Program-made: the position numbers and the translations under genes
Notes under the pieces: generated by a model
Databases searched by the model: none
The model's input: the letters and a program-made list of their open reading frames with translations, nothing else
What the model was told of the DNA's origin: nothing
Assembly (NCBI GenBank): GCA_003024785.1
Contig: PUQB01000139.1
Coordinates: 400,982-464,981 of the forward strand
Direction: 5' to 3'
Origin: Selaginella tamariscina
Lineage: Eukaryota > Streptophyta > Lycopodiopsida > Selaginellales > Selaginellaceae
DNA length: 64,000 nt
Shown: one piece after another, positions 1-64,000 of the stretch
Layout of the letters: each line of letters begins with the position of its first letter
Position numbering within the stretch: position 1 is the first letter of the stretch

Positions 1-162
1 AATCCCTAGCCCGAAACCGACAAGCCGAAGAGCCCTAAATCTATCCGCGTCTAGGAATAGCCGTTGCGAGCGAGACGTTTAAAAACCTATAAAGAATCTT
101 ATTTTTAAATGTCTTCATTTGTACGGAAATCCATAAAGTACGAAATGTCCTACCTAAAACAG

Positions 163-191
163 GGGTTTAGGGTTATCGAGGGTTTAGGGTT
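163..191. promoter_or_regulatory. Paired telo-box motifs upstream of the bL34 gene
   Basis: Two copies of the plant telo-box core, seen here as TTAGGGTT preceded by GG, lie at about 164-173 and 181-191, just before the ATG at 210. In plants this element is found close to transcription starts of ribosomal protein and translation genes, which suits the gene that follows. The motif is seen directly; its function here is inferred. Confidence 0.6.
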
Positions 192-209
192 CTTGAGGGT
201 CTGAGAAGA

Positions 210-1395
210 ATGGCGTGGCGCCTTATGCGAGGACGAGCGGCGGCCTGTTCATTCACAGTAAGCAGAAAACAGATTGAATCGAGTTCCTGGGCGTCTGCGG
301 CTTTGTTGAGCGATCCGTGCCGTGATCTGTATAAGCAACAGGAATTTAATGTGGGGAAGCTACCCAAAATGCAGGGCTTCTCAGTAGATGCAGAAAATAT
401 GGCATTGTTTAGCGATTCGTCTTGTAATGTGGCGCACAGCAAGAAGCAGGGCAAACTACCCAAAATGCAGGCTTTTTCAGCTGATGTTGAATTGTTGGTG
501 CCAGTCGGATTGCCCCTGCCTTGCCCCGCCATCGATCCATTTCCTTGTCCAGTTGAAGATGGAGGTTAGTCTTGATTCTCTTGCACTTGTCTCCTTTTAA
601 ACAAATTTTATGTTTGGTGCAGTTAAATGTCCCGCAGTTTCGGACTCCGACGACAGGTATGTGTAACATGTATGTCTAATTTACCATTAATCAATAGTAG
701 CTTTTTTCTTTTGATTCGAGCGTGGTGTGTGTGTTGTGTGTGTAGGGCGTTAAAATATGTGTGTATATAAACACAACAGACACATGTATAACATACATGT
801 GAAACAAAGCTATTATGCTACACATTCTACTTGTTCTATTGAACATGCAATTAGTTAAGTAGATAAATACTGCATGTGGTTAATAATTGGTACATTTGGT
901 ACATGTTGTATCTATGTTTGATAGTATCTGATGTGATTTTTGAGTACGAGGCAGTGTCTGAAGTTCGGTTCATGTGGTTTGTGTATATATATGTGCGTCT
1001 GTGTATCTATCTATCCATATTCATATACTATCGATGTGTGTGTGTGTATCTGTGCATATGTCATGTGTGTCTGTTATTTATCTATGACCACACACACACG
1101 CCTGCATGTATATGTATGTGTTATAACATTGCACATAGCATTCTTAAGTTGGTTGAGAGTGTTTTAAGTTTTGTGCAGCCCGGTGATAAAATGCCCAAGA
1201 GAACATATCAACCTCACACTAAGAGACGCAAGAGAAAGCATGGGTTTCTTGTCAGGTAGGCTGTTATAATCTTCTCAAGACTAAAACATAGACGAACCTA
1301 TTTAACTACAACTATATTTATAGGATGAGAACACCGGGGGTAGACGAGTGATAAAACGCAGAAAGCTTAAGGGAAGGTGGAGATTAGCAGTGTAA
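210..1395 (+). CDS. Organellar (probably mitochondrial) ribosomal protein bL34 precursor
   Basis: This encodes a large-subunit ribosomal protein of the bL34 family with a long N-terminal extension, as in plant mitochondrial L34. The diagnostic block is KRTYQPHTKRRKRKHGF in the exon at 1179-1255, followed after a 68-base intron by RRVIKRRKLKGRWRLAV at about 1340-1392, with stop TAA at 1393. The ATG at 210 opens an Arg- and Ser-rich presequence (MAWRLMRGRAAAC) suited to organelle import. Exons are about 210-564, 623-656, 1179-1255 and 1324-1395. Two frame problems remain. The middle 34-base exon does not join the last exons in frame. The last exon has five G at 1336-1340 where six would keep the conserved frame. 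The identity is secure. Whether the gene is intact depends on whether the missing G is an assembly error. Telo-boxes lie just upstream. Confidence 0.85.
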
Positions 1396-1565
1396 TTTTC
1401 CCATTAATGCATTAACGCCGAAGCGTTTGACGAAGAATTTTAAGGCGCCAGGCTAAATTTAACATGACGTGCTTTTTTGTTTATTTTTATGTCACATTTT
1501 CCGCAGATTTTTTAGCTTCAGAACAGGGCCCGTGAGCTTCTAAAGAAGGGCGAGGAACAGGGAGA

Positions 1566-3341
1566 ATGACAAGGGAGTTCATAGCGCTGCTGCTGCTGCT
1601 GTTCATGGTGGATGGTTCGCATATGCTCTCTGAAGACTTTTATGATCAGACTTGTCCACTTTTGGAATTGATCCTGTGGAATGTTACACAGCAAAAGGTG
1701 CAGGAAACCCCACAGCTGCAGGTGCCACAGTTCGCCTGTTTTTCCACGATTGCTTTACAGAAGTGAGCTCTCTCTCTCAGACACACACACGAAAACAGAC
1801 ACACAATTACTAGCTGTCAAGGTTGATCTCTCTTTCACACGCATACCAACACACCGAGTGGTGGCATAAGAGATAAAACTAGGGAGCGAAAAAAACCACA
1901 TTTTTCTGAACATGCATATAGAAAACACACATAAGCACAAATTTACTGTATTTGGAGAGTAATGTGTGGATGTCTGGATGCATATGCTATGATATGTGTT
2001 TGCAGGGTTGTGATGGGTCTATATTGATCAGTTCAACTTCAGATAACACTGCCGAACGTGATGCAAAGGTCAATCAAGATCTGGCTGGTGATGCATTTGA
2101 CGCGGTAGCAAGAGCAAAAACAGCTGCGGAAGCTGTGTGCCCGGGGGTTGTTTCATGTGCGGACATCCTTGCAATAATGCGAGAAACTTTGTTGTTTGGG
2201 TAAGCATATTCAGTGTCTATATATTGAATTGAATCCTTTTATTAGCTATAGTATTATCCTTAGCTCAATGATGGTAACTACGGACGACTATATTTTGTAG
2301 CAATTATAATATTGAGTAGAATGTTCTCTCTTCACCTGCATGTACATTATGTATGTTATACGCACGCACACGCACACAGAGTATGACGAGGTTTTTCTAG
2401 AGAGGAGGTCCAATGTTTACTGTTCTGAAAGGACGTAGAGATGGGCGTGTATCGATGGCTTCAAGGGTTGGGAATACAATTCCTAATGCAACATTTAGTA
2501 TTCAGCAGCTCATGCAACAATTTCAAGAAAATGGTCTCGACCTCAACGACCTGGTAGCTCTCAGTGGTATATATATTGATATTAAAACTATATTTTCATG
2601 ACATTGTTTATGCTAGTCTAGTGTGTGTGTATATGTATCTAGACACACACACACATACACACATATATGCATGCTCTTATGAGTTTTGTTTTGCAGGGGC
2701 TCATACATTGGGTTTTGCACATTGTGTACAATTTCAGGACAGGCTTTACAACTACAATGCACAGAATGCAACTGATCCATCATTAAGTCCAGATTTCGCA
2801 AGCAGTTTAAAGCAGGCCTGTCCACGAGCAGGTGTAAATCCAGACTTAGTGGAGCCCTTTGATCCGTCCACGCCATTCTTGTTTGACAATCTATATTACC
2901 AGGTACATTAACTTTTAGGAAATTGTCAAATGTTTCTTACATGTATTTGGACAGTGCATGAGCAAGTTTATATTAACTTTTTTTTGTGAAATATATGGTT
3001 ATTTTGTGGTGTAAATATGCTGTACGTGTTATATACACACTCATACATATATACGTTGTCTATACGTGGTTTTGTTGTATGGTATTTTACACGCACACAC
3101 GCACCACACGATGAGTTACACATGTAGTGATATGCAGGCATTGCAGAACAATATGGGTCTGTTACAGACGGACAAAGCTCTACTGGAAACGCAAGAAACT
3201 AGCCAGATGGTGAACGCGTTTGCAGGATCCTCGGAGGCCTTCTTTCAGTCATTTGCTACTGCTATGCAGAAGCTGGGAAATATTGGAGTGAAGACTGGAT
3301 CGGACGGTGAGATTAGAAATGATTGCACCAGATTTAATTGA
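1566..3341 (+). CDS. Class III secretory peroxidase
   Basis: This is a haem peroxidase of the plant class III family, secreted and acting on phenolics with hydrogen peroxide. The ATG at 1566 opens a signal peptide (MTREFIALLLLLFMVDG) followed by LSEDFYDQTCP, the usual mature start. Five exons are inferred: 1566-1762, 2006-2199, 2403-2566, 2697-2902 and 3138-3341. The distal active site RLFFHDCF is encoded at about 1735-1758, GCDGSIL opens exon 2, SCADILA follows, and the proximal haem ligand lies in AHTLGFAHC in exon 4. The end NDCTRFN is typical. About 320 residues are expected, the normal family length. One base is missing in the C run at 1708-1711, so the distal-helix motif lies one frame away from the signal peptide. 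If that break is real the gene is dead; if it is a sequencing error it is complete. Confidence 0.88.
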
Positions 3342-3472
3342 TCATTAACAATTAGCCATATTCCAAGAATATTCGCCTTTAAGAACATTGTTCGGCAAAT
3401 TCCGGATACATTTTTAGGAAAATACACAAAGACTTTAATTAAAATTACACTCACGGATTCCGAGAGTGCAGA

Positions 3473-3476
<4 letters not shown>

Positions 3477-3506
<30 letters not shown>

Positions 3507-3556
3507 ATCGGATTGGAGCCTAAATCCAACGCCTTAGACCACTCGGCCAAACTGTC
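3477..3556 (-). tRNA. tRNA-Leu (anticodon UAG)
   Basis: Read on the minus strand, this 80-base sequence folds as a type II tRNA. The acceptor arm is GACAGTT with AGCTGTC. The D arm contains GCCGAGTGG, the anticodon stem is TTGGA/TCCAA around loop TTTAGGC, and the T arm contains GGTTCAAATCC. The anticodon in the loop is TAG, so it reads CUN leucine codons. There is a short extra arm and no intron. It is a nuclear-type gene lying in the gap between the peroxidase and the first PPR gene. Confidence 0.93.
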
Positions 3557-3930
3557 AAGTATATTGCTCTTGTGTGTGCGTTTTCCACAGCAAATATGTG
3601 TGTGTGTGTGTGTGGTCTTATAGGTTTTACTTGAATTGTACGTGTATGGTTTGGCTTATATACACCTAGGCATAAATAAATGAATTTATAAAGCTTGTAT
3701 TTAATTTTCATACATCTCTCACACACACACCACATTATAGAAGACAAATATGTGGTCCCTATATATGCAACACGTAACTCAAAGACTATGCAAAGCTTAT
3801 ACACACACATTTAATAAATAAATTAATGAAGATTGTATTTATTTATGTACATATTTATCTAACTATATGTACCAGGGCATTTGTAAGTAAATTCTCTCAC
3901 TCACACACACGCGCACGCACACACACACGT
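3557..3930. other. Intergenic spacer with CA/GT microsatellites
   Basis: AT-rich sequence with a GT tract near 3598-3614 and CA tracts near 3719-3732 and 3900-3928. I see no coding motif or structured RNA in it. Confidence 0.6.
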
Positions 3931-6185
3931 TCAGGCTGAGATTCCTGAAAGCAACACATACGGAGCAGAAGTACCATCCTCAAGCTGTATAATTTCTTCA
4001 GCCGCTCTCTCACCTCTCCCTTTATCACTATGTACACTACACCCGGAGAGCAACGTCTTCCACGCTAAAGCCCGTGCCTCAAATGGCATGTTCTCAATCA
4101 GCTCCTCCGCCTCCCTAAGTTGTCCAGACCTCGCAAGAAGATCAGCAACACAGTGAAAGTTATCTACATTGGGTGTCACCCCAAAATCCCATCTCATCGA
4201 TGCAATGTACATGCAACCATCTTCAAGCAGCCCTCCATGGCTACACGCATGAAGTATGTTGTTGAAACTACTCTCATTCACATCTACACCTTCAAGCACC
4301 ATTGTTTTCATGTGCTCGAGTGCTCCTCGTTGAAGTCCCACATGTGCATACGCCGCAAGCATTGCGTTCCAGGTAATCTGATCCTTGTTATTGAGCTCCT
4401 TAAACACACTCTTTGCATCGTCAAACCTCCCACATCTGGCATACATGTCTATGAGAGCTGTACCCACTACACAGTCCGTCTTAACAATGTTTCCATCCAG
4501 CTTTTCATGTATTCTTTTCGCCTCAGTCACAGCTCCGAGGTTGGCACATGCCTCAAGAACCGACGCATATGTAAGACTATCAGGAGAAAGATCGTGTGTT
4601 TCCTTGTATAGCTCTATGGCTTTTCGGTCCTGTCCATTCTCTACGTATCCCAGAAGCAATGCATTTATTATAGCAGTGTCCTTACAAGGAACGCGATCAA
4701 ACACCAACTTAGCATTCCAATTTCTCCGCATTCGGCATACATGCTTACCAAGGCAGTCCCGACAATGACACCGGTTTCAAGGCCCAAGGATGAAACTCTG
4801 GCATGTACTTCCTTTCCTGCTTGAAGAAACTTCGTCTCAGAACACGACTGGAGAATGCTCGAGAATGTGTATGTGTCCGGCTCCATCCCTTCCAAGCACA
4901 TCCTGCGGTACATTTCGAGAGCTTCCTGACGACGCCCAAACTGTGCACAGCAAGAGATCATTGCACTCCATGAGACGGAGTCTCTAGTCTTCATAGTTTC
5001 GAAAAGACATCTGGCTTCTTCTATGTTTCCACACTTTGCGTACATGTTAAAAGCAGCTGTTTCAGTGACCGGATCGTTTAAACCACCTTCAACAGCGCGT
5101 GAGAATATAGCTTTCCCGTGCTTTAGAACATCATGTCTTGTGCATGCAAGAAGGATGCTCGAGAATGTGTACGAGTCCGGCTTGACGCCCTCCAAGTCCA
5201 TACTTCTCATGAGCTTCAGAGATTCATCAAAATACCCACACTGGGCATTTGCTGCAATCATTGCGTTCCAAGAGACCAAGTCCCTCCTGCTTATTCTCTC
5301 AAATATCTCTCTGGCATCGGTAATGCTCCCACACTTGGAGTACATATTGAGCAAAGAGTTCTGTAGCACCAAGTCCGATTCAAGCTGCTCTGAAATGATC
5401 CGCTTGTGAATCATCTTCCCTTCTGTGAGCGATCTCAGGCTCGAGCAAATCCCCAACACAATGACAAAGGTGACCACCTCTGGCTCGATATCCATCTTGT
5501 GGTATAGCTCTAACCCTGCAGTGTAATGCCCATATTGCGCATATGCTGCTAGTATCGAGTTCCAAGCAATGACATCTTTCACTCTCAGGCTTTCAAAGAC
5601 CTCTCTTGCCTCTTGTAAGCAACCCGGCGACCTCGCATACAGATTCAATAGAGAGTTCTGTATCACGACATCCGAGCTGAGTCCTCTGGCAGAAATCTGT
5701 GTGTGGATCGCTCGACCTTGCTCCAATGCGCCCAGTCTGCAGCATGCACCAAGAACAGCAGAAAATAGATACCTGTCTGGCTCGGCACCCTCACAGCCCA
5801 TCTTCTCGTATATTCTCAGTGCCTCCAGGGGATGCCCATTCTGCGCATATGCCAAAATGATGAGTGTCCAGCTGTAGACATTCTTCCTTGTGATCCTTTC
5901 AAATGCATTCTGTGCACACTGTAGACTTCCAAACTTACCATACATCTGAACAAGGAGGTTTCCGAGGAGAGTTCCCGTGTCGTGTCCTGTCTTCTGTAGC
6001 TCAAGGTGTATCTTCTCACCTTGTGAGACTGCCCTAGTCCGACCACATTTTCGCAAGAGCTCTGCATAGTGATCTCGGACGCGGGTTGCATCCAGTGTCG
6101 TGCTCTGTGGTGGAGGGACAGGAAGAGGATCCCTATGTATTTCTAAGGACGCTGTTACAGTGAGTTTTAACATATATATAGTCAA
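3931..6185 (-). CDS. Pentatricopeptide repeat (PPR) protein, E-like C terminus, one frame break
   Basis: This intronless PPR gene encodes roughly 750 residues. PPR proteins bind organellar transcripts and direct editing, splicing or stability. Repeats of about 35 residues run through the protein with motifs such as LVQMYGKFGSL, YSWTLIILAYAQNGHPLEAL, VSWNAMIAANAQCG and ITWNAMLAAYAHVG. The end reads APYVLLSGISA, which matches the start of a typical E-motif (APYVLLSNIYA) and then stops, so the C-terminal E/DYW part is missing. The frame changes once near 4715-4720, where one A appears lost between MYAECGEIG and NAKLVFDRV; repeats continue in phase on the other side. The ATG at 6185 is the first in frame. 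It is head to head with the next PPR gene, 136 bases away, and the two look like related paralogues. Confidence 0.88.
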
Positions 6186-6321
6186 TTATAAACCCTAAAC
6201 CCTAACCCCCTCGGAGGGGTAGCACACTGTTTCAGCAATAAACAAGCTGCATTTATTGACTATTTACGCAAGCATTAGGTAGATAATCTATATGAAACAG
6301 TAACAAGGTTATCTGAAGAAA
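6186..6321. promoter_or_regulatory. Shared interval between two divergent PPR genes, with telo-box pair
   Basis: The 136-base gap between two outward-facing PPR genes holds AAACCCTAAACCCTAA at about 6190-6205, a double telo-box. It is followed by a small GC-rich inverted repeat, CCCCTCGGAGGGG, at about 6207-6219. Position and motif suggest a bidirectional promoter; this is inference. Confidence 0.5.
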
Positions 6322-8556
6322 ATGCTAATGATTTATAATGGCACTAAAGAGCTAGAAACACTCTCCAGGCTACTGCTACTACCAGATGGCTTGCAACAAG
6401 CAGTTTCATGGGTGGAGCAACAACCCAGTGTTCACTTCCACAGCTACAAGCTTGTCATCAACAAATGCAGCACCTGTAAATCACTGGTTCATGCAAGAAG
6501 AATCCACTGCAACATCGTGGAGCGTGGATATGGACGAGTCATATTCCTCTCCAACTTGCTCCTTGGAATGTACTCTCGCTGTGGTAGCATCCAAGACGCC
6601 CGTGGAGTCTTTGATTCGATTCAGAAACCCGAGGTCTACTCCTGGGCACTCGTCATCTCCGCGTACTCCCTGCACAGATTTGACAGAGAAGCCATCCAGT
6701 TGCTTTACATTATGGATCTGGAAGGTACTAGACCAGATGAATACGTTTTTAGTAGTGTCATATGTTCCTGCAGCCGTCTTGAGAATCTCCTCTTGGGCAC
6801 TGCAATACATAAGCGTATTCTCGAATCAGGGATGGGATATAGCTCCGTTCTTGGTAACAATTTAGTGGTTATGTATGGGAGGTTAAACAGAGTAGATCTT
6901 GCCGAGGAGGTTTTCTATTCTTTTAATCTCTTTGAAACAATCGCTTGGAACTCACTTCTTTCTGCAAATGCCTTGAATGGGTATCTTCTGCAGGTGTGGG
7001 AACTACTTAGGAGAATGGATCTGGAAGGTGTAAAGTCCAGCAGTGCCACCTTTGTTATACTTCTTGATGTCTGTTCCAAGATGGAGGATGCAGAACGGGG
7101 AGAGGAGATCCATTCCCGGATTATAGAAACAGGATCAGAAGCAGATGTGAAGGTGGGAAACTCCATTGTCAACATGTATGGAAAATGTGGGAGAATTGAA
7201 AATGCTAAGGAGGCATTCGAAGAGATGCATTTGAAAGACGTGGTTTCATGGAACTCGATGCTTTCAGCATATGCCCAAGACGGGATAACCAAGAAGTACT
7301 GACCCTCTTTAGGAGGATGGAGTTAGAGGGTGTAGAACCGACCAGAGTTACATTCCTCATCTTGTTTGATGCATGCCCATGTGTGAAAGGTGTAAACACG
7401 AGACTCCACGACAGAGTCATCGGGTCGGGTCTCCTGGAAACAGACATACTTGTTGCAAACTCACTGATGAACATGCATGTGAAATGCGGGTGTCTTGGTG
7501 CTGCTCAGGCCGTCTTTGATAAGCTTGGACATCGAAAGGATGTAGTTTCATGGAATACAATGATTGCAGCATATGCTCAGAAGGGAGACGCATACAAAGC
7601 CTGTCTACTCTTCCGGAACATGGACTTAGAAGGCGTTGAACCGGACAAAGCAAGCTTTGCGTCGGTTCTAGAGGCGTGTAACTTGGAGCAAGGGAATCAA
7701 ATACACATGAGGTTAACTAACCTCGGTGTTAAACCCGATGTTGTTCTAGCCATTGCTCTCATTGGCATGTATGCCCGTCATAACATGGCTAGGAATGTTG
7801 TTGATACACTGTTTTTGGATGACATCATAGTGTGGAACTCAATGCTGGCAGCATATATTCAATGCGGTGAGAGCAAATATGCTCTTCAGCTCCATAGAGA
7901 GATGGATCTCCGAGGCTTGAAACTGAACACAGCTGTGTTTGCCAATCTTCTTACGGTTTGTTCCCTTGCTGGGGAACTCACGCGAGGAGTTGAGATACAT
8001 ACTCGTGTTATAGAGACTGGATGGTCACAAAATGTTGTGATTACTACAGCCCTGATCAATTTATATGCCCGGTGCGGGGAACTCAGTACTGCAAGAGGGA
8101 TTTTTAACGAGAGTTGTGTTAAGGATGTTGTGTGTTGGACTGCGATGGTTGTTGGTTATGCTCGGCAAGGATACGAAGAACAGGCTATGGAGGTCTTCAG
8201 AAACATGGAGCAGGAAGGTGTGATGCCCAATAAGGTGACTTTCATAAACGTATTGTTTGCATGTAGTCATTCGGGATTGCTTAATGAAGGATGCATGTGT
8301 TTCAGTTCGATGGTTGGTGACTATGGTACGGAAGTCGTGATGGATCATTATATGTGTTTAGTGGACTTGTTTGGGAGAGTTGGGAAGTTAACAGGAGGCT
8401 AAAGATGTGGTTGAGAACATGCCGTTTCATGGGGATTATGTTGGATGGATGACACTTGTTGGAGCTTGCAGGACTCAAGGGGATTTGAGGGGTGGAGAAG
8501 ATGCTGCGGAACGTGTTATGGGATTGGAGAGAAACCTTTTGTCATATGAAGTCTGA
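6322..8556 (+). CDS. PPR protein, two frame breaks
   Basis: This intronless PPR gene encodes about 740 residues and is divergent from the PPR gene to its left. Repeats are clear throughout: LGMYSRCGSIQDAR, VNMYGKCGRIENAK, VVSWNTMIAAYAQKGD, LINLYARCGELSTAR and VTFINVLFACSHSGLLNEG. The ATG at 6322 is chosen because the repeat region starts about 50 codons later. The frame shifts at the GGG at 7282-7284 (between AYAQDG and NQEVLTLFRRM) and again near 8391-8397 (between GRVGKLT and EAKDVVENMP). After the second shift the conserved reading continues to TGA at 8554-8556. The E-motif is short and ends in SYEV. The breaks may be sequencing errors or real decay. An organellar RNA-binding role is inferred from the family only. 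Confidence 0.87.
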
Positions 8557-8651
8557 AGATCGATTATGGAGTGAATTCTCTGGTACACTTTAGCTCGTGC
8601 ACATGTGAAATACTTTGTCCGATATCCAACTATGAGAGAGGGAACCACATT

Positions 8652-10776
<2,125 letters not shown>

Positions 10777-11060
10777 ACTGAGGCAAATTAAGAAACACCA
10801 CTGAATATATCTGTATAAATTTATTTGTTGGCTTGCTTACGAAAATTCACGTGGCCGTTAATATATTATATGTTATATTTATAGTTTAAATATATTACCA
10901 CACTGTACGTTTTGTCCATTATCATTAAGTATCGTTTGGTCTTGCATGAAAGTATTCTATGCTTGGTAATATTTCTTTTAGTATTAAATTCACTTATTTC
11001 CATTACAGTCTTCAAAGACGACAATGCGTGGGCTTGATCGTGCTTAACCTTCGTATGGTA

Positions 11061-11158
11061 CAGAGCGCCCATAGCTTAGGCGAGTGGATACTCATGCGAT
11101 GCACAGGCACAGAGCGCCATAGTTTCGGCGAGTGGATACTCATGCAATGCACAGGCCG
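11061..11158. repeat. Tandem 49-bp duplication
   Basis: Two adjacent copies of a 49-base unit begin at 11061 and 11110 (CAGAGCGCC, then GGCGAGTGGATACTCATGC). They differ by a few substitutions and one indel. The surrounding 10777-11372 is otherwise AT-rich with no gene that I recognise. Confidence 0.75.
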
Positions 11159-11372
11159 CTGTTGTTGCATTCGTTGAACAGAAGCCAGAAACGAGTAAGT
11201 GGCATAAACACGTACGTTATTTCACAAACACACCTGTGATATATGCATATGACGTAAATTGAATTTTGAACAGGCATAGTGAGTCGACGCGTACTACGGT
11301 TAGACGGATAATCTAGGTCAGATCTTCAAAGCAGAAGTGGAGCCTCGTTTACCATTGCTCTTTTGTGCCTAG

Positions 11373-11411
11373 TACGGTGCAACTGGAAGTGGAAAAACTT
11401 ACACGATGCAG
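11373..11411 (+). pseudogene. Kinesin motor-domain exon fragment (P-loop)
   Basis: Thirty-nine bases encode YGATGSGKTYTMQ, the kinesin form of the Walker A motif. The stretch is bounded by a good acceptor (pyrimidine run then CCTAG) and a donor (GTTAGC), so it looks like a complete small exon. I could not identify other kinesin exons nearby, and a TAF1 fragment follows within 200 bases. It is therefore probably a transposed or duplicated gene piece. Confidence 0.6.
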
Positions 11412-11539
11412 GTTAGCAACTTTGCTACATATTCTATGAAATATTATCGTATTTGAATAATTAGTAGCGGCCAGATTCTGCCTAGCGATGTCAGTGTACA
11501 AGTATAATATGAAAGTGAATCCTATGGATTTAGTACTAG

Positions 11540-14260
11540 CGCCAGGCTATTAGATCTGTAACCGGCATTCATTACCAAAGCTATTGCAACACTACCGAGT
11601 ACTTCTACCGGACAGATCCGATCTTCCTGTAAGCAATGTATATGATTGATGCTATCTTTGCAATTTTTCGCATTCTATATCTCTCTTTGTGTTGTCCCTC
11701 AAAGTCTGCAGGCATATTTTCTGTAAAATACTATTTTTCACATGTTTTTTTACTGAATTTTCCGTATTTTATTCATGTAATCCATGCGATTCTGGTGTTT
11801 TCCCCAAAGTCGCTGCATCTTAAGATATTCGAACTTGTTATGTTTATCACTCTACAGTCGTATGTTTTATGGACATCATGCAGAAATAGTACAAAAACTC
11901 TATGGACTTTTGCAATATACAGGATATACGTATATGAGCTTTTTGGGATTTTGCAGGAAAGCCAGGGAAACTTGAAGATGAGGATGCAGAGGCTTTGCAG
12001 AGTTGCCAGAAACTGCAATCTTGCTCAGCTCCACCTACATGAGAAAGATGAGGAGTTACACTGTTGAGGAACTACACTGTTTATTCGAGGGAGATTCCAT
12101 AAACAAGAATAAGTTCCTCCTTTTGAGCCTTTGAACAAGGACTTACCTAGCAGATTTAGAAGGTGCGTATATGTTGCTTGTTTAGGACATGCACTCCTAG
12201 ACGAGTGTTCGATTATTGCTATGTAAACTTATGCTGCAGCTGCCTTTTCCAACTTCGATCATGTTCATCAGATGGGAGAGGGAAAGCCAGACTCACGCGA
12301 TGAAGACGTTCAACAGTGGGGATGCCTTGGAGGCTTTACCTGCTTTGTGATTGGTTCTAGTACTACGAGTTTATCAACCCCTCCAGTCAAGGCCCCAGAG
12401 GCTGATGCTAGGGTGCTCCCAAATGAGCTTGTGAGGAAGTTAGACTTGGAAGGGGATTCTGGAAATACCGAGTTAAGACCCAGGAAGTACAACGCCGACC
12501 ACGATCTAACATGGTGTTTGAGGTAGCTGATACAAAGGAAACGAAGATTATACGTGATCATGCTGCATCTATTGCTCTGACACCACGGGTTGCCAAGAGC
12601 AACAGGGTTTCGGAGACGTCTGACCTGAATGTGCTCCGGTTTAACATCTCTGATGATAAGTATTACACTACAAAGACGTTTCTGGAGAATATTAAGTGTA
12701 AGAAACGCCTTCTCCATGGTGGTGTTAAGCTTGTCACTCGCTGCCCGCTTTAAAGCTGCAAACCATGAAGGTCAATCTCACGAAGTAAGTATATCGTTTG
12801 TGACACCATAGCTATAAACAGCTAACTACAGTTAACCATATAGTCATATCTGTATACACGTATATGAACATTTATGTGTGCAGATTTAAAACCGTTGAAA
12901 AAGACAAAAGTAACGTACCGTGGGTGGAGCTGCAAAAGAGGAAAACCTTTGTGAACCAGAAAATATCATCGAACTCGGTTCTTCATACGAAGGTGCAACC
13001 TCTGCCGAAAGCCCGGCGCCTTCCAGGTGACAACAAGCCGACGAGGTCCCCCAGTGCTTTCAGGAGGAAATCCGATCTCTTTGTTAAGGATGGTCACACG
13101 GGGCTTTAATGGAGAAGTATAAATGATATAGTATTAAGAATCATGATAATATACGATTAGATTCTATTAATACTATAAGGGCAGGAAAGGCCACTGTATT
13201 ATCAACGTATTACCGTAAGATGTCTCCTCAGCAGTGGTTCCACTTGAGCCAAGTGAAGACTCCTTTCCTGGGAAACATACGCCTGGGAGACACACAGTCC
13301 TGCCTGGAGACCAACATGTATCGTGCCCCCATCTTCCAGCACCAGGTTTGCTCTCTCTCTCTCTCTCTCTCACTGTCTCTCTCTCTCTCACACACACATG
13401 TTCAAATACCAGGTTTCCTCTACGGACTTTCTTCCGGCCAGTAGTACACGTCTTTAGGGAATTTCGTAGTATAGAGAAGCATGGTTCACAACCTCAGATT
13501 GCTGGTGAAGAGTTAATGGCCTTCGCTTAATAGCGGGTTTATCACTTAAACAGTATGCAGATCTGCAGGTATCCTTTTTGTGTGTGTGCCCTATGGATTA
13601 TGGATGTGGTTGTAATAGAGTTGTTCCGTCAGTCTTTTGTTCTATCTACACTTTACATACTACATTTTCTACAGAGGAGTCCATATTATGGAGAAACAAA
13701 TGGGTTATGGTAAAAGGCTTCCAAATTCCATTGGAGAAGGTGATTAGGCAGATGGTTACGGAGTTTGTGTATTCGTGCCAGATGGTTATACACATTATTA
13801 ATGCTTTATATTCATATGCAATCACGTTCAGTGGCTTATATGACCATGATTACCATATGTTTGTTATATTACTTTTGATCTCTGTAGCATGCATATTTTG
13901 AACCGCACACTTAGTTGTACATATAAATATACGAGCATTCTGTATTAAATGTTCATGTGAGTACATATTTACATAGGCACTTTGACTTCTGCATGTTTTA
14001 ATATTTTGGTATAAACGATGTATACACGCCATGTATACATAGTTACATATGTATACAACAAAAATGTATAACTAACATATATATATATTTTGTAGGTATG
14101 TGCTTATGAAAGTATGCTGGCGGGTATGCACCATCTAAGTTGCACAAGTTAACACAGCACGTTACCCTTGGTAATGCAAACATTGAGCTCTTATTCGAAG
14201 ACACGTGCATTGTTGCTGCTGCTACTGTTGAGTGAGAACTGCAGTTGATACCATGGATCA
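11540..14260 (+). pseudogene. TAF1-like gene fragment, copy A (5' half)
   Basis: This is a broken copy of the 5' half of the TFIID subunit TAF1. Recognisable blocks, in order, are: the 5' exon (about 11570-11632), KPGKLEDEDAEAL-type sequence (11956-12060), STPPVKAPEADARVLPNELV (12360-12440), NVLRFNISDDKYYTTKTFLE (12630-12690) and LPKARRLPGDNKPTRSPSAF (13005-13065). After these come the ETNMYRAP-type exon (13225-13350), a VVHVFREFRS block (13442-13475) and VCAYESMLAGMHHL (14096-14140). These match the order in plant TAF1. Stops and frame shifts occur in several blocks. The exon for YNRKADDAVYY, present in the other copies, is missing. A roughly 250-base deletion has fused two exons at about 13436. 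It cannot make a normal TAF1. Confidence 0.8.
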
Positions 14261-14778
14261 ACTTTATTGTGGTTAAGGTGTGTGTGTGCATGTGTGTATA
14301 GGGGAGGGTTCGTAACTTGGGACACGCTCATCTACTTTGAGAATACGTTGATATGTAGGGTACAGATAAATTAAACTACGGGCAGAGGATTAGAATTTAA
14401 ACCTGAATTACAGCCAACAACAACAGGTTCAAACGTACACAATTGGTGCTGGCCTCCGGAGATTAAGGATAGATGCCGCTTGTGAGGTACATGTGTTTAC
14501 GTGTCTTCATACTAATACATACGACAACTCTAACAAAAAGAGATATACTTTATTTTCATATATGTCCATTTAGGTTAGGTGTGAGAGTTTATATGTGCAT
14601 CTACAAGTAGATATTACTCTAGTATACAGTTGAGGATAGGATGTACATACGTGTGTCCATATGTGCGTGTCTTTTTTGTTGTAATTTTTCTTGCAATCTT
14701 AAATGTTGTTGGATCTCAATCGAACGGTCAAGGCTAAAGTGAGAAGTATCAAGAGATAATTTAAAAAGCAGAAAGAGA
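14261..14778. other. Spacer between TAF1 copy A and the decayed proteasome-like relic
   Basis: AT-rich sequence with a GT tract near 14278-14298. It holds no coding block that I can support. By position it corresponds to the short gap between the TAF1 and proteasome-like parts of copy C, but it is longer. Confidence 0.4.
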
Positions 14779-15975
14779 ATTCAAAGCCTAAAAAAATTGA
14801 GTAAACCACGGGTAATCTTTCTTATATATACACAAACGATATATACGGTAGACTATTAATTTTAAATGTAGTAAGTTTAATTTATTTTAATATAATATAT
14901 ATTAAATAAAAGTATACACATAATAAAAATTTATCATTATACGGTTGTTTTAAATATTTTCTATTACATTAAGCAGGTATATATATCATTATTATAAATA
15001 TATTATAAAGATTTTTAAATATTATATATATATAATATATATATATATATATAATTTTATTAATAAAGATTCTTAATAAGGTATTTTTAATAATTATTAT
15101 TTTATATTTTTATGTAATTAGTAAAATTGTTGTAATAGGTATTTGAAATGTTAAATGTGAGCAATATATACATTGATAAAATGATTATTTATAAATTCTT
15201 TTTATCATTTCCTTTAAAAAAGGCATAAAGTATTTACAAAATTGTTTATTTGAGATAACATAAGATACAATGGAGCTTTGTAAAATCATTTTTTTTTTTT
15301 TTTTTTTTCTTGTGCATAAAGACACCAAAACGATATATATTTACAACACTTTGTAGTGTTCAAAGATAGATTATATTATAAATATGATAATTATTATTAT
15401 TGAAAAACACTCGAGTTTTTTAGGATTATTTATGAGTATATACATATTTTTAAATTTAATATTATATATATACATGTGCATGTTGTGTTTGAGAGAGAGT
15501 AAGAGTAGATCAATTAATATTATTGATTTTGAATGAATGCAATTATGTTAATTTATATTTATTTATTATATATTGTAATTAATTGTTGTTATTTTAGTCA
15601 ACCTTATGTATAAGTATTCATTCACGATTCAAAAATATTTTTATAAAATTCATTATTGTTCAAATCATGTAACAAAGATTTTAAAGTAATTACATTATAT
15701 AAATTTATATAAAATATTTATATATAAAGATGTATATCTTAAAAAATTTGTATGTAACTTTTTTAGAGTGAATATTCAAATGTAATAATGTAATAATATA
15801 TAAAGACATTAAAAATTAAATGAAAATAATTGAGATATTATAAGGTGAATTTGGTACTGAATTAAAACATAAAGATATAAAATTTGGGATTTAGAAAGAC
15901 AATGTATAATGTGTTTAAAAAAAATTTATAATATTTTCATTGTTATGACACTTTTAATCAGTGTTATTGAAAGCA
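14779..15975 (+). pseudogene. AT-decayed relic of the proteasome-beta-like gene (left arm)
   Basis: By eye, this AT-rich stretch aligns with the proteasome-like gene at 25657-26608 (reverse strand) and its 5' flank. Matches include AATGTTAAATGTGAG beside the gene's AATGCTAAATGGGG (about 15150), an intron stretch with AATTTAATATTATA (about 15455), and AATTAAATGAAAAT beside AATCAAATGGAAAT (about 15815). Nearly all differences are C to T or G to A, which suggests long-term deamination. No reading frame remains. It lies downstream of TAF1 copy A in the same orientation, as the intact gene lies downstream of copy C. Confidence 0.65.
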
Positions 15976-16079
15976 AATTTACTTTCAGTTTTAACTCTTA
16001 AATATATGTTAATGCAATTTTAAGTCTTATATTTTTACATTTTTAATTTATAATGAGTTTATATTCAAATGCATTAATA

Positions 16080-17172
16080 ATTTTTTTTTCAATTTTTAAT
16101 GTTTTTACCCATTACTTGCATTTGTATATTTCTTTAAACTTTTTTGTAAATATTCTGAAATATATATCTTTATATATAATATATTTATGTAGATTATTTA
16201 TTATACAAGTTTATATAATGTAATATTTTGAAAAAATTAATATATGATTTAAAGAGTCAATAAATTTTTATAAAATATTCTTGGATTGTGAACGACTATT
16301 TACAATAAAACTGTTTAAAATTGATTATATTTATAATAAAAAATATAAATGTTAACATAATTTATTCATTTAAAATAAATTTAATTAATTGATCTTATAA
16401 TTCTCACTCTTTCTTTTACATATATTTATATAATATTAAATTTGAAAAATGTGCGTACTTATAAATGATTTTAAGAAATTCAAATGTTTTTTTTAGTAAC
16501 AGTAATTATTACATTTCCAATGTGGTACATCTTTCGAAATTACAAACTCTTGTAAATATTTATTATTTATGTGTATGAAAGGAAAAACAAATAATTAATT
16601 CTTTATAAAATTTTAATGTATCGTGTGTTATCTTGAATGAACTATCTTGTAAATACTTTATGTATTTTCAAAAAGAAAATAATAAAAAAGAATAATGAAT
16701 AACCATTTCACCAGTGTATATGCTACCCCATTTAACATTTTAAATAATTACTATGATAATTTTACTAACTACAAAATAAATATATAATAATAATTATTAA
16801 AAGTACCTTATTAAATAACTTTATTAATAAACTTATTATATATACATAAAAAATGCTTGTATGTATTTATTTTTATTATTTATTTATTTATATTTATAAT
16901 GGTACCTACTTAATGTAGTTTGAAAATCTTTAAAATATTTCACGCCGACACAAAACAAACATATAATATAAAATCTTTGTTATATGTATACTTTATTATT
17001 AAGTATAATATATATATTATATTAAAGTCAATTCAATGTACTACATTTGAAGTTTAATAGTCTACCATGTGTGTGTCTATATATGTGTGTGTGTGTTGCA
17101 TATTATCTATGTATATATAAGACTCCTTCACCATTTTTTTAAAATCTTTTTTAGGCTTTGAATTCTATGCAT
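16080..17172 (-). pseudogene. AT-decayed relic of the proteasome-beta-like gene (right arm, inverted)
   Basis: Read in reverse complement this matches both the left arm and the proteasome-like gene. It starts with GAATTCAAAGCCTAAAAAA (17172 downward) and passes through GGTAGACTATTAA. It contains AATGTTAAATGGGGTAGCAT (about 16720) and a degenerate version of the exon encoding KVYRIGN (about 16530). With the left arm it forms a large imperfect inverted repeat centred near 16.0 kb. The inner boundary is not resolved. No open frame survives. Confidence 0.65.
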
Positions 17173-17500
17173 TTACATATGGCCATGCAAGCATAAATAC
17201 ACATATTTGGGAGGTACACACACAATAACACATCTTTATAGTTAATATCATTAAACAATACCATGAAAGATCTTAAAAGTAAAATATAAAGGGTTAATAA
17301 AAACATAAAGAAATCAAGTTATCTAAGTAAAAGGAACTTTATAATTCTTATAATAAAATTTACGTGTTTCTTCCCAACAGCGTGTATATTAAGTTATTAA
17401 GTTATTAAGTCAAATTTTAAAGTCAAATGACTTTATCAAATAAGAATTGTAATAACGATAATTCATGAAATATATTTGCCTGTAGCAGCATTAAATTTTA
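17173..17500. other. AT-rich spacer
   Basis: Low-GC sequence with short tandem TTAAG repeats near 17390-17410. No coding block is visible. Confidence 0.4.
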
Positions 17501-17955
17501 GGAAAAATTATATTTATTTCCCTGAAATTTATCATATTTACATATATATCCCTATAAATTTTATATTTACATTTATACCTACGAAACTTCAATTTAAAAC
17601 TTTATAAATTTCAAAATTAAAAATAAAAAGCATTTAAAAAATCAATTAAAATTTATAATTAATTTGTACTTTATTATATTTAGATCTAAAACAATCTATT
17701 AAACATATATATCGTAATATAATATAATTATTTTTTAAAAATATTTCATTTTTTACTATGATAATTTTTTGACATTTAACACTTAATTATTTCATTCGCA
17801 ATATTTTATAAATCAAAAATATATTTTTAGTTAATATTATTATTTTAAAAGTCAAAATCAAATTTTTTTAGTTAATATTATTATTTTAAAAATTAAAATA
17901 TTACCATTAAAGTTTCAAAGGGTATATATACGTAAATTTACAACTTTTAAAAGAG
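17501..17955. mobile_element. MITE-like element, copy 1 (one end recognisable)
   Basis: It begins with GGAAAAATTATATTTATTTCC and a CATATTTACATATATA stretch shared with the starts of the elements at 18944 and 30255. The inner AT-rich sequence is also shared (ACATATATATCGTAATATAA type). The far end carries AAGGGTATATATACGTAAATT but no clear second terminal repeat. It has no coding capacity, as expected for a non-autonomous element. Confidence 0.5.
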
Positions 17956-18943
17956 CCCATTCGTTTGTTCATTAGTAAAGAGAATGTGTAGGTTGCATCG
18001 TTTGTTCATCGGTAGAGAGAATGTGTATGCATGTATATGCGGTATATAGAGTTGCAAGTTGTTCACCAAATGGTATTTAAATTTAGATACTCATGTACTA
18101 AGTGACTTAAGCAACTCTACTAAGTACTTAGAAACCGATAGTTCTTTTTCTTTTCTTTTTTTTTTTAATCAGTAAGTATGCACAAGCTCTCTCTCTCAGA
18201 CACACAGTTGGAGAGAGCATTTATATATGCAGTAGGTTATACTTGGCACATATACAGTTATGTATTGACACTACATGCACAGATATAGATCATGTACAAC
18301 AAAATCCGGAAGTAACATAGCCACCAGATGGATCTCACCATTGAGCTCAATACTGCGTAATGTGGGGAGCAATCTCTTTCACCAATCCGGACGAATTGTA
18401 TGATCAACCGTACACCAGTCACTATGCCAACGACTGACATGAATAGCACGTCGTCTAAAACGAGCTTAGATTCTGGTTGGACTATTGTGGAAAGGTTCAG
18501 CTCTAAAAGCCGTGACTTTCAGGTAATAGATTGTGTTATGAAGGTTATCTGTTAAAATACTACGTGTATGATGTGCGTGTGAGTGTGTGAGGTCTGTCTG
18601 CGAGGTAAACAAAACCATCAAATACATGTAATATAAAACAGCAAGATGTTATATGTACATAACACACACACACACGTACATAGGTAAAACCGTAAAACTA
18701 GGATATAAAGCATAAGTAATCTTACGAAAATAACCAAGATAGCACATACTCATGCCAATAATATTACATATAATCTAGTGCATAACAAAATGTTCAAATT
18801 ATATATGGATGCATCAATGCAATAATATAACATGCAATCAAATAGTTTTAAATAAGATACAAGATAAAGACGTTGGACTTTGTTTGTGATTAATACAAGA
18901 CTGAAAAAAATATATTAAAATGATTTAATGTTATAATATTATG
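17956..18943. other. Spacer with a less AT-rich island and a possible first exon
   Basis: Most of this interval is AT-rich with microsatellites. Between about 18290 and 18525 base composition returns to gene-like values. An ATG at 18439 opens 28 codons (MNSTSSKTSLDSGW and on to KSRDFQ) ending at a good donor, CAG|GTAATA, at 18522. I cannot find following exons, so this may be the stub of a transposed gene. Confidence 0.3.
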
Positions 18944-19413
18944 GGAAAATTTCATATATACCCTCAAATTTACTGTATTACGTATATACCCATGAAACTT
19001 CAATTAAAACTGAAAATTAAAAATTAAAATGTAATTTTATAAATTAAAAAAAAAATCACAATTAATTTATGTTTTATTATGTTTATTTTTAAAATGTAAC
19101 CAATTAAACATACATATTGCAATATAATATATTTATTTTAAAAAAGATTTTTTTTTTAACATTTTCTATTATGATACTTTTAAACATTTAATAATTAAGG
19201 AACTTCATTTTATTTCATTATAAATATGTTAGAAGTTAAATACAATTTTTCAATAAAGTATTATTACTTTAAAATTAAAAAATGCAAGGATTAAAGTTTT
19301 CTAAGGGTATATATGTAAATTGAAATTTTTTAAAAGAATGAATATATTACGTAAATATAAAAATTCTAGATATGTAAATATGATAAATTTGAGGATTATT
19401 TATGAAATTTTCT
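18944..19413. mobile_element. MITE-like element, copy 2, with terminal inverted repeats
   Basis: This 470-base element has inverted ends. The left end reads GGAAAATTTCATATATACCC then TCAAATTTA. The right end, in reverse complement, reads AGAAAATTTCATAAATAATCC then TCAAATTTA. The inside is AT-rich and non-coding. Related copies lie at 17501-17955 and 30255-30573. It has the form of a miniature inverted-repeat transposable element; the superfamily cannot be told without the target-site duplication, which I could not fix. Confidence 0.6.
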
Positions 19414-19464
19414 AATAAATCTTATTTTAAAAAACCATAAAATGCGTTTAGCTGTATTTTATAA

Positions 19465-21480
19465 CTTTTTAATGAGCTTAAAGAATATACCGACGAATAT
19501 GCCGTGTTCAGTGTTCGTGAAATTCTTGAGCTGGAGAGGAGCGCGTCTGTAACCGGCATTCATTCCATGGCAACACTACCGAGTACTTCATCCGGAGAGT
19601 CCTGTAAGAAATGTATATGATTGATGCTATCTTTGCAATTTTCCGCATTCTATCTCTCTCTTTTTTCACATGATCTTCGTGTTATCCCTCAAAATCTGCA
19701 TTTTATCATGCATATTTTCTGTATAATTTTCACATTTTTTTACTGAATTTTTCATATAATCCATGCGATTCTGGCGTTTTCCCCAAGTCGCTGCATCTTA
19801 CAGGTTCTTAGAAATAACTGCATTTTCAAGAGGTTTCTCGTGAACGTTTAGTGCTTCTTCCGCATTTAATATTAAGGCTTTTCCGTGTTTTATATGAAAA
19901 ATAGATTTTAGGCTTTTCCAAAACTTTTGTATTTTGTAGACTATAACAGAAAAGCTGACGATGCTGTGTACTATAACGAAGCTCGTGACGAGGACGGGCA
20001 AATGAAGAGAAGCGCTATTCTGCTCTTGCTCCTGCTGTTCCTGACCTCATGGTTGTACGAGCAGGTAAAGATTGCAATGTTTGATCTTGCATATGTGCAA
20101 AGTCGCTAATCACAATATGCATGTGTTTGTGATGTTGCTGTAGGGGTGTAATACTAGTAGGTACTGATTTGGTAATTTTTTTGAAAGTTTACAATAGTAA
20201 TTATACAGTTGTATATATAGATATTCGAACTTGTTATGTTTATCACTCTACAGTCGTATGTTTTATGAACATAATAGTACAAAAACTCTATGACTTTTGC
20301 AATATACAGGATATACGTATATGAGCTTTTTGGGATTTTGCAGGAAAGCCAGGGAAACTTGAAGATGAGGATGCAGAGGCTTTGCAGAGTTGCCAGAAAC
20401 TGCAATCTTGCTCAGCTCCACCTACATGAGAAAGATGAGGAGTTACACTGTTGAGGAACTACACTGTTTATTCGAGGGAGATTCCATAAACAAGAATAAG
20501 TTCCTCCTTTTGAGCCTTTGAACAAGGACTTACCTGAGCTAGCAGATTTAGAAGGTGCGTATATGTTGCTTGTTTAGGAGATGCACTCCTAGACGAGTGT
20601 TCGATTATTGCTATATAAACTTATGCTCGTCGCCATATGCAGCTGCCTTTTCGTTCATTAGATGGGGATTCTATGCGATTCTTGAGAGGGAAAGCCAGAC
20701 TCACACGATGAAGACGTTCAGCAGGGGGAATGCCTTGGAGGCTTTACCTGCTTTGTGATTGGTTCTAGTACTACGAGTTTATCAACCCTCCAGTGAAGGC
20801 CCCAGACGCTTATGCTAGGGTGCTCCCTAATGAGCTTGTGAGGAAGTTGGACTTGGAAGGGATTCTGGAAATACTGAATTAAGACCCAGGAAGTACGATC
20901 TAACCATGGTGTTTGAGGTAGCTGATGCGAAGGAAACAAAGATTATACGTGATCATGCTGCATCTATTGCTCTGACACCACGGGTTGCCAAGAGCAGAGA
21001 CGTCTGACCTGAATGTGCTCCGGTTTAATATCTCTGATGATAAGTATTACACTACAAAGACGTTTCTGGAGAATATTAAGTGTAAGAAATGCCTTCTCCA
21101 TGGTGGTGTTGAGCTTGTTCACTCGTTGCCCGCTTTAAAGCTGCAAACCATGAAGGTCAATCACGAAGAAAGTATATCGTTTGTGACACAATAGCTATAA
21201 ACACATATTACATATCAAGTTAAGTAGCTGTATGTAACTTTATATCTGTTATGCTTAAATGCAAACCTTTATTTTGCAGTAAAAACTTGGGTCTACATGG
21301 TTTCCACATCGTAACTGCCAAGGAGCAGGGGCAACAGGCTCTCCCTAGGGACCCAACAATCAAAACCTTGAGCAAGCTTGACGCAGATGCGTCTGATGGC
21401 TTTGAAGCCTTCATGCCCAAGGCTGTCAAAAAGCTTGGAGGTGCTTTATCTATTTCTATTGTCGTTTATAGATATGACTA
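19465..21480 (+). pseudogene. TAF1-like gene fragment, copy B (5' half)
   Basis: This is a second + strand TAF1 fragment. It begins with the shared 5' leader (AAAGAATATACCGACGAATA), then an ATG context giving MATLPSTSSGESC at about 19568. It keeps the exon for YNRKADDAVYYNEARDEDG (about 19939-20065), the LEDEDAEAL-type exon (20340-20440) and STSLSTPPVKAP-type sequence (20760-20830). NVLRFNISDDKYYTTKTFLE follows at about 21010-21070, then LLHGGVELVHSLPALKLQTM (21095-21155) and a KEQGQQALPRDPTIKTL exon (21320-21375). Frames are broken in several blocks. It stops where copies A and C go on to the KVHPLPKAQRLPG exon. Large stretches are close to identical to copy A. Confidence 0.78.
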
Positions 21481-23723
21481 ACTACAGTTACCCAACACAT
21501 GGCAATAACACGTGATTGTCACATCACTTGTGGCACTCATGCATATTACATATTTATAATCTCTATGAACAATAATAGTTTGTTGATTGGCTTGTTAACT
21601 TTAACTTTAAAATTCATTAGAATGAATTATTTTGAAATGAATGTGTGAATATCAATTGGTCTATCGAAACATTACTACTGAGTAAATTTTGAAGACTACT
21701 ATAAGTTAATTTGAAAGTCAAATTCATTATTTTGAAGGACTTTAATGAAATAAAAATACTTATATAATATGTTTGACAATACATGTATAATATAGTGAAA
21801 GGTTTATGATAATAAATTGTTAAAACATTTATGAAATATTTATGTAGGACAAGTGGTAATAAACCATTATATATTATTAAAGAACATGTAATTCACTAAG
21901 TTAAATTTAACATTTAGTTTTAAAATCTTTAATAGTTGTCTAAAATTTATATTTTGTAAGCTTTTTGGTATTATAAAATTATAATATAAAATCTATCATT
22001 ATTTTTTTAACTTATAATGAATATGGTTTTATTGATATTCTTACAAACTTCATTGATAGTGTTTTGTTTTATTTATAATGTTCATTAGAATATAATATTT
22101 ACGATGATACGTGTGTTAAATTGGTTTTGAAAAGTTAATTTATAATTAAAATTTAAACTTGAAAGGAAATAATTCAAGTTCATTATTCATATAGAATTTA
22201 ATGATTTTGTAGGTTAAAACTAAATTTTATAACGTAATAATAAAGAGTCAATATTTGTTATTCTTCTTAATTAGTTAATTTAAATTAAAAAAATCCTATG
22301 TGTATACATAATGAAAAATTATATAAACTTAATAAGGATTTTATAACATGCATGAATTTTATAATAAAATTAAACATTTATATGACACATGTACCAATTT
22401 AAAATGTGACAAAATCAATGATAATGTATAACAAAATTCATTAACATGAAAAGTTTTATGATTAATGTTTAAATTTTTTAAAATGATTTATAAATTTAAT
22501 AAAGATTCTTGGGTTGGTGCACATGCCTATAATGTGTATAAGTTTGCAATATTTAAGATGTTTTATTAGTAATATAAAATATTTAAGATGTTTTATTAAT
22601 ATATAATGCTACATTTTAAATTTAAGGTTGAATTTATACATGTGTATAAATGTAAGTGCTAATAAGTATTTTAATTAATTAATAACTTCACCAAAGCTTA
22701 ACTACCTAAACTTAATTGATTTTTTTAATTATAATTAAGTAATTTGTATTAGTTTAATATTTTAGTTAAATTAACATATTTATTTATGTAGTAAGAGTTC
22801 AACATTATCGTGTTACAATTCAAAAAAGAAAAAATTAAATGAAAAAACTTAGATTATTGTGTTATTTTCAAAGTGTTATATATAAATTTAGGTGAATATG
22901 ATGAGTATTACGGATAATTTTATATTTTTAAAAGATAACAAATAGTAATTAATGTTATTATAATTTATAAGCACCATTTTAATATTTAATACTCTATAAC
23001 AATGTTATTAATAAGAATTTCGATTTAGTACAAGTCACTTTAACATTCTACATATTAATTAAAAGAATTTTGAGAGTGTCTCCTTAACTTTAAATTTGGT
23101 AATAATATCATGTTTAATTTAATTCTAACTATAACATAATTTATTATAATGGAATAAACGGTGATGATGTTACAAATACCATGTATGATTTAAATTCAAT
23201 TCAATTTATACAATAAACCTCAATATTGTAGTAAATCAAATTTTAAAAGATAATTTTTTTATTTTATTTATTTATTACTTGCTATTATACTATAACTGAC
23301 TTTAAACAATTGAATAATAATAATAACTATTTAGTGTATTCTTTTGACATTTTCTTAGATATATTAATATTTTATACAAGTGCAAACATTCTCTCTATAA
23401 ATTATAACAAAAATATCGTTTACTAGGTGCATTAAACTAAATGTTTACATATATAATATATACATGTGCATATATTTATATTGGCATATTTTAATAAAAC
23501 ATTTTTCTACTGGTCTAATTAAACAATGATAACCATTTATGGATTTTTATTATTGGAGACTTTTGAACTTTTAATATAATAATGTTCAATTTAAATTATC
23601 CCCAATATATGCACTTGATTTTCCATGTCTTTACTCAGTAATTATAATTCAATTTAAAACTAATTAATACATAAACACAAAGATATACACATGTAAATGT
23701 GTATGTATATATGTGTGTGCGTA

Positions 23724-23758
<35 letters not shown>

Positions 23759-24840
23759 GCAACCAATTATCAAGATTCTAAATTAAATTAGTCAACTTAA
23801 ATCAGTATACATAAACTTATAACTATTCATGTATATTAATTTATATATATATAGGTACATTCTATTATATAGCCCCCTCCCCTTAAATATGATTAATTAA
23901 ATCATTATTTTAATGATTTTATATGCATTCAGAGGATATAAGAGAAAAATACCTTCAAAATTAATGCATTTATATACATGATTTAATATATATAAATTTT
24001 CTTAAATATATTTTTTTCTTAGTTTTTTATATTTATTAATTAATCACCACTAATACAAAAAAGGGTTGTATATTAATTGTCCCTCCCCCCCCCTCTCTAT
24101 ATATATATCTTTTTATTTCTTTATATTGTTGTTACATTTTCTTATCCCATGTACATGTTTTATTTTTCCACAATTTTATCTTTATATATTTTAGAATTAT
24201 ATTATTTAATTGCATGTTATGTTTTTTATTGACGTGTCCCTGTATAATTTGAGCATTAGAAGTAAATTCATTTATCTATCTATATGTTGTATGTATATAT
24301 GGTGTTTGAAAAGTTATTTAGCCATATAATACTAAGAAAAACTCATTAAGACAAATTAAGAAAGTAATTTTAAAGTTAAAAATGTAACTTAAAAGTGCAA
24401 GTGTCATGTTATATAGTTTACACATGATATAAATTTTTATTAATTATATATAAAATACATCATATAAAACTTTATAACTTAACTATATTTGGAAATAATT
24501 GAATAACATGTGGAACAACATATATATTATACTGATTCAAATTAACATTATTAAAATCTTTTACATGAATAAAACTTTTTGGATTGGTCATATTTAAAGT
24601 TTAAGCATATGTACTCAATAATATACTTATGTATTAAAACAACATAGTTAATAAGATTTAATTAGTAATTAACCTTTTATGTTAACCTACTCAATTTTAA
24701 TATCATTTACTATTAACAGTATTTATTTTGATGCAATCGCTTTACAAACGTTTGATTTGAATATTCTGGCACCGTTGATTAAGATTCCAAGCGTCTTCTT
24801 CTCCTTATATGCCAGGAGTAGCCCTAATTTCTAGGGCAAG
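21481..24840. other. Long AT-rich gene-free spacer
   Basis: About 3.4 kb of very AT-rich sequence. I see no coding exon, RNA gene or clear terminal repeat. Simple repeats occur at 23708-23757 (GT then AT) and a C tract followed by CT and AT at 24081-24109. By analogy with 14.8-17.2 kb it may contain old duplicated sequence mutated beyond recognition by eye. Confidence 0.5.
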
Positions 24841-24896
24841 ATGAGCCGATTCCTCAGGCTGGTCCTCAGGAAGGCGAAGGCGGAGGCAGCCGAACG

Positions 24897-24935
<39 letters not shown>

Positions 24936-25152
24936 TCTATTGATTTAGAAAAGCCAAAAAGGAGAAGTATAAGCTCACAGTGCTTCCGAAAATAATGAAG
25001 GCCGTAGACGATTTTCCTGGGTACGCATGTAGATATGAATATATATGTATGCTTATAATGTGTTGCAGTTTAGAGTCCCCGAGGGAATACACCGGGCGTA
25101 AAAACCGTTGAAAGGATGCAAGAAGCGCACACTTTCCCCGTATGTTGTTGAG

Positions 25153-25194
<42 letters not shown>

Positions 25195-25569
25195 CACTAT
25201 TGTCACAGAGAGAAGGTGAGGAGTGTGTGGGAATTCGACACTCGTGTTACTCTGTGTGGGCCTGACGAGAGAGGCGTGTTTTCCATCGAGGGCGACAATA
25301 TATTTGAGGAGTACTCTGTGACTTTTTGTATGATCTTTGCCATGCACAATTGGGGTCCAGGTTCGTTTTAGAGAGAGAGAGAGGGAGAGAGGGAGAGATA
25401 AAGATAACACATGGCGTTGGCAGGTGTAAAGTGGAGTAGAAGCTCGCTTCTCCATGCTATAAGGCACAACAAGTTTGATCGTATCACAGTTTATGTGATT
25501 CGAAAGCTTCGTAGGTCAAGGAAGGAGTATCTGCGCTCAAGACGTCTACGAGGTTACAGTTACATATGA
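24841..25569 (+). CDS. Small multi-exon gene of unknown function
   Basis: An ATG at 24841 opens MSRFLRLVLRKAKAEAAER. A CT-repeat intron follows, then an exon (about 24950-25020) for KAKKEKYKLTVLPKIMKAVD, correctly phased. Later exons are about 25068-25142 (VKTVERMQEAHTFP in one frame), 25210-25360 (KVRSVWEFDTRVTLCGPDER and GVFSIEGDNIFEEY) and 25424-25569 (WSRSSLLHAIRHNKFDRITV, a basic tail ending GYSYI and TGA). The third exon seems to need a frame change. I do not recognise the family. Gene-like base composition inside AT-rich flanks and consistent splice sites argue that it is or was real. It converges on the proteasome-like gene. Confidence 0.45.
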
Positions 25570-25656
25570 ATGTGTGTGTTTACTTCCTAAGTTGAGATTA
25601 AATTAATTTGGCACAGTATATATAGAAACCTCAGATTAATTGCATATGCTGAGACT

Positions 25657-26608
25657 TTAAGCAGACATGTCAACACAGTAAGTACGTCCTCCGCAGGCTT
25701 CATAGAGAGTTTTCTTGCACTTTAGAACAGCTCTTCTAGCCAATTGCTTTGCATCGTTTAATGTTTGGACTTCCTCTCCCTTGTGTAAGTTTTCCCTGCA
25801 TATATATATATATATATAAGTTTCAATCTCTTATATATATATATATATCATTTACCTCAGAACTTTCATTGCTGTAGCACTTCCAGAACCCAAACACATT
25901 GCGACAGTACTCCCAAATATGATATCATTGTGTTTAATTTCATAACCGTGTTCACCTTCAAATATCCCAACGATTTCCATTTGATTTTCCTTGGTTTGGC
26001 CCATTAGCATGTAATCGCATTTGGATATTCCTTCTAATAAAAATATATATAAAAATATTTTAATTTATTTTATATAATATAATTAATTACCGATTGTTTA
26101 TTACACAACTTGAAAATCCAATGAGTTGCAGTAGAGATATTTTCAGTTCGTGATTGCTTGCGTTTAAGCTTGGCTGAAATAAAAAAATTAGTTATAAATT
26201 ATAATAAATAAAAATCAAATTGTATTTGTTCAAAATAAATTCTATTAATTAACTGTGTAACTTATACTCTCTCTTTTACACATTATGTACATATTTATAT
26301 AATATTAAATTTTAAGAATATGTGTGTGTACTCACCTATAGTCTTGAGAAACTCAAGTATGTTTCCAGTCGCAGCAATCGTCACGTTTCCGATGCGATAC
26401 ACTTTTTGAACCCTCAAGCTCCTGTAAATATATATTGTTTTTGTGTGTACAACGTGAAAACAAAAAAAAAGAAAAATAAAAGAAAAATAAAATCTTACAG
26501 AATTTTGTAGTATCCTGTGCTGTCCCGAATAAACTGTCTCTTGGAGAGGTGTAGATACTTCATACCTTTTCCAAAAGGAAAGGGTAAAGGAGTTTCTTGA
26601 GTAGCCAT
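25657..26608 (-). CDS. Proteasome beta-type (peptidase T1 family) subunit-like protein
   Basis: Four or more exons on the minus strand encode an Ntn-hydrolase-like protein. The ATG at 26608 gives MATQETPLPFPFGKGMKYLH, spliced to SLRVQKVYRIGNVTIAATGN (about 26330-26425), whose pattern resembles VERI..GKHSLLGASGE of beta subunits. A further exon (about 26100-26170) is Lys/Arg-rich. Then come GQTKENQMEIVGIFEGEHGY and FGSTVAMCLGSGSATAMKVL (about 25860-26030) and a last exon ending EACGGRTYCVDMSA with TAA at 25657. The GSGSA turn and the C-terminal GG strand are family-like. No N-terminal catalytic Thr is evident, so it may be a non-catalytic or diverged subunit. It lies directly downstream of TAF1 copy C, and decayed copies occur at 14.8-17.2 kb. 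The identity is moderate and rests on pattern recognition. Confidence 0.5.
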
Positions 26609-26720
26609 CCATCAGTATATATAGTACCCCATTTAGCATTCACAATGCCTACTAAAATAGTTTTACTAACTGCAAAACAAATATATAAATATAATAATTA
26701 TTTAAAAAAATATTTAAAAA

Positions 26721-26722
<2 letters not shown>

Positions 26723-26794
<72 letters not shown>
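26723..26794. repeat. (AT)n microsatellite, about 72 bases
   Basis: A nearly perfect AT dinucleotide tract lies in the 5' flank or an intron of the proteasome-like gene. It can form a hairpin and is likely to vary in length. Confidence 0.9.
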
Positions 26795-26798
<4 letters not shown>

Positions 26799-26984
26799 GG
26801 TACTTCCTTGATGTTGAAATCTCTAAAACCAGCTCCTTGTGATGTTATATGCTGTAAAATTAATCTACTGTATATATCTATAAAAATACAATATATCTCT
26901 CTTTGTTCATAGTAGAGAGTTATATTATACACACTAAAATATTAGTATAAATACAGATAAATACCCGTGTACTGTACCTCATGA

Positions 26985-29900
26985 ACGGCAACATCTATGC
27001 TTAATTCTTGTTTAACATCCCTCTTTAAATGATGCATACCCGCTAGCATACTTTCATAAACACATACCTACAAATATATATATATATATGTTAGTTATAT
27101 GTTTTTGTTGTATACATATGTAACTATGTATACATGGCGTGTATACATGGACAGATGACTTTATATGTGAATGCTATTAAAACATGCAAAAGTCAAAGTG
27201 CATATGTAAATATGTACTCACACGAACATTTAACACGCAGAATATAACAAACGTATGGTAATCATGGTCGTATAAGCCACTGAACGTGATTGCATATGAA
27301 TATAAAACGCTAGCATTAATAATGTCTATAACCATCTGCCTCAAATACACAAACTCACTTGTTCAGGCGTAACCATCCGTCTAATCGCCTTCTCCGATGG
27401 AATTTGGAAGCCGTTTACCATAACCCATTGTGTTTCTCCATGTGGACTTCTCTGTAGAAAATGTAGTATGTAAAATGTAGATAGAACAAAAGACTGACGT
27501 AACAACTCTCTTACAACCACATCCATAAGGCACACACACAAAAGAGTACCTGCAGATCTGCATACTGTTTAAGGATTTCGGTGATAAACCCGCTATTAAG
27601 CGAAGGGAAATGGGCCATTAAATCTTCACCAGCAATCTGAGGTTGTAAACCATGCTTCTCTCTACTACGAAATTCCCGAAAGACGTGTACTACTAGCCGG
27701 TTTTCCAGATAGGTTAACACATTCTTTGATGATGGTGCAGTCACCTCAATGTGTGGCTCCTGTTACAACGTTAAGATAATAAGTATCTTAAACATGCATG
27801 CTCATTGATATATGCTCTACAATAAGGGACATGGTTCCGATTATATACATATACATCAAAAGGCATACTACTCAGATGCATACCTGCCGACCAACAACGT
27901 GAATGCTGTCAATACGTCTGAGAAAGACTTTCCCTTTTGGAGATCGAACAAGAAGAAAGTCCGTAGAGGAAACCTGGTATTCGAAAATGAGTGTGTGTGA
28001 GAGCGAGAGGGGGAGAGAGAGCAAACCTGGTGTTGGAAGATGGGGCACGATACATATTGTTCTCCAGGCAGGACTGTGTGTCTCCCAGGCGTATGTTTCC
28101 CAGAAAAGGAGACTCTTCACTTGGCTCAAGTGGAAGAACTGCACCCAGCCACGCTCCTTTCTCTTCTTTGAGAGTTACAGCCGTCTGATCCGCAGGAGAC
28201 ATCTTACGGTAATACGTTGATAATATTGCTCCCATTCCAACATTGCTCAATAGCAGTGGCCTTTCTTCACAATATCTGCATATACATAGTATTAATAGTA
28301 GGAATCTAATCGTATATTATCATGATTCTTAATACTAATCACTTATACTTACTCCATCAAAGCCACGTGACCATCCTTAACAGAAAGATCGGATTTCCTC
28401 CTGAAAGCACTGGGGGCCTCGTCGGCTTGTTGTCACCTGGAAGGCGCTGGGCTTTCGGCAGAGGATGCACCTTCATATGAACGAGATGGAGTACGGAGTT
28501 CGGGTCCACAGAGGTTTTCCCCTTCTGCAGCTCGCACCCACGGTTCCTTACTTCTGTATCTGCACGCATAAACGTTCATATACGTGTATACAGATATGAC
28601 TATATAGTTAAGTGTAATTAGTTAAACATCTGTAAACGGCAGTAGAAAACCTCCAAGCTTTATGACAGCCTTGGGCATGACTGCGTCAAGCTTGCTACCT
28701 TTATCGCTCAAGGTTTTGAATGTTGGGTCCCTAGTGAGAGCCTGTTGCCCCTGCTCCTTGGCAGCTACCTCATTTTGATGTGGAAACCACGTAGCCTTTG
28801 GACGATGGAAATTATCCAAGTCCTTACTGCAAAAAAGGAAAAAGCTTAATCATATAGTCTACAAAGGTCTGCATTTACAGAATAACACTATATAAAGTTA
28901 TACTTAAGTAATGCTTGTTTATAGTTATGTGTCACAAACGCACACACAATTATAGATATACTTACTTCGTGAGATTGGCTTTCATGGTTTGCAGCTTTAA
29001 GGGGCAACGAGTGAACAAGTTTAACACCACCATGGAGAAGGCGTTTCTTACTCTTAGTTCTCCAAGTCCTTGTTCAAAGGCTCAAAAGGGAGGAACTTAT
29101 GCTTGTTTATGGAATCTCCCTCGAATAAACAGTGTAACTCCTTATTTCTCATGTATGTGGAGCTGAGCAAGATTGTAGTTTTCCGGCAACTCTGTCAAAG
29201 CCTCTGCATCCTCATCTTCAAGTTTCCCTGGCTTTCCTGCAAAATCCCCAAAAGCTCATATACATATATCTGTATATTGCAAAAGTGCATAGAGTCTTGT
29301 ACTATTTCTCTCATACATGCATGATGTTCATAAAACATAAAACAGAAAACATAACAAGTTCGCATATCTATATATACAACTTTATAATTGTAAACTTCCA
29401 AAAAATTGCCAAATCAAGTACCTACAGCAACATCACTGTGACTTTGCACATATGCAAGATCAAACTTGCAATCTTTACCTGCTTGTACAACGGGTCAGGA
29501 GCAGCGGGAGCAACCATGAGAGCCTGAGCAGATTTAAGCGGCACTTGCTCGTCGTCGTCGTGAGCTTCGATATAGTACACAGCATCATCAGCTTTCCTGT
29601 TATAGTCTACAGATATATGGAAATGTAATTTAGTTTCGGAAAAGCCTAATAGAGTACAGACAAACTTTACTTCATATAAAAGACGGAAAAGCCTAAAATG
29701 ACAGTATCAAATGCGGAAGAAGCACTTTGAAATCTCGAAAACCTCTTGAAAATGCCGTTATTTCTAAGAACCTTTAAGATGCAGCGACTTTAAGGAAAAC
29801 ACCAAAATCGCATGGATTATATGAATAAAATACAGAAAATTCAGTAAAAAATGTGAAAAAATAGTTTTTTACAGAAAATATGCCTGATAAAAATGCAGTT

Positions 29901-30026
29901 TTTGAGGATTACATGAAGAAAATGTGAAAAAAGAGAGATATAGAATGCGGAAAATTGCAAAGATAGCATCAATCATATACATTGCTTACAGGAAGATCGG
30001 ATGTGTCCGGATGAAGTACTCGCCAT
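26985..30026 (-). pseudogene. TAF1-like gene fragment, copy C (5' half, most complete)
   Basis: This minus-strand copy reads like plant TAF1. The ATG at 30026 gives MASTSSGHIRSSC, followed by YNRKADDAVYYIEAHDDDEQ (about 29608-29488), GKPGKLEDEDAEALTELPEN (29238 downward), KDLDNFHRPKATWFPHQNEV (about 28820) and VHPLPKAQRLPGDNKPTRPP (about 28450). Next come SNVGMGAILSTYYRKMSPAD (about 28240) and PSEESPFLGNIRLGDTQSCL with NNMYRAP (about 28060), then SPKGKVFLRRIDSIHVVGRQ (about 27910), LVVHVFREFRSREKHG and the YESMLAGMHHLKRDV exon (about 27060-26985). TAF1 is the TFIID scaffold for RNA polymerase II initiation. Two lesions are visible. A stop follows LAQLHIHEK near 29150, and an internal deletion joins the EFLPFEPLNKDL region to the RLLHGGVKLVH region near 29065, removing blocks kept in A and B. 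It ends before the HAT and bromodomain parts. Confidence 0.8.
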
Positions 30027-30254
30027 GGCTTTGGTAATGAATGCCGGTTACAGACCTAATAGCCGCTCTCTCTACCTGGCGCTCCTGCTCGCCGACCTCC
30101 AGCTCAAGAATGAAAACCCTATTCGATTTCAGGGCTCTTTGATCTTTACGGGTGCTTGCGTACGAACACTGCCCGCAAAAATGAACACGGCATATTCTCT
30201 GGTATATTCTTTGAGCTCGTTAAAAAAAAATAATTATAAAATTCAGTTACATAA

Positions 30255-30573
30255 GATTAGTCATATATAACCCTCAAATTTATTATTTTTACAAATTTAC
30301 CCTAAAATTTTTATATTTGCAATCCTTGTATTTGTTATTAAAAATAATAATATTTTTATAAAAATTATGCATTTAACTGTAGAACTGTACAGAACGAAAT
30401 AAAAATAAAGTTTCTTAATTATTTAAATGTTAAAAATGAAATATTTTAAAAAATAAATATATTAATTGCAATATGAGCTAAACATAAAATATAAGTTAAT
30501 CATAATTTTTTCTTGTATTTTGAAAATATATTTTAAATTTTAACTTTGAATTGTGGTATATATGAAATTTTCT
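30255..30573. mobile_element. MITE-like element, copy 3
   Basis: The ends match the elements at 17501 and 18944: TCATATATAACCCTCAAATT at the left and TATATGAAATTTTCT at the right. The inside carries the shared AT-rich core in the opposite orientation (ATTAATTGCAATATGAGC). It lies just outside the 5' end of TAF1 copy C. The rest up to 30940 is AT-rich without genes. Confidence 0.5.
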
Positions 30574-30940
30574 ATAAAAGTATATCATTAAATAATTTTA
30601 ATATAGTTTTTTCAATCTTATAACAAAGTCCAGCGTGTAAACTTTCATTGATGTATTGCGTTGAGTACCACGTGTTGATACATGGAATAGTTAAAATGCA
30701 TGTAGATTACTTATACATACTCATAAACTACATATGGTATGATTAATTAACTCATAACTCAAATCAATAAATAATAACCATGTGTATGTGAGGTTAATAA
30801 ACAGCAATCAAATGAAATCACGTATGCTGAAACAAGTGTGTTTGTATAGAGAGGGGAGGTGCAATTTATTTATTTAGTTTTGGTATGTGATAAAAAAGAA
30901 AGAGAGAGACAAAAACTACTGTGAGCTGATGATGAGGAAA

Positions 30941-32189
30941 TCAGAGGAGCTCCCCGACAGGTGCCTCATTCAGCCAAAGGAAGTGGATGAAATCGTAAAG
31001 CTTCCCACTTACGCTCACCTGCAGATTAAAAAGACACTCAGATACGTGCTACGCTAGTTGTGTGTATACCTTGTAAGGTGTTGGATTGAGACCACGCATA
31101 TGATCAGGACGCATTGCAGCAAGTTGCTTCTGGCAACGTTGCCTAGACTCCTCGAGCGATGGTAAGCTTTCCTGCTTAAGTCCTGAGAAAAAGAAATCAT
31201 CATTAATTATAGAGATACACGCACACATATGCTTTGTAACACATGTATCTATAGCATAAATGTTCAATTCATAAGAAGAGAGGGGAGGAGGGGGAAGGGG
31301 AGAACCTGATTTTCCAGCCCAGTAGCACTTGTACAAAGGCTCGACTCTTTGAGGAATCACAATACGCTCTCTTCGACTCCATAAACGGATGCCGACAAAG
31401 TATACGCTCTCCCACCTGCATACATGTATTTATAAATAACATTAAATATGCTTACCCTTTAATATGTTGTTAATACACCTTTGGAGGGGGTTCAGATGCA
31501 CCGGTCATTAGATCAACCAAAGCAAAGCCTTCTTTACCATATATCCTGTAACACTGCTTCTTACATGGGATTGTAACCTTGCTCACGTCTTCAGATATCT
31601 TAATCCGAGGATGGCCACTAACTTCTACTAGCTTGTAAAACACATCCAAGTGCTGGTTGTGTGTAGCATGTAACCAAGTGCGTTCCGATCCCAAATGCAT
31701 CTATCTCGTGTCCCTGCTGGCCATAACATATATTAGCCATTAGATGATAAGAACAACATGCGTGTGTATATGCATCATATTCACCGTGTATATTTAATGT
31801 GTGTATACTGTTTATTTTTATCTCGAACATGGTCAGAATTTTCTGTCTATATGCATATACATACGCACACCTCCACTTATCTCTCTTCATGACGAGGACA
31901 AACAGGAGATCCCCCAGACATGAATCAAAAATATATACAAAATATGCACGCCTACATACACTGCGTCTATGTGTACCTGTTTATTTAACGCGTCTAGAGT
32001 GTCCTCGTTAATATCATTACTCACGATAATGATCATTCTCCCGAAATTTGGGACGTCCGAGCTCCTCCTCTATCGTGCGGAAGAACTTCCTTGCCTGGAT
32101 TGAAAAGTAGGACAAGTCCCGGAGTCCAGCCGTATACCCCGTGGCTTGTAGCTGCATATATTGTAAATACATAGAAGTATATAATCTAC

Positions 32190-32228
<39 letters not shown>

Positions 32229-33793
32229 TCATATTAATATACGCGTGTGTGTGTGTGTGTGTGTTACCCGAGGCTTTGTAAAGCTAGCGCTACAGCGCAG
32301 AAGTTTGGAATCCCGCTTCTCATTACCTGAAAATCAAATAAGAATGGTCTATACATATATGTCATAACACAGACACCACGCACATGCACGCACTCACGCA
32401 CACACACGAATATATACATCATATGTATCGACGAGGGCCAGGAACTCTGTGGGAAATGCCAACGCATATGATGAAAACGCTGCAAGCTCGCTTTGATTGG
32501 TCTCAGAAAAGACTGCTCTAAGGGACTCAACACCCTGCATAACATCAACACATACGTTACAAACAACGATATTAAAGGATATATGAAGGCAAACCTGCAT
32601 TCTGCTGAGCCAAGTCTGTACAAGGCGAACAAAGTCTTCACATATGTCTTTCTTATTTGCATACACCAAGGTCCTCTCCACAATTTCATCAAAACTCTGT
32701 ATGTAGAAAACTTATCAAAACAAATGCGGGCGGGCGGGCGTGCGTCTGTGTACTAACCATGTAAGAGCTGACAAAAGCATGCGAGTGCGTCCCACGAACA
32801 GGAATGTTGAAAAGCCGTCCGGCTTCGAGATTACTGCAAACACTAAGGGATTAACACGAACGCATCACATTGCGTGCAAAGAACACCTTGTAGCATCAAA
32901 GCCTCCCAAGTAACAGTATTTTGAAGCGCTTATACCTCCATCTGGTCCCTGTATTATCAATTAAAATCAGTTGTTCTATGTATGTGTGTGAGTGGTGATG
33001 ATGATGATAGTTTTGATTACTTGGGCTCGACGTAAACCGAATTCAAGGAGCATTTTCGAGTGTCCAGCAACAAGTCTGTGCCTTGCGGCATTGGTTGCTA
33101 CTAATGATGAATAATTGACGAGTGTGAGAAATGTTGTTTCCAACATTTGAACCACCTAAGAAAAATAAAAGCATGTAAAATACAAGCGAATGTACATCGT
33201 ATATATTTATGTATGTGTCTGTGTACACATAACGTATATATGTGCTGAATGGACATATATGTACACACAGACACGCACATGACATAGAGGCTTACCCAAA
33301 TGGACCTTCAACCCTTATAAGCGGTACACGAGGAAAAACCACAGATCTTCAGGAATGGCATGTAACACCACTTCCGAACAATCCAGTCCCTCTAATTGCT
33401 CATAAAAGTCGTTCTGGGACAAATAAAAAATATAACTCAAAGAAGAACATGTTGTGTGTGTGCGCGCGTACACGTACTTCCACATTTGGAGGCATTATGC
33501 TGCGCAAGTAATCGATATGATAATCTTCAAACTTGAAAGATGAAACGAAACGAATGCATTCATCAAGGCCAGCAAAGACTGTGAACTCACCACCAAACGG
33601 AGTCTTTCGATAGAGCAAATCAAACCTGAAATATGCATGTATATATACATGTACTGTGTGTGTGCGCGTGCGGGTGCGTGTGCGCTTACACTGCTATGTC
33701 AAGGTGTTTCCCGGCTTTCCAGTACGCGTATGCCATTGTTATCTGGTACATGTCCGTAAGCAATGGACTAACCATTGGGTTCGTAGTTCTCAT
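30941..33793 (-). CDS. Nicotinate phosphoribosyltransferase, tandem copy 1
   Basis: This NAPRT enzyme converts nicotinate and PRPP to nicotinate mononucleotide, the entry step of the Preiss-Handler route to NAD. About a dozen short exons encode it. The start [17 protein letters not shown] lies at 33793. [100 protein letters not shown] and the C terminus [16 protein letters not shown] follow in family order. Three single-base breaks show against copy 2 or the family: one G lost near 33343-33350, CCC instead of CCCC at 32118-32120, and an extra A at 31637-31640. The copy 2 sequence is in frame at the first two sites. An upstream untranslated exon and a CA-rich intron appear shared with copy 2. 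Confidence 0.88.
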
Positions 33794-34422
33794 TGTCTCC
33801 GGCCGTTCATCGTTCCTGAGCTTATATTCACTCTGGAAAAAAAAAGAGGGAATCAGTATGAACTAGTTATATATGAAATATATACTGCTGTTACGTTTCT
33901 GAGAGAATTCAGTGATCAACTGAAATGCCCAGTAGCATTTGCAAGAGTTCAACATGCAACGAGAACACTGCAAATTCATACACAAGATCACACATTTGCT
34001 TCATTCGAAGTAAATTGAGTACTCTAAAAGCTCAAGTGCATTTACAGAACAGAGAATTCAGTATAAACCCTAGAAGAAAACAGAGCACACAGTATGCTAG
34101 AAATTCATTAGAATTCAATACAACATGATAAATTGGAAGGGAATTTTCAGCACTCTACAAGCTCAATTGCAAATGCCCATTACAGGCATTTGCAGAAAAC
34201 AGAGGATTCATTGAATAGAATTCAGCAGGAATACTATTGTACATACAACATAGAATTCAAAGCATGGATTGATTGATGAGCTGAATAAACTCACTCAGAA
34301 GCGCCTTTTCACGTGACGAGCGCCTTGTTCACCGTACAATCCAAAAATATTGACCTAAAGGCCTTAATATTATTTTGGACGTCTCTGTTGTGGTGCGTGC
34401 ACGTGTGAATATATGCTCAGTT

Positions 34423-34459
<37 letters not shown>

Positions 34460-34510
34460 GATATACAGATACATATATAATCTCTCTCTCTCTCTCTCTC
34501 TGTCTCTCTG

Positions 34511-34545
<35 letters not shown>

Positions 34546-34756
34546 GTGTGTGTGTGTGTGTGTGTACACATTGTGTATATGTAATATAATGTATTTATGT
34601 ATGTGTATATGTACGTATCTATATGTGTATATATATCTACACACACATATAAGTCCATATATTATTTATTCAGTTTGAAGTCGTATAGATTCTACCTCTT
34701 CTCTCTCCTTTCAAACATGGTCGTCCTCCTTCCAACAGGGTGAAATAAACAGTAGA
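33794..34756. other. Leader and spacer between the NAPRT copies
   Basis: Next to copy 1 there is a likely 5' untranslated exon/intron. The motif GCTGAATAAACTCA at about 34280 and the following GCGCCTT..CACGTGA are also seen at about 37733-37765 upstream of copy 2. From 34425 to 34650 it holds CA, CT, AT and GT microsatellites in series. No gene is visible. Confidence 0.5.
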
Positions 34757-37382
34757 TTACTGGACTGATGGCATTCTTAGAAACTCAAAGTGGATGAAAT
34801 CATAAAGCTCCTCACTTACGCTAACCTGTATATTAATCAACCAAATTAACATATGTGTGTAAGTATATACACATGTCTCGTGTACACAAGCATCTATTTC
34901 TGATATAGCATACATAGTTTGTACATACATACGAGCATACTGTGTGTGTACCTTGTAAGGTGTTGGATTAAGACCACGCATATGATCAGGATGCATTGCA
35001 GCAAGCTGTTTCTGGCAAAGTAGCCTAGACTCCTCGAGCGACGCTAAGCTTTCCTGCTTAAGTCCTGTGATAACGTAAAAACATCAGTCATCACACACAC
35101 ACACACAAAGTCACCTGTGTAACACATATATAGCATATATGTTTGTATGTGTGTGTGTGTGAGAGAGAGAGAGAGAACCTGATTTTCCAGCCCAATAGCA
35201 CCTATATAAAGGCTCCACTCTTTCAGGAATCACGTCGGTCCGCTTCGACTCCCTAAACGGATGCCGACAAACTATACGCTCTCCCACCTGCATAAAACAC
35301 ACGCACACACAAGTTCTTAAGAGTCACCTTATGTATAATTAATGATATACATATTCCATAAGCTTACGTACTCTCTCTCTCTCTCTCACACACACACGTA
35401 CACATGTACACACGCACACACCTTTGGAGGGTGCTCAGAGTCACCAGTTATTAGATCAACCAAAGCATAGCCTTCTTCGCCATATATCCTGTAGCACTGT
35501 TTCTTACATGGAATTGTAACCTTGCTCACGTCTTCAGAGATCTTAATCCGAGGATGACCACTAACTTCAACTAGCTTGTAAACACACCCAGTGCTGGTTG
35601 TCTGTCACATGTCACCAGGTGCGTTCCAATCCCAAATGCATCTATTTCGTGTCCCTGTTTACACACACACACACACACATGTCCGATATGTATAATTTAC
35701 GTATACAAAGCATGCGTATACATCTATACCTGTTTATTTAATGCGTCTAGAGTGTCTTCGTTAATATCATTACTCGCCATAATTATGGTCTTCCCGAAAT
35801 CTGGGACGTTGAGCTCCTGCTCTATCGTGCGGAAGAAATTCCTTGCCTGGATTGACAAGTATGACAAGTCCCCAGAGTCCAGCCTTATACCCCGTGGCTT
35901 GTAGCTGCATTATAAATGATATATACACATACACACACGCCATATACGTACATGCGTGTGCGTGTGTGTTTATGTTTCTAGTTACCCGAGGCTTTGTAAA
36001 GCTAACGCTACAACACAGAAGTTTGGAATGCCACTTCCCATTACCTGAAAATTGAATAAGCATGTGTATATTATCTATAACACACACACATATACATATT
36101 GAACAAATATATAAATCATATGTATCCACAAGGGCCAGGAACTCCGTGGAAATGCCAATGCATATGCTGAAAATGCTGCAAGCTCGCTTTCATTTGCCTC
36201 AGAAAAGACTGCTCTAAGAGACTCAACACCCTGCATAAACACATATAGTTACAACACACACACACACACGCACACAAAGGATTACACCTGGATTTTTCTG
36301 AGACACTCCTGTACAAGTCCAACAAAGTCTTCACACATGTCTTTCTTATTTGCATTTGACAAACTCCTCTCCACAATTTCATCAAAACTCTGTACAGAGA
36401 AACCAGTGAAACACACACGCACACACACGAATGTGTACTAACCAAGTAAGAGCTGACAAACGCATGAGAGTGCGTCCCACGAACAGGAATATTGAAAAGC
36501 CGCCCGGCTTCCACATTACTGCAAAACACTAAAGGATTAACGGAAGTGCATCATATTGTGTATAAGAACACCTTGTAGCATCAAAGCCTCCCAAATAACA
36601 GTATTTCGATGCGCTTATACCTCCATCCGGACCCTGTTTATGAGTTTAAGCGTGTGTATGTACATATGTGTATATATGTATGTATATGCTTACTTGGGCT
36701 CGACGTAAACCAAATTCAAGGAGCATTTTGGAATGTCCAACAACAAGCCTGTGCCGGACGGCATTCGTGGCTACTAATGATGAATAGTTGACAAATGTAA
36801 GAAACGTTGTTTCCAACATTTGAACCACCTAAGACAATATTAAACATATGTACACACACATACACACACACATACTTACCCATAATGGACCTTCAACTCT
36901 TATAAGTGGTACACGAGGAAAAACCACGGATCCTTCAGGAATGGCATGCACCACCACTTCCGAACAATCCAGTCCCTTTAATTGCTCGTAAAACTCGTCC
37001 TGAACGAATACACTCAGTGTGCGTGTGTGTGTGTGTGTGTGTGTTAACGTACTTCCACATACGGAGGCATCATGCTGCGCAAGTAATCAATATGGTAGTT
37101 TTCAAACTTGAAAGATGAAACAAAACGAACGCATTCATCAAGGCCAGCAAAGACTGTGAATTCACCACCAAATGGAGTCTTGCGATGGAGCAAATCAAAC
37201 CTGAGATATGTGTCTACTTTATGTGTGTGTGTGCGTGCGTGTGTGTGAAAGCTTGCTTACACTGCTATATCAAGGTGTTTCCCGCCTTTCCAGTATGCAT
37301 ATGCCATGGTAAGCTGGTACATGTCCGTGAGCAATGGACTGACCATTGGGTTTGTAGTTCTCAGCTCCATCTTCGTCTTCAT
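34757..37382 (-). CDS. Nicotinate phosphoribosyltransferase, tandem copy 2
   Basis: This is the second NAPRT gene, with the same exon order as copy 1. The start at 37382 gives [20 protein letters not shown]. Later blocks include [79 protein letters not shown] and [16 protein letters not shown]. Its last exon diverges from copy 1 and ends [13 protein letters not shown]. Two breaks are visible: GG instead of GGG at 36148-36149 ([13 protein letters not shown] context) and one base missing near 35588-35592 ([10 protein letters not shown] context). Copy 1 is in frame at the first of these. The two copies share orientation and long exon identity, so they arose by tandem duplication. Function as in copy 1. 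Confidence 0.88.
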
Positions 37383-38178
37383 CTAGTATTAGTTACAATC
37401 CCAGAACGATCATGAGGGAAATGCAGCTATAGAACAGGCTTTGAAGAGAATTAAATCATTTAGCTGAGCATTTGTAGTCGTAAATTTCCTGCAATTGATG
37501 AATACTCTTCGAATTCACTGCATTTTCTCGTTGTTTTCAGCATAAACAGCGGATTCAACATACACCCATAAAGAATTTGGCATTAAACACATAGAATTCA
37601 GTATGAACAGTGTTGAACACATATAAAACACAAGACACTCGATGAATTCAACTGACTGCAGATGCCTAGACAGGTCACTTGCAGTCATGAGGAGGATTCA
37701 GTACAAATACGATTAAACAGAGAGAATAACAAGCTGAATAAACTCACCAGAAGTGCCTTCCCACGTGAAGAACGCTTTGTTTATCATGTCACCTGAAACA
37801 TATTAGCTGTGCTCTACGCACATGTCCGAATGTCCGAGCGTACACTTGTTATTCAACACACACACACATATATATTAACTACCAATGTATAAGCACACGT
37901 TAGTCAATGCCACGCGTACGTATACATATATCTGTTATAGTTTATACATATACTTCCTTGGCTTTATTCATATAAATGTAAATTCAGAGATGTATACGTG
38001 TTCATTATCCTATTAAATATTCGTAGAGTGTTGAATACGTACTCCTTATTCAATACTTTCCGAATATCAAGTTGAATATATTCCAAGCGTGTACAACTTA
38101 TACACAAGTTGCTGGCTTTCTATATAGATCTATGTAGGAAGTGTTTATGTAATAATTGATAGCATTGACAGTTGCACA
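37383..38178. promoter_or_regulatory. Divergent interval between NAPRT copy 2 and the glycosyltransferase
   Basis: About 800 bases lie between two outward-facing genes. The NAPRT side contains an apparent 5' leader (GCTGAATAAACTCACCAG at 37732) and the palindromic CACGTG at about 37762. The glycosyltransferase side is AT-rich. No other gene is seen. Confidence 0.4.
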
Positions 38179-39803
38179 ATGGAAGACAACAAGCTGCATA
38201 TTGTGGCAGTGCCATTCCCAGCCCAGAGCCACATATCGGCAATGATGCATCTCTGCAAGAGGTTAGCAGCGTTTCCAGGTGTACACATCTCCTTCGTGAG
38301 CGTGGACAGCATACACGACCAAATGCTCAAGCAAGACCCTTCCCAACGATGGCTTTGACAATATCCACCTCGAATCCATCCCGTTCCAGTGGAAGATCCC
38401 GAATGGATTCGACACCTACTGTGTAGCAAACAGCGGGTTGTTTGCAGACATGAGCGAAAAGCAGCTCACAGTGGAGCTTAACAAGTTCATTGAGAGGCTA
38501 CCGAGTCGGGTAAGTTGTGTAGTTTCAGACTACTTCCTTCCTTGGACACAACAAGTTGCTGATGACCAAGGAATCCCTCGTGTTGCCCTGTGGTCTGGCA
38601 GTGCATCTTGGACTTGCATTGAATACCATCTCCCTGAGCTTGCAGCCAAGAATCATGTCTTCTGCAAAGGTAGATTAACTACTAACTAGTTATTATAAGT
38701 GCTTTTAAATTACAATGTTTATATAAATATTTAATACTTATATAAATATTTCAAGAATAATATTTATTTTTTATTTTGTTTAAATATATAAATATTTAAT
38801 ACTTATTAAGAATAAATATTTACAGATGTCCAGGATTGTTCAATTCACTACATTGGAGGCCTATCGCAAATCCGGAAGGTGCACTTACCTGCATATCTCC
38901 AACGCACGGATCAACTATGGAAGTACCACGGGCTAAAACGGAGCCGGAGCATCAAAATGGCATCATGGTTGTTAGTAAACTCATTCTACTCGCTCGAGAA
39001 GGTACCGTTTGAGTTCATGAGGTCCCAGGTTGGTACTAAGTTTGTCCCAGTCGGACCCTTGTTCTTGCTCAACCAGAGACAGTCCGGACAGAACGTGCTG
39101 CTTAGAGCCGAGGATACCAAATGCATTGCCTGGTATATGCTTTGTGCAGAACAAAGTATCTATACTAACTCATTGCTTTTCTAGGCTTGATGCACAACCC
39201 AAGACATCAGTTCTTTATATTTCGTTTGGAAGCATTGCTGTTTTGAACAAGGATCAGTTTGTGGAGTTACTAGAGGCACTCAAGCTGTGCAAGACGCGGT
39301 TTCTGTGGGTTATCCGGTCTGAACTGGGAATCCCAGGTACTCTCTCTCTCTCACACACACACACACTCACACACACACATTCATAATGTAGGTGAATATG
39401 TGGAGGAGAGTGTGAAGGAAGAGCAAGGATTGATAGTTTCATGGGCACCACAACCACGAGTGCTCGAGCACGAGAGTGTTGGGGGTTTCTGACACACTGT
39501 GGATGGAACTCTATCTTGGAAAGCATAGCAAACGGAGTTCCAATGGTGGGTTGGCCATGGGCAGGAGAACAAAACACTAACTGCAAGATCATGGATGAGG
39601 ATTGGGGTATCGGAGCGGGTCTACACAATTGTATGGGAAACGTGGGGAGAGAGGAGATTGTGAGGGCAGTAAAGATGGTAATGGATCAAAGGAGCGGAAT
39701 AAGAGCCAGGGTCAAAGAGCTTCAGAACGTCGCAAGGGGTGAAGCAGTTGAACAATCTGAAGATAGTCTGTATGATATGCTGCATGAACTCAGAAAAGCC
39801 TAG
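38179..39803 (+). CDS. Family 1 UDP-glycosyltransferase
   Basis: This plant UGT transfers sugar from UDP-sugar to small molecules such as phenolics or hormones in the cytosol. The ATG at 38179 opens HIVAVPFPAQSHISAMMHLC, the usual acceptor-side start with the catalytic His (SH). Four exons are inferred: about 38179-38669, 38826-39131, 39184-39336 and 39392-39803. SVLYISFGSI is encoded near 39211. The C-terminal sugar-donor box reads SWAPQPRVLEHE, GFLTHCGWNS and GVPMVGWPWAGEQNTN, matching the PSPG motif. The protein ends SLYDMLHELRKA. Two single-base breaks exist: between 38337 and 38345 (before PNDGFDNIHLESIPFQWK) and at 39481-39485, where five G replace the six needed for VGGFLTHCGWN. The acceptor is not predictable. 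Confidence 0.9.
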
Positions 39804-40519
39804 CAAATGTACGTATTACTACGGAAGCGTATATATAATTGTATGTATAACAAAAACATGCTACATTTACAGATTTTAAACTGTGTATAACTTGAAACTA
39901 ACTAATCACTCTGTACCTCTGTGGTTTCCTGTGTTCTGAAGCATCTTCACTTCATTTCACACCTTCTGGATCTATAGAACTTAGTACACCATTATCCACT
40001 TCTGGTTGCGGTCTCCTCACGGCTGTTTGGTATTGCACTTGTCGCGACGCCAACATCCGAGCTCGAAACAGATGAAACTCCAGAGGCTTGACCGTGCACC
40101 TCTGTATCTGCCTCCGCTGACGCACCATCTGTTCTGTCAAAAGCTGCACTCTCCTGTTGGTGCCCGTCCGGTATACCAGTTTCATTGTGAAGATGCTCTC
40201 TACAGTTTCCACTACATTGTTCTGAAGGCCCACTTGTGACTGATGAATCTCTGCATTCTGCCGATTTTGCTGCTGTACGTTCTTCTTCCTGTCCGCCTTG
40301 TGCTATATATATGACATGTACCACCTCACCCTCGTTACTACATGGTTTTGTTTCGGGCTTGAAGGACCCCCGCCTTTCTGTGCTGCTTCAGTTGGAACAG
40401 ACGAGTCTTGAGCCTCTGCCGGTTCAACTCTGTCTCCGTCTCCTGTTGTAACTTGCGCCTGCTCAGTCTCATTACCACTATAAGATGATTCTGGGCAGGC
40501 CAGAGCATCGTCCAGACTT
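39804..40519 (-). other. Possible C-terminal extension of the RLCK gene, unresolved
   Basis: Downstream of the in-frame kinase stop, the minus strand keeps long open frames. One is Ser/Glu/Thr-rich (CPESSYSGNETEQAQVTTGD) and, across a possible 35-base spacer near 40300-40335, a similar one (EEERTAAKSAECRDSSVTSG) runs to 39992. A second, overlapping frame there is Gln/Arg-rich (RTGTNRRVQLLTEQMVRQRR) and open to 39952. With one base shift the acidic frame would extend the kinase by about 180 residues. Which frame is used, if any, is unclear. From 39804 to 39950 there is only the 3' region of the glycosyltransferase. Confidence 0.35.
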
Positions 40520-40653
40520 TCACTTGCATGACTTCCCTGTTCCAGGTTCCTCAATGAATGTGTGCGTGTGTGTGAGAGAGAGAGGCAGGCAGTGCATATA
40601 TATGTGTATGTACATACATATACATATAAGATAAACGTGTCTGACTTTAATCC

Positions 40654-40698
<45 letters not shown>

Positions 40699-41773
40699 AT
40701 GTATGTGTTGATATAAAGACATGTCCATACATATACATATTATAACGTGCATAGTTATATACAAAGATACATGTGTACCTAGGGACGTGTGTATTATTGT
40801 TTATTGTATTTATTAAGTACCTGGACATTGCCGCTGAATTCTGCAGAGTTAGCAACTGTCAACCTCCCGCTTGTATCTGAAATATCCTCCATTGAACCAA
40901 TTGATATACTGCTCCTCCTGAATTCATCTCCAGCCCTGCTGCTTCTTTCTTTTTGCTGTGTTATCATCTCCAGCTGCCTCACCACCTCACTCATTTTCGG
41001 TCTTGACTTCGGGAACTGTAATAAAAGGGAATATGGTGTGTCTGTATATATACGTATATACAAAAATAGAGCTGTAATATTGAATAATGCGAGATATATA
41101 TACAGCATCAACACACACACACACGTCACCTTTGCGGTGCATTTCTGGGCGAGAGCAAGGACGACTTTAGCTTCATCAAGTGAAAACTGTTTCTCAAGTC
41201 GGGGATCCATAATCTTCCGTATCTTCCTGGGGTCGTTCCAGTATGGCTTCATCCACTCCCAGAGGCTTCTTTCACTTCGGGGCTTGTTCAAGTCTAATGC
41301 CCTTCTTCCGGTTATAAGCTCTAGCAGTACCATGCCAAAGCTCCATACGTCGCTCTTTACGGTTAAGTGTCCGGTTTGTACGTATTCCGGAGCTGCATAA
41401 CCTGGTGTTCCCACCACCTGTACATAACCATATGTAAATCAAAATCATTGCTGATATATGTATATATGTTGTGTATCCGCAATTATAATGTGAATATATA
41501 CATGTACACCTTGAGACATAGAGGCATGAAAATCAGTTTGGATGGCACCCTGCTTTCATACGGAAGCTCAGTATTGTGTGTCACTCACACACCCACGCAT
41601 ACACGCACGGACGCAAACACCATATATCTCGTAGGATTTAAACTAAAGAACTAGTCGGATAAATAGGACCAGACAACGAACCAGTTCACCTAATCACAAC
41701 AAAACATACATAGTAGATCATACGTAGTAAAGATGTACGTGAGCAGTTACACATACAGATATATATCTCTCTC

Positions 41774-41805
<32 letters not shown>

Positions 41806-42812
41806 ACACACACACGTACCGCTGTAGTCACATGTGTATTACCAAAACTGGGTCCATCTCGAGCTAATCCAAAGTCTGAAAGCTTCGGATTGAACTGGTT
41901 ATCCAGAAGAATGTTGGAAGCCTTAAGATCTCTATAAATAATCTGAAAAAGAGAAAGGGAACAGACCTCTCTTATGAGCTTCTGACCATGCTTAGTCGTA
42001 TATATGCATGTGTTGTATATATATATATATATATATGTCATAATAAACAACAAATGTCTTACCGATGGTTTCACTTCCTCATGCAAATAAGCAAGGCCTT
42101 TTGCAGTAGCAAGAGCAATGAGCGCCTAAGATCCCAAGGTAATACAGGGTCGTGGGTATGAAAGAGATGATCATCCAGACTCTTGTTAGGCATGAGCTCA
42201 TACACAAGAAGGCACTGTGGCCCTCTATCATCATCTTCCAAACAGTACCCAAGTAGTTTCACTAGGTTTGGATGATCCACCATTCTTAGGTACGTTATCT
42301 CGCTCAACCATTCTCTCTGCCCCTAAGTAGTGTACACGCTAAATGTCTATATGTTTGTATATCGATATACATATAGTAAAGCTACTACTACATAGAAATA
42401 TACCTCTCTCACACACACTCAAGTTTACCTGCTGGCCTTTCAAATTAAGCTTCTTGACAGCAACATCCATTCTCTCATCGCTCTTCTTAAACTTGACACG
42501 GCCTCTGTAGACTGTCCCAAAGCCACCCTCTCCGAGCTTCTCTGATTCAGAGAAGTTTTTCGTGCCATTTTTCAGCTCGGACAGAGTAAAGATCCTTAAC
42601 TCCTGCACCTTGGGATCCCCACCTTGTGCCACCACCTCGGCCCTGGTGCCGTTTTTCGTGTTCTCACTGGAGCCAGAGGATGTCTTTGAGCTCCTCGAAA
42701 ACACCAAGCTGAACTTCCACCAGAACAACTTGGCGCGTTTCCCTGTACATGTGTTCTTCTCACCGTCTTCTTCGTCCTCTTCCCGCGGATGCATAATAGG
42801 AAAACACCCCAT
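40520..42812 (-). CDS. Receptor-like cytoplasmic kinase, RLCK-VII (PCRK/PBL type)
   Basis: This Ser/Thr protein kinase has an N-terminal MGCFPI (start 42812), a likely N-myristoylation and palmitoylation site that would hold it at the plasma membrane. The kinase domain follows: [12 protein letters not shown] (glycine loop), [10 protein letters not shown] (catalytic Lys), [34 protein letters not shown] (catalytic loop), [35 protein letters not shown] (APE), [20 protein letters not shown] and [15 protein letters not shown]. This order and wording fit RLCK-VII kinases such as PCRK1, which act below immune receptors. One base (C) seems lost near 42119-42126 between LPWDLRR and [14 protein letters not shown]. 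With normal splicing the protein ends EPGTGKSCK at 40520, about 430 residues, the usual length. It is head to head with the chlorophyllase gene. Confidence 0.9.
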
Positions 42813-43136
42813 TATGAAAAATATTTTTAAAAAAATAAAAAATAAAAAAAAGAGAAAACAATTTCCCACGCGTATCTAATAATCTGTCTCACATGTCTCG
42901 GCAATCGGTGATGTTCTTGACAAATCTACAATCTACGACGAATCCCTGTTGCATTTTTATAGCGAATTCATACCTGGCAGCGTGGATTGAACGCGACCCT
43001 AAACCCACGCGTTTTCTATATTTGATTCATACAGCAGCTGCAGGAAAACGCAATTCCTGTCACGTCATCTGCCACGTCGGACAATACCCTGCCACGCTGG
43101 AGAATAATCCCTGTTTTAGGGTTAGGGCTTTTGGAA
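42813..43136. promoter_or_regulatory. Divergent interval between RLCK and chlorophyllase genes
   Basis: A 324-base gap separates two outward-facing genes. TTTTAGGGTTAGGGCTTTTG at 43114-43133, just before the chlorophyllase ATG, contains a telo-box-like TTAGGGTT. An A-rich tract lies next to the kinase start. Bidirectional promoter use is inferred. Confidence 0.45.
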
Positions 43137-44361
43137 ATGAGGCGTGTGTTTGAAGACGGGGAATGTGGAGCTCATCTACTGAAGATTGGTGAGCGGGATT
43201 GCAAAGATAACGAAGAATTGCCACCAAAGGAGCTTCTTATTAGTGTGCCCGAAAAGAATGTGCCCGCGAGTTGTCCGATTGTGTTATTATTTCATGGATT
43301 CTCTCTCCGGAACAACTTCTACAGCCAGCTTATGCATCACATTGCTTCTCATGGATTCCTTGTTATTGCTCCTCAGGTACGCACGCACACACACACATAT
43401 ATATACAGTAGAGAATGTGTGTGTACAATATGCAGAGTAAATGTTTGTCGGTGTGTCTGGCTTTTATTCAGTCAGTCTTACATCCTTTTAAGTGTTCACA
43501 CATGCGCACTGTTCAGATAAGAATCTTTCTTTTAACTTTCGTAGACATTTGTAGAGACGTACGTGTAAACTCAAAGTACACGTACACACACACGTATAGA
43601 GACCATTTTCCCTTATAATAACCGAGTGCATATTCTTTACAGATGTATGAGTTTGCAGGTTCTAATGCAACCCCAGAGATAACAGATGGAGCAGCAGTTA
43701 TCAACTGGATACACAAGAACTCTCATAAGCTAACCGTCCAGCCGGACGTGAACAAGCTGGCGGTAATGGGGCACAGCCGAGGTGGAAAAGTCGCATTCGG
43801 ACTGGCTCTCGGGCTGTCCGAGGTAACCCAAGAATCTCGGCTCTGGTCGGACTGGATCCCGTTGATGGGACTTCGGATGCGCAACAAACGGAGCCACATA
43901 TTCTCAAGTTTGAGAATGAGTCTCTTGATGTACATTGTCCGGCTCTCATTGTGGAAGGAAAGTTGGGAGCGGAGAAGAAGAATGTATTCTTCCCTGCCTG
44001 TGCTCCTGAGAAGGTACTCGTCTCTCTCTTCACTCTCTCTCTCTACATTGTGAATTGTTTAAAGGTGGGACCAAAGGCGTTCTTCAGGGACTGTTCTACA
44101 CCCAAGTTTCTCTTCACTGCTACTGAGCATGGACACATGGATTTCCTGGATGATGTTACGAGTGGAATAAGGGGAAAGCTTACCTCTGTTGTTTGCAAGA
44201 ATGGAATTGCTCGCATGCCCATGAGGAGGTTTACTGGAGGTCTTGTGGTTGCCTTCCTTCGTGCTGCGTTTGGTGTTGATGGGAGTGAATTTAAGCAGCT
44301 GATCAGTGATGCTTCAGTTTGTCCTGTGAGAGTAAATCCTGAATGTTGTGGTGAAATATAA
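43137..44361 (+). CDS. Chlorophyllase
   Basis: Chlorophyllase is an alpha/beta hydrolase that removes phytol from chlorophyll to give chlorophyllide. The first ATG at 43137 gives MRRVFEDGECGAHLLKI. PIVLLFHGFSLRNNFYSQLM and ASHGFLVIAPQ precede intron 1 (43376-43642). Exon 2 encodes TDGAAVINWIHKN and LAVMGHSRGGKVAFGLALG, containing the GHSRGG lipase box with the nucleophilic Ser that defines plant chlorophyllases. TPKFLFTATEHGHMDFLDD in exon 3 holds the family's catalytic Asp/His region. One base is missing between about 43815 and 43845. Beyond it LDPVDGTSDAQQTEPHI and KLGAEKKNVFFPACAPEK continue in the next frame. No clear N-terminal transit peptide is seen. The expected length is about 310 residues, normal for the family. 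Confidence 0.88.
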
Positions 44362-44707
44362 TTTAAGTATATAATGTACATACTTTACATGGTTATGTGT
44401 ATGTACTTACCGTCATGACTTCTCTTTCTGCAATTCTCTTTAGTGTTAAATACTAAAAACTGTCTGTCGTCGTCCCTCCCCTCCCACTCTCACTATACAC
44501 ACACATATCTGTGTATGTCTATGTACACACACACACAAGCAGTCTTATGAAAAATAAAGTCTATTCGAGTTCTCAACTCCTAAAGAAGTTGAAAACTAGT
44601 TTATGCTGTGAACCTTTTAAATACAAATTTGTTTTTAAGTTTAATTATTTTGATGGTCATACCACCTAGAAAAGAGTTTTTGAGTTAGTTTAAAATGAAT
44701 TGTAAAG
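44362..44707. other. Convergent spacer between chlorophyllase and copper ATPase genes
   Basis: Contains the 3' ends of two converging genes, a CA tract near 44498-44538 and AT-rich sequence. No gene is visible. Confidence 0.5.
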
Positions 44708-46853
44708 TTATTTAAGTAAAACCTGTTGGTTATGTTCATTTTTCGGTCGATGGAGTCTTAAAAGTAAGGAGTTTGAAACCACGAAGATTGAGCTCAGAGC
44801 CATCATACCACCTTGTAACAAGACCAGAATATTAATACATATAATAGCATATATGTGTATATGTTTATCGACACACACACAGACACACCTGCTGTCGAGG
44901 GTGATAAAGCAAAGTCGTATCCAGGAAGCAAAACCCCAGCTGCAATGGGGACTGCAATCACATTGTATGCCAGTGCGCAGCATAGGTTTTGATAAACCTT
45001 GTTCATTGTCATCTTGCTCAATTTCAATGCTTCCAAGACCTGCATAATGTCGTTACATACATCATATATATATATATATGTATATTGTGTGTGTGTGTGT
45101 GTGTGTGATTTACCTGGGACAGTCTGTTTCCAAGTAGAATTACAGAAGCTGCATCAGAAGCAGCATCGACCTTAGTTTGCAGCTTCAAGGCCATGCCAAC
45201 ATCCGCACTGGCTAGAGCTGGTGCATCATTCACACCATCCCCCACCTATAATTTTTAAAGCTTTCGGTTATATACATACATATGTTTCTCTCTCTCTCTC
45301 TACACAAACTGCATATGTATATCAACACACACACACAAATCCACGCGCTTGCTTACCATGGCAACCACAGAGCCTTGCTCTCTTAACCTCGTTATTAAGT
45401 CTGACTTGTCACGAGGTTTTAGATGTGCATATAGAGAATCACCTTGTATGCCAACTCTCTTCCCTACACTTGCAACTGCATCTTCCCTGTCACCTGACAG
45501 TATCATTGTCCGTATTCCCATTTGCTGTAACCTGTTCATGATATGTAGTAGTTTATATACAGAACATAAACATAAACATATTAAGTTTATATGAATGTAT
45601 ATATGTACATGTAAAGTAAATGTATGTGTGTATTCACCTGGACACTGTGGTTTTTGCATCTCCACGTAAGTTGTCACTTATCGAGATAGCACCTATTATT
45701 CCAACCCCCTCAACCCCGACATAGACAGTTGTTGAAGATTGTTCCAAGTGAGATCCCTCTATTTTCTCAGCCAAAAGATCTTCTAGCCTTTGAAACAACA
45801 CAACTTAATTGAGTGAGATATACACTTATATATACAGACACGTACTAAATGTATGTATAAAAACAGGAAATGGTATATACCTTCTCTTGATATCTTTGGT
45901 GTCTTCTTCTTGTTTGAGACAGCAGCCTTGAACCCATTCAGCCTGTCCTACAGCCACGATTTTGTTATCCAACTTTGCCAGTGCACCAAATCCAGGCTCT
46001 GTAAGTTGTCCCTCTGAACTCACTCTGTATTTATATAACGAAAATTAATATAGTAGAACTTACAGATACGTATATTGTCACATATAGATACACTCAACTA
46101 AACAGGAAAGTGACACTTATATATTTATTATCAATCACACGCACACGCACGTAACTGTTGGAGGTTTTGTGAATCTGCCTGTGTGGTGATTGCAGATGCA
46201 ATCGGATGGACAGAATGTCGCTCAACTGCTGATGCAAGTCGAAGCACATCCTCGTCACTGTAACCTTCTACTTCAGATACATAACCTGACACAACAGGGC
46301 GTCCTTCTGTAAGAGTTCCTGTCTGCACTGAAAACATATATCAGTTTATAATTGTTATTATCACGTAAATATATTGTCAAATAATTTTATGATAACATAA
46401 TACGACATGATATTACCTTGTCAAATATCATCGTGTTCACAGAAGCTAGTCTTTCCAGAACGTCTCCACCACGTAATAAGAGTCCTTGTTTGGCTCCTGA
46501 AGGTATGAATACAAATTTTTTTACTCTTAACTTTAAATATGACTCTTGATAATATAATATTACCATCATTCGCATATAATGTATATCTAATACTAACATA
46601 CCAAGAGATGTTCCAACCAGAACAGCTGTTGGAGTAGCAAGTCCAAGAGCACAAGGGCAAGCCACAACCTGCATAACCACAGATAGTTTTAGTATCAGAC
46701 CACACACACACACACACACACAACTCACCAAAACATCTATAGCAAGCTTTAAGCTTAATAGCAAGGCACTTCCTTCAGGACCTGCTGCATCATTGAGCAA
46801 TACTTGTGGAAAAATCTCTGTCCCAATCAAATACCTGCAGGGATATACAATTT

Positions 46854-46891
<38 letters not shown>

Positions 46892-47986
46892 TATATATAT
46901 ATACACATGCACCTGTGTATAGCAACGTACATACGTTTCTATATATTGTTATTGAACATAAAAATGAGAAGGTGGTAGCAGAAAAAGGCCATGATTGTGA
47001 AGGCAAAAGGCCCAGCGATAGCATCTGCCATTCTTTGAACCGGAGCTTCACGGCCTTGCGCTTCCTCCACCTATTCATATGTATGAAATCTGCTATCTGG
47101 ACTACACTAACTACATATATATAGTTATTGTTTATACATGTGTGTGTCTATATATAACGCACGCAGACAAACACAGCTACCATTTTTATGATGTTCGAAA
47201 TGGATGAAAGAGCTCCTGTAGTTGTAGCTTTCACCTGTACTGGTCCATCCTGTACACGTGCATGTGAATGAGTGTGTGTGTGTGTGCGCTTATGTGTAAT
47301 TTCGTCAAATAATCTGAGTTGATTATACAGAGTGTAGCTAGCATACCCAATTCACGGTGCCAGCTGAGACCGTGTCTCCAAAAGTCTTACTTACAAGCAA
47401 TGCTTCACCTGTAAGCATGGACTCGTCAACGGAGCTCCTTCCTGAAACAACTGTTCCCTGAAGAGTTGAGACTGTTATAAATTATATCATATAACAAAAA
47501 TATTAATTATCAATTATCGAACAGTTTCTATTTACTTAAAAGTATGTGTACGATTACAAATAGACATACATCGACTGGAATAACTTCACCAGGTAATACG
47601 ACAATACGATCCCCAGTACGAACTTGTTCAGTAGAGACATCCACCATCAGACTTTTGTCTGATCCAACTTCACCACTGGATTCTTCAGAAATCAATAGCC
47701 TTGATTTTGCAGGAACTAGAGACTACAATATAATTTACTTAGTTAAATGATTGTGTCTACGTATGTATACACAGACTTATGTATATGTATATACGTGCAT
47801 ACAAGTATACACGTTGCAAACACACACCGTCATCTTACCAGGAGCTTTTGCATATCGCTAGATGCTTGGAGTCTAGCACGTTCTTCCAATGTGCGCCCCA
47901 GTAAAACAAAACCCAGTAGCATCACCTAGAAGTTCAGTTTTAATATAGTCTAGTGGAAGTATCTATCTCTATCTCCCTCCCCCCCC

Positions 47987-48072
<86 letters not shown>

Positions 48073-49304
48073 CACATCTGTGTACATTACATGTATACAC
48101 ACTATGTACATATAGCATACTTAGATGTATATGTACCTTAAAAATTTTAAGTATAAAAACTTACTGGTTCATCAAAGAAAGATGCACCCCAATGAAGCTC
48201 AGGCATTGTCAATGATACCTAAACAACGATTAAGAAAACCAATATATATACATACACATACACATGCATATGCGTGTGTAAGTGTATATAATTTCAGATA
48301 CTATACCGCACTTATAGAAAATGCAGCCCAAGCTCCAAATCCTACTAATGTGTTCATGTTCGGGATCTCCTGAGAAAGGCTTTGCCACCATCCATCACAA
48401 GATCTGTCATCGACAGATTACAAATATTGCAACATACTAGAATATACATACAACACAACAATATTTGGTATACACACACACACCACTACAGATTCTCTAG
48501 ATAAGATCATCATACATAATGAATGAAGCAAGTCTTTGTTATACCTCGAGCTGGACCCAGCAATGCCGTTAATGCAACACCACATTTCAACAGTGGATTG
48601 TGTGCAAATTCAACTACGGGGTCTGCGTTAAAAAAAAACAACGCCATCAGCCATGTACACACACGCATGTGTATATATGTCTAAATAATAATAAACATAC
48701 TGTGCATAAGTTCATGAAAGAAAGGATAGTGATGAAGAAGATGAGTAGCATGCGTCCCACAGCAGAGAGCAACCAGAGTCCAGGCAAATGCGACTCTCTG
48801 TGTACTCTTTTTGAGGCTCTCCTTTCTCTTAGTAGACAATTCCTCCATCTTCCGTCCTGCATTCCCATCCTGCCCTGTGTCCGACCTCAACCTCGAGGGA
48901 AACCCGGAGTCGGTGAGAAGAGAAGCCAGTTGATAACCGGTTTCGTACCGATCCAATCCGGACCGGAGCTTCACAGCTGCCGTCTCCGTGAGAAGATTGA
49001 CAGCGGCAGATTCAACCCGGGCGTCCTTCGCGAGCTGACTGCGAACACGAGCTACGCATCCGCCACACATCATACCTTCTACATCGAGCAGGACAAACCC
49101 TAATTCGGATCCGGTAGCAGAACCAGATGATTCTTTTGTGGTGAAAACAGTGCTAGCAGCACTGTGAATCTTGAACTTGCCTGGATTATTGACACGTGGG
49201 AGATGTTTGAACTGTCGCATTGGGATTGAGCTGATGCCATATCGCTGAGACAAGTGAGGCAGCTGTGTTGAGACGAGGGGACGCAATCCTATGACTCTCT
49301 CCAT
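44708..49304 (-). CDS. Chloroplast P1B-type Cu(+)-transporting ATPase, PAA2/HMA8-like
   Basis: This encodes a copper pump of the PAA2/HMA8 type, which in Arabidopsis delivers copper across the thylakoid membrane for plastocyanin. The ATG at 49304 opens a Ser/Arg-rich transit-like region of about 65 residues. [11 protein letters not shown] follows, the N-terminal metal-binding domain. Later exons give [32 protein letters not shown] (TGE actuator loop), [19 protein letters not shown] (CPC metal site in the membrane), [15 protein letters not shown] (phosphorylated Asp of DKTGT at a splice junction), [15 protein letters not shown] (HP motif), [20 protein letters not shown] and [17 protein letters not shown] near the C terminus. 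About 17 short exons are in order and I saw no frame breaks across nearly 900 codons. Introns hold long C, CT and AT tracts (47979-48070). It diverges from the F-x-P repeat gene. Confidence 0.93.
47979..48070. repeat. C-run, (CT)n and (AT)n compound tract in an intron
   Basis: About 19 consecutive C from 47979, then about 33 bases of CT repeat, then about 38 bases of AT repeat, all inside a PAA2-like gene intron. The coding strand therefore carries a long G run. Confidence 0.9.
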
Positions 49305-49550
49305 TGAGTGGCTCCTCCCTCTCTCACATTTGGTCTGAGATTGGAATTTCAACGTCAAAATTGCACGCGGCCACGATTTCCTCGTGTGGCTCATATTGTG
49401 GACGAATATTCATTTCGATATTAATTTCAATATTCTCTACGTATACGGAATATGCTATCGTGCCAAGAAATCATAGCCGTTACAGTCCAACGAACAACTG
49501 CCCTAGAAGGGACGGATGAGATCAAACCAACGGTTTTACGTAGGTGCGAG
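49305..49550. promoter_or_regulatory. Divergent interval between the copper ATPase and F-x-P repeat genes
   Basis: A 246-base gap lies between two outward-facing genes. It is short enough to be a shared promoter. I see no telo-box in it. Confidence 0.4.
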
Positions 49551-49818
49551 ATGAAGGACGAAGCTGTCGGCGATGGCGGAGGTCGGAGTTTTGAGGATTA
49601 CCAAGCCGGGCTTGAGGACAGCATTCGCAGGTGTGAGGAGCTTCTGGCGTGTACGCCGCTCACGTTTCTGCCTCCACGTCGTGGTAATCTCTCGATTTCT
49701 CCAGAATCCCATATATTAGGTCTAAGGAATCCCATTGATTCATAAAATTTTGTTACATTTCTCTAAAATGCCATACAATATGTTAGAAAACTTGATATAT
49801 CACACACACACACACACA

Positions 49819-49857
<39 letters not shown>

Positions 49858-52800
49858 GTGTGTGTGTGTTCATATCTGTTCAAGCTTTCTTACTTAATTT
49901 TGTAGGTTCTGAGAGAAAAAGCTTGCGGGACAGTGTATCAGTGTGCAGTTTGTTTCCGGACATCATCACCGTTGATTCCTCTACAACCATCCCAGATTCA
50001 AAAGACTCCATAATTGCAACTGAACGAAGACACTCTGATTCCAGTGATAAAAGACACTCCACAGATATAGTTTCCATGTCATCTTCATTCCCTGAGGTGT
50101 GTGCGTGCGCGTGCGCGTGCGCGTGTTGTTATTTCTCTATCTATACAACTATATCACAAGAACTTTACGATGTTCACATATAGAGACACAACATACATAC
50201 ACACATGTATACATTCCTAAATTAACTTTGAATTTCCAGGTGAGAAGTGAAGAAGAGAAGAAGTCAGAAGTGTCACAGAGTGTTCTTATAGAAGATAGGA
50301 GTGAGACTACACACGAAGATAAGAATGTAGCACCAAACGTGTTATCTTTTACTGGAGATGAAGTTGAAATTATAATTGAAGCTGATGCTAAAGAAGAACA
50401 ATCTCAAGTTAAGTCACAGCTTAAGTTCTGCCCACTGGTAAGCTACAGCGTTGTGTGTGTGGGTAGACTTTCGTTATCCCCCCACGTGGCCACTTAAGGA
50501 GGCCACGTGTTATATAATTAACTTAATTAATCATGGTATAGATTTTCATCGGATTTAAGTTTTAAATCTTTAATTTATTATTTATTAATTTAGATTTAAT
50601 TTAAATTTAAATTCTATACCAAATAAAACTTAAACTTATGCAAGTTAAATGACATGTCACACTTGAAATGTGACATGTAAAACATAAAAGAACGGACCGG
50701 ATAACAACATTGACCACGTGGGACGAAAACTAGCCGTGTGTGTGTGTGTGTCCCGTGTAGTATAACTATGACTATTGTTTCCTACAAACTCTAGGACAAG
50801 AAGTAAGTTAGAATGTGTAATATACTATATATATAAGTGACGAATTACTTGTTGATATATGTACAGGACGATAAACCACCACGAAGAGCACACCGGAGCA
50901 AGAGTGCACCAAAGGAGAATATGCAGGTATCTTATTAAAATTTCTAATTAATAGAAATAAAGAAGTTTTTTTTTTCAAGTTTTACGTATTCACTCTCTTT
51001 GGGCGTACAGTTTAAGAATACAACGGATTTCTTTAATGCCATTACTGAGGTTATGGACAATCTGAAGTCATACATTCATATGCCACCTGTATCCCCGGAC
51101 AACAACGCAAGCAAAAAGGTTAGTTGTTAGTATACTTAAAATACATTATAGTGCGTGCGTGCGTGCGTGTGTGTTCAGTTTTACTTTAACAGGAAAGACT
51201 GAAGAATTTATCTAAACCGAGAACTGAATTTCACAAAAACTTGCTGAAGTAAAGCAAATCATAGAGGATAAACAACTTAAAGAGTGCTCATTCAAGGTAT
51301 ATAAAGCTTAGTTTTATGTTATAGTATATCTTACTGTATGCACAATTTAGATTGTAATATGTCTTCTGTGTGTTTGCCTATATGTTTATACGTAAATTAT
51401 TTAGTAATATTATAGAATAATTTCTTTTGCAGCCTGCGGTAAGAAAGAAGAATGACTCGGGAAACAATGTTCCTGTACTGGAGAGGCTAACAGAGGCCCA
51501 ACAGCAGAGAGAGATTAGAAAAAATAGTAAAGAATTTTATTTTCGTATATATGTATACATTTACATACACACACAGACATACATACATAAACTACAGATG
51601 TGTTTATTTACATATTGTTATACATAAGCGTGTGCATTTTACTTTTAATTCATACTGCTCATCATTTTAGCAGGCACGAAAAGTTAGTGAAAAGGAGGAG
51701 CTGGCCGCGTGCTCTTTTAGACCACAAATAAATCACAAATCTCCTTATTATGATCGAAATGGATCTCAACCACTTCCTGAGCGGTTCAAGGAATTAGAGG
51801 TACATTCTTATTACTATTATTTAGTATAGCATTTATAAAAGTGTATTGATATATTATTACTATACGTGTATTAGTTTAGTTACTTATCGTTTATTTATTA
51901 TATGCTAATGCAGCGACGTCGACGCGAAAGACTGGAGAAGGCTATGAAAGAACAAGAGCATCATCCATTTAAGCCTGAACTAAATCCAAAATCTGTGCAG
52001 CTTTTCAAACAGGTAAAACTATAGATAGATAGATAGACAGATAGATATTTGTGTGTGTGTGTGTGTGTGATAGTATACTCAGAGAGTAAATTTCAGAGTG
52101 GACTGGAGACCGTGGATTTGCAAGAGAGACTGGTAGGAGGAGGCCACTCAGTTCATGCGGATTGCAAGTACGAGATAGAGGTATATTTTTCACACGCACA
52201 CACGCACATACATATGCACAATTTCTCTGTGTATGCATGTGTTTTGCATATCATAGTTCATAATAAGATGTATACTCATTGCTTCTTGACTTTATTGATG
52301 TAATGTCTCTTTGCACAATAAAAGTACATATACATACTTGGTTGCAGGCACGAAAATCAACATTTGCTCCGGAGATCAACCCCAACACGGACGACATTAT
52401 AGCTTGTTCAAAACAGTTTGGAGGGCTTTCAGCGGACTTCTTTACAAGACAGCAGCGGTTTTTAGGAAGTCTGCAAGAAAAGAAAGTAAGAACAAACATA
52501 TAATTATATATTTGATTCCGTATATTACGTGTGTGTGCAGCAGAAACAAAAGGAGAATGAGGTTCCTCGTGACTTCACATTTACACCAAATATTGGAAAC
52601 GCTGAATTCATTCTTAAGCAAGCTATGTGTGGTGAGATCTTCCCAGAGACAGCAGGAGAGAGTACAAAGGCTTGCTTACAAAGACAAGGCAAACCAAATG
52701 CAAGTCCGTAAAAAAATCTCTGTAAGTTTTCACATTCCTTCCTGCATATTCATATAGCATTATACACATCCATATACACCATATGAGGGTATACATGTAT

Positions 52801-53348
52801 CTTGTAGATAAGGGCATGAGAGTTTATATCACCAGGCTTTTCCACGTATCCCAAAGTGTTTGAATCGCCAGGCGATCCCCCTAGTCCACAGATCCCGTAG
52901 TGTATGTACGTAAGTATACATATTCGTAAGATGCATACGGGTAGTATGTGGGAATATGGATATTTTTGCAGGAGAGGCATCATCTGATTAAAAAGCACAG
53001 GTTATGTTGAAGTATATCAAGTCTTATGGAGGAGTTTGCTATACAAGCAGGACGAATATTATGGACAGTTCAACTTTCACCCAGAGATTGACGAGGTTTC
53101 TCGGCTTGTGGGGCGTACATCTACCATCAAAGACCTTTACATGGTACTACTCTCTCTCCGTGGTGTGTGTGTGTGTGCGCGCTAACCTGTTCTTTGTTTC
53201 AGAACGCAAAGAGTCAGGAGCTGAAGAAGGAACTTGAACAAGCTGCAGAGGCGGATTTTCAGCAGAAATGCCCATTCAGACCCATGGTAAGCATTCTATA
53301 CACATACAACGGCATAGACGTGGGCGTGCGCGGGTGTGTTTGCGTGCT

Positions 53349-53415
<67 letters not shown>

Positions 53416-54283
53416 GAGAGAGAGAGGAGAGGGAGAGGAGAGAGAGAGAGAGAGGGAGAGAGAGAGAGGGAGAGAGAGAGAGAGAGAAGAAGGGGCTTTT
53501 AATGAACAATGCGTTTCAGACATATTCATCCCATGAGGTCGAGAAGATTAGATTCCGAAGTCATCTGTTGGAGAGACTGCATGCACGAAAGGTAATATAC
53601 ACGCATGCACGCACGCACGGATAATAGTAATGCTATGGTTGGTTTAGGATCCATATCCGAATTGTTTACAAGAGTCATGGACTATGAAAGAGCTGGAGGA
53701 GATTAGGAATGCACATTTAAACCCATGGTTAACCGATTACGTCCAAAAGATGCACCACCCGCACTTATCAAAGGGCTGGACAGACATCTTGAACTCCAGC
53801 AGATTGCTAAGCAGATGAAAAAGGACCAAGAGGATTATGAAAAGAAAGTCTTCTTTTCTCATGTAAGTAGCTACGCTATATAACTATACACACGCGCACG
53901 CACACACCCAACACACAGCTCATATTATATGTATACAAGCATGTGTTATATCTGGTTTATAATACGAGGTAGACTTCTGTCCAGTGGTTTTATTTATCTA
54001 GGTATTATACATGCATACATCATTTATCGTTTCACAGACACACACATCCCTGTATATTGACGTCTTCTCTCTATACACACACGCACACACACACATATAT
54101 ATACACACACACGCGCATGCGCACAAACACAGACAGACACATGCATCTGTGTGTGTATATAACTGATATATTGTTTTTGTGCAGGTTTCTAGCTTACCAA
54201 TAAGGCAGTATACCATTCCGAAACCGTTTTCTTTTACGGAGCATTACAAGTCCGACATGAAACCGGGTTCTCCGGAGCCTTAA
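49551..54283 (+). CDS. Multi-exon F-x-P repeat protein, ciliary/flagellar-like
   Basis: About 15 short exons encode roughly 700 charged residues. The ATG at 49551 gives MKDEAVGDGGGRSFEDYQAG. From about 51280 a motif of the form (C/F)-x-F-x-P recurs about every 30-60 residues: CSFK/PAV (51285 onward), CSFRPQIN (51709), HPFKPELNP (51960), STFAPEINP (52357), FTFTPNIG (52576), FNFHPEID (53064), CPFRPM (53269) and CTFKPMVN (53709). Lys/Glu-rich helical segments lie between them. The end is PFSFTEHYKSDMKPGSPEP with TAA at 54281. Such spaced F-x-P-x-(I/L)-N repeats are known to me from algal and protist flagellar-associated proteins. A sperm flagellum role is inference from pattern only. At least three single-base breaks occur (about 52622-52640, 53008 and 53700-53712). 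No enzyme domain is visible. Confidence 0.6.
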
Positions 54284-54645
54284 AAAGGAACTCTGTTCTT
54301 GTTTTTCATATAATAAAAATACGTTCTAATTAATAGTCTGGTAATTATACATTTCACACACACACACACACACACACGTGTAAAATGAACAAGAGAAGAA
54401 CTACAATCGTGCAAAAAATATTTCAAGAACAAGGTATATGCTTAGAATATTAGGGAATATTTTAAAATAAACCCTAATATTTTATGACACACATGACACT
54501 TAAATTTTCTTAGATAATTTAATTTAATTATAAGAAGTGTTTTATGCTAAAGTTCAATATCAAAATAAAAAGGTGGTTGATAGGTCACTTTTAATTCTGA
54601 CATTAGTACACCGTTAAGTACACCATTTTCCTTCTTAATTGTCAA

Positions 54646-54867
54646 CCTATTGTGGTAGTGAAAGGAAATGACCATGATAAATCCTTTAGAAAGAAAAAGC
54701 TTGATTTGGCACATGCGTACCTATTGTGGTAGTGAAAGGAAATGACCATGATAAATCCTTTAGAAAGAAAAAGCTTGATTTGGCACATGCGTACCTATTG
54801 TGGTAGTGAAAGGAAATGACCATGATAAATCCTTTAGAAAGAAAAAGCTTGATTTGGCACATGCGTA
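54646..54867. repeat. Three tandem copies of a 74-bp unit
   Basis: The unit begins CCTATTGTGGTAGTGAAAGG and ends GGCACATGCGTA. Copies start at 54646, 54720 and 54794 and appear identical over their length, so the duplication is recent. It lies in an AT-rich intergenic stretch (54284-55389) with no gene. Confidence 0.92.
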
Positions 54868-55389
54868 GATTTTTAAATGTCCAACATATGAATAAATTTT
54901 AAAGGAGCTGTAGATCAAGTTTGATTTGACTAGAGAAAGATTAATGTTTGTTGGCATGTCTAATATAAATTATCATGTTTACAAATTGATGTATCCTATG
55001 ACAATCACCTATGTTTGTAGACAGGAAGAAGTTGTATTTCTTGACGAAATTCTTTTTTTTTCTTAATTCTCTTTAATTTTTGATTTTGACTTCATGATAT
55101 TTTTAAGTTTTTGATTTTAAAATAATAATGTTGATTTTTAAAATGATGCTTAACAAGGAGGAATATCTTAATAAGGAGGAGAGGTTAAACAAAATGTAGA
55201 GCTTGAGCAAAGAGGAACTAGCCCAATCATTGAAACTAAATCAATTTCCCCAATAGTATCTTAGGAATTTTCCTATGTGACAACTTCAATAGTCATAGAA
55301 TCTCACTAGGATGTGAAAAAAAGGTAAAAATTCATAGTCGGAAGGCTATTAAGAATGCATTCTCTTATTTACTAAAATTTTGTGTAGCT

Positions 55390-56777
55390 GCATGGACGTT
55401 AGAGCTTTCCTTGTTCAAGGAGGTTATGGTTGAACCTGATGCTAGTCACTAGAAGTGAGCAATGGATAAAGAGATTGATTCATCACTCACATGAACACTT
55501 CTTAGGAAGTTGTTCTCCTAGTTAATTTTATAGCCCTTGATAGTCGATGGGTCTACAAGACAAAGCTGAATCCTGATGGCTCCATCAATTATCACAAAGA
55601 TTGACTTGTAACACAAGGTTATAAATAACAATATGATGTGGATTATCTGGAGACGTATTCTCCAGTGGTAAAGATGACAAGCGTTTGGATTTTGCTTGCA
55701 TTTGTTATTTATTTTGATATTGATATATATTATATTGACATTAAAATTATTTTCTTAAATGGAAATTTACAATAAAATGTTTATCTTCGACAACTAGAAA
55801 GTCACACCCGAAGGAGCATTTTGTATGGAAGTTCAATAAAGCTCTTTATAACCTTAAACAAGCCTCTAGAGCATGGTGATAAAAAATGAATGCTTTCTTC
55901 AAAGTAAAAGAATTTTCTCCTATCATTCATGAGTCCAACATTTATATTAAGAAGGAAGAGAAGTTTTTATTTATTATTATTCTTTACATGGATGACTCCC
56001 TTCTTATCAATAACAACCTTTAGTATTTATAGATCTTCAAAGCAAAATTTAGATAAGCTTTTATTATAAAGGACCTTGGAGAAGCTTGACTAAGGTTCTT
56101 GAGAATTATATATTGATTGCAATCCTTTTTATTTGCTTATAAAACTATGTAATATCGAGTTTCTTACGAAAGTGGAGTGTCCTTCTACTGAGGAGGAGTG
56201 TTAGGATATGGCAAAGGTATCCTTTCAGAATTTGCTTGGGAGTCTCATGTACGTTATGGTTATCTAAAGCATACACTTGCTTTTGGATTATCCTACTGGC
56301 TACTTTTAACAATAATAACTTATTAAATAATTGAGACAACTATAAATCCATAATAAAATTTTGTTTCCAAATTGGAACAAGTCTTGTTCTTTGAACTAGT
56401 AAAAAAAAATTCACATTGCTCTTTCTTTTACAGAAGAAAAGTATTTGGCTGTCTTTGCTACTTCTAGGGAGATTCTTTGGTTTTAGGAATTTCTTGGAGC
56501 TCTCGGGCAATTCTCGATACTAATTTTGCTCCATGTGGACAACAAAAGAGCAATTGATTAGTGAGGCGCAACAATGAAAATCCAAACATTATCACCATAT
56601 CAAGGAATTGATAAACACATGTTTGTTAAAGTTTTCTTGACAGTAGCTATCTAATATCTTTACCAAGCCATTGGTTATGACTCTTTTCACTAAACACAAG
56701 AATTTCATTGGGGTTGTGGCCAAGCCTTGACCGAGGAGAAGGAGTAGCAACAATCACATCCTTGGCTTTAGGAGGAG
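55390..56777 (+). mobile_element. Decayed Ty1/copia retrotransposon, reverse transcriptase region
   Basis: A copia pol fragment is full of stops and shifts. Recognisable pieces are RWVYKTKLNPDGSI (about 55540), DVDYLETYSPVVKMTSVWIL (about 55635), IDIKIIFLNGN (about 55735), PIIHESNIYIKKEEKFL (about 55920), the active-site region LYMDDSLL (about 55984; usual form LYVDD) and LHVDNKRAID of RNase H (about 56531). The order RT then RNase H places it on the plus strand. Gag, protease and integrase are not recognisable. It is an old inactive copy. Confidence 0.8.
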
Positions 56778-57105
56778 TGTTGGAGTCGAAATCCAAGGAG
56801 GAAAACATGCAATGTCAAGAATATTTCTAATCTAAAGCTTCCGAATGCAAACTTAAATGCAAACTCAAAAATATTCTTGAGTTGGTTAAGAGCTAGAACT
56901 CATTTCTCTTGTTTTAGTTAGCAGTTATTTGAATCAAACATTTTGTTATAACCAGTTCAATCATTACGTAATCATTTCATTTTCTAGTTTTATAATGTTC
57001 TCAAGCAGGGCACAATTGCTTGTTGAGATGTATATCACTCACATATTATAATATTTTCAGTCTTATAATGTTGTACATACTTACATTTTAATTCTAATCT
57101 AACAT
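56778..57105 (+). repeat. Probable 3' LTR of the copia element
   Basis: A purine-rich tract (TTAGGAGGAG) ends at about 56777, directly before TGTTGGAGTCG, which has the TG start of an LTR. A plausible CA end is at about 57105 (TAATCTAACA). There is no second LTR to compare within the recognisable element, so the right border is a guess. Confidence 0.4.
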
Positions 57106-57402
57106 GATAACGTAACTAGCGTATAAATTACTGTTTTTAATGCGTTAAAATGTCATGGTCTTATTTAATTAAAAAATAATTATAAAACAGACACACTAGT
57201 ACACACTTGTACACACACATACTTGAATTTATTTATGCATTTTAAACAATATTTATTTCCTTGATATTTTATGTGAAATACACTTGTTTAATTTGTTTTA
57301 TTTGATGAAATACACTTACTCAATTTCACAAGTTTAATTGATTAAAATTAAAAGATTGTTTTAAGTTTCTTTAGGTTTATTTTTAAAAACCACAATTTCT
57401 AA

Positions 57403-57515
57403 CATGTATTAGCTAACATTTTTAATACATAATTATACATATATATACAAGACATGTATTAGCTAACATGTTCATTTGACTTTTTAATACATAATTATAC
57501 ATATATATACAAGAC
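57403..57515. repeat. Imperfect tandem duplication of about 60 bp
   Basis: Two adjacent copies of CATGTATTAGCTAACAT followed by TTTTAATACATAATTATACA and an AT stretch ending ACAAGAC. The second copy has a 13-base insertion after the first block. It lies between the retrotransposon relic and the BTB gene in AT-rich sequence. Confidence 0.8.
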
Positions 57516-57793
57516 CAATGTAAGTATGTGAGTTATATGCATATGAGTGAGAGAGAGAGAGCTGTTGCACATACGTCATTGACAAAATCCTTTAACAAGC
57601 CAACTGTATAATAATGACAGAGGTATTTATTATACCGAGGTAAGAGTTCTTGTTATTTAGTTTACATGATCTCACCTATGTATGATGCACACACATACAT
57701 ACAGATACCGCACACACACACATACGAATACATAAATATGGGGGAGTGTGTGTACCTCAAAGTTTTGGTTTAGCATTAACAAGAAAAGAACCT

Positions 57794-58132
57794 TCACAAA
57801 GCATTGGCAACGCACTGTATAATATCAAGGAGAGCTTCAGGGTCCTCGTTTCTAAACACAAGTTGTCGAAACCCGTCAGTCCACGCAACCTGTTTGATGT
57901 TACTCGCTATGCTCTCTATACATACCCTCTTTAACGTGTTTGCGTCGTACAGCTTCGCCTGTTGTAATATGTCCAATGCGTTTGATGGGTGTACGGACAC
58001 CGAGCTCTCGCATATCCTCTTCAGGTCCGGTATGTCGTACTTGTGTGCAGCTGCCAACAATGCCATCCCGTGTTCTTTCATCACCGTCGTATCGTGCTCT
58101 CCTGTACATGTGTATGCAAGCGTGTGTATACG

Positions 58133-58167
<35 letters not shown>

Positions 58168-59309
58168 ATGACCATGGCGTGTAATAATGAAGAGTTAATG
58201 CACATCAAAAACAAACATATAAACTTAACAAACACAGCACATGGGGGTCATAGAGAATAAAATACTGATTAAATAATATTGCATGAGATTTATATATATG
58301 AGGAAATAAAAGAACCTGTATATATGTACAAAAGCAAGGCACGCATTGCTGGAGTGGGAACATCATCTACACGTATAATAGCGCAAGTCTTCTCCTTAAG
58401 CTCGTGTTCAAACATTGCATTAAAAACTGGTGACCTGCTCGCCTGAAAAAACTCAATAATGTATATATGCGTGGGCGTGCGTGCGTGTGTGCGAGTGCGT
58501 GTTGCATGTACAGACGACATCATTATCCAGGTGTATTGCAAGGACTATACATATCAATAAATTGTAGTTTATAAGGAGTTAAAGACTATAAGAAGAAGAT
58601 AAGAAGCATCTATAGATAATCAAACTACAATCGATATGTGAGGACATACATAACCATTGTGTGTGTGTGTGTGTGTAGGGAGGGGTTTTGGACTTACCAA
58701 AACAGCTCGATGTGCAGGAGTTTTATCCCCATTGCCAGTCTCAATTGTGATATCAGCATGAATACCATGAAGAAGCATGGTTCGATATGAAGAAAGAGCA
58801 GCTTCTAACCTCCTGAAATTAAGAGGAACCATGTAACAATAATTAATGAACTTCATATACAATGTATACACAAACATCTAACAGTAAATCATCTACGAAA
58901 GGACACAACATTTAGACTACAAAAGTAATACACTAATATCATAAACTTCAAACAGTATCACACACACAAATACTTATCTAAACATATACATACATATTAC
59001 TAAAGCAAATTATTATTTAACACACACACACACACACGTACTTATCTATACATATATATGTATATGTGTACATATTACTAAAGTAAGTCATTATTTAAAT
59101 TTATTAACAAACCTGTATTTAGCTCGTTCGTGTTCAAGGTCTAACTCTAATTTTTGAATGTTCAGCTCGGAATGCTGCCATTTTTGTTCATTTCTGAAAT
59201 CACTTTGACACCGTTGATCATAACAGCTATGGCAATATGTGGACTGCTCACATATTTGTCCACACTGGTAACACATTGCAAGGTCGTCGTCTGCCATATC
59301 CACCTTCAA
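57794..59309 (-). CDS. BTB/POZ domain protein with N-terminal Cys-rich segment (At4g08455-like)
   Basis: Four exons encode about 250 residues: about 59113-59309, 58698-58813, 58316-58443 and 57794-58102. The start at 59309 gives MKVDMADDDLAMCYQCGQIC; an alternative in-frame ATG is at 59297. The N terminus has CxxC pairs (CYQCGQIC, CHSC) that could bind zinc, then a short coiled coil (ELNIQKLELDLEHERAKYR). The BTB fold follows: ADITIETGNG, PAHRAVLV, SRSPVFNAMFEHELKEK, AMRALLLYIYTG, LLAAAHKYDIPDLKRICE. The C-terminal helices end LLDIIQCVANAL. BTB proteins of this kind dimerise and can act as substrate adaptors for CUL3 ubiquitin ligases. The partner is unknown. No frame breaks were seen. It is head to head with the MSL gene. 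Confidence 0.9.
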
Positions 59310-59385
59310 GCTGCATCACTTAAGAGTTATACAGAGCATACACACATGTATCTATATGTTTCATGTCTATACGTGTGTGTTTATT

Positions 59386-59439
<54 letters not shown>

Positions 59440-59991
59440 ATCGGAGTATGACGAGAGATTCCCCATGTAGCACGCGAGGAGGAAGACGCGGCGTGCTGCG
59501 GTATATGAGAGAGAGAGAGGCCGGGGGGGGGGAGGGAGGGAGAGGGAGAGTATCTAATCTACAACAGAATCCGGAATTGAGAAGCGCGAGAGAGACTTAC
59601 AAGTAAATTCAGCACCAAAAACCCTAATTCACAAAATGTCCTAATAATTGTCGTACACAAAATTGATTTGTACGATCATGTCATCTGGCCACGTGGCCCA
59701 TGCGCGCGGCAACGAACATAGTGTTCAAACCTAGTGTACAATCTAGGGTTTGAAGAATGCGCAGCCTCCCCGGCTGCGGCACGCCAAGATCACATGCAAT
59801 CAGCTGCTTAAATTTGTGCTCGCTGGTTGAATCTTCATTTATCCGGCTGCAGGCACAGGAATATGTAGTCCGTTGTGTTAAATCCATTGCTGGGAGCTGA
59901 AAAAGGAATATAATGAGGTAAACAATGTAAAATCTCATGCCTTCTGATGCTAAACCCGGAGTTTGCGCACAGGATTTCCCTATAACCCACA
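59310..59991. promoter_or_regulatory. Divergent interval between BTB and MSL genes, with telo-boxes and a G-rich tract
   Basis: The gap holds an AT tract, a GA tract (59408-59436), a GA/G-rich stretch at 59508-59550 with nine G followed by three GGG blocks, and AAAACCCTAATT at 59617-59628. CTAGGGTTTG at about 59744 adds another telo-box-like site, and CACGTGG lies near 59691. This looks like a bidirectional promoter region. Small frames here are not supported as genes. Confidence 0.5.
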
Positions 59992-62005
59992 ATGTACAGT
60001 CCCGGTGGACACGATGAGGAGGCGGGGATGTCGGAAGAGGTTGCGCTAGCAGAAGAAATCGGCTCTCCAGAGAACCTGATCGAGGAGCCGCTGGAAGGTA
60101 CACACATAGACAGGAAAGATATTGAAGTCCAGGATGGGAACCGCATTGTGGTACAGCGATTAGGCAGCATTCCTTCTTTTGGTAGGGAGATTCCAGTTGT
60201 CCGGATAGTCTCCAGTGAGGAGCCTGAACCCTCCGGTTCCAAGGATGTAGAGAGCCAGGAAGAGTACATAGAACTCACTCCGATCTTAGACGCGGCTAGC
60301 TCTAGTAACTTAGACACCGAGAAGACCGATGAGAGGCCGAGCACAAGCGCAAGGATCCGAGAAGAAGCCGAGTTGCCAGCACATAACGAGCGGACTTTTA
60401 AAAGGCCAGAGATTGCATTGCCAGTTTCACCTCAGTACAACTTAGACAGGGTCCCGACTATGCAAGAAGAAGAAGAGAGTGAGGACGGAGAAGAGGCTGC
60501 AGTACAGGAAATGAGTAACTTACTGACCAGCCCATTAGCAGGAACTGTTCTAGGCAAGACTAAAGCTCGGCTTCAAGAGCCGGCGCCCATCACACCGGCT
60601 GTGAAGGATCAGATTGCAGACTCTCTCAACCTAAAACGTGCTCCAACGGTACTAAATGCGCAAGTTGAGGAGGCAGGAGCAGCTACGCGGGATGAAACAC
60701 AGACACAACCGCAACCATCAGGACCTACAGGGTCGTTCAAACAAGCCTCATTAGCAAAACAGCCGAGTATACAACAGAACCAAGAAGAGGAGGACCCCCT
60801 AGAAGACAGCATTATTCCCGAGTACAAGGAGAAACTTAAGCGGGACGAGAGCCTGTTCTGGATCATCTGTCAGTGGGTTTTCTTTATACTCTTGGTCACG
60901 CTGCTTATCTGCTCTGTCAACATTAAGGTGGTGAGAGATATCAAGTGGCTGGAGAATAACATATGGAGATGGCAGGCTGTTGCGCTTGTCATATTTTCTG
61001 GCAGGCTCATTTCTGGATGGGTCGTACAGGTGAGTGTTTTGCATTATACTCATGTATAGGTGAATACTGCAGTGTATAAACTAGTGTTTTTAATTGTGAA
61101 GGTATTCGTGCTTTTGATAGAGAAGAGGTTTCTCTTCAGGAAGCGCGTTCTTACTTTGTTACGGCTACGGAAATCTGTGAAGAATTGTGTTTGGTTAGCT
61201 CTTGTCATTATCATATGGAGACAGTGTTTATAGAGCGGGAAAGCAGAGGACTACGTTTAATCACAAGGGTAACTCACATTGTATATAATGCGTGTGTGTA
61301 CCTACATTATATACTTATGTATGTTAGATACACATACATAAAACTATATGCAGTTACCAATCTATTTTATCTTCTATGTTTACAGTTACTATGGTGCTTG
61401 TTCACCATTTCCGTGTCGTGGATGTTCAAGATTCTAGCTGTAAGGTAGCTGCAAACGGCTTCACCGAGCTGCATATTTTTGAAAGGATACAGGAGTGCCT
61501 GTTCAACCAGTATACTCGCAACTCTCTCGGCACCGCCCACAATGCAGATAACCTCCGACCCAACAGAGGAGAGGGCTTATAACCTCGAGATACAACCCTC
61601 ATGTATCTCCAATAGTAAGTTTCGCAAGCAGATGACGAGGATCCCTTCTGGACAGGAAGCCGCTCCTCAGCCTTCTCCCATATTGCAAGCTCCCATCATT
61701 GCAAGAAGTGCAGTACCCATCGAGCAGGATAAGCTGCAACAGTTGACATCAGAGGTAATGTGTGTGTGTATACGTGCATGTGTCGGGTCACCAACGTACC
61801 TAGAGTACCTACACAGACTCTACATGTGTATATACTTGTTATACTTGTCTATAAAGTCTCAGCATGGACATTGAAGAGTTTGATGAAGCTCATCAGGAAA
61901 AAGAAACTTGGCAAGCTATGCAAACACATTCTCAAAGAATGAAGGGGAATGGGAAATCGACAGTGAAGTCCGAGCTAAGGCTGCAGCCAAGCAGGTAAAA
62001 CACAC

Positions 62006-62036
<31 letters not shown>

Positions 62037-62635
62037 ACTTTGTTACTTCAATATTAATGACTTAAAAGACCATTTTCAATGCAGATTTTTACAACATAGC
62101 GAGGCCAGGAAGAAGGTACCTTATGCTGAAGGACTTCTTATACTTCCTACCAGAGGACAAAGCAACAAGGGCATTTCGCCTTTTCGAAACAACAGAGAGT
62201 GGGTCAATTACCAAAAAGGCCTTTGTGAAGTGGGTTGTCAATGCATACAAGGAGCGACGTGCCCTCGCTTTGACGCTCAATGACAACAAACTGTTGTTGC
62301 AAAGCTTCATAAAGTCCTTGATGTGGTACTCCACACGCTCCATTAACAGAACATTAACTTCTAAGGTGATATGTGTGTGTGTGGGAATGCATGTACATGA
62401 ATGTTAACAGAGTTTTGTAGGTACTTGCAATATGTCTGTTCATTGTGTCCTTGCTTCTTATTGGAGTTGAGACGGCCAAACTGCTTGTCTTCTTTTCTTC
62501 AGTATTCATCCCGTGTGTTTTCATTTTTGGTAATGCTGCAAAGACTACCTTTGAAGCATTGCTGTTTTTGTTTATTCTACATCCTTACGACGTTGGTGAC
62601 GTGTGAGCATAGATGGCACGATGATGCTGGTCGAG

Positions 62636-62692
<57 letters not shown>

Positions 62693-63558
62693 TCTTGTTA
62701 ACTCTTCTTTGTTGGGTTTCATTATTTCTTTTGCAGGAGATGAATGTGTTGAACACTGTTTTCTTGGGTAAGTTTATTAGGTGACACAGACATGTACCTA
62801 TGTTTATATGTAAGATTACTCTTACACATACATTCATTAAGTCAATACACGTATGTGAATATGTGCGTGAGTGTGTGTATTTATATGTTATTGTATCTGT
62901 CTAACTTGCTTATGTTTACTATACAGACCTACAAATGAGAAGATCTATTATCCAAATGCAATCCTGGGTACAAAGTTTATCACAAACTACTACAGGAGTC
63001 CAGATCAATGGGATGGAATAGAGTTCCAAATACATATGAACACACCGCTTGAGAAGTTGGGTTCACTTAAGGAAAGAATGCAGAGATATGTGGACAGTCA
63101 ACCTCAGTTTTGGTACCCCGATTTCGGACTCGTGTGTAAAGACATTGACGATTGTAACAAGATGAAGATGGGTTACTACTTCCAACACCACCTTAATTAC
63201 CATGTAAGCTCTCTCTCTCTAACATCCACACGTGTTATATACGTATAAGCTACATAAACGTGATGCATACTTTTTATATACACACATTGTTTGTGTTTGT
63301 GTGTGGGTGTGAATAATTTACTAAGTATCGAATATAAATCAACAGGAGGCTGGGGAGAGATACAAGAGGCGAAGTAATATGCTACTGTACATGAAGCAAC
63401 AAATGGAGGACCTTCAGATAACATACCAACTGCCATCTCAGGAAGTAATTGTCACGGGGATACCTGCATTTGCATTGCCTCAACAACAGCAGCAACAAGG
63501 TTTGCCTTCCCCTTCTCCTCGTAAGTCATCCCCACAAAAGTTTTCACCACGTTTATAG
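59992..63558 (+). CDS. Mechanosensitive channel of small conductance-like protein, MSL10 type
   Basis: This is a plasma-membrane MscS-like channel that opens under membrane tension. The ATG at 59992 starts a soluble acidic N terminus of about 285 residues. TM segments follow: WIICQWVFFILLVTLLICSV, WQAVALVIFSGRLISGWVVQ, SVKNCVWLALVIIIW and LLWCLFTISVSWMFKILAV. A cytosolic linker (HIFERIQECLFNQY, SAWTLKSLMKLI, VVNAYKERRALALTLND) precedes the pore region (VLAICLFIVSLLLIGVETAK, FIFGNAAKTTFEALLFLF, HPYDVGD) and the beta domain (NEKIYYPNAILGTKFITNYY). The C terminus is Gln/Pro-rich, ending SSPQKFSPRL. All of this follows MSL10 order. At least five or six single-base breaks occur (about 61441, 61512-61520, 61931-61936, 62085-62091, 62285-62291 and 62598-62602). 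At the last, GD(R)VSIDGTMMLVE is recovered by one added base. Confidence 0.9.
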
Positions 63559-63764
63559 ATTATTCACAAGAGATAGTTAACTATTGTAGTAGTTTTTGTT
63601 TCTCGATAATACATATCTACACATTCTGAATGTTAGTTCACTTCATTATATATGGTATAAATACCGGAATTTTCCGGCCCTGCATGTTGTATGTCTATAT
63701 ATTATTATGGTTTGAGAGAGAGTGTTAAGTTGCATGAATCTCAAGAACTCTGTTGTACACGTTC

Positions 63765-64000
63765 ATGTTCATTGGAAAATCTCTGTTATCTCAAATACTA
63801 AATGTAACAAGAACAACATGGGACTACACATCGCTTGCAACACGCATTCTCCAGTGCGCAAATCCTACAGAATCCAAGTTACTACATAGCGATCTCATCA
63901 CAGCAGGACTTGATCGAGACACGTTTATCGGCAACCACATCGTGAGAATGTTCGGTAAGCTCGGAAAAGTGCAGGAAGCAAACCGGGCATTTGATCGTAT
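63765..64000 (+). CDS. PPR protein, 5' end only (runs off the window)
   Basis: An ATG at 63765 gives MFIGKSLLSQILNVTRTTWD and about 78 open codons to the window end. TSLATRILQCANPTESKLLH is the usual first-repeat style of this window's PPR proteins, and FIGNHIVRMFGKLGKVQEAN is a clear PPR helix pair. It is on the plus strand, about 200 bases after the MSL gene. Class and length are unknown because the gene is cut. Confidence 0.75.
   Translation, partial: MFIGKSLLSQILNVTRTTWDYTSLATRILQCANPTESKLLHSDLITAGLDRDTFIGNHIVRMFGKLGKVQEANRAFDR

Follow-up and report, generated by a model that had tools for sequence, protein, structure and literature searches.

The window analysed here, a stretch of 64,000 nucleotides of the Selaginella tamariscina genome, is plant nuclear DNA with pieces of pentatricopeptide-repeat, P450, UDP-glucosyltransferase, kinase, chlorophyllase and BTB genes. 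Pfam matches were obtained for seven of the ten open reading frames (ORFs) tested, and one tRNA-Leu is present. A direct duplication of about 2.5 kb pairs 31059-33792 with 34941-37363 at 78-90% identity in pieces; an ORF within it (32267-32752) has no Pfam match. At 54645-54867, a 74-bp unit is repeated exactly in tandem in about three copies. The features of the locus considered below are listed in the table.

Table. Features around the palindrome (positions in the window)
Feature	Position	Strand	Remarks
S1, TAF1-like (DUF3591) pseudogene copy	11545-14590	+	adjoins the palindrome on its upstream side; end placed by eye; GC about 0.41
Arm A	14774-15970	+	forms the distal end of S1; copies C in sense orientation, with decay; GC about 0.17
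Palindrome centre (approximate)	15971-16011		
Arm B	16012-17172	-	repeats arm A in inverse orientation, the arms lying tail to tail; GC about 0.17
Additional, decayed copy of a flank (30.1-30.6 / 18.95-19.34 kb)	17500-17960	+	z 5.8-6.3; non-palindromic
S2, second copy	18900-21490	+	includes AT-rich left flank at 18.9-19.5 kb
AT-rich desert	21501-24800		GC 0.20; no similarity detected to S1, to S3, to either arm or to the probable TAF1 parent
Dispersed AT-rich repeat copy, about 230 bp	23829-24087		within the desert; MITE-like ends (by eye); 830 first-look genome candidates
Proteasome-like gene remnant, exon pieces	25657-26690	-	
C, arm sequence in a less decayed state	25852-26834	-	within S3; nhmmer span
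S3, third copy of the TAF1-like part	26850-30620	-	with AT-rich flank at 30.1-30.62 kb

The whole palindrome block is very AT-rich and measures about 2.4 kb. In a blastn self-comparison of the window, 14824-17084 matched itself as an inverted repeat (68.5% over 2397 columns, 795 bits), 14992-15889 matched 26795-25911 inversely, and 16317-16935 matched 26184-26828 directly. The source copy thus lies about 10 kb away. A preliminary description of this DNA had proposed that the block aligns in both orientations with the proteasome-like gene region, and this was borne out when local alignment scores were compared with 200 dinucleotide-preserving shuffles per pair: 2388 against 959 +/- 39 for A-B (z 37), 1791 against 614 +/- 36 for A-C (z 33) and 1519 against 586 +/- 40 for B-C (z 23.5). 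The homology is slightly shorter than the span of 25657-26930 named there, running from 26834 to 25852. The segment from 14774 to about 14980 is, by eye, common to the two arms only and missing from C. Alignment is poor over the 69 columns nearest the centre (15827-15970 against 16080-16012), of which 38 are identical.

Within the assembly (300.7 Mb, 1391 contigs), the palindrome itself and C were the sole long matches among the best 40 of 51 candidates; the others in this set were short, of about 130 bases at most, and fell mostly on the AT-repeat stretch of the query. With C as the only other long match, a many-copy transposon of the foldback or MITE type was rejected. No target-site duplication was seen by eye at 14774 / 17172. 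A recent assembly artefact from hairpin reads is unlikely, since the arms differ by about a quarter. Judging from these alignments, the block is an old, decayed inverted duplicate and as such an object of a known kind. Inverted gene duplications in plants include PAI1-PAI4 of Arabidopsis. The palindrome resembles such duplications in that a gene piece has been doubled in inverse beside related copies and dsRNA is possible in principle, but it is heavily decayed and known from sequence alone.

The doubled piece belongs to a segment present in three copies at the locus, with a TAF1-like pseudogene upstream of both C and arm A. S1 extends over 11.5-15.97 kb (+) when the distal end in the palindrome is included, and S3 over 30.62-25.6 kb (-) with its proteasome-like part. 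DUF3591, which we take to be a domain of TAF1 (TFIID subunit 1), was matched at E=1.1e-48 by the joined S3 pieces and at E=3.9e-9 by one S1 ORF. A locus at about 18.3-23.4 kb on another contig (C324), here called T, is the probable TAF1 parent and was taken as such because it matches along its length. The similarity of S1 and S3 to T stops at about T 23370-23405 by eye (blastn end for S3 at T 23369), apparently within an intron, again as judged by eye. As judged by eye, S1 and S3 pass from the TAF1-like to the proteasome-like part at almost identical points. As both copies lose similarity to T at about one position, they seem to have this junction in common and probably go back to one duplication.

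The exon pieces of the proteasome-like remnant, spliced by eye, match PF00227 at E=1.3e-4 with 22.1 bits, just under the curated cutoff of 22.4, and the spliced peptide has a weak similarity to PSMA4 (proteasome alpha type-4, E about 0.5). Its five genome matches at E<=0.001 all lie at C itself. Single exon pieces, and a first, partly wrong join, gave nothing significant for this part.

Little seems to have constrained the TAF1-like copies as coding sequence. Differences by codon position number 72/69/86 between T and S3 in 497 codons and 88/88/120 between T and S1 in 406 codons, a test diluted by ORF pairs, some of them between T and S3, that look like introns or wrong frames; in the seven exon-like rows of T and S3 they number 36/41/60. 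Coding constraint would thus be weak at most, and purifying selection was judged unlikely as the main keeper of the GC content of the TAF1-like part. The identity among the copies is mosaic. S1 and S2 are 99-100% identical over 11847-12155 and 79% identical at 11500-11676, while S1 and S3 fall from 96% at 13.5 kb to 85% at 14.05-14.5 kb, a pattern that suggests gene conversion. In the alignment of 11823-12820 with 20219-21203 (S1/S2), about 300 bp of 99-100% identity lie inside a region that is otherwise 79-97% identical. Towards the palindrome, about two thirds of S1 at 14.085-14.6 kb is without a counterpart in either S2 or S3; this part of S1 has diverged 20% from T, and it has not decayed to AT.

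At the palindrome edge, GC drops from 0.33 in 14601-14800 to 0.18 in 14801-15000. The changes had been described as overwhelmingly C to T and G to A. The direction holds and the adverb does not: without polarisation, 98 of the 262 A-C differences are of this kind, beside 39 opposite transitions and 125 transversions, and in B-C they make up 89 of 231, other changes being the majority. Counted per GC site of C, the unpolarised GC>AT changes amount to 70/156 and 72/161 for the arms. Changes were polarised by three-copy parsimony in well-aligned columns only, on the assumption that C is nearest the ancestral state; changes common to both arms cannot be assigned in this way. On the arm branches this gave GC>AT transitions at 47/122 and AT>GC transitions at 38/817 (L-INS-i); two other alignment settings gave GC>AT at 46/125 and 47/124.

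For comparison, S1 at 14.085-14.6 kb, beside the palindrome, shows 30/167 (GC>AT) and 18/195 (AT>GC) against T, and in the TAF1-like part, with S3 and T used for polarisation, the S1 branch shows 13/447 and 14/652. The dispersed repeat of the table gave 149/792 and 151/3249 in 18 copies, which were picked from 39 other matches listed by their similarity to the window copy and in whose consensus only CHH cytosines were counted. That consensus has GC 0.20 and no CG or CHG cytosine counted, and the window copy itself (GC>AT 11/44) is not clearly above the 18 others. The arms lose GC at about twice the rate of the dispersed repeat at an equal AT>GC rate (p=4.5e-6), and also about twice as fast as S1 at 14.085-14.6 kb (p=1.4e-4 polarised; p=1.8e-7 unpolarised, C to A against the adjacent T to S1). 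The transition bias predicted for the block is thus present. On transitions alone, the equilibrium GC would be 0.11 for the arms, 0.20 for the dispersed repeat and 0.34 for S1 at 14.085-14.6 kb. The excess GC loss in the arms is modest. A<>T changes are likewise raised in the arms (51/555 and 53/462, against 7/195 in S1), and part of this A-T transversion excess may come from AT-rich sequence being misaligned. In S3, a short piece of the TAF1-like part by the junction has a similar bias (GC>AT 8/34, AT>GC 3/71).

The losses were then sorted by sequence context. Polarised arm losses comprise 6/8 CG, 7/13 CHG and 34/101 CHH sites, so that CG and CHG together are lost more often (13/21) than CHH (p=0.025, small numbers). 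Unpolarised losses of A and B against C are 27/40, 26/48 and 106/244, and in another alignment 16/29, 26/48 and 100/240 (CG against CHH not significant, p=0.17); the CG fraction is above the CHH fraction in all three counts. The TAF1-like part of S1 shows a clear order, with 31/136, 22/171 and 52/558 (p=5e-5); a faster decay of methylatable contexts is expected in plants. Loss at CHH sites is itself higher in the arms than in the dispersed repeat (122/642, p=0.0015), an excess due mostly to arm B (24/57, against 10/44 in arm A). The arms would resemble silenced plant repeats that decay by methylation-driven C>T change in losing CG and CHG oftener than CHH, as far as these small numbers go, but differ from them in that most losses are CHH and exceed the CHH rate of the dispersed repeat. 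In S. lepidophylla retrotransposons, passages of one study describe much CpG and CHG methylation and comparatively little at CHH (PMC5750206). Since most arm losses fall on CHH sites, this literature suggests that methylation probably accounts for only part of the GC loss. The proposed origin by methylation and deamination accordingly stands as a probable contribution, through the faster CG and CHG loss, and is not supported as the main cause, 34 of the 47 polarised losses being CHH.

AT decay is found at the locus outside the palindrome as well. The stretches at 17.5-18.0 and 18.9-19.5 kb are related to the flank at 30.1-30.8 kb (z about 6 and about 11, 25 shuffles) and to each other. In the first of them, GC>AT changes reach 19/46 against 18.9-19.5 kb and 14/35 against 30.1-30.66 kb, which makes this non-palindromic stretch about as decayed as the arms by their unpolarised counts. 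The AT-rich flanks of S2 and S3 both have GC 0.14, so this flank desert may be older than the split between the two. The desert at 21.5-24.8 kb is different, as no alignment with any of six references tried scored more than 4 s.d. above 25 shuffles; the idea that it is what decay has left of S2, for which its length would be suitable, was rejected on this ground. Among the best 40 of 830 candidates, the 39 other genome matches listed for this desert all lie within its dispersed repeat. The suggestion that other AT-rich deserts here are fossil duplicates thus applies to 17.5-18.0 and 18.9-19.5 kb and found no match at 21.5-24.8 kb.

Inverted repeats and AT-rich blocks were surveyed in 154 kb from eight sources, namely the window, 30 kb of contig C324 and six 10-kb stretches on long contigs that had already given matches. 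Outside the window, inverted repeats occur in four of the six stretches (L054, L055, L056, L059); they have GC 0.37-0.61 and are not AT-rich, and some are as diverged as the arms (71% in L054). Inside the window, the inverted pairs S1/S3 and S2/S3 have GC 0.29-0.46 except in the AT-rich flank (0.14-0.22). Blocks below GC 0.22 were seen in four of the eight sources (the window, C324, L057, L059), among them a nearly single-copy desert of 4.1 kb with GC 0.18 at 5901-10000 of L057, in which no inverted repeat was found. AT deserts may be a general feature of the S. tamariscina genome. A palindrome is neither necessary nor sufficient for AT decay, because the non-palindromic 17.5-18.0 kb stretch is as decayed, nothing in the L057 desert was recognised as inversely repeated, and inverted repeats elsewhere lack the AT richness.

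Fungal-type RIP prefers mutation of CpA to TpA, with GC>AT transitions dominating in duplicated DNA. The locus shares with it duplicated DNA and a GC>AT transition excess. It differs in belonging to a plant, in that other sampled repeats are not AT-rich, and in that the 21.5-24.8 kb and L057 deserts are AT-rich with no duplication detected. By dinucleotide, polarised arm losses are 20/55 for CpA, 9/20 for CpC, 6/8 for CpG and 12/39 for CpT. CpA is thus not preferred over CpC or CpG, and fungal-type RIP was rejected; the RIP-like process offered earlier as an option is not supported. Among the papers listed in narrow searches of an open-access library, no title or abstract opening named a plant example of RIP-like mutation linked with inverted repeats.

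If mutation treats the two strands alike, a palindrome is bound to gain as many transitions that keep G-U pairing in the + strand RNA as transitions that break it. With the innermost 69 columns left out, the numbers are 87 and 52 (p=0.004), and over all columns 102 and 57 (p=0.00045). This asymmetry was noticed after folding, so that the test is post hoc. Across five alignment settings it shrinks to 70-72 against 49-50 under a laxer local-identity filter (p 0.045-0.069) and to 43-44 against 34 under a stricter one (p 0.31-0.36). It is confined to the inner part (65 against 30 in 15182-15826; 22 against 22 in 14774-15181). Polarised changes on the + strand are C>T 33/70 and G>A 14/52 (p=0.026), or 50/93 and 19/63 unfiltered (p=0.005). 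Compared with C without polarisation, arm A shows the asymmetry (C>T 41/62, G>A 29/94) and arm B, in window + orientation, does not (C>T 41/95, G>A 31/66). Ten other repeat pairs showed none (lowest p 0.07). The + strand is richer in G than in C (229 against 187, p=0.044) and richer in T than in A (1038 against 945, p=0.039). Transcription through the arms is a possible cause of this weak asymmetry. If transcribed from the + strand, the palindrome could fold into a long hairpin, with a predicted -692 kcal/mol against -400 in eight shuffles and 851 predicted inter-arm pairs against 746 on the - strand.

The palindrome is best regarded, with moderate confidence, as a fossil whose arms drifted to an AT-rich equilibrium with a contribution from methylation, its TAF1-like neighbours having been partly homogenised by gene conversion. 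A chimeric segment, made of the 5' part of a TAF1 gene and a proteasome-like gene, would have been duplicated at the locus, and the distal end of S1 then doubled tail to tail to form the palindrome. With no function left, the arms would drift to a very AT-rich mutational equilibrium of about 11% GC on transitions alone. Most losses, at CHH sites, would come from general AT-biased mutation, and CG and CHG methylation in putatively silent chromatin would probably add to them. The neighbouring TAF1-like copies, partly homogenised by conversion, would have retained their GC. Nothing shows a present-day function of the palindrome. Ordinary decay with methylation is preferred to targeted decay, which is kept as a rival, because of the 17.5-18.0 kb stretch, the repeats and deserts of the survey, and the mosaic identity of the copies. 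Two observations speak against the preferred reading. The break in composition coincides with the palindrome edge while S1 at 14.085-14.6 kb, with few partners for conversion, has not decayed to AT, which plain drift does not explain unless some local cause is added; and the strand asymmetry is left unexplained by drift.

It is also conceivable, though rather improbable, that no special decay took place. The age of the arm sequence would then be roughly that of the split from the TAF1 parent, and its composition close to a neutral equilibrium; conversion among S1, S2 and S3, or else weak selection, would have preserved both the likeness of the TAF1-like parts and their higher GC. The mosaic identity, the raised A<>T changes in the arms and the similar bias of the S3 stretch near the junction agree with this. 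Against it, S1 at 14.085-14.6 kb, with few partners for conversion, diverged 20% from T and yet shows GC>AT at only 30/167. The doubled GC>AT rate relative to the dispersed repeat, at an equal AT>GC rate, also counts against it.

A local cause of decay might be the palindrome itself, if read-through RNA folded back and small RNAs directed cytosine methylation to the arms, with deamination to follow. The start of the GC>AT excess at the palindrome edge, the faster loss of CG and CHG and the predicted hairpin would fit, and the machinery may be at hand: passages of PMC5569507 describe many RdDM genes in lycophytes, and part of PMC4607528 lists DCL paralogues for S. moellendorffii, read here as including two of DCL3 type. 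This reading is nevertheless unlikely, as 17.5-18.0 kb decayed equally without a palindrome, other inverted repeats, some of them as diverged, kept a higher GC, and the 4.1-kb desert arose without any. Most losses are moreover CHH, the class little methylated in the S. lepidophylla passages, and those of PMC5569507 describe S. moellendorffii and S. uncinata as lacking a clear 24-nt small RNA peak, although all three are species other than S. tamariscina.

Two further readings start from the strand asymmetry. It is very doubtful that the palindrome is a self-mutating structure, in which + strand transcription, perhaps by read-through from the TAF1-like pseudogene, and AT-rich cruciform extrusion would expose one strand, whose cytosines would be deaminated with little regard to context. 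Least probable, and hardly to be expected, is an active locus of hairpin RNA (a proto-miRNA or hpRNA) under selection for pairing of the + strand transcript. Plant miRNA genes have been described as arising from pseudogenes duplicated in inverse orientation (PMC3237417), and the excess of G-U-keeping transitions and the better + strand fold would suit it. However, A<>T changes, which break pairs, are common (77 of 1069 columns), conservation is not noticeably higher in any segment of the arms, the longest exact matches between arms and C measure 19-22 nt and consist of A and T alone, and the post hoc asymmetry weakens in filtered columns.

If the self-mutating palindrome were true, it would amount to a plant GC>AT hypermutation confined to a palindrome, unequal between the strands and owing nothing to RIP or to CHH methylation. 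Whatever the mutator, palindromes carry a built-in control, for the same sequence stands on opposite strands and strand-symmetric mutation must equalise the two transition classes. The cause of mutation in plant duplicates, be it methylation, transcription or drift, can thus be addressed from the sequence alone. For S. tamariscina, the results suggest that the AT-rich deserts of its genome need no RIP-like defence.
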